Of a stretch of 64,000 nucleotides of DNA, positions 1-64,000 are shown piece by piece. Both the position numbers and the translations under genes were made by a program. The stretch is taken from contig NC_134832.1 in NCBI RefSeq assembly GCF_004210375.1, positions 156,237,592-156,301,591 of the forward strand, read 5' to 3'. This DNA is from Tachypleus tridentatus (taxonomy: Eukaryota > Arthropoda > Merostomata > Xiphosura > Limulidae). Below the pieces are notes generated by a model that was given only the letters and a program-made list of their open reading frames with translations, was not told the DNA's origin and made no database searches. Within the stretch, counting starts at the first letter, position 1, and each line of letters starts with the position of its first letter.

Positions 1-2843
1 GACAAGGTTTGGAAAATTAGGAGGATGTGGAAGTTTTCCCCAGTCTAACTCTTTGATCTTTACAGATGATAATCAGATGGGACAAGGCTTGGAGAATAAG
101 GAGGATGTGGAAGATTTCCCCAGTCTAACTCTTCGATCTTTAGAGATGATAATAGATGATAATCAGATGGGACAAGGTTTGGAGAATAAGGATGATGTGG
201 AAGTTTTCCCCAGTCTAACTCTTCAATCTTTAGAGATGATAATAGATGATAATCAAATGGGACAAGGTTTGGAGAATAAGGAGGATGTGGAAGTTTTCCC
301 CAGTTTAGCTCTTCAATCTTTCGAGATGATAATAGATGATAATCAGATGGGACAAGGTTTGGAGAATAAGGATGATGTGGAAGTTTTCCCCAGGCTAACT
401 CTTCAATCTTTACTGATGATAATATGATGGGACAAGGCTTGGAGAATAAAGAGGATGTGGAAGATTTCCCCAGTCTAACTCTTCGATCTTTACAGATGAT
501 AATCAGATGGGACAAGGTTTGAAAAATTAGGAGGATGTGGAAGTTTTCCCCAGTCTAACTCTTCGATCTTTACAGATGATAATCAGATGGGACAAGGTTT
601 GGAGAATAAGGAGGATGTGGAAGTTTTCCCCAGTTTAGCTCTTCTATCTTTAGAGATGATAATAGATGATAATCAGATGGGACAAGGCTTGGAGAATAAG
701 GATGATGTGGAAGTTTTCCCCAGTCTAACTCTTCAATCTTTAGAGATGATAATAGATGATAATCAAATGGGACAAGGTTTGGAGAATTAGGAGGATGTGG
801 AAGTTTTCCCCAGTCTAACTCTTCGATCTTTACAGATGATAATCAGATGGGACAAGATTTGGAGAATAAGGAGGATGTGGAAGTTTTCCCCAATTTAGCT
901 CTTCAATCTTTAGAGATGATAATAGATGATAATCAGATGGGACAAGGTGTGGAGAATAAGGATGATGTGGAAGTTTTCCCCAAGCTAACTCTTCAATCTT
1001 TACTGATGATAATCAGATGGGACAAGGCTTGGAGAATAAGGATGATGTGGAAGTTTTCCCCATTCTAACTCTTCAATCTTTACAGATGATAATCAGATGG
1101 GACAAGGTTTGGAGAATAAGAAGGATGTGGAAGTTTTCCCCAGTCTATCTCTTCGATCTTTACAGATGATAATCAGATGGGACAAAGTTTGGAGAATAAG
1201 AAGGATGTGGAAGTTTTCCCCAGTCTAACTCTTCAATATTTACAGATGATAATAGATGATAATCAGATGGGACAAGGCTTGGAGAATAAGGAGGATGTGG
1301 AAGATTTCCTCAGTCTAACTCTTCGATCTTTACAGATGATAATCAGATGGGACAAGGCATGGAGAATGAGAAGGATATGGAAGTTTTCCCCAGTTAACTC
1401 TTCAATCTTTATAGATGATAATAGATGATAATCAGATGGGACAAAGTTTGGAGAATAAGGATGATGTGGAAGTTTTCCCAGTCTAACTCTTCAATTTTTA
1501 CAGATGATAATCAGATGGGACAAGGTCTGGAGAATAAAAATGATGTGGAAGTTTTCCCAGTCTAACTCTTCAATATTTACAGATGATAATAAATGATAAT
1601 CAGATGGGACAAGGCTTGGAGAATAAAGAGGATATGGAAGTTTTCCCAGTCAAACTCTTCGATTTTTACAGATGATAATCAGATGGGACAAGGTTTGGAA
1701 AATTAGGAGGATGTGGAAGTTTTCCCCAGTCTAACTCTTCGATCTTTACAGATGATAATCAGATGGGACAAGGTTTGGAGAATAAGGAGGATGTGGAAGT
1801 TTTCCCCAGTTTAGCTCTTCAATCTTTAGAGATGATAATAGATGATAATCAGATGGGACAAGGTTTGGAGAATAAGGATGATGTGGAAGTTTTCCCCAGT
1901 CTAACTCTTCAATCTTTACTGATGATAATCAGATGGGACAAGGCTTGGAGAATAAGGATGATATGGAAGTTTTCCCCAGTCTAACTCTTCGATCTTTACA
2001 GATGATAATCAGATGGGACAAGGTTTGGAAAATTAGGAAAATGTGGAAGTTTTCCCCAGTCTAACTCTTCGATCTTTACAGATGATAATCAGATGGGACA
2101 AGATTTGGAGAATAAAAAGGATGTGGAAGTTTTCCCCAGTTTAGCTCTTCAGTCTTTAGAGATGATAATAGATGATAATCAGATGGGACAAGGTTTGGAG
2201 AATAAGGATGATGTGGAAGTTTTCCCCAGGCTAACTCTTCAATCTTTACTGATGATAATCAGATGGGACAAGTCTTGGAGAATAAGGATGATGTGGAAGT
2301 TTTCCCAGTCTAACTCTTCAATATTTACAGATGATAATAGATGATAATCAGATGGGACAAGGCTTGGAGAATAAGGAGGATGTGGAAGATTTCCCCAGTC
2401 TAACTCTTCGATCTTTACAGATGATAATCAGATGGGACAAGGCTTGGAGAATGAGAAGGATATGGAAGTTTTTTCCAGTTTAGCTCTTCAATCTTTAGAG
2501 ATGATAATAGATGATAATCAGATGGGACAAGGTTTGGAGAATAAGAAGGATTTGGAAGTTTTCCCCAGTTGAGCTCTTCAATCTTTACAGATGATAATCA
2601 GATGGGACAAGGTTTGGAGAATAAGGATGATGTGGAAGTTTTCCCAGTCCAACTCTTCAATATTTACAGATGATAATAGATGATAATCATATGGGACAAG
2701 GCTTGGAGAATAAGGATGATGTGGAAGTTTTCTCCAGTCTAACTCTTCAATATTTACAGATGATAATAGATGATAATCAGATGGGACAAGGCTTGGAGAA
2801 TAAGGAGGATGTGGAAGATTTCCCCAGTCTAACTCTTCGATCT

Positions 2844-3514
2844 TTACAGATGATAATCAGATGGGACAAGGTTTGGAGAATAAGGAGGATGTGGAAGTTT
2901 TCCCCAGTTTAGCTCTTCAATCTTTAGAGATGATAATAGATGATAATCAGATGGGACAAGGTTTGGAGAATAAGAAGGATGTGGAAGTTTTCCCCAGTCT
3001 AGCTCTTCAATATTTACAGATGATAATAGATGATAATCAGATGGGACAAGGCTTGGAGAATAAGGAGGATGTGGAAGTTTTCCCCAATTTAGCTCTTCAA
3101 TCTTTAGAGATGATAATAGATGATAATCAGATGGGACAAGGCTTGCAGAATAAGGAGGATGTGGAAGTTTTCCCCAGTTTAGCTCTTCAATCTTTAGAGA
3201 TGATAATAGATGATAATCAGATGGGACAAGGCTTGGAGAATAAGGAGGATGTGGAAGTTTTCCCCAGTTTAGCTCTTCAATCTTTAGAGATGATAATAGA
3301 TGATAATCAGATGGGACAAGGTTTGGAGAATAAGGAGGATGTGGAAGTTTTCCCCAGTCTAGCTCTTCAATATTTACAGATGATAATAGATGATAATCAG
3401 ATGGGACAAGGCTTGGAGAATAAGGAGGATGTGGAAGTTTTCCCCAGTTTAGCACTTCAATCTTTAGAGATGATAATAGATGATAATCAGATGGGACAAG
3501 GTTTGGAAAATTAG
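2844..3514. repeat. Higher-order block, copies near 2.86, 7.39 and 15.24 kb
   Basis: A run of seven 90-bp monomers at 2,861-3,514 recurs almost unchanged at 7,390-8,043 (offset 4,529) and 15,240-15,893 (offset 12,379). The order of diagnostic variants is the same, including the CTTGCAGAAT monomer and the AATATTTACAG monomers. The copies differ at only a few bases, for example CCCAATTT against CCCAGTTT. This shows multi-monomer segments were copied as blocks. Confidence 0.85.
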
Positions 3515-6500
3515 GAGGATGTGGAAGTTTTCCCCAGTCTAACTCTTCGATCTTTACAGATGATAATCAGATGGGACAAGGTTTGGAGAATAAGGAGGAT
3601 GTGGAAGTTTTCCCCAGTTTAGCTCTTCAATCTTTAGAGATGATAATAGATGATAATCAGATGGGACAAGGTTTGGAGAATAAGGATGATATGGAAGTTT
3701 TCCCCAGTCTAACTCTTCGATCTTTACAGATGATAATCAGATGGGACAAGTTTGGAAAATTAGGAAAATGTGGAAGTTTTCCCAGTCTAACTCTTCGATC
3801 TTTACAGATGATAATCAGATGGGACAAGATTTGGAGAATAAGGAGGATGTGGAAGTTTTCCCCAGTTTAGCTCTTCAATCTTTAGAGATGATATTAGATG
3901 ATAATCAGATGGGACAAGGTTTGGAGAATAAGAAGGATGTGGAAGTTTTCCCCAGTCTAGCTCTTCAATATTTACAGATGATAATAGATGATAATCAGAT
4001 GGGACAAGGCTTGGAGAATAAGGAGGATGTGGAAGTTTTCCCCAATTTAGCTCTTCAATCTTTAGAGATGATAATAGATGATAATCAGATGGGACAAGGC
4101 TTGCAGAATAAGGAGGATGTGGAAGTTTTCCCCAGTTTAGATCTTCAATCTTTAGAGATGATAATAGATGATAATCAGATGGGACAAGGCTTGGAGAATA
4201 AGGAGGATGTGGAAGTTTTCCCAGTTTAGCTCTTCAATCTTTAGAGATGATAATAGATGATAATCAGATGGGACAAGGTTTGGAGAATAAGGAGGATGTG
4301 GAAGTTTTCCCCAGTCTAGCTCTTCAATATTTACAGATGATAATAGATGATAATCAGATGGGACAAGGCTTGGAGAATAAGGAGGATGTGGAAGTTTTCC
4401 CCAGTTTAGCACTTCAATCTTTAGAGATGATAATAGATGATAATCAGATGGGACAAGGTTTGGAAAATTAGGAGGATGTGGAAGTTTTCCCAGTCTAACT
4501 CTTCGATCTTTACAGATGATAATCAGATGGGACAAGGTTTGGAGAATAAGGAGGATGTGGAAGTTTTCCCCAGTTTAGCTCTTCAATCTTTAGAGATGAT
4601 AATAGATGATAATCAGATGGGACAAGGTTTGGAGAATAAGGATGATATGGAAGTTTTCCCCAGTCTAACTCTTCGATCTTTACAGATGATAATCAGATGG
4701 GACAAGTTTGGAAAATTAGGAAAATGTGGAAGTTTTCCCCAGTCTAACTCTTCGATCTTTACAGATGATAATCAGATGGGACAAGATTTGGAGAATAAGG
4801 AGGATGTGGAAGTTTTCCCAGTTTAGCTCTTCAATCTTTAGAGATGATATTAGATGATAATCAGATGGGACAAGGTTTGGAGAATAAGGATGATGTGGAA
4901 GTTTTCACCAGTCTAACTCTTCAATCTTTACTGATGATAATCAGATGGGACAAAACTTGGAGAATAAGGATGATGTGGAAGTTTTCCCAGTCTAACTCTT
5001 CAATCTTTACAGATGATAATCAGATGGGACAAGATTTGGAGAAGAAGAAGGATGTGGAAGTTTTCCCAGTCTATCTCTTCGATCTTTACAGATGATAATC
5101 AGATGGGACAAAGTTTGGAGAATAAGAAGGATGTGGAAGTTTTCCCAGTCTAACTCTTCAATATTTACAGATGATAATAGATGATAATCAGATGGGACAA
5201 GGCTTGGAGAATAAGGAGGATGTGGAAGATTTCCCCAGTCTAACTCTTCGATCTTTACAGATGATAATCAGATGGGACAAGGCTTGGAGAATGAGAAGGA
5301 TATGGAAGTTTTCCCCAGTCTAACTCTTCAATCTTTAGAGATGATAATAGATGATAATCAGATGGGACAAGGTTTGGAGAATTAGGAGGATGTGGAAGTT
5401 TTCCCCAGTCTAACTCTTCGATCTTTACAGATGATAATCAGATGGGACAAGGTTTGGAGTATAAGGAGGATGTGGAAGTTTTCCCCAGTTTAGCTCTTCT
5501 ATCTTTAGAGATGATAATAGATGATAATCAGATGGGACAAGGTTTGGAGAATAAGGAGGATGTGGAAGTTTTCCCCAGTTTAGCTCTTCAATCTTTACAG
5601 ATTATAATCAGATGGAACAAGGTCTGGAGAATAAGGATGATGTGGAAGTTTTCCCCAGTTAACTCTTCAATCTTTATAGATGATAATAGATTATAATCAG
5701 ATGGGACAAGGTTTGGAGAATAAGGATGATGTGGAAGTTTTCCGCAGTCTAACTCTTCAATTTTTACAGATTATAATCAGATGGGACAAGGTCTGGAGAA
5801 TAAAAATGATGTGGAAGTTTTCTCCAGTCTAACTCTTCAATATTTACAGATGATAATAAATGATAATCAGATGGGACAAGGCTTGGAGAATAAGGAGGAT
5901 ATGGAAGTTTTCCCCAGTTTAGCTCTTCAATCTTTCGAGATGATAATAGATGATAATCAGATGGGACAAGATTTGGAGAATAAGGAGGATGTGGAAGTTT
6001 TCCCCAGTTTAGCTCTTCAATCTTTCGAGATGATAATAGATGATAATCAGATGGGACAAGGTTTGGAGAATAAGGATGATGTGGAAGTTTTCCCCAGGCT
6101 AACTCTTCAATCTTTACTGATGATAATATGATGGGACAAGGCTTGGAGAATAAGGAGGATGTGGAAGATTTCCCCAGTCTAACTCTTCGATCTTTACAGA
6201 TGATAATCAGATGGGACAAGGTTTGAAAAATTAGGAGGATGTGGAAGTTTTCCCCAGTCTAACTCTTCGATCTTTACAGATGATAATCAGATGGGACAAG
6301 GTTTGGAGAATAAGGAGGATGTGGAAGTTTTCCCCAGTTTAGCTCTTCTATCTTTAGAGATGATAATAGATGATAATCAGATGGGACAAGGCTTGGAGAA
6401 TAAGGATGATGTGGAAGTTTTCCCCAGTCTAACTCTTCAATCTTTAGAGATGATAATAGATGATAATCAAATGGGACAAGGTTTGGAGAATAAGGAGGAT

Positions 6501-9500
6501 GTGGAAGTTTTCCCCAGTCTAACTCTTCGATCTTTACAGATGATAATCAGATGGGACAAGATTTGGAGAATAAGGAGGATGTGGAAGTTTTCCCCAATTT
6601 AGCTCTTCAATCTTTACAGATGATAATCAGATGGGACAAGATTTGGAGAATAAGAAGGATGTGGAAGTTTTCCCCAGTCTATCTCTTCGATCTTTACAGA
6701 TGATAATCAGATGGGACAAAGTTTGGAGAATAAGAAGGATGTGGAAGTTTTCCCCAGTCTAACTCTTCAATATTTACAGATGATAATAGATGATAATCAG
6801 ATGGGACAAGGCTTGGAGAATAAGGAGGATGTGGAAGATTTCCTCAGTCTAACTCTTCGATCTTTACAGATGATAATCAGATGGGACAAGGCATGGAGAA
6901 TGAGAAGGATATGGAAGTTTTCCCCAGTTAACTCTTCAATCTTTATAGATGATAATAGATGATAATCAGATGGGACAAAGTTTGGAGAATAAGGATGATG
7001 TGGAAGTTTTCTGCTGTCTAACTCTTCAATTTTTACAGATTATAATCAGATGGGACAAGGTCTGGAGAATAAAAATGATGTGGAAGTTTTCTCCAGTTGA
7101 GCTCTTCAATCTTTACAGATGATAATCAGATGGGACAAGGTTTGGAGAATAAGGATGATGTGGAAGTTTTCTCCAGTCCAACTCTTCAATATTTACAGAT
7201 GATAATAGATGATAATCATATGGGACAAGGCTTGGAGAATAAGGATGATGTGGAAGTTTTCTCCAGTCTAACTCTTCAATATTTACAGATGATAATAGAT
7301 GATAATCAGATGGGACAAGGCTTGGAGAATAAGGAGGATGTGGAAGATTTCCCCAGTCTAACTCTTCGATCTTTACAGATGATAATCAGATGGGACAAGG
7401 TTTGGAGAATAAGGAGGATGTGGAAGTTTTCCCCAGTTTAGCTCTTCAATCTTTAGAGATGATAATAGATGATAATCAGATGGGACAAGGTTTGGAGAAT
7501 AAGAAGGATGTGGAAGTTTTCCCCAGTCTAGCTCTTCAATATTTACAGATGATAATAGATGATAATCAGATGGGACAAGGCTTGGAGAATAAGGAGGATG
7601 TGGAAGTTTTCCCCAGTTTAGCTCTTCAATCTTTAGAGATGATAATAGATGATAATCAGATGGGACAAGGCTTGCAGAATAAGGAGGATGTGGAAGTTTT
7701 CCCCAGTTTAGCTCTTCAATCTTTAGAGATGATAATAGATGATAATCAGATGGGACAAGGCTTGGAGAATAAGGAGGATGTGGAAGTTTTCCCCACTTTA
7801 GCTCTTCAATCTTTAGAGATGATAATAGATGATAATCAGATGGGACAAGGTTTGGAGAATAAGGAGGATGTGGAAGTTTTCCCCAGTCTAGCTCTTCAAT
7901 ATTTACAGATGATAATAGATGATAATCAGATGGGACAAGGCTTGGAGAATAAGGAGGATGTGGAAGTTTTCCCCAGTTTAGCACTTCAATCTTTAGAGAT
8001 GATAATAGATGATAATCAGATGGGACAAGGTTTGGAAAATTAGGAGGATGTGGAAGTTTTCCCAGTCTAACTCTTCGATCTTTACAGATGATAATCAGAT
8101 GGGACAAGGTTTGGAGAATAAGGAGGATGTGGAAGTTTTCCCCAGTTTAGCTCTTCAATCTTTAGAGATGATAATAGATGATAATCAGATGGGACAAGGT
8201 TTGGAGAATAAGGATGATATGGAAGTTTTCCCCAGTCTAACTCTTCGATCTTTACAGATGATAATCAGATGGGACAAGTTTGGAAAATTAGGAAAATGTG
8301 GAAGTTTTCCCCAGTCTAACTCTTCGATCTTTACAGATGATAATCAGATGGGACAAGATTTGGAGAATAAGGAGGATGTGGAAGTTTTCCCCAGTTTAGC
8401 TCTTCAATCTTTAGAGATGATATTAGATGATAATCAGATGGGACAAGGTTTGGAGAATAAGAAGGATGTGGAAGTTTTCCCCAGTCTAGCTCTTCAATAT
8501 TTACAGATGATAATAGATGATAATCAGATGGGACAAGGCTTGGAGAATAAGGAGGATGTGGAAGTTTTCCCCAATTTAGCTCTTCAATCTTTAGAGATGA
8601 TAATAGATGATAATCAGATGGGACAAGGCTTGCAGAATAAGGAGGATGTGGAAGTTTTCCCCAGTTTAGCTCTTCAATCTTTAGAGATGATAATAGATGA
8701 TAATCAGATGGGACAAGGCTTGGAGAATAAGGAGGATGTGGAAGTTTTCCCCACTTTAGCTCTTCAATCTTTAGAGATGATAATAGATGATAATCAGATG
8801 GGACAAGGTTTGGAGAATAAGGAGGATGTGGAAGTTTTCCCCAGTCTAGCTCTTCAATATTTACAGATGATAATAGATGATAATCAGATGGGACAAGGCT
8901 TGGAGAATAAGGAGGATGTGGAAGTTTTCCCAGTTTAGCTCTTCAATCTTTAGAGATGATAATAGATGATAATCAGATGGGACAAGGTTTGGAAAATTAG
9001 GAGGATGTGGAAGTTTTCCCAGTCTAACTCTTCGATCTTTACAGATGATAATCAGATGGGACAAGGTTTGGAGAATAAGGAGGATGTGGAAGTTTTCCCC
9101 AGTTTAGCTCTTCAATCTTTAGAGATGATAATAGATGATAATCAGATGGGACAAGGTTTGGAGAATAAGGATGATATGGAAGTTTTCCCCAGTCTAACTC
9201 TTCGATCTTTACAGATGATAATCAGATGGGACAAGTTTGGAAAATTAGGAAAATGTGGAAGTTTTCCCCAGTCTAACTCTTCGATCTTTACAGATGATAA
9301 TCAGATGGGACAAGATTTGGAGAATAAGGAGGATGTGGAAGTTTTCCCCAGTTTAGCTCTTCAATCTTTAGAGATGATATTAGATGATAATCAGATGGGA
9401 CAAGGTTTGGAGAATAAGGATGATGTGGAAGTTTTCACCAGGCTAACTCTTCAATCTTTACTGATGATAATCAGATGGGACAAAACTTGGAGAATAAGGA

Positions 9501-9634
9501 TGATGTGGAAGTTTTCCCCAGTCTAACTCTTCAATCTTTACAGATGATAATCAGATGGGACAAGATTTGGAGAAGAAGAAGGATGTGGAAGTTTTTCCCA
9601 GTCTATCTCTTCGATCTTTACAGATGATAATCAG

Positions 9635-12600
9635 ATGGGACAAAGTTTGGAGAATAAGAAGGATGTGGAAGTTTTCCCCAGTCTAACTCTTCAATATTTA
9701 CAGATGATAATAGATGATAATCAGATGGGACAAGGCTTGGAGAATAAGGAGGATGTGGAAGATTTCCCCAGTCTAACTCTTCGATCTTTACAGATGATAA
9801 TCAGATGGGACAAGGCTTGGAGAATGAGAAGGATATGGAAGTTTTCCCCAGTCTAACTCTTGAATCTTTAGAGATGATAATAGATGATAATCAGATGGGA
9901 CAAGGTTTGGAGAATTAGGAGGATGTGGAAGTTTTCCCCAGTCTAACTCTTCGATCTTTACAGATGATAATCAGATGGGACAAGATTTGGAGAATAAGGA
10001 GGATGTGGAAGTTTTCCCCAGTTTAGCTCTTCAATTTTTAGAAATGATAATAGATGATAATCAGATGGGACAAGGTTTGGAGAATAAGGATGATGTGGAA
10101 GTTTTCCCCAGGCTAACTCTTCAATCTTTACTGATGATAATCAGATGGGACAAGGCTTGGATAATAAGGATGATGTGGAAGTTTTCCCCAGTCTAACTCT
10201 TCAATCTTTACAGATGATAATCAAATGGGACAAGATTTGGAGAATAAGAAGGATGTGGAAGTTTTCCCCAGTCTATCTCTTCGATCTTTACAGATGATAA
10301 TCAAATGGGACAAAGTTTGGAGAATAAGAAGGATGTGGAAGTTTTCCCCAGTCTAACTCTTCAATATTTACAGATGATAATCAGATGGGACAAGGCTTGG
10401 AGAATAAGGAGGATGTGGAAGATTTCCCCAGTTTAACTCTTCGATCTTTACAGATGATAATCAGATGGGACAAGGCTTGGAGAATGAGAAGAATATGGAA
10501 GTTTTCCCCAGTCTAACTCTTCAATCTTTAGAGATGATAATAGGTGATAATCAGATGGGACAAGGTTTGGAGAATTAGGAGGATGTGGAAGTTTTCCCCA
10601 GTCTAACTCTTCGATCTTTACAGATGATAATCAGATGGGACAAGATTTGGAGAATAAGGAGGATGTGGAAGTTTTCCCCAGTTTAGCTCTTCAATTTTTA
10701 GAGATGATAATAGATGATAATCAGATGGGACAAGGTTTGGAGAATAAGGATGATGTGGAAGTTTTCCCCAGGCTAACTCTTCAATCTTTACTGATGATAA
10801 TCAGATGGGACAAGGCTTGGAGAATAAGGATGATGTGGAAGTTTTCCCCAGTCTAACTCTTCAATCTTTACAGATGATAATCAAATGGGACAAGATTTGG
10901 AGAATAAGAAGGATGTGGAAGTTTTTCCCAGTCTATCTCTTCGATCTTTACAGATGATAATCAAATGGGACAAAATTTGGAGAATAAGAAGGATGTGGAA
11001 GTTTTCCCCAGTCTAACTCTTCAATCTTTACAGATTATAATCAGATGGGACAAGTTCTGGAGAATAAGGATGATGTGGAAGTTTTCCCCAGTTAACTCTT
11101 CAATCTTTATAGATGATAATAGATGATAATCAGATGGGACAAGGTTTGGAGAATAAGGATGATGTGAAAGTTTTCCGCAGTCTATCTCTTCAATTTTTAC
11201 AGATTATAATCAGATGGGACAAGGTCTGGAGAATAAAAATGATGTGGAAGTTTTCTCCAGTCTAACTCTTCAATATTTACAGATGATAATAAATGATAAT
11301 CAAATGGGACAAGGCTTGGAGAATAAGGATGATGTGGAAGTTTTCCCCAGTCTAACTCTTCGATCTTTACAGATGATAATCAGATGGGACAAGGTTTGGA
11401 AAATTAGGAGGATGTAGAAGTTTTCCCCAGTCTAACTCTTCGATCTTTACAGATGATAATCAGATGGGACAAGATTTGGAGAATAAGGAGGATGTGGAAG
11501 TTTTCCCCAGTTTAGCTCTTCAATCTTTAGAGATGATAATAGATGATAATCAGATGGGACAAAGTTTGGAGAATAAGGATGATGTGGAAGTTTTCCCCAG
11601 GCTAACTCTTCAATCTTTACAGATGATAATCAAATGGGACAAGATTTGGAGAATAAGAAGGATGTGGAAGTTTTCCCTAGTCTATCTCTTCGATCTTTAC
11701 AGATGATAATCAAATGGGACAAAGTTTGGAGAATAAGAAGGATGTGGAAGTTTTCCCCAGTCTAACTCTTCAATATTTACAGATGATAATAGATGATAAT
11801 CAGATGGGACAAGGCTTGGAGAATAAGGAGGATGTGGAAGATTTCCCCAGTCTAACTCTTCGATCTTTACAGATGATAATCAGATGGGACAAGGCTTGGA
11901 GAATGAGAAGGATATGGAAATTTTCCCCAGTCTAACTCTTCAATCTTTAGAGATGATAATAGATGATAATCAGATGGGACAAGGTTTGGAGAATAAGGAG
12001 GATGTGGAAGTTTTCCCTAGTTTAGCTCTTCAATCTTTACAGATTATAATCAGATGGAACAAGGTATGGAGAATAAGGATGATGTGGAAGTTTTCCCCAG
12101 TCTAACTCTTCAATCTTTACAGATTATAATCAGATGGGACAAGGTCTGGAGAATAAGGATGATGTGGAAGTTTTCCCCAGTTAACTCTTCAATCTTTATA
12201 GATGATAATAGATGATAATCAGATGGGACAAGGTTTGGAGAATAAGGATGATGTGGAAGTTTTCCGCAGTCTAACTCTTCAATTTTTACAGATGATAATC
12301 AGATGGGACAAGGTTTGAAAAATTAGGAGGATGTGGAAGTTTTCCCCAGTCTAACTCTTCGATCTTTACAGATGATAATCAGATGGGACAAGGTTTGGAG
12401 TATAAGGAGGATGTGGAAGTTTTCCCCAGTTTAGCTCTTCTATCTTTAGAGATGATAATAGATGATAATCAGATGGGACAAGGTTTGGAGAATAAGGAGG
12501 ATGTGGAAGTTTTCCCCAGTTTAGCTCTTCAATCTTTACAGATTATAATCAGATGGAACAAGGTCTGGAGAATAAGGATGATGTGGAAGTTTTCCCCAGT

Positions 12601-12640
12601 TGACTCTTCAATCTTTATAGATGATAATAGATTATAATCA
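9635..12640. repeat. Long higher-order block repeated about 6.9 kb further on
   Basis: Monomer order from about 9,500 to at least 11,420 is repeated from about 16,400 to 18,320 with an offset of 6,894-6,904 bp, and similarity continues to about 19,500. The 10-bp steps in the offset reflect gain or loss of the 10-bp element that separates the 80- and 90-bp monomers. Some copies in the right block have a CC to C contraction in CCCCAG. Confidence 0.8.
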
Positions 12641-14220
12641 GATGGGACAAGGTTTGGAGAATAAGGATGATGTGGAAGTTTTCCGCAGTCTATCTCTTCA
12701 ATTTTTACAGATTATAATCAGATGGGACAAGGTCTGGAGAATAAAAATGATGTGGAAGTTTTCTCCAGTCTAACTCTTCAATATTTACAGATGATAATAA
12801 ATGATAATCAGATGGGACAAGGCTTGGAGAATAAAGAGGATATGGAAGTTTTCCCCAGTCTAACTCTTCGATTTTTACAGATGATAATCAGATGGGACAA
12901 GGTTTGGAAAATTAGGAGGATGTGGAAGTTTTCCCCAGTCTAACTCTTTGATCTTTACAGATGATAATCAGATGGGACAAGATTTGGAGAATAAGGAGGA
13001 TGTGGAAGTTTTCCCCAGTTTAGCTCTTCAATCTTTCGAGATGATAATAGATGATAATCAGATGGGACAAGGTTTGGAGAATAAGGATGATGTGGAAGTT
13101 TTCCCCAGGCTAACTCTTCAATCTTTACTGATGATAATCAGATGGGACAAGGCTTGGAGAATAAGGAGGATGTGGAAGATTTTCCCAGTCTAACTCTTCG
13201 ATCTTTACAGATGATAATCAGATGGGACAAGGTTTGAAAAATTAGGAGGATGTGGAAGTTTTCCCCAGTCTAACTCTTCGATCTTTACAGATGATAATCA
13301 GATGGGACAAGGTTTTGAGTATAAGGAGGATGTGGAAGTTTTCCCCAGTTTAGCTCTTCTATCTTTAGAGATGATAATAGATGATAATCAGATGGGACAA
13401 GGTTTGGAGAATAAGGAGGATGTGGAAGTTTTCCCCAGTTTAGCTCTTCAATCTTTACAGATTATAATCAGATGGAACAAGGTCTGGAGAATAAGGATGA
13501 TGTGGAAGTTTTCCCCAGTTAACTCTTCAATCTTTATAGATGATAATAGATTATAATCAGATGGGACAAGGTTTGGAGAATAAGGATGATATGGAAGTTT
13601 TCCGCAGTCTAACTCTTCAATTTTTACAGATTATAATCAGATGGGACAAGGTCTGGAGAATAAAAATGATGTGGAAGTTTTCTCCAGTCTAACTCTTCAA
13701 TATTTACAGATGATAATAAATGATAATCAGATGGGACAAGGCTTGGAGAATAAGGAGGATATGGAAGTTTTCCCCAGTCTAACTCTTCGATTTTTACAGA
13801 TGATAATCAGATGGGACAAGGTTTGGAAAATTAGGAGGATGTGGAAGTTTTCCCCAGTCTAACTCTTTGATCTTTACAGATGATAATCAGATGGGACAAG
13901 ATTTGGAGAATAAGGAGGATGTGGAAGTTTTCCCCAGTTTAGCTCTTCAATCTTTCGAGATGATAATAGATGATAATCAGATGGGACAAGGTTTGGAGAA
14001 TAAGGATGATGTGGAAGTTTTCCCCAGGCTAACTCTTCAATCTTTACTGATGATAATCAGATGGGACAAGGCTTGGAGAATGAGATGGATATGGAAGTTT
14101 TCCCCAGTTAACTCTTCAATCTTTATAGATGATAATAGATGATAATCAGATGGGACAAAGTTTGGAGAATAAGGATGATGTGGAAGTTTTCTGCTGTCTA
14201 ACTCTTCAATTTTTACAGAT
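12383..14220. repeat. 919-bp tandem higher-order unit
   Basis: Diagnostic variants at 12,383, 12,722 and 12,948 recur at 13,302, 13,641 and 13,867, all at an offset of exactly 919 bp, so a group of eleven monomers is itself tandemly duplicated. A related unit of about 957 bp is seen between the blocks at 8,009 and 8,966. Confidence 0.8.
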
Positions 14221-17200
14221 TATAATCAGATGGGACAAGGTCTGGAGAATAAAAATGATGTGGAAGTTTTCTCCAGTCTAACTCTTCAATATTTACAGAT
14301 GATAATAAATGATAATCAGATGGGACAAGGCTTGGAGAATAAAGAGGATATGGAAGTTTTCCCCAGTCTAACTCTTCGATTTTTACAGATGATAATCAGA
14401 TGGGACAAGGTTTGGAAAATTAGGAGGATGTGGAAGTTTTCCCCAGTCTAACTCTTCGATCTTTACAGATGATAATCAGATGGGACAAGGTTTGGAGAAT
14501 AAGGAGGATGTGGAAGTTTTCCCCAGTTTAGCTCTTCAGTCTTTAGAGATGATAATAGATGATTATCAGATGGGACAAGGTTTGGAGAATAAGGATGATG
14601 TAGAAGTTTTCCCCAGTCTAACTCTTCAATCTTTACTGATGATAATCAGATGGGACAAGTCTTGGAGAATAAGGATGATGTGGAAGTTTTCCCCAGTCTA
14701 ACTCTTCAATATTTACAGATGATAATAGATGATAATCAGATGGGGCAAGGCTTGGAGAATAAGGAGGATGTGGAAGATTTCCCCAGTCTAACTCTTCGAT
14801 CTTTACAGATGATAATCAGATGGGACAAGGCTTGGAGAATGAGAAGGATATGGAAGTTTTTTCCAGTTTAGCTCTTCAATCTTTAGAGATGATAATAGAT
14901 GATAATCAGATGGGACAAGGTTTGGAGAATAAGAAGGATTTGGAAGTTTTCCCCAGTTGAGCTCTTCAATCTTTACAGATGATAATCAGATGGGACAAGG
15001 TTTGGAGAATAAGGATGATGTGGAAGTTTTCTCCAGTCTAACTCTTCAATATTTACAGATGATAATAGATGATAATCATATGGGACAAGGCTTGGAGAAT
15101 AAGGATGATGTGGAAGTTTTCTCCAGTCTAACTCTTCAATATTTACAGATGATAATCAGATGGGACAAGGCTTGGAGAATAAGGAGGATGTGGAAGATTT
15201 CCCCAGTCTAACTCTTCGATCTTTACAGATGATAATCAGATGGGACAAGGTTTGGAGAATAAGGAGGATGTGGAAGTTTTCCCCAGTTTAGCTCTTCAAT
15301 CTTTAGAGATGATAATAGATGATAATCAGATGGGACAAGGTTTGGAGAATAAGAAGGATGTGGAAGTTTTCCCCAGTCTAGCTCTTCAATATTTACAGAT
15401 GATAATAGATGATAATCAGATGGGACAAGGCTTGGAGAATAAGGAGGATGTGGAAGTTTTCCCCAATTTAGCTCTTCAATCTTTAGAGATGATAATAGAT
15501 GATAATCAGATGGGACAAGGCTTGCAGAATAAGGAGGATGTGGAAGTTTTCCCCAGTTTAGCTCTTCAATCTTTAGAGATGATAATAGATGATAATCAGA
15601 TGGGACAAGGCTTGGAGAATAAGGAGGATGTGGAAGTTTTCCCCAGTTTAGCTCTTCAATCTTTAGAGATGATAATAGATGATAATCAGATGGGACAAGG
15701 TTTGGAGAATAAGGAGGATGTGGAAGTTTTCCCCAGTCTAGCTCTTCAATATTTACAGATGATAATAGATGATAATCAGATGGGACAAGGCTTGGAGAAT
15801 AAGGAGGATGTGGAAGTTTTCCCCAGTTTAGCTCTTCAATCTTTAGAGATGATAATAGATGATAATCAGATGGGACAAGGTTTGGAAAATTAGGAGGATG
15901 TGGAAGTTTTCCCCAGTCTAACTCTTCGATCTTTACAGATGATAATCAGATGGGACAAGGTTTGGAGAATAAGGAGGATGTGGAAGTTTTCCCCAGTTTA
16001 GCTCTTCAATCTTTAGAGATGATAATAGATGATAATCAGATGGGACAAGGTTTGGAGAATAAGGATGATATGGAAGTTTTCCCCAGTCTAACTCTTCGAT
16101 CTTTACAGATGATAATCAGATGGGACAAGGTTTGGAAAATTAGGAAAATGTGGAAGTTTTCCCCAGTCTAACTCTTCGATCTTTACAGATGATAATCAGA
16201 TGGGACAAGATTTGGAGAATAAGGAGGATGTGGAAGTTTTCTCCAGTTTAGCTCTTCAATCTTTAGAGATGATATTAGATGATAATCAGATGGGACAAGT
16301 TTGGAGAATAAGGATGATGTGGAAGTTTTCACCAGGCTAACTCTTCAATCTTTACTGATGATAATCAGATGGGACAAGGCTTGGAGAATAAGGATGATGT
16401 GGAAGTTTTCCCCAGTCTAACTCTTCAATCTTTACAGATGATAATCAGATGGGACAAGATTTGGAGAAGAAGAAGGATGTGGAAGTTTTTCCCAGTCTAT
16501 CTCTTCGATCTTTACAGATGATAATCAGATGGGACAAAGTTTGGAGAATAAGAAGGATGTGGAAGTTTTCCCCAGTCTAACTCTTCAATATTTACAGATG
16601 ATAATAGATGATAATCAGATGGGACAAGGCTTGGAGAATAAGGAGGATGTGGAAGATTTCCCCAGTCTAACTCTTCGATCTTTACAGATGATAATCAGAT
16701 GGGACAAGGCTTGGAGAATGAGAAGGATATGGAAGTTTTCCCCAGTCTAACTCTTCAATCTTTAGAGATGATAATAGATGATAATCAAATGGGACAAGGT
16801 TTGGAGAATTAGGAGGATGTGGAAGTTTTCCCCAGTCTAACTCTTCGATCTTTACAGATGATAATCAGATGGGACAAGATTTGGAGAATAAGGAGGATGT
16901 GGAAGTTTTCCCCAGTTTAGCTCTTCAATTTTTAGAGATGATAATAGATGATAATCAGATGGGACAAGGTTTGGAGAATAAGGATGATGTGGAAGTTTTC
17001 CCCAGGCTAACTCTTCAATCTTTACTGATGATAATCAGATGGGACAAGGCTTGGATAATAAGGATGATGTGGAAGTTTTCCCCAGTCTAACTCTTCAATC
17101 TTTACAGATGATAATCAAATGGGACAAGATTTGGAGAATAAGAAGGATGTGGAAGTTTTCCCCAGTTTATCTCTTCGATCTTTACAGATGATAATCAAAT

Positions 17201-20200
17201 GGGACAAAGTTTGGAGAATAAGAAGGATGTGGAAGTTTTCCCCAGTCTAACTCTTCAATATTTACAGATGATAATAGATGATAATCAGATGGGACAAGGC
17301 TTGGAGAATAAGGAGGATGTGGAAGATTTCCCCAGTTTAACTCTTCGATCTTTACAGATGATAATCAGATGGGACAAGGCTTGGAGAATGAGAAGAATAT
17401 GGAAGTTTTCCCCAGTCTAACTCTTCAATCTTTAGAGATGATAATAGATGATAATCAGATGGGACAAGGTTTGGAGAATTAGGAGGATGTGGAAGTTTTC
17501 CCCAGTCTAACTCTTCGATCTTTACAGATGATAATCAGATGGGACAAGATTTGGAGAATAAGGAGGATGTGGAAGTTTTCCCCAGTTTAGCTCTTCAATT
17601 TTTAGAGATGATAATAGATGATAATCAGATGGGACAAGGTTTGGAGAATAAGGATGATGTGGAAGTTTTCCCCAGGCTAACTCTTCAATCTTTACTGATG
17701 ATAATCAGATGGGACAAGGCTTGGAGAATAAGGATGATGTGGAAGTTTTCCCAGTCTAACTCTTCAATCTTTACAGATGATAATCAAATGGGACAAGATT
17801 TGGAGAATAAGAAGGATGTGGAAGTTTTTCCCAGTCTATCTCTTCGATCTTTACAGATGATAATCAAATGGGACAAAATTTGGAGAATAAGAAGGATGTG
17901 GAAGTTTTCCCCAGTCTAACTCTTCAATCTTTACAGATTATAATCAGATGGGACAAGTTCTGGAGAATAAGGATGATGTGGAAGTTTTCCCCAGTTAACT
18001 CTTCAATCTTTATAGATGATAATAGATGATAATCAGATGGGACAAGGTTTGGAGAATAAGGATGATGTGGAAGTTTTCCGCAGTCTATCTCTTCAATTTT
18101 TACAGATTATAATCAGATGGGACAAGGTCTGGAGAATAAAAATGATGTGGAAGTTTTCTCCAGTCTAACTCTTCAATATTTACAGATGATAATAAATGAT
18201 AATCAAATGGGACAAGGCTTGGAGAATAAGGATGATGTGGAAGTTTTCCCCAGTCTAACTCTTCGATCTTTACAGATGATAATCAGATGGGACAAGGTTT
18301 GGAAAATTAGGAGGATGTAGAAGTTTTCCCCAGTCTAACTCTTCGATCTTTACAGATGATAATCAGATGGGACAAGATTTGGAGAATAAGGAGGATGTGG
18401 AAGTTTTCCCCAGTTTAGCTCTTCAATCTTTAGAGATGATAATAGATGATAATCAGATGGGACAAAGTTTGGAGAATAAGGATGATGTGGAAGTTTTCCC
18501 AGGCTAACTCTTCAATCTTTACTGATGATAATCAGATGGGACAAGGCTTGGAGAATAAGGATGATGTGGAAGTTTTCCCAGTCTAACTCTTCAATCTTTA
18601 CAGATGATAATCAAATGGGACAAGATTTGGAGAATAAGAAGGATGTGGAAGTTTTCCCAGTCTATCTCTTCGATCTTTACAGATGATAATCAAATGGGAC
18701 AAAGTTTGGAGAATAAGAAGGATGTGGAAGTTTTCCCAGTCTAACTCTTCAATATTTACAGATGATAATAGATGATAATCAGATGGGACAAGGCTTGGAG
18801 AATAAGGAGGATGTGGAAGATTTCCCAGTCTAACTCTTCGATCTTTACAGATGATAATCAGATGGGACAAGGCTTGGAGAATGAGAAGGATATGGAAGTT
18901 TTCCCAGTCTAACTCTTCAATCTTTAGAGATGATAATAGATGATAATCAGATGGGACAAGGTTTGGAGAATAAGGAGGATGTGGAAGTTTTCCCTAGTTT
19001 AGCTCTTCAATCTTTACAGATTATAATCAGATGGAACAAGGTATGGAGAATAAGGATGATGTGGAAGTTTTCCCCAGTCTAACTCTTCAATCTTTACAGA
19101 TTATAATCAGATGGGACAAGGTCTGGAGAATAAGGATGATGTGGAAGTTTTCCCCAGTTAACTCTTCAATCTTTATAGATGATAATAGATGATAATCAGA
19201 TGGGACAAGGTTTGGAGAATAAGGATGATGTGGAAGTTTTCCGCAGTCTAACTCTTCAATTTTTACAGATGATAATCAGATGGGACAAGGTTTGAAAAAT
19301 TAGGAGGATGTGGAAGTTTTCCCCAGTCTAACTCTTCGATCTTTACAGATGATAATCAGATGGGGCAAGGTTTGGAGTATAAGGAGGATGTGGAAGTTTT
19401 CCCCAGTTTAGCTCTTCTATCTTTAGAGATGATAATAGATGATAATCAGATGGGACAAGGTTTGGAGAATAAGGAGGATGTGGAAGTTTTCCCCAGTTTA
19501 GCTCTTCAATCTTTACAGATTATAATCAGATGGAACAAGGTTTGGAAAATTAGGAGGATGTGGAAGTTTTCCCCAGTCTAACTCTTTGATCTTTACAGAT
19601 GATAATCAGATGGGACAAGATTTGGAGAATAAGGAGGATGTGGAAGTTTTCCCCAGTTTAGCTCTTCAATCTTTCGAGATGATAATAGATGATAATCAGA
19701 TGGGACAAGGTTTGGAGAATAAGGATGATGTGGAAGTTTTCCCCAGGCTAACTCTTCAATCTTTACTGATGATAATCAGATGGGACAAGGCTTGGAGAAT
19801 AAGGATGATGTGGAAGTTTTCCCCAGTCTAACTCTTCAATATTTACAGATGATAATAGATGATAATCAGATGGGGCAAGGCTTGGAGAATAAGGAGGATG
19901 TGGAAGATTTCCCCAGTCTAACTCTTCGATCTTTACAGATGATAATCAGATGGGACAAGGCTTGGAGAATGAGAAGGATATGGAAGTTTTCCCCAGTTTA
20001 GCTCTTCAATTTTTAGAGATGATAATAGATGATAATCAGATGGGACAAGGTTTGGAGAATAAGAAGGATTTGGAAGTTTTCCCCAGTTTAGCTCTTCAAT
20101 CTTTACAGATGATAATCAGATGGGACAAGGTTTGGAGAATAAGGATGATGTGGAAGTTTTCTCCAGTCTAACTCTTCAATATTTACAGATGATAATAGAT

Positions 20201-22339
20201 GATAATCATATGGGACAAGGCTTGGAGAATAAGGATGATGTGGAAGTTTTCTCCAGTCTAACTCTTCAATATTTACAGATGATAATAGATGATAATCAGA
20301 TGGGACAAGGCTTGGAGAATAAGGAGGATGTGGAAGATTTCCCCAGTCTAACTCTTCGATCTTTACAGATGATAATCAGATGGGACAAGGCTTGGAGAAT
20401 GAGAAGTATATGGAAGTTTTCCCCAGTTTAGCTCTTCAATCTTTAGAGATGATAATCAGATGGGACAAGGTTTGGAGAATAAGAAGGATTTGGAAGTTTT
20501 CCCCAGTTTAGCTCTTCAATCTTTACAGATGATAATCAGATGGGACAAGGTTTGGAGAATAAGGATGATGTGGAAGTTTTCTCCAGTCTAACTCTTCAAT
20601 ATTTACAGATGATAATAGATGATAATCATATGGGACAAGGCTTGGAGAATAAGGATGATGTGGAAGTTTTCTCCAGTCTAAGTCTTCAATATTTACAGAT
20701 GATAATAGATGATAATCAGATGGGACAAGGCTTGGAGAATAAGGAGGATGTGGAAGATTTCCCCAGTCTAACTCTTCGATCTTTACAGATGATAATCAGA
20801 TGGGACAAGGTTTGGAGAATAAGGAGGATGTGGAAGTTTTCCCCAGTTTAGCTCTTCAATCTTTAGAGATGATAATAGATGATAATCAGATGGGACAAGG
20901 TTTGGAGAATAAGAAGGATGTGGAAGTTTTCCCCAGTTTAGCTTTTCAATCTTTACAGATGATAATCAGATGGGACAAGGTTTGGAGAATAAGGATGATG
21001 TGGAAGTTTTCTCCAGTCTAACTCTTCAATCTTTATTGATGATAATCAGATGGGACAAGGCTTGGAGAATAAGGATGATGTGGAAGTTTTCCCCAGTCTA
21101 ACACTTCAATCTTTACAGATGATAATCAGATGGGACAAGATTTGGAGAATAAGAAGGATGTGGAAGTTTTCCCAGTCTAACTCTTCAATATTTACATATG
21201 ATAATAGATGATAATCAGATGGGACAAGGCTTGGAGAATAAGGAGGATGTGGAAGATTTCCCCAGTTTAACTCTTCGATCTTTACAGATGATAATCAGAT
21301 GGGACAAGGCTTGGAGAATAAGGAGGATGTGGAAGATTTCCCCAGTTTAACTCTTCGATCTTTACAGATGATAATCAGATGGGACAAGGCTTGGAGAATA
21401 AGGAGGATATGGAAGTTTTCCCCAGTCTAACTCTTCGATCTTTACAGATGATAATCAGATGGGACAAGGTTTGGAGAATAAGGAGGATGTGGAAGTTTTC
21501 CCCAGTTTAGCTCTTCAATCTTTAGAGATGATAATAGATGATAATCAGATGGGACAAGGTTTGGAGAATAAGAAGGATGTGGAAGTTTTCCCCAGTTTAG
21601 CTTTTCAATCTTTACAGATGATAATCAGATGGGACAAGGTTTGGAGAATAAGGATGATGTGGAAGTTTTCTCCAGTCTAACTCTTCAATATTTACAGATG
21701 ATAATAGATGATAATCAGATGGGACAAGGCTTGGAGAATAAGGAGGATGTGGAAGATTTTCCCAGTCTAACTCTTCGATCTTTACAGATGATAATTAGAT
21801 GGGACAAGGCTTGGAGAATAAGGAGGATATGGAAGTTTTCCCCAGTCTAACTCTTCGATTTTTACAGATGATAATCAGATGGGACAAGGTTTGGAAAATT
21901 AGGAGGATGTGGAAGTTTTCCCCAGTCTAACTCTTCGATCTTTACAGATGATAATCAGATGGGACAAGGTTTGGAGAATAAGGAGGATGCGGAAGTTTTC
22001 CCCAGTTTAGCTTTTCAATCTTTAGAGATGATAATAGATGATAATCAGATGGGACAAGGTTTGGAGAATAAGGATGATGTGGAAGTTTTCCCCAGTCTAT
22101 CTCTTCGATCTTTACAGATGATAATCACATGGGACAAGGCTTGGATAATAAGGAGGATGTGAAAGTTTTGCCCAGTCTAGCTCTTCAATCTTTACCGATG
22201 ATAATCAGATGGGAGAAGACTTGGAGAATAAGGATGATGTGGAAGTTTTCCCCAGTCTAACTCTTCAATCTTTACAGATGATAATATATTATAATCAGAT
22301 GGGTCAAAGTCTGGAGAATATGGAGGATGGGGAAATTTT

Positions 22340-23304
22340 CCCAGTCTGGTTCTTCAATATTAATGATGTGATCCTTTCTGTATGGGGTCATGCATTATCC
22401 TGGTGTAACATAACATCTTTACGACTCATTAAAGCAGGCCTCTTTACTTTCAATGCAACATTCAAGCGCTCTAACTGTTGCTAATAGAAGTGTGATGTAA
22501 TCGTTACATTGAGTGGCAGCAATTCAAAGTGTATCACAGCAACAATATTCCACCAAAGGCTTAACACGACTTTCCTGAGGTAGAGGTCCATTTTTGGCTG
22601 TGCTTTAGCCAATTTACCTGCACTGAGCTATTGTTTGCAACGCTTAACTATATTATTATATATCCATTTTTCATCTCCAGTCACTAACCTGTCCATTAAA
22701 AGTGAGTTACGTTTACAAAGTGCAGAAAAGGGCAAATGTCCATTCTTGTTCTATGGTTAGCTTCTATCAAGTCATGGGGGACCCATTTTCTAAGTTTTGA
22801 CACCTTTTCAAGCTGTTGCAGATAACGATGGACTGTTGAATGGGTTGAATTAAGCTTCTGTGCCACGTCTTTAACTGTTACAGCGCAAATTTCATCAAGT
22901 GCAGCCAGCAGCAAGTCATCATTAAACTCAACAGGACGGCCTGAATGTGGTGATTCACTTAAACTGTAGTCACCTGATCTGAACTTGTGAAACTACCTTT
23001 GACATTTTCTTTCACTGAGGGATTCCGTACCATAAACACCTTGAATGTTTCGTGTAGTTTTTGTCGTCTTTTTTAAACTCATAAAGCATTATATGCTTAA
23101 TGTGCTCCTCAGCCATATCCATCTTCATAAGGGTTTATTTGATTAATGATCTGAAAACGTGGAATTGAGTTAGTTTCTCTTATTTGTCTTAATATTTTTA
23201 TACACGTCGTGCTACACATTTTAGTCATTAAAGTTTCTATAAAGACAGAAATGATGATAACTTTCTGTATTAAATTTTCGTACATTACTTATGGGATAAC
23301 CTGA
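22340..23304 (-). pseudogene. Degenerate mariner transposase, parent of the adjacent satellite
   Basis: On the minus strand, an ATG at about 23,122 opens a reading frame resembling the N-terminus of mariner transposases (AEEHIKHIMLYEFKK). A clear helix-turn-helix follows at 22,914-22,696 (VAQKLNSTHSTVHRYLQQL, then KWVPHDL). The catalytic core is next, with VTGDEKWIYYNN (first Asp) near 22,680 and LHQDNA-stop-PH (second Asp) near 22,400. The third block, HPPYSPDFDPSDY, is at about 22,340-22,290, after a frameshift and inside the last satellite monomer. Several stops and frameshifts make it non-functional. About 160 bp upstream of the ATG, 23,283-23,304 (CATTACTTATGGGATAACCTGA) looks like a mariner terminal inverted repeat. 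The other end of the element is not seen; the satellite takes its place. It catalysed cut-and-paste transposition at TA sites when active. Confidence 0.9.
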
Positions 23305-23869
23305 CAGATTATAAATGTGTTTTAAGGTGGCGTCTGTTCTCATTCTCATGTTTATTGATTTAATACTTTTTGGTGTTTCGGTTTCTTTTTAGCTCCATTT
23401 TACACTTTTGGTTGGATCTCTGTTTAAAATATATACAGAGATGTGTCTTGAAACTATAATGTTTTTAATTTTAAATAACTGAAGCCCTTTTTTAGTTCTA
23501 GATAACTGTAGCTGGGAGAAAAAATGTCCTTTATAATAAGATAAGTTGATTGCTTGTCATATAATTTATTTTTCTCATATATATATATATATATCTAAAT
23601 AAATGTTTTACGAACATGTTATATCATTATTAATTATAACCTGATTCTCAAAGACACATTACCACTTGATCAGTTGTGTAATCCTACAAATTATTCATTC
23701 TCACAATGAAGGTTGTGTATATTATTAGGAAGTTTGGTTCTTCTCTTCGATTTGGTTTTTGGGTTTTGACGATATGAGCTTCGTGAGCTAAAGAAGCATG
23801 CTTTAATTTAAGCATTTTAAAACGTCAGTTGTAGAAACATTTTGGAAGGACTGTTAAAATATGTTATGC
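23305..23869. other. AT-rich spacer, no gene seen
   Basis: No gene is supported here. The stretch holds a short TA dinucleotide run at about 23,576-23,594 and otherwise AT-rich unique sequence with stops in all frames. Confidence 0.6.
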
Positions 23870-24640
23870 ATAGAATTTTATAAGATAGTCAACATGGTTT
23901 CATTAAGAGAAAATATTATTTTACAAACCTTTTGACATTGTTTGAAAAACTTACTGCTCATGTAGATAAAGGTAAGAGTACAAATTTATAAAAACACTGA
24001 GATCATTTAATGAGTTGGACAATAAACTGCAAATGGATTTGAATTATAATTAATGCAAGATAATGAACGTAGGTTAACATAATTTAAATTATAAGTATAA
24101 TTAAGATTGGAATAACCTTAAAAATGTTACGATATAAATGGATCATGGTGAACTAGTTGATCAATCTCTAAAGCTATCCAAGCAATGTGCTGTGGCTAGT
24201 GGTATGTCAAATAAAAGTTTAGGTTACGTGTACAGAAATGTTGGATATAAGTCTAAAGAAGTTGTGAGTTCATTGTATTAGTCACTGATTAGGCCCTATT
24301 TGGAGTATGGTGTTCAGTATTAGGCCCTTATTTTAGGATGGACATTAAACTGAAAAGGTTCAAAGGAGCTTAACTAGAATGGTAACTGGGATGAAAGAAT
24401 ATTCATCAGAGAAAAGGTTGAAATCTCTCAACTTGTTTACTCATGGAGAAAAAAAGTTAGAATGGATCTGATTGAGGTGTTTAAAATTATAAAAGAAATT
24501 GATGTTGTTGATGCACCATATTTTTTGTAATTATCAGTAAGAACAGTAGGATTCCAGAACAGATATGCAAATTTTGACAGAGTAGAAATCATCTCCAGCT
24601 AAGTAAAATTTATTTTGATTAGAGGGTAGTTAGTTGTCAG
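23870..24640 (+). mobile_element. CR1-like LINE relic, C-terminal part
   Basis: Broken plus-strand frames match the reverse transcriptase and C-terminal region of CR1-type non-LTR elements. QHGFIKRKYYFTNLLTLFEKL occurs near 23,890 in broken form as QHGFIKRKYYFTNLL and LFEKLTAHVDKG. VQRSLTRMVTGMKEYSSEK is only recoverable piecewise at about 24,360-24,420. A DLIEVFKI block lies near 24,465. The copy is homologous to the longer relic at 60.9-63.8 kb; for example the segment at 24,085-24,150 pairs with 63,155-63,220. Many stops and deletions show it is dead. It looks 5'-truncated, as is usual for LINEs. Confidence 0.7.
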
Positions 24641-25300
24641 GATCTTACGTTTTGATACAAAGCAGAACAGTAACTATATGTATTTGTAAATAGATTGTAT
24701 TGTTGTCAGGTTCAGGATTCATGTGTCTGTGACTTGTTATTGATGAATTCAAAGATAAATGAAGACCACATTCTCCACATGTTGTAGAAATAATATATGT
24801 ATACAAAACTAGTTTAACATAATATACAACAAATTATTTACACTATAATTATCGTAATGATATAATGAACGCTATGTGGTTCTTTTCTTCTTGTCAAAAG
24901 TCTGTTTAAGTCTGTTCAATTACTTTAGAATTTCAGTTCACAAGCCAAACACCATCTTCCTATTTATATTGCACCAGTATTCTGGGTAAAATTCTGTCAC
25001 AATTGATATGACAGTTGTATGCATCTCTTCCAGTAATCGTTTGGTTTTATTCCAACATATTTTTTATTTTTTTGTGAAAATACATTCAAGAAGGTTAAAC
25101 CACTTTAAAATCACATTTTGATGGAATTATTATTATTTTTTATCCGTTTAAAAGTCGTAGTGTCACATGTTAAACGTTCGACTCATCTCGTCTACCAAAG
25201 TTAAACTCACATCATTATTTTCCTTGGCCGATACTTTACTTTCTTCCAATACAGTTTGTTTCCTGCTCATTTTATTTTATGTTTATTATTAAGTAGTTTC
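24641..25300. other. Spacer with a diverged segmental duplicate, no firm gene
   Basis: The segment at about 24,750-24,890 (from AAATGAAGACCACATTCTCCAC to ATGTGGTTCTTTTC, quoted only by its ends) is homologous to 26,405-26,440 joined to 26,710-26,815; in the second place a SINE interrupts it. The minus strand at 24,930-25,060 has a short open stretch without known similarity. I see no other feature. Confidence 0.5.
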
Positions 25301-25304
25301 ATCG

Positions 25305-25730
25305 CTATATTCTCAACATGTTTTTGGTGATGTGTGTTTTCTCTGAAGTTTTGGTTATCAGCGGAGTACTAACATTTTGGTCATTTTTATTTTCTATGAA
25401 GGCTTGTATAATAGTAGTAGTACTAATGTTCTGGTGATCTGTGTCATCTGTAATATACTGGTTAGTAGCGGTAGTACTAATGTTCTGTTGATCTGTGTCA
25501 TCTGTAATATACTGGTTAGTAGTGGTAGTACTAATGTTCTGTTGATCTGTGTCATCTGTAATATAGTGGTTGGTAGTGATGGTACTAAACTCCTGGTAAT
25601 TTGTATCTTCTGTGGTGTGTTGGTTAGTTGTGGTATTACTGATGTTCTGGTGATCTGTAACGCTAGCGTTTTCCAGAGATGAACTTTTTTTTTCAAAGGC
25701 AAACTGGGAGTAATCAAACAGGTCTACCAT
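25305..25730 (-). CDS. Possible coding exon: Thr/Asn/Asp-rich repeat protein
   Basis: A 141-codon minus-strand frame starts MVDLFDYSQF and ends at a stop by 25,305. Its body is about six imperfect copies of an 18-residue unit (54 bp), typified by NQYITDDTDQQNISTTT, rich in Thr, Asn, Asp and Gln. The 54-bp period keeps the frame, and differences between copies include conservative changes, which fits coding sequence but does not prove it. A good splice acceptor (ATCTATCTTACAG) lies just upstream on the minus strand near 25,743, so it could be a 3' exon rather than a complete gene. I do not recognise a domain; such repeats occur in secreted or low-complexity proteins. The alternative is a simple 54-bp minisatellite that happens to be open. 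Confidence 0.35.
   Translation of the reverse strand: MVDLFDYSQFAFEKKSSSLENASVTDHQNISNTTTNQHTTEDTNYQEFSTITTNHYITDDTDQQNISTTTTNQYITDDTDQQNISTTATNQYITDDTDHQNISTTTIIQAFIENKNDQNVSTPLITKTSEKTHITKNMLRI
25410..25640. repeat. 54-bp minisatellite inside the Thr-rich frame
   Basis: Roughly four to five imperfect tandem copies of a 54-bp unit beginning CTGGTTAGTAGCGGTAGTAC and containing TGATCTGTGTCATCTGTAAT are seen; the two central copies are nearly identical and the flanking ones diverge. Confidence 0.85.
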
Positions 25731-25948
25731 AAAATGTTTCTGTAAGATAGATATAAGTGGTTTACAGGATGTAAACTAACTTTCAAACAGTTAAATATTT
25801 GGACAGTAAATCGTAGAACATGAATCATTATCAACATTTATTTATTACGAGACAATATGGGCTCGATGCACCAGTTTTACCAGTAACTCAAAACATTGTA
25901 TTTTCAGGAACGAATCATTCTTTGCTCATAGTTATATATGAGACGTAC

Positions 25949-26028
25949 CTGTATTAGGACAATGTTTAGGATTAAATTTAACATAAATTTTGCAGAGACA
26001 ATTTACGCTCTTGGTGATATATATTTGT
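25949..26028 (-). CDS. Candidate internal exon, Cys-rich, unknown gene
   Basis: An 80-bp minus-strand segment is bordered by a pyrimidine-rich acceptor (TTTTTCCTCAG at about 26,029-26,039) and a donor (ACAG then GTACGTCT). It has only one open frame, which encodes 26 residues including KSVNCLCKIYVKF and KHCPNT. A 29-bp segment at 26,166-26,194, also with AG/GT borders, could precede it in matching phase. Joined to the acceptor near 25,743 the frame meets a stop after eight codons, so it does not connect to the Thr-rich frame. No family is recognised and the whole chain is speculative. Confidence 0.25.
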
Positions 26029-26439
26029 CTGAGGAAAAAGCAGAATTGGTGTGCCTTTTGACACAATACTTTCAGCGACACTAGATATTCAAATGCAGTC
26101 TCACAAACAATAATGTCACTGAGGCTGTTAACTAGGACATTCTTCTAGTTGTTACTACCTAGCACCTGCTTGTGATTTGTGTATTAGTGGCGTCCTGGAG
26201 AGAAGTTTTATCAGGAAAACGAACTGACTGGTATTCTATCCATACTTGAATCCAACCGAACACGAGCTTGGCAGCACGAGAATTTCCTATAAACTAAATT
26301 TGAGGATAAATATGGTGAAAAACCTGGCGGCATTACTCCAGTTGTTTATTGACTCCCTTCTTTAACGGTTTGTGTTGGTGGTTTGTCCATGATAAATTAA
26401 AAATATAAATGAAGAGCATACTCTCCACTTGTTTTACTG

Positions 26440-26707
26440 TTTGTTTGTTTCCTAATGTCATGCAACGGTACGAAATGAGTTATCTGGGCTAACAATTCCT
26501 AATTTAGCAGCGTAAGACTACAGGGAAGGCAGCTTGTCATCACCACCCACCGCCAACTCTTGGGCTACTCTTTTACCAATAAATAGTGGAACTGACCGTC
26601 ACTTTATAATGCCCGCATGGCTGAAAAGAAGAGCATGTTCAGTGTGACGGGGATTCGAACTCACGACCCTCAGATTATGAGCTGAGCGCCACAACCATGC
26701 AAGGCCC
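26440..26707 (-). repeat. tRNA-derived SINE (family A)
   Basis: This copy shares with the other family-A copies the core CACCCACCGCCAACTCTTGG, the stretch GGGCTACTCTTTTACC, and an end that is tRNA-like on the minus strand, with a B box (GTTCGAATCC) and remains of an A box. The 3' tail is the TTTGTTTG run at the left. It interrupts a segment duplicated at 24,750-24,890, so it was inserted after that duplication. Confidence 0.9.
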
Positions 26708-26814
26708 AACGCGTTTTAGAAGTAATATATATTCAAAACTAGTTTAACAGATATCCAACAAATTATTTACACTATAATAATCATAATGATATCATGAACA
26801 GTATATGGTTCTTT

Positions 26815-27003
26815 TCAAAAATCTTTGCCTGTAGTCGTATCTTGCTGATTTGGAACTTTGTGCATAATGCTTACTAACACATCGTAAAGATATGCTGCTG
26901 ATGATGTATGCAAGTAAAGTTTATCTCTTAAAACCCTACTGTAATAGAAAACAATCTTAACGAGTATGGTTGGGATCCTCATTGGTTCTCTTCTACTGAG
27001 CAT
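26815..27003 (-). other. Short open frame, undecided
   Basis: The minus strand carries 62 open codons starting MLSRREPMRIPTILVK and ending TTTGKDF. It lies next to the duplicated segment shared with 24.75-24.89 kb. It could be a decayed 3' exon of a duplicated gene, but there is no recognised domain and it may be chance. Confidence 0.2.
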
Positions 27004-27239
27004 GTCACATCAATTATGGAAGACCTGACTATATTGTATTATTCCAGTTGTTCATTGATTCACTTCTACTAAGCATGTCGCATTTACAGTCAAAATGAAT
27101 TGCAGCTCGAAGTGATCATTAAGTTTTTTAACAAGAGTTTTATTGTTGGTTGTTAGACTGCAAAATCTTGTCATCTGTGGACACGGATCCTAACATAAGA
27201 TGTTTACAAACCATGTGAGAACCTGAAACTTTTTGGCAT

Positions 27240-27475
27240 GAAATTATATTATTTCCAGGGTTTAATAATCACACTTTAAATAAAATACCTAATGTTTATT
27301 TATGAAACTTTATATATGATTCTGGTATTTATTGATGACATTTTAAAAACCGTTTTCAATGTTTAATAATAAAAAATTATATATGTTTTTCAGTGTTTCA
27401 TGATGACACTTAAAACATTATTTCAAGCGTTTATTAATATAAGTTCATTCATGATTTCCATTGTTTATTACTCAC
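27240..27475. repeat. Old degenerate AT-rich satellite, left flank
   Basis: Imperfect units built on TTTATTAATCACACTTTATA and TTTCCAGTGTTTATT recur with irregular spacing. The same motif set continues at 32,986-33,425, on the far side of the 63-bp array and its SINE. It is therefore the host sequence into which the SINE inserted. Confidence 0.7.
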
Positions 27476-30400
27476 ACTTTGTTTATCATTTCCAGTGTTT
27501 GTTTTGAATTTCGTACACAACTACACGAAGGCTCTCACACTTTGTTTATCATTTCCAGTGTTTGTTTTGAATTTCGTACACAACTACACGAAGGCTCTCA
27601 CACTTTGTTTATCATTTCCAGTGTTTGTTTTGAATTTCGTACACAACTACACGAAGGCTCTCACACTTTGTTTATCATTTCCAGTGTTTGTTTTGAATTT
27701 CGTACACAACTACACGAAGGCTCTCACACTTTGTTTATCATTTCCAGTGTTTGTTTTGAATTTCGTACACAACTACACGAAGGCTCTCACACTTTGTTTA
27801 TCATTTCCAGTGTTTGTTTTGAATTTCATACACAACTACACGAAGGCTCTCACACTTTGTTTATCATTTCCAGTGTTTGTTTTGAATTTCTGTACACAAC
27901 TACAGGAAGGCTCTCACACTTTGTTTATCATTTCCAGTGTTTGTTTTGAATTTCGTACACAACTACAGGAAGGCTCTCACACTTTGTTTATCATTTCCAG
28001 TGTTTGTTTTGAATTTCGTACACAACTACAGGAAGGCTCTCACACTTTGTTTATCATTTCCAGTGTTTGTTTTGAATTTCATACACAACTACACGAAGGC
28101 TCTCACACTTTGTTTATCATTTCCAGTGTTTGTTTTGAATTTCGTACACAACTACACGAAGGCTCTCACACTTTGTTTATCATTTCCAGTGTTTGTTTTG
28201 AATTTCGTACACAACTACACGAAGGCTCTCACACTTTGTTTATCATTTCCAGTGTTTGTTTTGAATTTCGTACACAACTACACGAAGGCTCTCACACTTT
28301 GTTTATCATTTCCAGTGTTTGTTTTGAATTTCGTACACAACTACAGGAAGGCTCTCACACTTTGTTTATCATTTCCAGTGTTTGTTTTGAATTTCGTACA
28401 CAACTACAGGAAGGCTCTCACACTTTGTTTATCATTTCCAGTGTTTGTTTTGAATTTCGTACACAACTACACGAAGGCTCTCACACTTTGTTTATCATTT
28501 CCAGTGTTTGTTTTGAATTTCGTACACAACTACACGAAGGCTCTCACACTTTGTTTATCATTTCCAGTGTTTGTTTTGAATTTCGTACACAACTACACGA
28601 AGGCTCTCACACTTTGTTTATCATTTCCAGTGTTTGTTTTGAATTTCGTACACAACTACACGAAGGCTCTCACACTTTGTTTATCATTTCCAGTGTTTGT
28701 TTTGAATTTCGTACACAACTACACGAAGGCTCTCACACTTTGTTTATCATTTCCAGTGTTTGTTTTGAATTTCGTACACAACTACAGGAAGGCTCTCACA
28801 CTTTGTTTATCATTTCCAGTGTTTGTTTTGAATTTCGTACACAACTACACGAAGGCTCTCACACTTTGTTTATCATTTCCAGTGTTTGTTTTGAATTTCG
28901 TACAACAACTACACGAAGGCTCTCACACTTTGTTTATCATTTCCAGTGTTTGTTTTGAATTTCGTACAACTACACGAAGGCTCTCACACTTTGTTTATCA
29001 TTTCCAGTGTTTGTTTTGAATTTCGTACACAACTACACGAAGGCTCTCACACTTTGTTTATCATTTCCAGTGTTTGTTTTGAATTTCGTACACAACTACA
29101 CGAAGGCTCTCACACTTTGTTTATCATTTCCAGTGTTTGTTTTGAATTTCGTACACAACTACACGAAGGCTCTCACACTTTGTTTATCATTTCCAGTGTT
29201 TGTTTTGAATTTCGTACACAACTACACGAAGGCTCTCACACTTTGTTTATCATTTCCAGTGTTTGTTTTGAATTTCACACAACTACACAAGGCTCTACAC
29301 TTTGAAGGCTACACGAAGGCTCTCACACTTTGTTTATCATTTCCAGTGTTTGTTTTGAATTTCGTACACAACTACACGAAGGCTCTCACACTTTGTTTAT
29401 CATTTCCAGTGTTTGTTTTGAATTTCGTACACAACTACACGAAGGCTCTCACACTTTGTTTATCATTTCCAGTGTTTGTTTTGAATTTCGTACACAACTA
29501 CACGAAGGCTCTCACACTTTGTTTATCATTTCCAGTGTTTGTTTTGAATTTCGTACACAACTACACGAAGGCTCTCACACTTTGTTTATCATTTCCAGTG
29601 TTTGTTTTGAATTTCGTACACAACTACACGAAGGCTCTCACACTTTGTTTATCATTTCCAGTGTTTGTTTTGAATTTCGTACACAACTACACGAAGGCTC
29701 TCACACTTTGTTTATCATTTCCAGTGTTTGTTTTGAATTTCGTACACAACTACAGGAAGGCTCTCACACTTTGTTTATCATTTCCAGTGTTTGTTTTGAA
29801 TTTCGTACACAACTACACGAAGGCTCTCACACTTTGTTTATCATTTCCAGTGTTTGTTTTGAATTTCGTACACAACTACACGAAGGCTCTCACACTTTGT
29901 TTATCATTTCCAGTGTTTGTTTTGAATTTCGTACACAACTACACGAAGGCTCTCACACTTTGTTTATCATTTCCAGTGTTTGTTTTGAATTTCGTACACA
30001 ACTACACGAAGGCTCTCACACTTTGTTTATCATTTCCAGTGTTTGTTTTGAATTTCGTACACAACTACACGAAGGCTCTCACACTTTGTTTATCATTTCC
30101 AGTGTTTGTTTTGAATTTCGTACACAACTACACGAAGGCTCTCACACTTTGTTTATCATTTCCAGTGTTTGTTTTGAATTTCGTACACAACTACACGAAG
30201 GCTCTCACACTTTGTTTATCATTTCCAGTGTTTGTTTTGAATTTCGTACACAACTACACGAAGGCTCTCACACTTTGTTTATCATTTCCAGTGTTTGTTT
30301 TGAATTTCGTACACAACTACACGAAGGCTCTCACACTTTGTTTATCATTTCCAGTGTTTGTTTTGAATTTCGTACACAACTACACGAAGGCTCTCACACT

Positions 30401-32784
30401 TTGTTTATCATTTCCAGTGTTTGTTTTGAATTTCGTACACAACTACACGAAGGCTCTCACACTTTGTTTATCATTTCCAGTGTTTGTTTTGAATTTCGTA
30501 CACAACTACACGAAGGCTCTCACACTTTGTTTATCATTTCCAGTGTTTGTTTTGAATTTCGTACACAACTACAGGAAGGCTCTCACACTTTGTTTATCAT
30601 TTCCAGTGTTTGTTTTGAATTTCGTACACAACTACACGAAGGCTCTCACACTTTGTTTATCATTTCCAGTGTTTGTTTTGAATTTCGTACACAACTACAC
30701 GAAGGCTCTCACACTTTGTTTATCATTTCCAGTGTTTGTTTTGAATTTCGTACACAACTACACGAAGGCTCTCACACTTTGTTTATCATTTCCAGTGTTT
30801 GTTTTGAATTTCGTACACAACTACACGAAGGCTCTCACACTTTGTTTATCATTTCCAGTGTTTGTTTTGAATTTCGTACACAACTACACGAAGGCTCTCA
30901 CACTTTGTTTATCATTTCCAGTGTTTGTTTTGAATTTCGTACACAACTACACGAAGGCTCTCACACTTTGTTTATCATTTCCAGTGTTTGTTTTGAATTT
31001 CGTACACAACTACACGAAGGCTCTCACACTTTGTTTATCATTTCCAGTGTTTGTTTTGAATTTCGTACACAACTACACGAAGGCTCTCACACTTTGTTTA
31101 TCATTTCCAGTGTTTGTTTTGAATTTCGTACACAACTACACGAAGGTTCTCACACTTTGTTTATCATTTCCAGTGTTTGTTTTGAATTTCGTACACAACT
31201 ACACGAAGGCTCTCACACTTTGTTTATCATTTCCAGTGTTTGTTTTGAGTTTCGTACACAACTACACGAAGGTTCTCACACTTTGTTTATCATTTCCAGT
31301 GTTTGTTTTGAGTTTCGTACACAACTACACGAAGGCTCTCACACTTTGTTTATCATTTCCAGTGTTTGTTTTGAATTTCGTACACAACTACACGAAGGCT
31401 CTCACACTTTGTTTATCATTTCCAGTGTTTGTTTTGAATTTCGTACACAACTACACGAAGGCTCTCACACTTTGTTTATCATTTCCAGTGTTTGTTTTGA
31501 ATTTCGTACACAACTACACGAAGGCTCTCACACTTTGTTTATCATTTCCAGTGTTTGTTTTGAATTTCGTACACAACTACACGAAGGCTCTCACACTTTG
31601 TTTATCATTTCCAGTGTTTGTTTTGAATTTCGTACACAACTACACGAAGGCTCTCACACTTTGTTTATCATTTCCAGTGTTTGTTTTGAATTTCGTACAC
31701 AACTACACGAAGGCTCTCACACTTTGTTTATCATTTCCAGTGTTTGTTTTGAGTTTCGTACACAACTACACGAAGGTTCTCACACTTTGTTTATCATTTC
31801 CAGTGTTTGTTTTGAATTTCGTACACAACTACACGAAGGTTCTCACACTTTGTTTATCATTTCCAGTGTTTGTTTTGAATTTCGTACACAACTACACGAA
31901 GGCTCTCACACTTTGTTTATCATTTCCAGTGTTTGTTTTGAATTTCGTACACAACTACACGAAGGCTCTCACACTTTGTTTATCATTTCCAGTGTTTGTT
32001 TTGAATTTCGTACACAACTACACGAAGGCTCTCACACTTTGTTTATCATTTCCAGTGTTTGTTTTGAATTTCGTACACAACTACACGAAGGCTCTCACAC
32101 TTTGTTTATCATTTCCAGTGTTTGTTTTGAATTTCGTACACAACTACACGAAGGCTCTCACACTTTGTTTATCATTTCCAGTGTTTGTTTTGAATTTCGT
32201 ACACAACTACACGAAGGCTCTCACACTTTGTTTATCATTTCCAGTGTTTGTTTTGAGTTTCGTACACAACTACACGAAGGCTCTCACACTTTGTTTATCA
32301 TTTCCAGTGTTTGTTTTGAGTTTCGTACACAACTACACGAAGGTTCTCACACTTTGTTTATCATTTCCAGTGTTTGTTTTGAGTTTCTACACAACTACAC
32401 GAAGGCTCTCACACTTTGTTTATCATTTCCAGTGTTTGTTTTGAGTTTCGTACACAACTACACGAAGGCTCTCACACTTTGTTTATCATTTCCAGTGTTT
32501 GTTTTGAGTTTCGTACACAACTACACGAAGGCTCTCACACTTTGTTTATCATTTCCAGTGTTTGTTTTGAGTTTCGTACACAACTACAGGAAGGCTCTCA
32601 CACTTTGTTTATCATTTCCAGTGTTTGTTTTGAATTTCGTACACAACTACACGAAGGTTCTCACACTTTGTTTATCATTTCCAGTGTTTGTTTTGAATTT
32701 CGTACACAACTACACGAAGGTTCTCACACTTTGTTTATCATTTCCAGTGTTTGTTTTGAGTTTCGTACACAACTACACGAAGGC
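27472..32784. repeat. 63-bp satellite array built from a SINE end plus old satellite
   Basis: About 84 nearly identical copies of a 63-bp unit. The first part (CACACTTTGTTTATCATTTC, CAGTG) is a unit of the older AT-rich satellite. The second part (GTTTTGAATTTCGTACACAA, CTACACGAAGGCT) matches the 3' end of the family-A SINE (compare TTTTGAATTTCGTGCAAAG at 51,245). Point variants mark sub-families: CACG/CAGG, GAATTTC/GAGTTTC and GGCTCT/GGTTCT, the last two concentrated in the right third (about 31.1-32.8 kb). Irregular units occur near 27,890, 28,905, 28,965, 29,275-29,320 and 32,385. Because 63 is divisible by 3, two plus-strand frames stay open for over 1,100 codons; these are by-products of the repeat. 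Confidence 0.95.
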
Positions 32785-32985
32785 TACCAGAGCTCGTTGT
32801 CCATAATTTAACAGTGGAAGACCAGAGAACAGAGAGCTGGTCATCAAGCCCACCACCACCATGTGGTCTGCTCTTTCAAGCATTAATCACTTCCACAAGG
32901 CTAAAAGGGCAAGCATATTAGTGTCAGAAGGATTAGAACCCGCAACACTCAAATTTCGAGTCAAGCTCCTTACCTAACTAGCCGG
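32740..32985 (-). repeat. tRNA-derived SINE (family A), diverged, source of the 63-bp unit
   Basis: The last 63-bp unit runs without a break into the remaining body of a diverged family-A SINE. Recognisable pieces are CCATAATTTAACAGTGGAAG, a CACCACCACC stretch, AAAGGGCAAGCAT and the tRNA-like end (GATTAGAACCCGCAACACTC), finishing at TAGCCGG. The copy is much more diverged than the SINE at 57.1 kb. It supplies the right-hand half of the array monomer. Confidence 0.8.
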
Positions 32986-33425
32986 TATTTATTGATTATG
33001 TATCGTCTATTCTGTGTATTTTGTTCTTACTTTATAAATAATTTCCAGTGTTCATTTATCATACTTTATCTATTATTTTCGTGTTTGCTTATGGCTCTTT
33101 ATATATATAATTTATATTTATTATACTTATTAATCACACTTTCTGTATATAATGTTCAATATTTATTAATCACATTTTATGTGTTACTTCAAATATTTTA
33201 TCACACTATATATAATTTTCAGTATTTATTGATAACACTTCACATATTTTTGTGTTTATTTATCACACTTTATATTATTTTCTAATGTTTGCTAATCGCA
33301 TTTTATATATCGTTTCTAGTATTTATTAGTCACACTTTATATATAATCTCAAGTGTTAGTTAAGCACATACAATTTCCAGTATTTATTCTTCACATTTTA
33401 CATATTATCAGTGTTCTTTGAACAC
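32986..33425. repeat. Old degenerate AT-rich satellite, right flank
   Basis: About ten imperfect units of roughly 40-50 bp of the type TATTTATTAATCACACTTTA plus ATAATTTCCAGT. The sequence is too diverged for an exact period. It matches the left flank at 27,240-27,475. Confidence 0.7.
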
Positions 33426-34495
33426 CGTTACGGTGTTTTTTTTTTAAATTTCCACAACCTATTGGTTTGAAACACACAGCACTTCAACAATATAATTATA
33501 TCACATCACACGAAATGTTTTATTAGCAACTGCACACACCAAAATTTTCCATAAGATGTAGTTACTGTACTGAGAAACAGTTTTAAAATGTTTATTTTAA
33601 TAACTAGTATGAAATATTCTGATGTAAAGTACAAAATAATATAAAATTTGTGATATTACTGAAATAGTATTAAAAATAAGCCTTAAGTTATACTTAGTAA
33701 ACGAAATGTATTATTATTAAAAACCGATCTTAAATGTGTGAAATAAAAATAATCATAATAAATTATATTTAAATATTAATATCTTAATGTTTTGTTTAAA
33801 TACTAAATATTTTCATTCATTCGAGAACATGATATACGAACATCATTAATATATTCAAATATCACATTCAAATATAATATTAAACTCTACATGGTAATAA
33901 ATTAAATCACACTGTGAGACAAAGATACACATCACATCTTACACACGTGAGTTCACACATTTCCATCCAATGGCGATATGCAACACGTTTCAACAGTATT
34001 CTTTATTTAATATGTCATAATGGTTATCATATAATTTTAATGTTATTATGAATCTCATATAATCAGGTAGCTTGGTGTAGAAGTTCAGTACAAATAACGA
34101 GAAACAAAAACAAACGTGTATTATATTAATAATACTTAATGTTACATTCTGGAGATATAGGTGACTATTTTATGTACGTTTATAGAACTAACTGAACAGT
34201 ATTGTTAACAGAAGGGCTATAATTTTAAATATTAAAAAACGTTTATCTTACCATCCAATTACTCTAAACTATGAACAGTTTATGTAGTGTTTTGTATGGT
34301 GTACGTTTGATAAAACTAACCAGTTATAGCTACGTGTCTGCGGTAAAAACATGTGGTAACTGTTGTTGTTTTTTTACTTCGTGTTCACAGCTTGTCTTCA
34401 GCTGCTTTACTTTCATCAAAAAATTATTTCAAAGAACACAAAATAAGGCATCTCTAGTGCATCATGTTGAAAACGATTATTGTATGATATGGATT
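33426..34495. other. AT-rich sequence, probably 3' of the channel gene
   Basis: No repeat family or gene is seen. It lies downstream of the stop codon of the minus-strand channel gene, so its right part may be 3' untranslated region. A minus-strand AATAAA is present at 34,012-34,017, about 480 bp past the stop, as one possible polyadenylation signal. Confidence 0.4.
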
Positions 34496-34705
34496 CTAAT
34501 CCACAGATATAACAGTAACTGTTGTATCACAGGAAACCGGTTTTTCTTGACCCAGGCCTTCCTCAGTTTGGACCTTTCCACGTCTCCTCAAATATTTATC
34601 AGCCACAATTGATGGTAGATTCACCAAAATACCCGCCACGCTCAGTATAGAGTATCCTATCCACATACCCAAATAGCCACCAAAGTAACTGAAGATCTCA
34701 ATATT
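34496..34705 (-). CDS. DEG/ENaC channel terminal exon: pore helix and tail
   Basis: The exon begins after the acceptor TTACTGTTTTCCAG and encodes 69 residues and a stop. Residues 1-30 (NIEIFSYFGGYLGMWIGYSI and LSVAGILVNL) are the second membrane helix. GG-x-LG-x-W-x-G is the family signature, and GYS fits the G-x-S selectivity filter. Most family members have an acidic residue shortly after SxLS (forms like SVLTLVE); here the same place reads SILSVAG, with no acid. After the helix come a short basic stretch (KYLRRRGK) and a 35-residue polar tail ending VTVISVD. The tail is short for the family. The recognisable helix and clean acceptor make this the best-supported exon in the window. Confidence 0.9.
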   Translation of the reverse strand, partial: NIEIFSYFGGYLGMWIGYSILSVAGILVNLPSIVADKYLRRRGKVQTEEGLGQEKPVSCDTTVTVISVD

Positions 34706-34974
34706 CTGGAAAACAGTAATAAAGTAAACATTGAAAAGTGTCGACCACAATGTACGTATCAACCTGAAGACAAGTTCCGTAGTAAAACCTAAAAATACAT
34801 TTTCATCATCTATAAAAGGTAACAGTGATTTCTTTATTACCTGTTGATAAAGTCGAATCATTGTGTATTATCTTGTTCTGGTAAGTATTCGTGCTTTGAA
34901 AACGACTTACGTTATGTTGTTCTGTTTCTTTGTTTGTTTAAGTTAATAACAAATATACACAACCAGATAGATGT

Positions 34975-35400
34975 GTTATCAACATGATTAAGATATAGAA
35001 TGCCATCTAATGAAGCTTTGTATCAAACTGAGAACAGTGATATCAACATGGTTGAGATACAGAATATCATCCAAGAAAGGCATTGGATCAATCTGGCAGC
35101 AGTGATATCAGACTCTTTTAGATATAGAATGTCATCTAATGAAGCCTTGGATTAATCTGATAGCTGTGATATCAGACTGTTTTAGATATAGAATGTCATC
35201 TAATGAAGCCTTGGATCAATCTGATAGCTGTGATATCAGACTGTTTTAGATACAGAATGTCATCTAATGAAGCCTTGGATCAATCTGATAGCTGTGATAT
35301 CAGACTGTTTTAGATATAGAATGTCATCTAATGAAGCCTTGGATCAATCTGATAGCTGTGATATCAGACTGTTTTAGATATAGAATGTCATTCATTGAAA
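34975..35400. repeat. 64-bp minisatellite in channel intron
   Basis: About six tandem copies of a 64-bp unit containing GATATCAGACTGTTTTAGAT and GAATGTCATCTAATGAAGCC. The three or four right-hand copies are almost identical and the left ones are diverged, which suggests recent growth at the right side. Confidence 0.9.
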
Positions 35401-35806
35401 GTTTATTTCAATGATATTAAAATATCTATTGATGAATTTGACAGTCGAAATATTATTATAACAAAAACTATGTACTTTATCCGTATATAAGATGACTAGG
35501 TGTTTCATAGTTATAACACATGACAAGGTGTTTCATAATTATAACACATGACAAGGTGTCTGATACTGAAAGATATAACCAAGGAAATATTGATATAAAG
35601 TATAACGTAAAAGATATTGACATGAAAGGTAGTTTTGAAGTTTTGGTATTAACAACAATAAACAGATATAAAGACACTCGTATGTTATATTTTAGAATAA
35701 AACGTAATATTCGAACATTTACTCTGGAAACTGTAAACTGTATAATTGTTAAATATTTAAAGCAACCTGAATATTACAAAATTTAAAGTAATAACAGACT
35801 ATTTAC

Positions 35807-35882
35807 CTGAAAAGTTGGGTAATATTTATAGACAAGACTCTCAGATTTACTGGGTTCAATAGAAACCAGAAGGACTTGTTCA
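35807..35882 (-). CDS. DEG/ENaC channel exon: extracellular strand before the pore helix
   Basis: The 76-bp exon has an acceptor TTTATCCAG and donor CAG then GTAAAT. It starts with one base completing a split serine codon and then encodes EQVLLVSIEPSKSES and LVYKYYPTFQ. This fits the conserved family region where a hydrophobic strand and a Y-x-x-x-P lead into the pore helix. It ends in phase 0 and joins cleanly to the terminal exon at 34,705. Confidence 0.85.
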
Positions 35883-36424
35883 CTGGATAAAAATGAAATC
35901 GTTAAAGTCAAACTTAAAGCTGTTAAAATTGAAATACAAATGAAGTAACATTTTGTGTATTAAAAGTTGTGATACTATAGTATCTTTATTACTTAATAAC
36001 GTTATTGAAAGACAAGGTCAGTAACAAAAGGTGTAGTGGATTTGGGCCAAAAATAAGAGTGAGATGATCGTAGGGTAATTGATACTGACCAGGAGTTACT
36101 TTTAATACACAGTAATAAAAATACTAGTCATTTCTTACATCTCAGTCATTATAGTATAATGTTTACTATATGTCGGAAGGATATCAACAACAACTGAGAT
36201 TTTCCTAAAATATCAGAAACTAAAAACTCAATGTTCGTAGGTTTATCTGGAGGCCTTAAATCAGTATCTACATTGATAAGGCTAGAGCTTTGAAAATGAT
36301 ATCTTCAGAATATGTATAACATCGTTATGAAATATTTTCATTATTTCAAAATATAGTACAGTGAACCGAAATTAACACTGACAGAATATTGTAGTTTTAC
36401 GAGTTTTGCTTATAATAAGTTTGG

Positions 36425-36692
36425 TTTCGTTCGACTTTTGTGGAAAGCTACACGAGGGCTATCTACGTTAGTTGTCCCTAATTTAGCAGTGTAAAACTAA
36501 AGAGAAGGCAGCTAGTCATCACCACCCACCGCCAACTCTTGGGCTACTCTTTTACCATCGAATAGTGCGATTGACCGTCACATTATAGCGGCTCCACGGC
36601 TGAAAAGGCGAGTATGTTTTTGATACAACAGGAATTCGAACCCGTGAACCTCCGATTACAAGTCGTTTAACCCACCTGGCCATGCCGGGGCC
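36425..36692 (-). repeat. tRNA-derived SINE (family A) in channel intron
   Basis: Full-length-like copy: 3' end at left (AAAGCTACACGAGGGCTATC), shared core CACCCACCGCCAACTCTTGG, and a minus-strand tRNA-like end with B box (GGTTCGAATTCC) and A box (TGGCCAGGTGG) at right. Several substitutions distinguish it from the 57.1-kb copy. Confidence 0.9.
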
Positions 36693-36789
36693 TTATAATA
36701 AGTAATTAGCTATTTGACGTATTATTTGATTTAATGTACATGACACATTCAGTAATTCCACACACTCAGTTATGGTATGTGATGAGTTA

Positions 36790-37220
36790 TTATTGGAATT
36801 AAATTAAAGTGAAGCTAATACTGAAGTTGAATTACTATTTCGTTAGCATTGGAGTTATTTAAAGTGAAGTTAATACCGAAGTTAAATTATTATCAAGTCA
36901 GTATTGGAGTTATTTAAAGTGAAGCTAATACCGAAGTTAAATTACTATTAAATTAGTATTGGAGTTATTTAAGGTGGAGCTAGTACTGAAGTTAAATTAT
37001 TATTAAGTTAGTATTGGAGTTATTTAAGGAGAAGCTAGTACTGGAGATAAATTACTATTAAATTAGTATTGGAGTTATTTAAGGAGAAGCTAGTACTGGA
37101 GATAAATTACTATTAAGTTAGTATTGGAGTTATATAAGAAGAAGCTAGTACTGAAGTTAAATTATTATTAAGTTAGTATTGGAGTTATTTAAGGAGAAGC
37201 TAGAACTGGAGATAAATTAA
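36790..37220. repeat. 55-bp minisatellite in channel intron
   Basis: About eight tandem copies of a 55-bp unit containing GTATTGGAGTTATTTAAGG and AGAAGCTAGTACTGGAGATA. Neighbouring copies differ by a few bases. Confidence 0.9.
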
Positions 37221-38318
37221 GAAGAATTTGGTATTGGTGATGAACCGAAATGAAGATGTTATTGATGTTAAATGAAACTGAAGTTAGAAGCGTAACTTCA
37301 AGTTATATTACACTAAACTTTAGTACCATGTGATTTTTATGTATAATTGTTCCGATCATTTTACTTTATCAGAACTTAAATAATTTGTACATTGTATGTT
37401 TATGTGGACCATATTTGCGTTACTATTATATTTTTAATTATTTTGTGTAAGTACAGATTATTGTATGTGATATATAAAAATCTTATTTACCTTTGTATAT
37501 ACATTAATATACAAGATTTATATATAATACACAAGCTAAAAAAGCTGTGGACCACAAAATTTAAAATTCAAATTCCTTCATAGAGATGGCCAGGTGTTTG
37601 ACACTAGAGGGCGTAATAACGTGACGGTCATTTTTCCTTATTTCTTCGTTTAAGAGTTGACAATAGTATCTTTGTCTTATTTATCCATACTAAATAACGA
37701 ACCATTTTAGCTATTGAGTTACTCTTTTATGTGTGTCTGACCAGATTACAATTATAAAAACATATAGTATATCCATTCAGTATACATGATTGGATACACG
37801 TATAGTGTGCGAATAATATAAAAATACATGCAATAAACATTATTATTTTTCATGTTAAAGTGTGTTTGTAAGTTTACTTGAAAATTAATAAAGGTTGGCT
37901 TTGGCTGATTGTAACGTTAAGTATGTTAACAAATGTAACGTTAACAAATTACTAAGCCTCAGATTTTAATAAAACAAAATAAAGACGACAACAGTCGCTG
38001 TACAAACATCTCACTCTTAATTGAACTTTTCCTACCTATCTTTAACTTCATTTTCAAAGCTCACTCAACACTTTTGTGCTTTGCATGACATAGTATCATG
38101 TGATAATACCAAATTTAGAAAGGTATATATCTACTAGCACATCAATTCACTTGTCTTCACCGTGGATAAGAAGTTATAAACTGTGTATTATATACAATAT
38201 ATTTAGGTATAAATTATGTTTCGTGTTAGAAAATGTAACTTATATTGACATTTCTGTATCCTAAATTAAGAATCTTTAGTTTTAGCACACTATGACTCTT
38301 AAGGGAGGCAAATCTCAC
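37221..38318. other. Intron sequence, nothing further seen
   Basis: AT-rich unique sequence of the channel intron. Short open frames are rich in Ile, Tyr and Lys, as expected by chance in such DNA. Confidence 0.5.
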
Positions 38319-38395
38319 CTGACGAAATCTTTGGTAAGTGTCCAGTTGCTGCTTTTGTTGGCCAGATGAACCCAAAAATCCATTATGTAGGTAAA
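38319..38395 (-). CDS. DEG/ENaC channel exon: membrane-proximal extracellular part
   Basis: The 77-bp exon has an acceptor ATTTTTCTAG and donor CAG then GTGAGA. In phase 0 it encodes FTYIMDFWVHLANKSSNWT and LTKDFV, then two bases (AG) that complete a serine with the next exon. NKS and NWT are potential N-glycosylation sites, consistent with an extracellular position. The other frames either hit a stop or fail to match the phase of the next exon. Confidence 0.8.
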
Positions 38396-39132
38396 CTAGA
38401 AAAATATTTGATAATTAAAAAATATATCCATTGTACGAAGTAACAATTAACTTAGAAATTGAAAGAAAACATTAAAATCACGTTTGAAGTTTCATATTGT
38501 GTATAACAATAAAACGTCGTTACATAAATAAGAAATGTTAGTAAAACTAAATCTGTTCTACAAGATATTTGTTTTAAATACATTTTCTAAATATTTTAAT
38601 GTTAAACCTACGAAGCTCAATAGCTGTTTTTAGAAACAGTTGTTCTTTGATCGTCTCGACCCTTTGGGAACAGTGAATTACATTATAAAAACTGGATAAA
38701 TGTTATTCATATTTATATTTATTTTGTTCAAACTCTCCAGTTTTGCTACCAGAAGAGTCTCCGATAACCATTAGGTCACAGATGTTATAACAGTGTGGCT
38801 GAAAAGTATATTATGTTAATATTATTGCCTGTGTAGTGGGATTATACACAAAATTCTCGTGACTTCGCTGATTATTAACATAATTTAAGTAAAGTGTGGT
38901 TTATAAGATATAATAAGTTTCTTACTGGAACCTTCATGAACATTCATCACAAGAGACCACCTTTGGCAATTATAAACTGAACACCAAAGACCTATGAGAA
39001 TGACAAACTGCACTTCATGTTGTTTAACTTAAGAGACAGTGATTCGAGGATATTTCATTGAGTACACTATACTAGTCTCAAATGCTGTGATGTTTATTAA
39101 CCACAGACCAAAAGCTCTAACATAAACTTAAA

Positions 39133-39232
39133 CACTTATGTATCTGAGAACGGCTGGTATGGGTATTAACACTTTTATTGATAAGCAGAGGACAATGTTT
39201 CGACCTTCCTTGTTCATCATGCTGTCATGATT
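39133..39232 (-). mobile_element. Penelope-like terminal-repeat relic with hammerhead remnant
   Basis: On the minus strand, GATGAACAAGGAAGGTCGAA followed by ACATTGTCC resembles the right half of a hammerhead ribozyme (stem II GGTC, GAAA, then stem I side). The left core box is damaged (GCATGATGA instead of CTGANGA). The surrounding text (TATTGATAAGCAGAGGACAA on plus) is of the type found in Penelope-like terminal repeats. It may be a solo repeat or belong to the reverse transcriptase relic at 42.2-43.8 kb. Confidence 0.45.
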
Positions 39233-39734
39233 GTTTAAAATAGTCCATAAGAATTGGCACTTGATTTTTTTTCTTTCTCTAGAGTACAATGTTCAGAAAT
39301 ATTCCAGTCGAAAACATATTTGATAATACTGTCAGAATGATGTATGCACAATGATTCCAAGTTTCTCACTGTAAAAAAGAAGTATCCATCTTTCGAAAGT
39401 GATACAGTTATTGGGTTTTACCATTTTTTTATGAAGATCTCTTGAATACTTGCTTTTCTGACATCATGAATACACTAGAAATCTGTCTGTTATTGTACTG
39501 TTATCTTAATTTAATCGAAGTTTTAATAAATACCAGAAGACAATGTTTGAGTAAGACTTAAAACTCATGAACACAGTGATTTAACTATAGTTGAACAAGT
39601 TCTATATCTACTAGTGTCAAAATAAAATAACATCAGTAGATTAATTAACATTATTTATTATGCACCAACTTGTTGAAAAGGAATCCTGATGTTAAAAACT
39701 TTTATCTTCACTGTCACTATGACTTTTACGTTAC

Positions 39735-39798
39735 CTGGTATTGTTCATGAGGTAGAGGCCAAACTCTGCTTTCTTCTTCAATGGTGTAAGTAACTTTC
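39735..39798 (-). CDS. DEG/ENaC channel exon with the WP motif
   Basis: The 64-bp exon has an acceptor TTTATTTAG and donor CCAG then GTAACG. Its first base completes an arginine codon with the previous exon, then come 21 codons: KVTYTIEEESRVWPLPHEQY and Q. The Y-x(8)-WP arrangement following a Cys-x-x-x-Cys exon is characteristic of DEG/ENaC channels (family form Y-x-x-x-S-x-x-x-WP). It ends in phase 0, matching 38,395. Confidence 0.85.
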
Positions 39799-40739
39799 CT
39801 AAATAAATAAATGTTATCTGATCAGTAAAACTTAAGATACAATGAATTTTCTTCCATCTAAGATACATTTAATAATTCTCTTTTGAGAAATGTGTCGAGA
39901 ATAATGTCAGGGCAGCAGCGTATTATGTTTCAAGAATCTTAGGACAAAACATTTTGTTTTCGGGAGACATAAAACTGAAGACTGTGAGGACCGTGAGTTG
40001 TCTCTGCCATACATAGGACAAAATATCATGTCTAACGAACACAAAGACTTTTTTTTATTAAATTAATCTTATAAATAAGTTTAATACCTGAACAGTGATT
40101 TATTTTATATTAAAATCTAATACCTTATCAAAGTTATTTGTCCACTATACTGTAAAACACTTTTATGTTCCTATGTGTAATTCATTATAAAACTGAGGTT
40201 TTCCTCCTAACTCACCGTAACTTAGGTATGGAATGTGAGTGATGTAATGAGAAATATTATTTGTGACATAAAAGGAATCTTGGAGTAATAAGAGCAGTTG
40301 GACAAAAGGCTGACTTTGCTACATCCATGTTTACTTCACTGTCTTTAGAAGAAAAAAAAACGGACATAAGCAGTAATGAAGTCTGATAATAAACATGAAA
40401 ATAATAAATAAGACGGAAGGTTTTTATATACAGAATATTTGAATGTTTTGTGATACTGTTATTCCATTATCTACATAGATCTGATTCTAATAAAAATCAT
40501 GAAGACGGAAGGTACGTTTATATACAAAATCTTCTAATTATAAATATTCACACTATAGTTTTTAACTTTACTTACTTTAAAAAGTTGAAGAGAAAGCGAT
40601 TATTTAAACCGAAGTTCTCTAATGTTTTAACTCACGTGTTTCTGAAGTTTAATGGTTTAGGTACTTATTGTTGAAGAGTTAACCATAACTAATTAAAAAC
40701 GTGATCGAGTTATGAAGAGTGAAACTGACGTTCAAATAA

Positions 40740-42173
40740 CACTGGTTTACAAAGAAATTGAGGCAAGCACAAAAATAGCTGTTTTAACCTAATTTGGGGG
40801 TGCTGAATTCAGATTTGAAATCCGTTTTTACTCATCACCTCTAGTTTTTAGATATGCATACTGTACATTTTGTACACATACTGTACATAAAGGCGTATAT
40901 GCATTCAGGGTTAATTTCTAATATTGTGTGACTTATGTCTTCTTTTTTAGTTATTATGCAATAAATTTAAGTGATAGCATTACATTATATATATATATAT
41001 AGCTATATATCAAGACGGATTTTGGCAGTTAAGCGTAGCTAACACGTCTCAATCAACAGCCAGTAGTGCACTGGCAGTCACCGCAGGAGGTTGGTGTGCC
41101 TCGACAATTGTGTTACACAATCTTTTGGGTATATATTTGTATTACAATTTCCAACGACGCACATAATTATTATTGCCTTACATAGGATTTAATTTTACAA
41201 AGTACTGTTGCTTTCTCTGTCTCTGGGATAGTCGAACTGTATCCCAGCATTACAAGCAGAAAGACTGGGGGTCTAAAAACACTTTCGTTCCTGGCAAACA
41301 CAGCGTCAAGGAGAATCCTCTGGTTGACATGAAGAAGGTGCTTCTTCCTCCTCTTCACATCAAGCTTGGTTTCATGAAGAATTTCGTGAAGGCCATGGAC
41401 AAAAATGGTGCTGCCTTCCAACACTTGTCTACTGTGTTCCCAGGTCTCAGTGCTGCTAAGCTCAAAGAGGGCATCTTTGTCGGACCTCAAATCCGAGAAG
41501 TGCTGAAGGATACTGATTTTGAGAAGCTTCTTACCTTAAAGGAACTGAGAGCATGGGAAGCATTTAAGTCAGTCTGTAGTGGCTTCCTTGGTAACACACG
41601 CGTACCAAATTACCAAGCCTGTATTGAGAAGTTGCTAAAGACTTTTGAGGATATGGGATGCCGAATGTCACTCAAAATTCATTTTCTCCATTCCCACCTC
41701 AACTTCTTCCCTCCAAACCTTGGAGCAGTGAGTGATGAGCACGGAGAAAGATTCCACCAAGACATTACGAAGATGGAGAGCAACTACCAAGGCAAGTGGA
41801 ACCCCAGCATGATGGGAGACTTCTGCTGGATGCTCTTGCGTGACATCCCGGAGGCAAAATACACCAGATCATCTAAGAAAACACACTTCTAACTGTCTAC
41901 GGTACTATGAATTGTGTACATTGTGTCATCCAAGTATATTTATTCCGTCAATGTTCTTTATCTATCCTGTTTTATCTGTAATAAGCTGCTGCAACTGTTG
42001 AAATAAGCACGTATATACTCTGTATATACTAAAATGAGACTATTTAAAAGCCAGAAAACTAGAGGTGATAGAGCAAAACTGTTTATAAATTTGAATTTAG
42101 CACACCCAAATTAGTAAAAAACACCTATTCACATTCTTGCCTCAGACAAAAAATATTTTTTTGCAAACCAGTG
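40740..42173. mobile_element. CACTA-like DNA transposon with about 120-bp terminal inverted repeats
   Basis: The ends are inverted copies: left 40,740 CACTGGTTTACAAA with TTGAGGCAAG, AATTTGGGGGTGCT and TCACCTCTAGTTTT. The right end is the reverse complement, finishing TTTGCAAACCAGTG at 42,173, with the same landmarks in reverse order over about 120 bp. TAA stands immediately outside both ends, compatible with a 3-bp target duplication. CACT(A/G) termini and a 3-bp duplication point to the EnSpm/CACTA group; this is inferred from the ends only. The 1,434-bp element contains the open frame at 41,173-41,892 and a TA run at 40,986-41,004. It lies in a channel intron and abuts the truncated Penelope-like fragment. 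Confidence 0.75.
41173..41892 (+). CDS. Conserved uncharacterised transposon-borne protein, C-terminal part
   Basis: An uninterrupted frame of about 239 codons, distinctly more GC-rich than its surroundings, runs to a TAA at 41,892. There is no ATG at its beginning; the frame is entered from TTG or, more likely, through an acceptor-like CTTACATAG at about 41,176-41,184, so it could be a last exon or a fragment. Visible landmarks are KYCCFLCLWDSR (Cys-rich, possibly metal-binding), LLPPLHIKLGFMKNFVKAM, GIFVGPQIREVL and VSDEHGERFHQDI. I recall proteins with these motifs from many arthropod genomes as uncharacterised multi-copy genes, which fits a transposon origin, but I cannot name a domain. 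A role as transposase or accessory protein is inference from its place between inverted repeats. Confidence 0.6.
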   Translation: MPYIGFNFTKYCCFLCLWDSRTVSQHYKQKDWGSKNTFVPGKHSVKENPLVDMKKVLLPPLHIKLGFMKNFVKAMDKNGAAFQHLSTVFPGLSAAKLKEGIFVGPQIREVLKDTDFEKLLTLKELRAWEAFKSVCSGFLGNTRVPNYQACIEKLLKTFEDMGCRMSLKIHFLHSHLNFFPPNLGAVSDEHGERFHQDITKMESNYQGKWNPSMMGDFCWMLLRDIPEAKYTRSSKKTHF

Positions 42174-42183
42174 TAATGTTTGG

Positions 42184-43800
42184 AATAACTTTGTTTCGGC
42201 TAACAATAACGACTCTAGTTGGCATAACTGGGAGCCATTTTGATATTTATTGCAATACTGTTAACCTGTGAAGTAATGTTCGTTATTAAATTCAAAGTTG
42301 TTCAGATTTAAACCCAGGCTGAGAAGATCAGTTAGTGTTTGGAATTCTGATTGGTTAGAAAGGTTTAATATGAACTTTAGAGTTTCTAGTCCTTCATCAT
42401 GTGGAATGTAAGTATAAAGGGAAGAAACATCCATAGTGTAAAGAAGACAGTTGGATGGTAACTGTCCATCACTATTAATATCCTATATAATATTATGAAA
42501 ATGGATTATTCATGTGATGAAGGATACAGGGAATAAATTGTATGCATTATTAAACAAAAGTGGACAGTTTTTCAGCAGCCATGTTTATATTACAAGGTAT
42601 GGGTCAGCCAGGATTGTTTGGCTTGTGTATTTTAAGTAAGTGATAAAATATACCAGGAATGTTTGTCTGGATATCAAATACCGAGGAGTTTCCTTGTTAA
42701 TTTTATTGTTTTGGAAAAGGTTAGTTTATCAGGTATTGTCTTAATAAACAGAGTTGTAGGACGTTCTGAGAATTTATTATATAAATCAGTGTCCTGTAGA
42801 TTATGATTAGATAATGTTATTGTTAACATGATATGGTCATCTTTGTTAAGAATTACAATAGGTCCACCCTTGTCTGCTGGCTTTATTATTATTATGATAG
42901 TTTTGTTTCATTAAATATTGTTAACAGCACGTTTTCTTTTTAGTTGTCCACCGCTGGTACAGCGGTAATTCTAAGGACTAACAACGCTAAAATCAGGGAT
43001 TCGATTCCCCTCGGTGGACTCAGCAAATAGCTCTATGTGGCTTTGCTATAAGAAAACACACACAGTTTCTTCAGTTAATATTAATAGGTTATTATTTGGA
43101 AGATTTAATGTTGTTTATTATGTCAGTTTTTAATACTTTTATATAACTCTCCAAACGTGGGTCATTGTCTGGTTTATGTTCATTTTCGGTTAGGTAAGGT
43201 TTCTTAAGGAATATTTTACGTAGTGTTGGTTTCCAGAGAATTAAAGAAGGACAGAAAGATGTTCTGGCTCATTAATATAATTGTTATTTGGACAGATGTT
43301 GAAACCTCAACTAAGACTGAGTCCTGGTTCAAAGAGAGTTATGTTGAATGTTAGAGATATGTGAGAAGTATTCATTCTTATCTCTATGTTTAATAAAGTC
43401 ACTGTTATTTTCAACAGATATATTAGTTTAAGAAGGATTGTGTGTGTGTTTTTTCAGGCTGTTTATTATGAGATAAAAGTATTTTAATAGTGCTTAATGT
43501 TATGGTTGTTTCTTTAGGAAAAATAGGGTGTTGTTACAAGAGCTGTTCGAATCGGTGTTACTGACGGGAAGCTGATGTTTGTTGTCTTTTAAACAAGAAT
43601 GTATCAGTTTTGTATGTAAATGTTTGTAGTTATTATTTTAATTCTATAGAAGGATTGTACAGGTGATGATAGTTGGAACTATCTTTATCTATATCGACAG
43701 AGTTTTGTCAAAATATTTTAGTGATATTCCTGAGTTCTAAGAAGATGTTTTCAATAACCCGTTGTTGAAGTTCTGGTAATGTGATCCTGTTGTTATCACA
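42184..43800 (-). mobile_element. Penelope-like element relic: reverse transcriptase part
   Basis: Broken minus-strand frames carry Penelope-type RT signatures: KPADKGGPIVILNKDDHI at about 42,890-42,835, YTMDVSSLYTYIPHDEG near 42,430-42,390, and KMAPSYAN near 42,230. An N-terminal block (GFNICPNNNYINEPEHLS) sits near 43,300-43,250. The RT catalytic box and the GIY-YIG nuclease that should follow are missing; the sequence stops at the edge of the CACTA-like element. A SINE at 42,946 splits it. Numerous stops show it is dead. Confidence 0.75.
42946..43066 (+). repeat. tRNA-derived SINE (family B) with intact tRNA-like head
   Basis: A 74-bp head (42,946-43,019) begins GTCCACCG and ends CGGTGGAC, which pair perfectly as an acceptor stem, and has a B-box-like GATTCGATTCC. 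The tail (CAGCAAATAGCTCTATGTGG, then CTTTGCTATAAGAAAACAC) matches the degraded copy at 50.8-50.9 kb. That shared tail is why I call it a SINE and not a tRNA gene. It is inserted in the Penelope-like relic. Confidence 0.75.
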
Positions 43801-45185
43801 TGCTAATACTGTTATCATGGGATACTATTGTTAAAATTTGTTAAAAGGACTAATTTATTGTTGAATTGCTTACCTGTTGTGTTGTTTTATGTGTTAAAAT
43901 CAGAGAAATGTGTCTCTCTGTTTACCTGTCAGTGGATTACACTAGAGAGAGCTAGTTTAACTTGTGGTCTGAGAAACGCTACTTATATATATAAAATATT
44001 TACACAACAATATGATTTTAAAGTGTAAATACGTGTATTTACTGTTACTGTGAAGTTACTGTTTTAAAAACACCTTTAAACTTACTGTCTTGACTGTTTT
44101 TTATTAAAATATACTATTACTATCATGTATTCATTTAATAAGTTCTAAAACCACAGTTTATACCTTGTTTGTTATCACAATACGCTATTACTAGTATCAC
44201 ATATGTATAATAACTCCACTGTACCTTGCTGAGCTTTGTTCAGATCTTCTTACCGAGTATATTGTGTTCCTACATTTTCTAATATTAATTTTGTATTACT
44301 GGTATACAACTGAGACGTGATACTACCAATAGGTAGTGCTTGACGTGACCTGGTTACTGGGGCGAATAGTGGGATCAAACCCTGTCGCCGATAGTGCTCG
44401 TACTTTCACTTGTGGGGATTTCATAAATGACGGTCAGTCCTATTATTCGTAGGTAAAAGGTAGGTCTCTTTACGGCTAACAGAAGAAGAGTTGAAGCTTA
44501 CGTAGTCCTAGAACATCTTTAATGTTAGATGCTTTTTGAAACAACTAACAGTTTCTAACATATCCATACAAAAACCTTTGTCTATAAGAATGTCCGTATG
44601 AAATGCATTTAAGTTTCATAGTTATTCTATTATCAGATAAACAAACGTTCAAAACGGAGTATATATACAGTTAATTCTAATGGATTCAATAGTAAATATT
44701 ATTTGTTTTAAATCGTGTTCCGTTTATATATCATAAAATACTAATTTCAGTTTCAAAGCTAAATTATAAGTAAAGCTTTATATGATGCTTAAAGGGATTT
44801 TTTATCCCATCGTACTTGTTTTGAATACACTTCAATACTGTTGTTAATAAATCTTAATGAAGAATTAATGATAAAGGAACATAATTCTTGTTACCTACAG
44901 AAATACAGTTTAGTTAAAATTTCTTATAAGTGTATCCCTAAAAATACTTCAATAACTGTCTTATTTTGTTTATATTGTGAAAGTATTCTCTCGATGCTTC
45001 ACGACACATATCCCATCAAATGGACGATATATTGTCATCGTGGCTGAAATCTACGACTTCATAAATACCTTTAAATGAGATACCATCACTACTGTTTACT
45101 TTAGGTTCTAGTGTTCATTATGTGTAGTTTAACTGAGTCACACCTGATCATGTGTGTTTTGTTCCAAGTAAATAATTTCTCTTAC
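43801..45185. other. Intron sequence, nothing firm
   Basis: AT-rich channel-intron sequence. Short open frames (for example around 43,830-44,030 and 44,840-45,050) lack known motifs and are probably chance. Confidence 0.5.
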
Positions 45186-45273
45186 CTACAAGGTTGACGA
45201 CAAAACCCTTCACAATAATGAATCATTCGGTTTTTCTCAACAAACTCAGATGCACACCGAATATCATCATATT
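45186..45273 (-). CDS. DEG/ENaC channel exon: second Cys group
   Basis: The 88-bp exon has an acceptor TCATCCTTAG and donor TGTAG then GTAAGA. Two bases complete a lysine with the upstream exon, then come 28 codons: YDDIRCASEFVEKNRM, IHYCEGFCRQPC, and two bases of an arginine. The pattern C-x(14)-C-x(3)-C-x(3)-C fits the disulphide-rich thumb of DEG/ENaC channels, normally just upstream of the Y...WP region, as here. Both splice phases match. Confidence 0.85.
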
Positions 45274-45344
45274 CTAAGGATGAGAAAACAACAAAACACT
45301 ATATTCTAATATGCATGTGTACAGACAATAAGATTTATTGAAAA

Positions 45345-45422
45345 AAAACTATACGTAACAGAGCAAATATAGTATACAAGAAGAAATTTACAAACCAAGA
45401 ACTATACATAACAAAAGATATA
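45345..45422. repeat. 53-bp minisatellite, left remnant
   Basis: One and a half units (AACTATACATAACA, CAAATATAGTATAC and GAAATTTACAAACCAAG) match the array at 49,176-50,460. The Tc1 element sits between the two parts. Confidence 0.85.
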
Positions 45423-45654
45423 CAGTCATGTGAAAAAAGTATGACACCCTATGAAATCCTGTGTATTTTGTAACATTTTTGTATATATATATATATATAT
45501 ATATATTTAATCTCAATTTTAACAATACTGACAGATTATACGAATATAACTAAACAATTAAAACTGAAGAAAAGACTATTCAAGATCTTCTGTAAATGTC
45601 ATGCTACAAAATGCATATTCGAACTGATGAAAAGTTAGGATACCCTACCCCCTA

Positions 45655-46648
45655 ATAGCTAGTGTTACCCCCTTTGGCTAAAATCACTGCAGTGAGACAC
45701 TTCTTGTAGCCATCTACCAGTCTCTGACATCGGTCTCGAGAAAGTTTGCCCCACTCATCAATACAGAATTATTTCAGCTTTGAGATGTTTGAGGGGTTTT
45801 TTGCATGTACAACTCGTTTCAAGCCACCCCACAGCATCTCAATGGGATGAAGATCTGGGCTTTGACTCAGCCATTTCAGGACTCTCCATTTCTCAGTTTT
45901 CAGTCAGTTCTTGGTAGATTTACTGGTATATTTTGGGTCATTGTCGTGTTGCAGGGACCAGTTCCGCTTCAGATTTAATTTTTGTACAGATGGCCTCACA
46001 TGATCCTCAAGCACTCTCTGATACACAGTATAATTCATGGTGGATTGTATGATTGTGAGCTGTCCAGGTCCTGCTGCAGCAAAGCAGGCCCAAACCATGA
46101 CACTTCCACCTCCATGCTTCACAGTTGGTATGAGGTTCTTTTCCTGGAATGCTGTATTTGATTTACGCCAAACATGTCCTATGCTCTGGTGTCCAAATAA
46201 TTCAATTTTGGAATCATCTGTCCCAAAGAACATTATTCCAGAAGTCCTGGTCTTTGTCTACATTCTCTCTGGCAAACTTCAGTCTGGCCTTGATGTTTTT
46301 CTTAGAGAGCAAAGGTTTCCTCCTTGTACACCTCCCATGCAAGTAACAGTTATGCAGTCTCTTTCTGATTGTAGAGGTATGCACTTTCACATCAACAGTA
46401 GCCAGAGCCAGCTGTAAGTCCCGTAACGACATTTTAGCATCTTGCGGTCTGCTCTCAGGGTGATCTTCCTTGGACGACCATATCTGGGCATGTTGGCAGT
46501 TGTTTTGAAAGCCCTCCACTTGTTGACTATTTTCCAGAGAGTAGAATGGCTGATTTCAAACTATTTTGAGATCTTTTAAAATCCCTTACCAGACTCATAA
46601 GCTGCTACAATTTTCTTTCTGAAGGCCACAGACAGCTCTTTTGCTCTT
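45655..46648 (-). pseudogene. Broken Tc1-family transposase
   Basis: Minus-strand fragments cover nearly the whole DD34E transposase: a helix-turn-helix region (AKELSVAFRKKIVAAYESG) at 46,648-46,580, and the catalytic core with TDDSKIELFG near 46,220, QHDNDPKYTS near 45,930 and SQSPDLHPIEMLWGG near 45,850. Damage includes a frameshift close to 46,220, exactly at the first catalytic Asp block, a TGA at 45,904-45,906, and stops in the N-terminal part. The start codon region was destroyed by the LINE insertion. It would have bound the inverted repeats and moved the element into TA sites. Confidence 0.9.
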
Positions 46649-48830
46649 ATTTTGAATTTATTTACAACAAAGAAAACAGGACAAAAAGGCAAGACATGAA
46701 ATATAAACAAGCAAAAAAAACATTAATATGTACAAATGGAAAGAGAAAACACGAATATTTACAAATGAAAAACACAAGAAGCGAGAGTGGAGGAAGGGCA
46801 GCTTAAAAGCCGACCTCCACCCGAACCCCTATCAACGCACAAAGGGGCGAGACATCCGGTCGCCAGAGATAGTAAAACGTCCCTAAATTCAGGAACTGAT
46901 AGTCCGCCTCTAGGCAGAGTAACAGCGGAACCTGGCCCTACCCAGTATCGAAAAGTACGACACCGGAGCCTGCTCGAAGACCAGGTTGTTCCGAGCAACC
47001 CAGATGACGTACTTAAAAATGGTAATGGCATACTGAAAGGAAAAGACCCATTTGCCAAAGCCCCGCGCACGAGATTTGGAGACATTCAGCTTGGCGGCTT
47101 TGGCCCGAGAGTAACGATTGACGATGGCCAGCACTGAACCTAAGGATGTGAGTTTCTCGAGAAACAGATTCACATCGTCTGCATGCGCGACATACGTCAC
47201 GCACGAATCCCCCGGTATCTGGAGACCACGCACCGAGACCGTGTGGTACAGATAAGAGAGCAGGCACTCGATAACCAACACATAAAATGTTGGGGACAAC
47301 AGGCAGCTCTGACGAACCTGCAAGATGGGAAAGGAGGACGTCAGGTACCTGTTAACAAAAGCGCCACGAGGAAAGATCGTCAGACTGGATCCTTACAGAT
47401 AATAATTAGCCCATCTAGCGTTCCCGATGGCAGTGACCCCGCAGCCAGACACTCGTTGAAAAGTTGGACGAAAGAGGGTCCGATGACATGCCAAACGTTA
47501 CTGTAAAATTCCACCGGCCCAGGACACTTATTAAGCTGCATGGACCGAATGGCCGACCAACACTCGCCCAATGAGACTGGTTTCACCAGCTGTTCGTAAA
47601 AGGAAGGGTCGATGGAGGTTAAAAGCCGAGTAATGTCATCTCACAACCCCTTGTCCACGGTCGAAGCCAAAAAGAAACGGCGATAGTAGCCGAGGCACGC
47701 ATCCAGAATGTCGGAGATGTCAGATGACGATTGACCATTCTCCAACACCAGACTGGAGATGTGTCGGGTCTTAGCCCTCTCCCGTGAATTGCACAGCAGA
47801 ACCTTGGTGGCAGATCTGGGATCGAGCGACTTGATCAGACTAGAAACGCTCGCTGCACGGAACAGCTTGGAATAATCCAAAATCTATATCCCTACGTAGT
47901 GTCTCAATGTTCCAGAGGACCCAGCGATCAGTCGGTCCGCCACGAAGCAAAACAGCCAAGATGTCCTGCTAGCCTCGCAAGGTCAGGCGGCGGGCCCGCA
48001 AAATCCCCATGCCAGCTTGCCGCAGCTTGGGACCCGCCCACCACGAACCAGTGACAGACTCGACAGAACAGATCCCGCGATCAAGGACAAGCAAAGCGTC
48101 TCCAACTCGATCCTCAGCAAGGAGGACCTTGCGCCTCCACACACCGGGGCCCCGAGAAATGGAATGTGGCGAGAAACGCCCAATGGTCAGACACCGAAAA
48201 CGAGACATCCCCAACCCGATGAACAACAGCCCCATTGAGGCTCTGCCGTAGGCTGGGTGTCACATAGAACCAGTCGAGGCGGCAACAAACACCCCGTCCG
48301 GTCCAGGTAACCATAAAAGCAGATCCATGCATTGCACACCAGACATCGGAAAAGGCGAAATCCGACAGCACCGCACGCAGAGACCGCGTACACTGATCAC
48401 CAGAATGAAGATCGCCTCCAATCTTGTCGAGGGGAGGATCCAAAACGTCTAGTAGGCGACAGGCATGACAGCGTTGTCACATAATGCCCACCCCCAAAAT
48501 GCTGAAGGCATTCAGTGTGACTACCCCCGACAGCGGCGTTCAAAGCGTCTATAACCGCCGAGGGTAGCGAGGCCGCTGGCACCACGAAGCAGATAGGCCG
48601 CGGCCGAACAGAGTATGATCGGATGACAGTGGCCATACCGACCTACACTGCACAGTCCACGCTCACCCGAAACGGCTGCTAAGCAGCACGGGACCCGCAC
48701 ACCACACGACCAAGACACACAGTCGACGGTAAACACGATACAGAACCCGGTAACAAAACAACACGAACACCCATAACAGGCACGGCAAATAACAGCACGA
48801 CAAATCACGCGGCGAGCGAAAAAAAGACCT
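46649..48830 (-). mobile_element. GC-rich LINE with internal deletion, inserted in Tc1
   Basis: The insert is strikingly GC-rich against its AT-rich surroundings. On the minus strand, an ORF1-like piece lies at 48,636-48,450 (SAVIDALNAAVG and ECLQHFGGGHYV). The C-terminal half of an endonuclease follows at 48,443-48,120 (LDKIGGDLHSGDQCTRSL and VSDHWAFL), then linker pieces, then reverse transcriptase fragments: LNKCPGPVEFYSNVWHV near 47,530-47,480 and AHADDVNLFLEK (the catalytic box, Ala for the usual Tyr) near 47,185. The ORF1 piece is fused almost directly to the late endonuclease, so a large internal part is missing. The style suggests a Tx1/L1-clade LINE, from memory. Stops and frameshifts throughout. 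Confidence 0.75.
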
Positions 48831-49175
48831 GGTGCTCACTCGCACTTCAACAGTCAGGAGAACACCAAACTAAATGTCTGAGGTTTAAATAGGGCAAGAC
48901 TCATTCAAGATGCTGAGTAACGATCTTCTAATTACGTGCACCTGGTGTGATACACCTGTGTGTAAGTTGAACCATTTTATGTGGGTATAAATGTGTAAAT
49001 GGGTATATCTTGCAAAGTGTTTCCTTCAGTTTTAACTGTTTAGTTTCATTCCTATAATATAATATTCCTATAGTCTCTCAGTGTCGTTAAAATTGAGATT
49101 AAATACCTATATATCCAAAAATGTTACAAAAATACACAGGCTTTCGTAGGGTGTCATAACTTTTTCACATGACTG

Positions 49176-50460
49176 TATAGTATACTTGAAGAAATGTATG
49201 AACCAAGAACTATGCATAACAGAATATGTATAATATACTTGAAGTAATGTACAAATCAAGATCTATACATAACAGAACAAATACAGTATACTTGAAGTAA
49301 TGTACAAATCAAAATCTATACATAACAGAACAAATACAGTATACTTGAAGTAATGTATGAACCAAGAACTATGCATAACAGAACAAATACAGTATAACTG
49401 AAGAAATGTACAAATCAAGATCTATACATAACAGAACAAATACAGTATAACTGAAGAAATGTACAAATCAAGATCTATACATAACAGAACAAATACAGTA
49501 TAACTGAAGAAATGTACAAATCAAGATCTATACATAACAGAACAAATACAGTATACTTGAAGTAATGTACAAATCAAGATCTATACATAACAGAACAAAT
49601 ACAGTATACTTGAAGTAATGTACAAATCAAGATCTATACATAACAGAACAAATACAGTATACTTGAAGTAATGTACAAATCAAGATCTATACATAACAGA
49701 ACAAATACAGTATAACTGAAGAAATGTACTAATCAAGATCTATACATAACAGAACAAATACAGTATAACTGAAGAAATGTACAAATCAAGATTTATACAT
49801 AACAGAACAAATACAGTATAACTGAAGAAATGTACAAATCAAGATCTATACATAACAGAACAAATACAGTATAACTGAAGGAATGTACTAATCAAGATCT
49901 ATACATAATAGAACAAATACAGTATAATTGAAGGAATGTACTAATCAAGATCTATACATAACAGAACAAATACAGTATAACCGAAGGAATGTACTAATCA
50001 AGATCTATACATAATAGAACAAATACAGTATAATTGAAGGAATGTACTAATCAAGATCTATACATAACAGAACAAATACAGTATAACTGAAGGAATGTAC
50101 TAATCAAGATCTATACATAATAGAACAAATACAGTATAATTGAAGGAATGTACTAATCAAGATCTATACATAACAGAACAAATACAGTATAACTGAAGGA
50201 ATGTACTAATCAAGATCTATACATAATAGAACAAATACAGTATACTTGAAGTAATGTACAAATCAAGATCAATACATAACAGAACAAATACAGTATAACT
50301 GAAGAAATGTACTAATCAAGATCTATACATAACAGAACAAATACAGTATACTTGAAGTAATGTACAAATTAATAATCATACATAACAAAACAAATACAGT
50401 ATTCCTATGTAAATATACAAATCGGGATGTACAAGTAACAGGAAACATATAGTGTATCTG
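49176..50460. repeat. 53-bp minisatellite in channel intron
   Basis: About 23 copies of a 53-bp unit containing CAGTATACTTGAAGTAATGT and ATCAAGATCTATACATAACA. There are two main variants (TATACTTGAAGTAATG and TATAACTGAAGAAATG), plus a pair alternating AACAGAAC/AATAGAAC at 49,880-50,230, which is a two-unit higher-order pattern. Confidence 0.92.
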
Positions 50461-50794
50461 AAACTCTAAATTAATAAATCATCCGTAACTGAGATTGTAA
50501 TAGAATTTATTTATAATGTGCAGTAGTGATCTAAAACAAGGTCATTTTTAGTTATGTGACAACAATACTTTGTAGTACAATTGAAACTTATTTTTGGAGA
50601 ATGAAGTCTGGACATGAACGGTAGAGTCAAGGCTACAGTTGTATGTTTAATGAATATTTCAGAATTACACATGTTACATCTGCAACAAATCTTAGATTAT
50701 ATCGACTTAAAGAATATTTGATATTAAAATTAATATAAAACATACAATGAAAAGTGTTAAAAACTAAAATACATTCAGTTCTTTAAAGAGCAGA
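50461..50794. other. Intron sequence, nothing seen
   Basis: AT-rich unique sequence; no repeat family, exon signal or open frame worth reporting. Confidence 0.5.
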
Positions 50795-50930
50795 AATAGA
50801 TCTGTAGACAGTCCCTCATTGGGTAAGCTCTAAGTCTTCGGAATTACAATGAGGTATTTCATTCCACTCAGTGGATAAAGCGGATAGCCCAGTATGGCTT
50901 TGTTATAAGAAAATAGACACATTCACGGTT
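50795..50930 (+). repeat. tRNA-derived SINE (family B), degraded
   Basis: The tail (GATAGCCCAGTATGGCTTTG, TTATAAGAAAATAGACAC) matches the tail of the 42,946 copy. The tRNA-like head is barely recognisable (GACAGTCCCTCATTGGGTAA). Confidence 0.6.
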
Positions 50931-51242
50931 TTTGAATAATCGGGGTTAAATTTATATTGCGGCTTTGAATTTTGTTTGTTAGAACTGAAAGTTTTCCTAA
51001 ATTAAAATTTCAGTACCGTTATAAAGCCACGTAACGCAGATATTCCTTTTGTTAGCTGGCTGTTTCAGAGCTAAGAATTCTTCTTTTATGTGTGTGTTTT
51101 ATTATAGTCTAAAGATAATGCTTAAGCTCACTAGGTATTCTTGAATTATGTTCTGACAGCAGTTTTAGAAGCAAAGGTGGCGCTGTTTTGTTTGTATTTA
51201 ACTCATAATTTTCCTTTGTATCGATAGATTGGTCTGTTTAGC

Positions 51243-51508
51243 TTATTTTGAATTTCGTGCAAAGTTACACGAGGAGTATCAGCGCTAGCCGTCCTAAATT
51301 TAGCAGTGTAAGACTAGAGGGAAGGCAATTAGACATCATCACCCACCGCCAACTCTTGGGCTACTCTTTTACCAACAAACAGTGGGATTGACCACTCATT
51401 AGAACGAACCGCGGCTGAAAGGGCGAGCATGTTTGGTGTGACGGGGATTGGAACCCGCGTCTCTCAGATGGCGAGTCGAGTGCCTAAACCACCTGGCCAT
51501 ACCGAGCC
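51243..51508 (-). repeat. tRNA-derived SINE (family A)
   Basis: Copy with 3' end at left (TTTTGAATTTCGTGCAAAG), the shared CACCCACCGCCAACTCTTGG core and the tRNA-like end at right (A box TGGCCATACC in plus view at the end, B box altered to GGTTCCAATCC on minus). Its left end is the best local match to the SINE half of the 63-bp satellite unit. Confidence 0.9.
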
Positions 51509-52829
51509 TGTATCGAAAGTAGCGCTTCTTTCTAAACCGCACTTCCAAAAATGTTAAACTCATTGGATGTAATATTGCAAACAACGAAGAGAATGAATGA
51601 TTAATTAATCGTATTTTGTGTATAGTCTTTGGTTCTTGAGTTGCAATAACAAACTGTAGATCCTGCATATTGAAGGATACACTTTGGGCATATAAACTTA
51701 TAAATAGTATAAAAGTGATACGTTTTAGGGATCCTGATAGTTGAAGAATATTTACATAGGAAATGAAAACAATTCTAAATTAATTTGTAGATTATTTTTG
51801 TTGAAAACCTCTTTGTTATTTTTCTTCAATTCTTTTGCTTTCCAGCATAAGAAAAAATTCAATAAAATGTTTCTTTAGTTTTAACGTATTTATTGTTACG
51901 AAAAACTTGCACAGTATTTAAATATTTCTTAATAATACCGTTATACATAACACGGGAAATCTTCTCTTGTGTAAAACCAAAAACTTTATATCTTGTCTAA
52001 GTTCTATGAATAAACACAAAATATATTCAAAATGAAAATATTGCCCAGTCAATCTTCTGTGGTATAACTGTTCGACATATCTTCTGTAATAAAACTGTTT
52101 ACATCATCCAGGAGAACTTCAATACCATCTTTTTTTATAATGGCTTAGAAGAAACAAAGTTGTTAATCCTGGTGCAACTCTTGTGCATGTTAAATTGTTC
52201 CTGATGACAAATATTGGTATATTTTGTGACAAATTATGTTGAATTGATGAAAACAGTTTTACACCTAACAATATCAAAGTTCGAGAAATTTAATTACTAC
52301 ATTTAACGTAGTGTTTGTAATACGGGTTTGGTGTCAAAACTGGCAACAAAGACACGCTTGTTAAAAATCAGTTTCCACATGTATTTCGAAAGCTCACAGC
52401 TATTTGTTACTGTAAATTTATTATTTAAATGAGATTCCAAGACACCAACTAGTTTATAAGTGCAGGTACTGATATATGACCAAGTTGGTCTATTAAGGCA
52501 ATTTAACCTATTTATTACATACAATATTCCACAGTGAGAGCAAACAAGTGAAATTTTTTACAGATAAATTCTGATCGTTTCTTTTCAATTTTTAACAAAT
52601 AATTCAGTAAACGTCTTTCCTTTGTTGCTGTTAGACCCGATCCAAATATCTTAAATTTAGACTTATCACTTAATGTGCGAACATTTTAACCATATAATCT
52701 GTTAAAAAATTACTACACCATTAACTTTGTCCTGTTTAAGAATTATTCAGTTATCAAGTGAACTAAGATGTTTTGTAGTCAAATTCTTTTCACATAATAC
52801 AACTGATCATACATTCATACAAATATTCT
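51509..52829. other. Intron sequence, no feature seen
   Basis: AT-rich sequence between the SINE and the gypsy relic. A 73-codon minus-strand frame at 52,303-52,524 has no recognisable motif. The right part may include decayed gypsy 3' sequence. Confidence 0.4.
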
Positions 52830-55110
52830 CCATAGAGTTGACTAGTATCTTCTTGTTGGTGTCTGAGGTCTAAAATGTTCTGGTATGTGTTCTTCACTTA
52901 TGTGTCTCAATCTTCTGTCAATAGCTATTTCAACATGAACATAAACTCTTTTACTGTCCCACGTACATTCATTTAAAGAGTGAAATACTGTACTCGCTTG
53001 TGGAACTTATCGGTAAGCAACTAATACAACCTGCAAGTACCAGAAATATCTTCTTCAGCAAGCTCTTTAAGATTCTGTTGTCTCTTTCTCAAAGTTCATT
53101 TTATCCGGGGTAAAGAACTGCCCAGTAATGATGAGGCTGCCACCTTTTGCATCAGTTTTCAGGTGAAATGGGTTAGTCTGTCACCCAAACATCTTTTAAA
53201 GAGCCTACACTACGAGGGATTCTGCTACTGTCGCTGTTTCCATCTTCGGCAATTTCATTGCTTCTGGGTAATGTGTCGCATAGTTGAACGTTGTCAGAAC
53301 ATCATAGTCGCTCTGGTCAAATATACATATATATATACTGTATAATGTCTCTTTTATGACAGGCACTTCATTCTGCCTAAGTACTCTTCTTTAGCAGCTG
53401 TCACACAATTTGTATAATTTGGTCATACCTCAGACAACTCCCAGTCTTCATGGTAATTTTGTTTGCCTTTTTATCTTTTCTGCTAGCTGTCCTCCCACAA
53501 TTGAATTATGAGCTATCTTCATCCCTTGAGACCGTTTCTTTGTTGAAGATATTATCTCCTTAACTTCCCCAGTGTAACTGCCTTGATAGATGTGGTATAG
53601 CATGCTTTTCCAGTTCTCAATTCTGTAAGTCGATTTCTTCCTTTGTCTTGAGTTCGAATTTTTCTAGGACACTGACCCAAAATTTCTGTAGGAAAGGTTA
53701 TTTCTTTTGTGCTTCTTTCAATCTGTAGACCTACAGTGAGGACCTCATCTTCCAGATAATTAATGTCTTGCTCAGTTTTTTATTGTGCTCTTCCGATAAC
53801 TCAGATACCTCATTAGTCTTTTTTCTGTATATTTTCTCAGAACCTATACTCCCTGGTATATTACCAATCATCAAGTCATAGATGCGTGCCTCCGTATCCA
53901 TGATATCAAGGTCTCCCACATTGTATGTAGTGTACATATTTATGCTTCTATGGGAAACCTTGCCACTGTTTCGTCAATCAGAACACACTGATGCACCGTG
54001 TCTGTCATGCGCTTATTAGGTACTAGACTAGTTCTCTTCACTGCAACCAGTGTCTCGAAGGACTTTCACTTTCTTGTCCCTGGTATAACCTTCACCTATT
54101 GGTATGTTGTGACTTGTTGGCACTCTCAATGTTTCTCACATAGTCTTATCACTACAGGAACTGTTGGCCTATCTGATAACCATTAATCATTCACTGTTAA
54201 AATATGATGATAGTAATTCCTTCTTTTGGTCAAGCTGAAAGATTTATCTGTTCTATTGTTTTCTGCCAGCAGCATTTGTGTTGATAGTCACTATTTTTTG
54301 AAACTCACCAAGAAAATCCTTATAAGTGTTTACAGATGTTGAGATTTCCGCTGTTGCTTGTTAGTGACAGACTTGCACTCATTCACAATGCACACATTTT
54401 TTAAAAAATATAAACATCTCTTCTCCCATTTGTCTTTCATTTCTTATTACCCTGCTTCTGGGCAGTCGCCACTGGTTCTGACTTTTACTGGTTATTCTTG
54501 ATCGTGCTAGTTATATTTTCTCCATTGGATTTCACACACTGTCCTGCCAGCTTGACTGTCTCGTTCACGTATTTTAAGAACAGTGACATGTAACTGAAAC
54601 ACTTGAAATGTTCATTTATTATTAGATTTACCAGTACTTCAAAACTATTTTCACACTTGACCTTGTGAAGTATCGATGTAAATGTGTAAAACACTGAAAT
54701 ACAGTTTCTTCAGTGTCAATATTACTTCGTTAAAATTCGAGAAAACAATTCACTTGATAAGTTCATAGCCTTTCATGATGGCCACTTTTAACTTGTCATA
54801 GCTGTCGGAACCATTTGACGGCTGCCTGCACAAACTAAAAGGTATTTTACTGTCAGAAAGAAGTTGAAACAAACAGCTCATTCGCCTTTGTCTCACTTTT
54901 CTGATTTTGAGCAAATTGTTCGTTCCGCTATTAGAAATCACTAATGTTTCTGCTTCTCAAATTTGAGCAACTGGTTTTGACTTCTTTCTCATTCATGGGT
55001 CATCTATCTTCTTTCTGGGTGAACTTGGTGATTTGAACTTGCTTTATTTTTTCTCTTTTTAATGTTTCTCTTTAATTATTTTTGAAAATATACTTTAATT
55101 CAGTCTTAAT
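52830..55110 (-). mobile_element. Gypsy-type LTR retrotransposon relic, internally deleted
   Basis: Minus-strand fragments in the order expected for gypsy-type elements. Gag-like pieces are at 54,941-54,750 (SYDKLKVAIMKGYELIK) and 54,694-54,485. A protease-end block is at 53,937-53,850 (IYDLMIGNIPG). Integrase pieces follow: the zinc-finger side HNSIVGGQLAEK near 53,500, the core YATHYPEAMKLPKMETAT near 53,290-53,220, and a C-terminal AYR-x-VPQAST block near 53,010. Reverse transcriptase and RNase H are essentially absent between the protease and integrase blocks. I found no long terminal repeats. Many stops; it cannot be active. Confidence 0.75.
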
Positions 55111-56345
55111 ATTCACTTTAATTCAGTCAATATCATTTTATTCTTTCTCTTTTTACTCATATTTCTAGCTCTCTCTGTTGTTTAACACGTTCTATTAGAT
55201 CAATATCATTAACACGTTCTATTAGATCAATATCATTAAGCCTACGTCGACTGTTCCTTTCTATTAACTTATCAAAGTAAGTTAATGGAGTTATCTAGTG
55301 TGGTTAAAACCCATACATTATTTTGCTATTCCTACTGCTTTGTGTATAAAATACTATTTGTCGCTGTTGTTTAAGCCTGCTTCTACTGTCATTTACCATT
55401 GTAGATCCTGACTGGCTCGTCATTGTAAGTTTTTCTTTTTGTATTACCCAATTATTTACATCAGATATCTTTGACTTGTTGACGATAAACTTTAATAGGA
55501 AACACACATCATACAGTTTACTTGTTTTAAAACTATATATTTATATATATGTTGATTACTGCAGTTGTATCCAGAGTTTTCAGTAAATGTATCTTTTTCA
55601 TCAACATCCACACAAATTGCTTAAGTTACTTCAGAGCATAGTTTAACAAGATGATTTATTCTTCTTTACTGTCAATACAAGACAAAAGTTGATCAATTCT
55701 CTTTGGTATTTGTCAATATATATTATTCATGACTAAACTAACTCAGTCTGGTTATAATTATCTAGCTAAACTTTTAACATATATTTACACTTCGTTAGAA
55801 GAAAGAAAATAACTACACACTATTGGATATTAGGATGCTTTTATACTCAATTGAAACAACAATAAATCCAGAAGTTTCTAAAAATATAACACAACAATAT
55901 AACTATCACCAGTTTCTAAATAATTAACCACCCAAAAACAGTTAAATACGCAAACGTAAAATGAACTATCGCTTCTAAAGATGACTAAATTTAACACTGA
56001 CTGTAAAATACTTAACTCATTACTCTCGTATTAACATAAATGGAAATTCGTGTATATCTAACAGTTTCATTCTAGGTTTATCTTACAAACATTCAAAAGA
56101 ATTAAAGAAGAAGATTATAGTTATTTTGAATGAGAAAATTTATCATAAATTAAGTTTATAATCGTTTTCAAACCGAAATGTCGTACACGTAATTGTTTTA
56201 ACATTTAAAGATTAGATCCCTAAAAATCGATTTTATGTCTTCTACAAATTTAAAGTTCAAGGTTTAACGATGGTTACGTGAATTCTACAATATATTATTT
56301 GGGCTCAAAATCAAAAGCATGCAGAAAAAAGGCATATACCCAATC
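55111..56345. other. Intron sequence with a 29-bp duplication
   Basis: At about 55,183-55,240 the unit AACACGTTCTATTAGATCAA plus TATCATT occurs twice in tandem. Otherwise AT-rich sequence without recognisable features. Confidence 0.5.
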
Positions 56346-56349
56346 GACC

Positions 56350-56625
56350 ATTCGTTGTCATTGTTTACAAGACTGTGGCATCCAGTAAGTTCTTAGGGTT
56401 AGGAGATCAAATTTCCGTCTCACCAAACCTGCTCGCCCTTGCAACTATTGGTGCATTATAATGTTTTGATCAGTCCTTCTATTCGTTGCTAAAAGAGTAA
56501 TCAAAATTTGGAGGTGGGTTGTGAATAATTAGACTGACTTCTCTCTAGTCTCTCACTGCTAAATTAGCGACAGGTAGTACAGACAGCCCTCATGTAGTTT
56601 TGCGTGAAATTCAATAAAGAAATAA
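56350..56625 (+). repeat. tRNA-derived SINE (family A), opposite orientation, diverged
   Basis: The reverse complement of the family core is recognisable: CACCAAACCTGCTCGCCCTT, then CTATTCGTTGCTAAAAGAGT, GGAGGTGGGTTGTGAATAAT, and the 3' end CCTCATGTAGTTTTGCGTG. The tRNA-like end is at the left and much decayed. It is the only plus-strand copy in the window. Confidence 0.8.
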
Positions 56626-57141
56626 AAGTACAAGATCAATACGTCCAACATCTTGACAAATTGTGCCAAAAGAAAAATTGTTCTCTCCAAAAGAGATCCA
56701 GTGAATGTAAAAGGTGAATACCATTTTAATACACTGTAGTTCATCATAAAGTTTTTTATTTAAACTCATTAAGTCCTTTTGAATTTTTCTAACAATACTG
56801 TAGCAGTAAGACGTGAAAAAGGACAAAATATAATAATGAATGAATTGTCATGTGTAATAAAAACTTTTCAACTTCTGTTATTGCGACGTATTCGGCAGAC
56901 GTCCTTAATGAGACGGTAAATACCGAGTTATAAAGGAATTAGGCTAAAAATAATTATTGGTATGTTAGAAATATTAACCTTTACTTGGCAGACAAAGCCA
57001 CAGGAGGGTGGAACAAGTGTGGGGAAGATGATGTTGTCATCAGACATGATTACCTTCATTGAAGATTGCTATAGGATGCATTGTTAGTACAAGTTAAAAT
57101 GGAGAGAGGGCGCCAAACTAGGTGGATATGCCGTAGAGATG

Positions 57142-57416
57142 TTTGTTTGTTTGTTTGTTTGGAAATTTCGCACAAAGCTACTCGAGGGCTATCTGTGCTA
57201 GCCGTCCCTAATTTAGCAGTGTAAGACTAGAGGGAAGGCAGCTAGTCATCACCACCCACCGCCAACTCTTGGGCTACTCTTTACCAACGAATAGTGGGAT
57301 TGACCGTCACATTATACACCCCCACGGCTGGGAGGGCGAGCATGTTTAGCGCGACGCGAACCCGCGACCCTCGGATTACGAGTCGCACGCCTTACGCGCT
57401 AGGCCATGCCGGGCCA
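57142..57416 (-). repeat. tRNA-derived SINE (family A), young copy with 11-bp target duplication
   Basis: A complete copy: (TTTG)n tail at left, then AAATTTCGCACAAAGCTACT, the shared core, and the tRNA-like end with A box and a decayed B box at right. CCGTAGAGATG occurs directly before (57,131-57,141) and directly after (57,417-57,427), an 11-bp target-site duplication. This fixes the boundaries and shows reverse-transcribed insertion. A few small deletions are present. Confidence 0.93.
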
Positions 57417-57427
57417 CCGTAGAGATG

Positions 57428-59566
57428 AAGGCGTCTATCAAATCATGATGATACATTAAGGTTTATCAACATGCAATTGGTGTTTAGATTTAATGATGAT
57501 CTGAAAGCAGCACAATTGTTTTATCAATAAACACTGAGTAAAAAAATGCCCTAGATAAGGAAGTAACAACAATAATTGTTACTGACAAAAGTCCTTCAAA
57601 CTGAAGTGACTTATGAAGATAAGTATGAAAATTAGCCTTCTTTCGAGGGCATATGATCTTATACATAGTAAAAGTGATTTTTATTTGTTACTATAATATT
57701 GTTTCATATCTGTTAATTCTATTTTCTGAGTCTGTGGAAATTATAACACGAGAGAATTAAAGTACATGATATAATTAAATTGAACTTTGACAGATTCTTG
57801 AACATCATTTATAAACGATATAAATCTTATAGACTGTGTGTTAATTAATATAATTTGCAAGAAGGTTAATTAATTAGGATTTTAAACTATGATGCTTATA
57901 CAGTAAAATTATTTTGTTAAGTATGTATGATAGCCATCTCATTTACAAGTTATTATGTTTGTATGAAATTCTGTTTGTCTAAAGCTATTACATGTCATTG
58001 TCTACACTGCTTGTATGATTGACCACGTGACGAGTATCTCACAGACGATGATCTAAACATCACGTGATCTCAAGATATATTGAAAAAGAAATTTTATCTG
58101 TGAGTGAATTCTCTATACAAACCTATTGATAAACAGTGAGTCATTTATTTGTTATATTTAGTTGTTGTAAAATAAGCATCCTTTTCAGGACGATAAAATT
58201 ACGTAAGTGAATCAAACATTTGTATTATTTGATTGGATAAGATGAGATGTTAAGATTTAAAAATATAAATGTAGTAAAATAATGAACACAAACTTGCTCG
58301 TTAATAAAATAGTATCTCAGTAAAATGAAATAGTAATCGAAGGAAATAATTATAGGAATCACAAGACATTCCATAGATTGAAGAGGAAGATTTAACCACA
58401 AACAAGAGATAAGGGAAATACGTCTAAAGAAAAGACTCGTGGAAATTAATAAAGGTTAACGAGGTTCATGAGTTATTTTAGTTATTTAGGTGTAAATTTT
58501 TCGTTAACACTTCAAAGTTGAAAAATAAGACTATGCTCAGCGCTTTCTAATTTAAATTTAGTGAGTGGTTATTAGAACAGGTGTATTAAAAACGATCATA
58601 CATTTTATAATAAATATGAAATTAAAATAAAATTAAACTTTCTTTCGGGAAAACTACCTTGATAAAGATATAGAGGGCGGGATAGTTACATCAAATAACA
58701 CTCGGAAACTGACCAATTTATTTAGATATTTCTTCTATATACTTGGGCGGAAAGACCAACTTCAGTCAGCTCGTCTTGCCTCAAAAGGAGGAATTAGGTT
58801 CGAGTTATTGAAGTTTTTAGTTCAGTTTAATCTGACTTATTATTAAATAGAAAAGTATAAGTTGGAGGTTTTGTAAAAACAAAGGGCGATCAATTTCTAC
58901 TGTAATAATATATTTTGCTTTTTGTTTTATTGTATTAAAAACAAGTATGTATGTTGGGATATTTACATCCTAGAATTTTTGTGTGGGTTAAATGTAATTT
59001 AAGGTTACTTCTACTTATTGAGGGTAACTGCCTTCCCACAACTGACTACAAGCAGCAAAAGGCAATAGGAGTTGAGACGAACCGGATTCAAGCGTCTCCT
59101 TACCTTAACTGACATCCCTAAGATATTTGGATGTTATGACTTAACGAAGAGTATTGGGAAAAGGAAAATAATTCTGATTTTTTGTGTTATTATAATGTTG
59201 TTTTCGTTTTGTTTGTGTGTATGTATGTATATATATAAAGATGCGTATGTGTGTAATATGTCCGAGAACTATATTTGGTTTTAGTGCAAGAAGTATTTCG
59301 ATCTTTCTACATACTTGAACCTCAGTTATGATCTGCATGACACTCAGCTCTACTACAGGGCCACCTAGATAGTACTTATATTGTACCATTGTAACAATAA
59401 ATCATCTTTCCATAGTAGTTATAAAGTTGAAAAGCCTAACCACTACATAGTAGCTTGAGGGCAAGTTTCTTAACTTATATCACTAAAAATTAGTTTTAGA
59501 AAGCCCTGATAAACAGAACATAAATAGTTCGTTGTTAACAATTAATAAAGAAACATGTTATCTTAC
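57428..59566. other. Intron sequence, no gene seen
   Basis: AT-rich channel-intron sequence. Short open frames around 59,070-59,390 lack motifs. Confidence 0.5.
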
Positions 59567-59684
59567 TCGATCGTGCATTTCTTCCCATTTTGATTTTAGA
59601 CTCCAGTGTAAAAGGAGACGTCTGAGGACATACAGATCCACATGCGTCCAACGTTACATTCTCGAGACATTCCATTTCACACAA
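59567..59684 (-). CDS. DEG/ENaC channel exon: first Cys group
   Basis: The 118-bp exon has a strong acceptor (GGTTCTTTTTTACAG) and donor (TCGA then GTAAGA). In phase 0 it encodes 39 residues, LCEMECLENVTLDACGSVCP, then QTSPFTLESKIKMGRNARS, and one base of a split lysine that the next exon (45,273) completes. C-x(3)-C-x(8)-C-x(3)-C corresponds to the first extracellular Cys cluster of DEG/ENaC channels, where CGC is more usual than the CGSVC seen here. ENVT is followed by L, so NVT is a possible glycosylation site. The upstream exons were not found in the remaining 4.3 kb. Confidence 0.8.
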
Positions 59685-59917
59685 CTGTAAAAAAGAACCA
59701 AAAAACAAGATTAGCACATGGACAATTAAAATCTTACAAAGTTAGTCACAACTTTTATTTTTAGTGTAAGATTAAAATTCAGTGAGCGTTAAGTAAGATA
59801 TGTTAATCCAATTTTCAATATCAATAACAACCAAAAGTGACGGTGGAACTGTATTTTGACTCTTTTATATGCAAAAACGGCTCGTTTGGGTTGAGAAAAT
59901 ATTTTACATAGAAGAGC

Positions 59918-59955
59918 GAACAACGTTCCGACCTTCTTCGGTCATCGTCAGGTTC
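59918..59955 (-). ncRNA. Hammerhead ribozyme, core-mutated copy
   Basis: On the minus strand the motif reads GAAC, CTGACGA, TGACC with GGTC as stem II, then GGAA where a hammerhead needs GAAA, then CGTT and GTTC. The change in the invariant GAA box should abolish cleavage. Otherwise it is identical to the right-hand copy. Confidence 0.7.
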
Positions 59956-60505
59956 ACAAAGAAAGAGGTAACTGACCGGAAGCTGACCACATGTTTGAAA
60001 GGGGTTGTGTAACTGTGTGTCGAAATGTAGAGGGCGGTATTAGATGTTTGAATATATAATTTTATTTATTTTATTATATTAATATAGGTATAAAGGCGTT
60101 CCTTTATATTGGTTTATTTTGGGTTTAAGTTGTTGTATAAGTAAGGCTTCTTTAATTTTGCGTTTGTTTATGTTTGTTTCTTTATTTAGTATTTGAGTGT
60201 TTTCTATGGTTATGTTGTGTTTATTTGACTTGCAGTGTTCGAAAACGTGTGAAGGTGACTTTTATGTTCTTTGAATCTGGTTTCCATTTTCTACTTGTTT
60301 CTCAATATAGAAGTCGTGGCAGTTATCACATTGTATTTTATAAATAATGTTGGTGTTGTGTTTGTCAGTGTAGTTTTACATAGTATAGACCTCAGTTTTG
60401 TGCCTGGTTTTTGAATAAATTTGGTATTAACTGGAATGTCATATTTTGTTACTAATTTTTGCCAAATGTTGGTTATTTGTTTGCTGATGTCAGGAATATA
60501 TTTGT

Positions 60506-60543
60506 GAACCTGACGATGACCGAAGAAGGTCGAAACGTTGTTC
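60506..60543 (+). ncRNA. Hammerhead ribozyme, minimal Penelope-type, intact core
   Basis: The plus strand has stem I GAAC (60,506-60,509) pairing with GTTC (60,540-60,543), core box CTGACGA, stem II GACC/GGTC closed by GAAGAA, core box GAAA, a self-complementary ACGT as a tiny stem III, and U before the predicted cleavage point (after 60,539). This is the short-stem-III architecture known from Penelope-like elements, thought to work best as a dimer through the palindromic stem III. Note that it is on the strand opposite to the nuclease frame. Confidence 0.75.
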
Positions 60544-60949
60544 GCTCTTCTATGTAAAATATTTTCTCAACCCAAACGAGCCGTTTTTGCATATAAATTT
60601 CTCAACAAGTGGGTTTCTCGACATCACTTGTATTTTGACTCTTTTTGAAATTTCGAAAATTGATACAAATTGAAAGGTATGATTTTGCAGATGAGGAGAG
60701 ATTAGAGGGAAGGAAAACAAAGGGTCAGGAAAGGATGTGGATGATAAGGAAGTTATAGTTATAGTGATTCGTTGACAACATATTTTACAAAGGGAGCTAT
60801 AACAAAGGAAATTTTTGTTGATACAGATATTTAAAGAAAAGGGATATAACTTAATTTTGTCAGGGATACTGATGAAAAATAATTGTGGATATGAAGTTAT
60901 AAGTGGGTTACTAGGGTTAAATTCCAAGTTTTGTTAGTACGCTAGGATG

Positions 60950-63790
60950 ATCATATAGGCTATTTGTACTTCTGGGATCAGTTCAGTGAAAGAAAGGAGC
61001 TTTTCTAGAATGGATGGCTTACACTTAAATATGGTAGAGGATGGATTGTTTTCTAAAGCTATTGACTAAGCTGTGAAAGAAGTTTTAAACTGGGACTAGA
61101 CACTGATGAGGGTCAAAGGGTCAAGATAAAATAAATCCAAAAATAATAAGAAATCGAAAACGTTGAGATTAATTTTAAGAGTTATAAGTACAGACATAAT
61201 TTTACTATTGTAATGGTAGAGGTTTAGGGAATAAACTAGATTACTTTAGATCACTGGTAAGAATGGATGAGTTTAATATAATATTAATCACTGGAACACG
61301 TTGGACCACAGATGATTCTGATGACAAACATTTTTGTAAATGTATTGTTATAGATTATTTAATGTGAACAGTGAATAAAGGGATATGTGGCTCTATATGT
61401 AAACTGTGAGCTTCATGCTGTTTAGGTTGAGAGTAAGAAAGATAACAGCAAAAAGAGTGAATACATTTTGGTGTCTATTTAGGAAATAGAATAAAAAGAA
61501 ATGTGTTTTTTTTTGTGGGAATTCGTAACACATCACCGGATGAAACTGATGAAATTAATATTTGGGCTGGAAATGAAGTTATAATTTTACATGATTTCAA
61601 TTTCAGACATATTGATTGGGAATTGCTCGAGTCAAACAACAAGCGAGAAAGGTTTTTGGCAACTGCTCAAGATGAATTTATTAATCAATTGTCAAGAAAC
61701 CTACTATAAATAACAGTAGTTTCAATTTGTTATTAATTTTCAATATAGGATTAGACGAGAAGAGGATGGAAACTGAAGAACATCTGATCAAGTTACTTCT
61801 ATCTTAGGTTTGATGTTTTGCTGGGTATAGAAATCTAGAATAACAATATTTTTGTCAGAAAGTTAAAAAGAAAACTTCAGACAAGAATTATCTGTTGCGA
61901 ATTTTAAGACTGATAAATTACGGAAATGTTCAAAGATTTTGGTTTTTTTTTTAATATTGAAGGTAAAGATGCTCCTTACTGAAAAAACAAGTGGCTGTAA
62001 GTAACAAACACGAAGGGATAAAATGAGAGGAAATAAATATAATTTTAATCATTTGAAAGATGATTAGGATGTCTAAAATATAATAAGGATATCTAAAAGA
62101 TAATTAGGATATATGAAAGAATACATGGAAAAAAATTAACTGAAGATGAAAAGATTAACAGCAATAATTTCTTTAAATACTAAACTATGAATAAACAAAA
62201 TATTAGAATCTTTGAGAAATGATAATAGAAGACTTGAAATTTATGGTTATAAAATGGCTGCACAAATAATATCTGCTTTTTTTTAGATTTTACCTTGATT
62301 AGTTGATAGGAAAAGATCAAACAAGATTAGCATAATAAGGAAATTTTAAAAACGATAAATTTCCTGGGCCAGATAATATTTCCCAAGCTGTTTTGAAGAA
62401 GGTTAAAGATCGGATTTGTGAGCCACATACAACAATTTTTGTCAGTCCTTAAATAGAAAGCAGGCACAAGAGGTTTGGAAGTTGGATAATCTCACTGTTC
62501 TTTTCAAAGAAGGTGATAAATATGTCCCAGTAATTATTAACCCACGATACTTACTTCAGTTGTGGAAAACGTTTACGAAAGTAGTAAAGGATAATTTGAA
62601 AGGCACATCAGAAAGTGTAACATTTTATTAGGTGCTCAATATTGTTTCTCTCAGGGAAACTATTCCTTCACAATTCTTTTGGCACATCTTGCAAGAGCTA
62701 CTGCCTATATAGATGACTATAAAGGTATAGATTTAGTTAATCTGGATTTACAGAAAGCATATGATAAGGTAGCCACATAAGAGGCTTGTAAAAAATATCT
62801 TTCTAAGTACGGGAGATAAGTTAGGAACTTGGAGAGAAGAGTGGCTGGATGAAAGAAAGTAGAGGCTTCTTATAAATGGGGTTCACGTAAACTAGATTAG
62901 TGTCCCATGTGAGGTACTTTAGGGCTCAACCTTAGGACTATTGTACTTTTTGATTTATATAAATAACATAGATGAAAAAAATGTTCAATAAATAACTTAA
63001 ATTTGCAGACAATATTAAGATCTTGAGTGTTTCTAGCTGTGAAGAGGATGTAGCTGATTTAACATTTATATCATTTAATGACTTGAAGAAATAAATGACA
63101 CAATGGTTTTTAATTATAATAAATGTAAGGTAATGTATATGGGTTTTCATAATTTCAAGTATAAGTATAATTTGGACGGGAATAACCTTAACGGTGTTAT
63201 AAAAGAAATGGATCAGGATGTAATAGTTGATCATACTCGATAGCCCTATAAGAGGTGTGCTGTTATTAGTGGTGGGGTAAACAGGATTTTAGGTTGTATT
63301 TGGAGAAGTATTGAATACAAGCCTGAAGAGGTTATAATGCGATTGTACAGACGAGATTTGAAGTATTGTGCTCAGTTACTTCAGAAAGGACATTGAACAG
63401 AAAGTACTCAAAGGAGGATTTCTAAAATGGTATATTTGATGGAGAGGTTGCAAAATGAAGAGAGGCAGAAATCTCCCAAATTGTTTATCTGAAAAAGGAA
63501 GAACTAGAGTGAATCTGATTGAAGTGTTTGTAATGAAAATTGATTTGTTGATGCATCATCTTTGTTTCATATCTAAAGGTGTGAATTATAGGACACAAAT
63601 GTAAATTTTGGCAGCGTAGAAGTCATCTTCAATCAAGACAGGTTTGTTATTCTAAGATGGTGGGTTCCCTTAAGATGTTGTAGAGACAGTAAATTTAAGA
63701 TCGTTTAAGATAAATCTTGATAAGTACATGAATGCTGGCTTCAACATTTTCCTTGATTTATTTGCTTTATAGTTTTAATTTAGTTCAGAA
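60950..63790 (+). mobile_element. Long CR1-like LINE relic
   Basis: Plus-strand fragments in the order endonuclease, reverse transcriptase, C-terminus. GLHLNMVEDGLFSKAID is near 61,010. An endonuclease N-terminal block resembling N-x-R-GLGNKLDYF is near 61,205-61,250. IILHDFNFRHIDWELLES is at about 61,580-61,640, where the usual GDFN has become HDFN. In the RT part, FPGPDNISQAVLKKVKD lies near 62,360 and NLDLQKAYDKVA near 62,740. The tail block shared with 23.9-24.6 kb is at about 63,110-63,560. Frameshifts and stops are everywhere and the RT catalytic box is not recognisable. Only 61,503-61,709 remains open for more than 60 codons. Confidence 0.8.
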
Positions 63791-64000
63791 GATGACGTAG
63801 CCCAGGTGGACTAATATATCTCTTTTTATCCCTAAACCTAACTTCCATTACAAAGATGAACAACGTCAACATTCTAATTACAAGTAACCATTCGAGTACT
63901 AAATATATTATAAAATGTGGCATTATTAATGACATTGTAAAAAATTAATTTAATACATGATTTAACACTAAACTTACAAACAAGTTTCACACAAACAAGA
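63791..64000. other. Right-edge sequence, nothing seen
   Basis: AT-rich, no recognisable feature; upstream exons of the channel gene may lie beyond the edge. Confidence 0.4.

Follow-up and report, generated by a model that had tools for sequence, protein, structure and literature searches.

A tandem satellite that probably grew in place from an internal piece of a mariner transposase gene in a horseshoe crab

Satellite DNAs derived from coding regions of transposable elements (TEs) have been described before, and the available part of one survey includes cases from L1 ORF2, CR1 ORF2, gag and tnp2; the Tc1/mariner cases given there are a mariner lying inside satellite DNA, a MITE-linked repeat and clusters of the whole element Bari1 (PMC9659126). 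The closest described system is the CficCl-61-40 satellite of Chenopodium, whose monomer of about 40 bp derives from the CACTA element Jozin, namely from its tnp2 transposase domain (PMC7320549). According to the accessible portions of that report, the array adjoins what is left of the transposase, both having the same orientation, and its start monomer is part of the transposase, which resembles the case studied here. Nevertheless, CficCl-61-40 belongs to a plant CACTA element, is the most abundant satellite family of its genus and has deletion derivatives as parental fragments, whereas the horseshoe-crab array comes from a mariner, occupies three loci on one chromosome, can be seen at both ends and has a likely founding direct repeat that can be named. 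The terms 'microhomology' and 'replication slippage' are absent from the main text of PMC7320549.

Human minisatellites offer a second comparison: 7,276 of 31,472 are TE-derived, and two slippage models were considered for them (PMC3389668). As far as the available text of that study goes, they also involve tandem duplication inside a transposon copy, and direct repeats of 5-20 bp (the model of Haber and Louis) explain part of them. However, the majority of those falling outside both established models have two units only, whereas the present array has about 558 and its source is still joined to it. The Xenopus satellite miDNA4 lies inside a Tc1/mariner MITE, a relative of the element studied here, and microhomologies of at least 5 bp have been proposed to drive changes of its array; it differs in that the repeat is considered to have existed before the MITE captured it, and the available text does not describe it as transposase-coding in origin (PMC12628747). 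The earlier note on this DNA had considered a satellite made from a coding core, with the source attached, to be unusual. That view has to be narrowed, since the CACTA satellite with its source attached is already published (PMC7320549, available portions), although no satellite from a mariner transposase like the present case was found in titles and abstracts of the open-licence literature. Thus, the birth of satellites from transposase genes has precedents, and what is new here is the unusually full birth record of a mariner case.

The window, that is, the whole stretch of 64,000 nucleotides that was analyzed, corresponds to C8:156237592-156301591 in a 2.17-Gb assembly of 205 contigs. It opens inside the array, which starts 24.5 kb further left, and it contains the following features:

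1..22358, minus strand: window part of the mariner-derived satellite, 264 anchors (TRF and anchor scans; continues left to C8:156213051)
22285..22358, minus strand: parental unit at the right edge, reading on into the transposase remainder and more diverged from the monomer consensus than any other unit of the array
22359..23128, minus strand: transposase remainder with frameshifts and stops; a weak N-terminal helix-turn-helix signal, then the Transposase_1 region
23129..23304, minus strand: untranslated 5' region of the mariner with its 5' terminal repeat, a role assigned from likeness to sibling 3' ends
23305..53369, no strand: right flank in the segmental duplication (per-kb comparison with two C8 paralogs)

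The whole tandem array spans C8:156213051-156259949 (46.9 kb) and comprises about 558 monomers (558 anchors in the anchor scan), a long head-to-tail non-coding array of the satellite or minisatellite type. Within the window it runs from base 1 to about 22,358-22,365, where TRF gave 264 copies with a period of 80, and the 264 anchors were separated by 263 spacings of 80 bp (125), 90 bp (101), 79 or 89 bp (36) and 78 bp (1). The basic unit is 80 bp, or 26.7 codons, and 43% of units are of a 90-bp form that is longer by a 10-bp insert. The earlier description of a 22-kb array, made of about 260 copies of a 30-codon internal piece of mariner, therefore applies to the window and to the mariner origin, but not to the total size or to the unit length. 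An 82-bp satellite, whose unit is unrelated to the mariner-derived monomer, is also present left of the array.

First, we examined what the monomer encodes. The minus-strand consensus peptide (LKIEELDWGKLPHPPYSPNLVPSDYHL) matched the transposase chains of Mos1 and SETMAR, the latter of which we take to be the human Hsmar1 transposase, with E values of about 1e-5 in a PDB sequence search, and so passed the comparison with mariner transposases that had been set beforehand. In the Mos1 chain 3hos_A the aligned segment covers positions 263-287, and the Asp of PSDYHL corresponds to position 284, presumably the third catalytic Asp of mariner transposase. Pfam searches with the 27-aa and 31-aa monomer peptides alone returned no match, these peptides being likely too short. 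The mariner segment on the minus strand is thus borne out, but the claim that every monomer encodes HPPYSP-x-LVPSDYHL was too strong, since exact HPPYSP was found in 158 and SDYHL in 406 of the 558 units of the whole array. By regular expression the motif was absent in 8 of 558 units, and a stop fell within the segment in 106 of the 550 recognised ones.

Where 90-bp units follow one another, open frames of up to 309 aa occur on both strands, and those on the plus strand consist of 30-aa repeats, which could be taken to mean that the repeat has been retained for a peptide or some other function. However, the 80-bp unit length shifts the reading frame across such units, and the minor-variant frequencies at codon positions 1, 2 and 3 were 0.071, 0.049 and 0.038, position 3 being the least variable; together these give no sign of peptide use. 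A 244-aa minus-strand repeat frame likewise had no relative in the protein database at E 0.001 or better (10 candidates). Two weak Pfam matches of the same frame were set aside as likely repetition artefacts. We regard retention for a function as extremely improbable; no function needs to be assumed, and the array, which lies in a duplicated region rich in minisatellites, most likely behaves as a neutral and unstable tandem repeat.

Second, the array passes at 22,358 into a mariner transposase in the same orientation, as had been claimed. The minus-strand piece to the right of this position matched PDB chains of Mos1/SETMAR-type transposases with E values down to 1e-19 and the Pfam family Transposase_1 (PF01359) with a score of 60.3 bits (cut-off 24), which places it among the mariner (DD34D) transposases related to Mos1/Hsmar1. 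It follows the native order and is broken by frameshifts and stops. The 5' end of the mariner lies at about 23,304 and CA comes after it; neither a 3' terminal repeat nor a TA-flanked pair of terminal inverted repeats was found at the locus. At the left edge, native mariner sequence is followed for about 20 bp beyond the unit and then departs. The mariner 3' end, for which the earlier note proposed a search left of the window, did not turn up: five 3' ends of dispersed sibling copies gave no match at E 1e-4 in the three array regions described below. Thus, the parent has its 5' end and has apparently lost its 3' end; what adjoins the array is a truncated mariner remnant rather than an intact element. 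Measured against the monomer consensus, the right-edge unit has 12 differences in 69 sites, as compared with a mean of 3.8 and a maximum of 9 of 70 sites in the other 557 units.

Third, the same arrangement was observed at three places. A 461-bp piece of the left flank matched the genome at three places (all 3 candidates were scored), and an array was present at each of them. In addition to the large locus with about 558 units, there is a second locus with 24 units (C8:156374989-156376933) and a third, inverted locus with 9 units (C8:153.987 Mb), lying 115 kb and 2.2 Mb from the large array, respectively. The left edge is nearly identical at all three loci (GATTATAATCTATTCT(G/A)AGGTT). At the right edge of each, the native transposase body runs into the first unit, so that the start monomer belongs to the flanking transposase in the same orientation, and the third locus retains GGATCACATTTGGAAAGATTGAAG, near the sibling sequence. 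At the other two loci, the right-edge unit departed from the consensus at 9 of 70 sites in one case and 9 of 69 in the other. Compared mutually, the right-edge units of the three loci are not closely alike (7 to 15 of 69 sites); at the left edge, the large and the smallest locus differed from each other at 2 of 70 sites. It should be noted that assembling long arrays is difficult and that the exact copy number may be wrong, and the junction between array and transposase could accordingly be suspected of being an assembly join. The recurrence of both junctions at the 24- and 9-unit loci is a strong argument against this, and no N was present in the window or in the eight stretches checked (left extension and second locus), which leaves an assembly join very improbable.

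The transposase bodies of the two paralogs matched that of the large locus at 99% and 93%, whereas the next best match reached 86% (41 matches; 40 of 3,903 first-look candidates scored), which suggests that a single mariner insertion founded the array. Mismatch between the flanks of the paralogs was typically about 3% (roughly 1-8% per kb, some kb being without a long match). The right flank, mostly with 1-7% mismatch per kb, is common to C8:153.96-153.99 Mb (inverted) until about window position 50,370, and to C8:156.37-156.40 Mb at least until position 53,369 within the compared stretch. The segmental duplications would postdate the founding of the array. Left of the array, shared-site patterns united the large and second loci at 67 sites, the large and third at 19 and the second and third at 31; right of it, the corresponding numbers were 4, 55 and 6. 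Crossing over inside the array was considered for this switch and was set aside after a control in 500-bp windows (32 of 38 comparable): pattern switches recur along the duplication, which points to exchange between paralogs generally rather than to an event specific to the array.

Finally, dispersed copies with a single unit provide a view of the sequence before duplication. A core 23-mer occurred 418 + 91 times genome-wide, with 329 + 6 + 5 occurrences in the three loci and 169 remaining. Among 100 places listed for it, 5 belonged to the smallest array; the remaining 95 lay outside arrays, and none of these was within 1 kb of another. From them, 28 siblings were sampled, all with the exact 23-mer and two of them near-identical. 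CATCT was present twice, exactly 80 bp apart and thus at the monomer length, in 15 of the 28; the other 13 comprised one with CATCC downstream at 80 bp, three with spacings of 79, 81 and 82 bp, one with a spacing of 58 bp and eight that had no upstream CATCT in the scanned range. Because the 23-mer used for choosing siblings includes the downstream CATC, the downstream half of the repeat is largely present by construction. Microhomology of at least 5 bp at an 80-bp junction was found at 0.7% of positions (mean of the 28 siblings; range 0-2.2%). The satellite junction, GATTAT-CATCT-GTAAAG, joins what natively precedes the downstream CATCT to what natively follows the upstream one. With siblings standing in for the ancestor, this is a direct repeat of 5-10 bp one period apart, as in the Haber-Louis model; it is not preserved at the loci, where, on our reading, the upstream CATCT at the right edge has become CATCA (large), CATTT (third) or carries a small deletion (second), and the founding slip is therefore read from the siblings and not from the loci.

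On this evidence, replication or repair likely slipped between the two CATCT 80 bp apart in the mariner gene, which would have produced the first duplication in place. The 90-bp form, which reads GATTATCATCTATTATCATCTG and retains the native ATT after the downstream CATCT, adjoins the right edge in two of the three loci; it could have come from a further slip, of 10 bp, close to the native 3' edge, and either the 80-bp or the 90-bp form may have been first. A search of the genome for the junction 20-mer at no more than one mismatch returned 483 matches (474 forward, 9 reverse), 478 of which are in the three loci (450 + 21 forward, 7 reverse). Two of the five others were listed, one a plain sibling with native sequence and one apparently unrelated to mariner, neither of them tandem. 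A junction like CTTTGCAGATGATAATCAGATGG, in the sibling spelling, was absent from all 28 siblings at up to two mismatches. With 478 of 483 junction matches in three loci of one chromosome, the array lacks the dispersal to many arrays that marks a classical satellite family.

These data also bear on where the array was made. Rolling-circle routes to tandem repeats have been described (PMC12628747, available text), and an array formed elsewhere, for example by copying of an extrachromosomal circle, might have been inserted beside the mariner; the near-identical multi-monomer blocks described below would also fit circular copies reinserted into the array. This origin is quite unlikely, given that both edges keep the native mariner order at three loci, that the edge unit is continuous with the transposase body and that there was no further array among the matches listed for the 23-mer and the junction 20-mer. 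Rolling-circle copying or reinsertion of circles is possible for later growth. Amplification in place with the parent still joined, as originally put forward, is supported by both boundaries at the three loci together with the single-unit siblings.

The large array appears to have grown further in blocks. Its units differ by 8.5% on average, and a search for a regular higher-order repeat found no dominant lag, only irregular blocks. Near-identical runs included 61 monomers at lag 40 (mean difference 0.5%), 33 at lag 53, 29 at lag 56 and 28 at lag 81. Depending on the minimum run, 436-490 of 557 units were in near-identical blocks at a threshold of 1.2%, and 465-508 at 2%. Since most units lie in blocks of about 1% difference, below the flank mismatch of about 3%, much of the present length looks recent, unless conversion occurred within the array, which may make the blocks look younger than they really are. 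Following the first duplication, the array likely expanded by duplications of multi-monomer blocks, which unequal exchange or repair synthesis could have made. The edge units retain some likeness between loci, and unequal exchange is expected to leave old ends around a homogenised middle, as seen here.

A different history is that the ancestral array was already long before the segmental duplication and that the 24- and 9-unit loci are contractions. In its favor, unit-by-unit positional matching between loci failed past the edges, and the order of units is not conserved even though the flanks are similar, which indicates that the arrays have turned over. The block difference in the large array, lying below the flank difference unless conversion lowered it, speaks against contraction, which we consider unlikely while still giving it some weight.

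Taken together, it is highly probable that the satellite is built from an internal stretch of 80 bp of a single decayed mariner transposase gene, to which it is still joined, and that it arose by a CATCT slip in place and was enlarged by later block duplications. Satellite beginnings are usually erased by their own turnover. Here, a single assembly holds the ancestral unit (in the siblings), a direct repeat that likely founded the array, its two edges, and paralogous arrays at three loci that differ greatly in length, and a two-step model of small slippage duplication followed by expansion becomes directly testable. What is due to sequence, which is common to many siblings, might also be told apart from what is due to neighborhood. 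A more speculative reading, which we consider less likely than not, is that the whole birth of a satellite can be read in one genome: a mariner family whose copies probably number in the thousands would have a ready-made CATCT/80-bp slip site in its catalytic core, and among the places examined only one copy, in a minisatellite-prone duplicated region, would have turned it into a satellite, the three duplicates of that copy then growing to about 558, 24 and 9 units. If this is true, it would suggest that the chromosomal neighborhood, and not the sequence, decides when a transposon becomes a satellite.

The segmental duplication shared by the three loci on NC_134832.1 (C8) that carry the mariner-transposase-derived satellite contains further tandem arrays. 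A satellite of 82 bp (2 x 41), which is not related to the mariner-derived one, lies on its left side, with extents that are minimal because both arrays reach the edges of the stretches examined:
C8:156187592-156196875, 82-bp satellite
C8:154003104-154014999, 82-bp satellite
Together with additional arrays of 40-, 43-, 54-, 55- and 64-bp units, this satellite indicates that the duplication is rich in minisatellites. A 63-bp satellite, 98-99% alike, was present in all three loci:
window 27471-32785, main locus, ~84 copies
C8:156382186-156384830, second locus, ~42 copies
C8:153978623-153979691, paralog with the smallest mariner-satellite array, ~17 copies

Within the mariner satellite, plus-strand open frames of 30-aa repeats (MGQGLENKEDVEVFPSLALQSLEMIIDDNQ) were observed at window 8009-8938 and in other runs of 90-bp units, the longest reaching 309 aa; a unit of 90 bp is divisible by three, so the reading frame carries over from one repeat to the next. 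Two protein-domain matches, both below their cut-offs (23.6 bits, curated, for PF00858 and 29.6 for PF00078), were also found, the first, a weak one, lying within the segmental duplication:
window 34496-34861, minus strand, ORF resembling amiloride-sensitive sodium channels at their C-terminus (PF00858), 17.5 bits
window 46910-47323, minus strand, remnant of a reverse transcriptase (PF00078), 24.1 bits

When C8:156211500-156283000 was compared with its two paralogs (32 of 38 500-bp windows compared), the paralog pairings in the site patterns changed repeatedly, as would be expected under gene conversion among these three copies.

Array lengths varied independently among the paralogs. The locus with the smallest mariner-derived array carries a long 53-bp satellite, whose count is a lower bound since the array runs up to the edge of the stretch examined:
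window 49179-50402, main locus, 23 copies
C8:153955000-153964529, smallest-array paralog, at least 178 copies
The differences in length are thus not explained by a general expansion of one locus.
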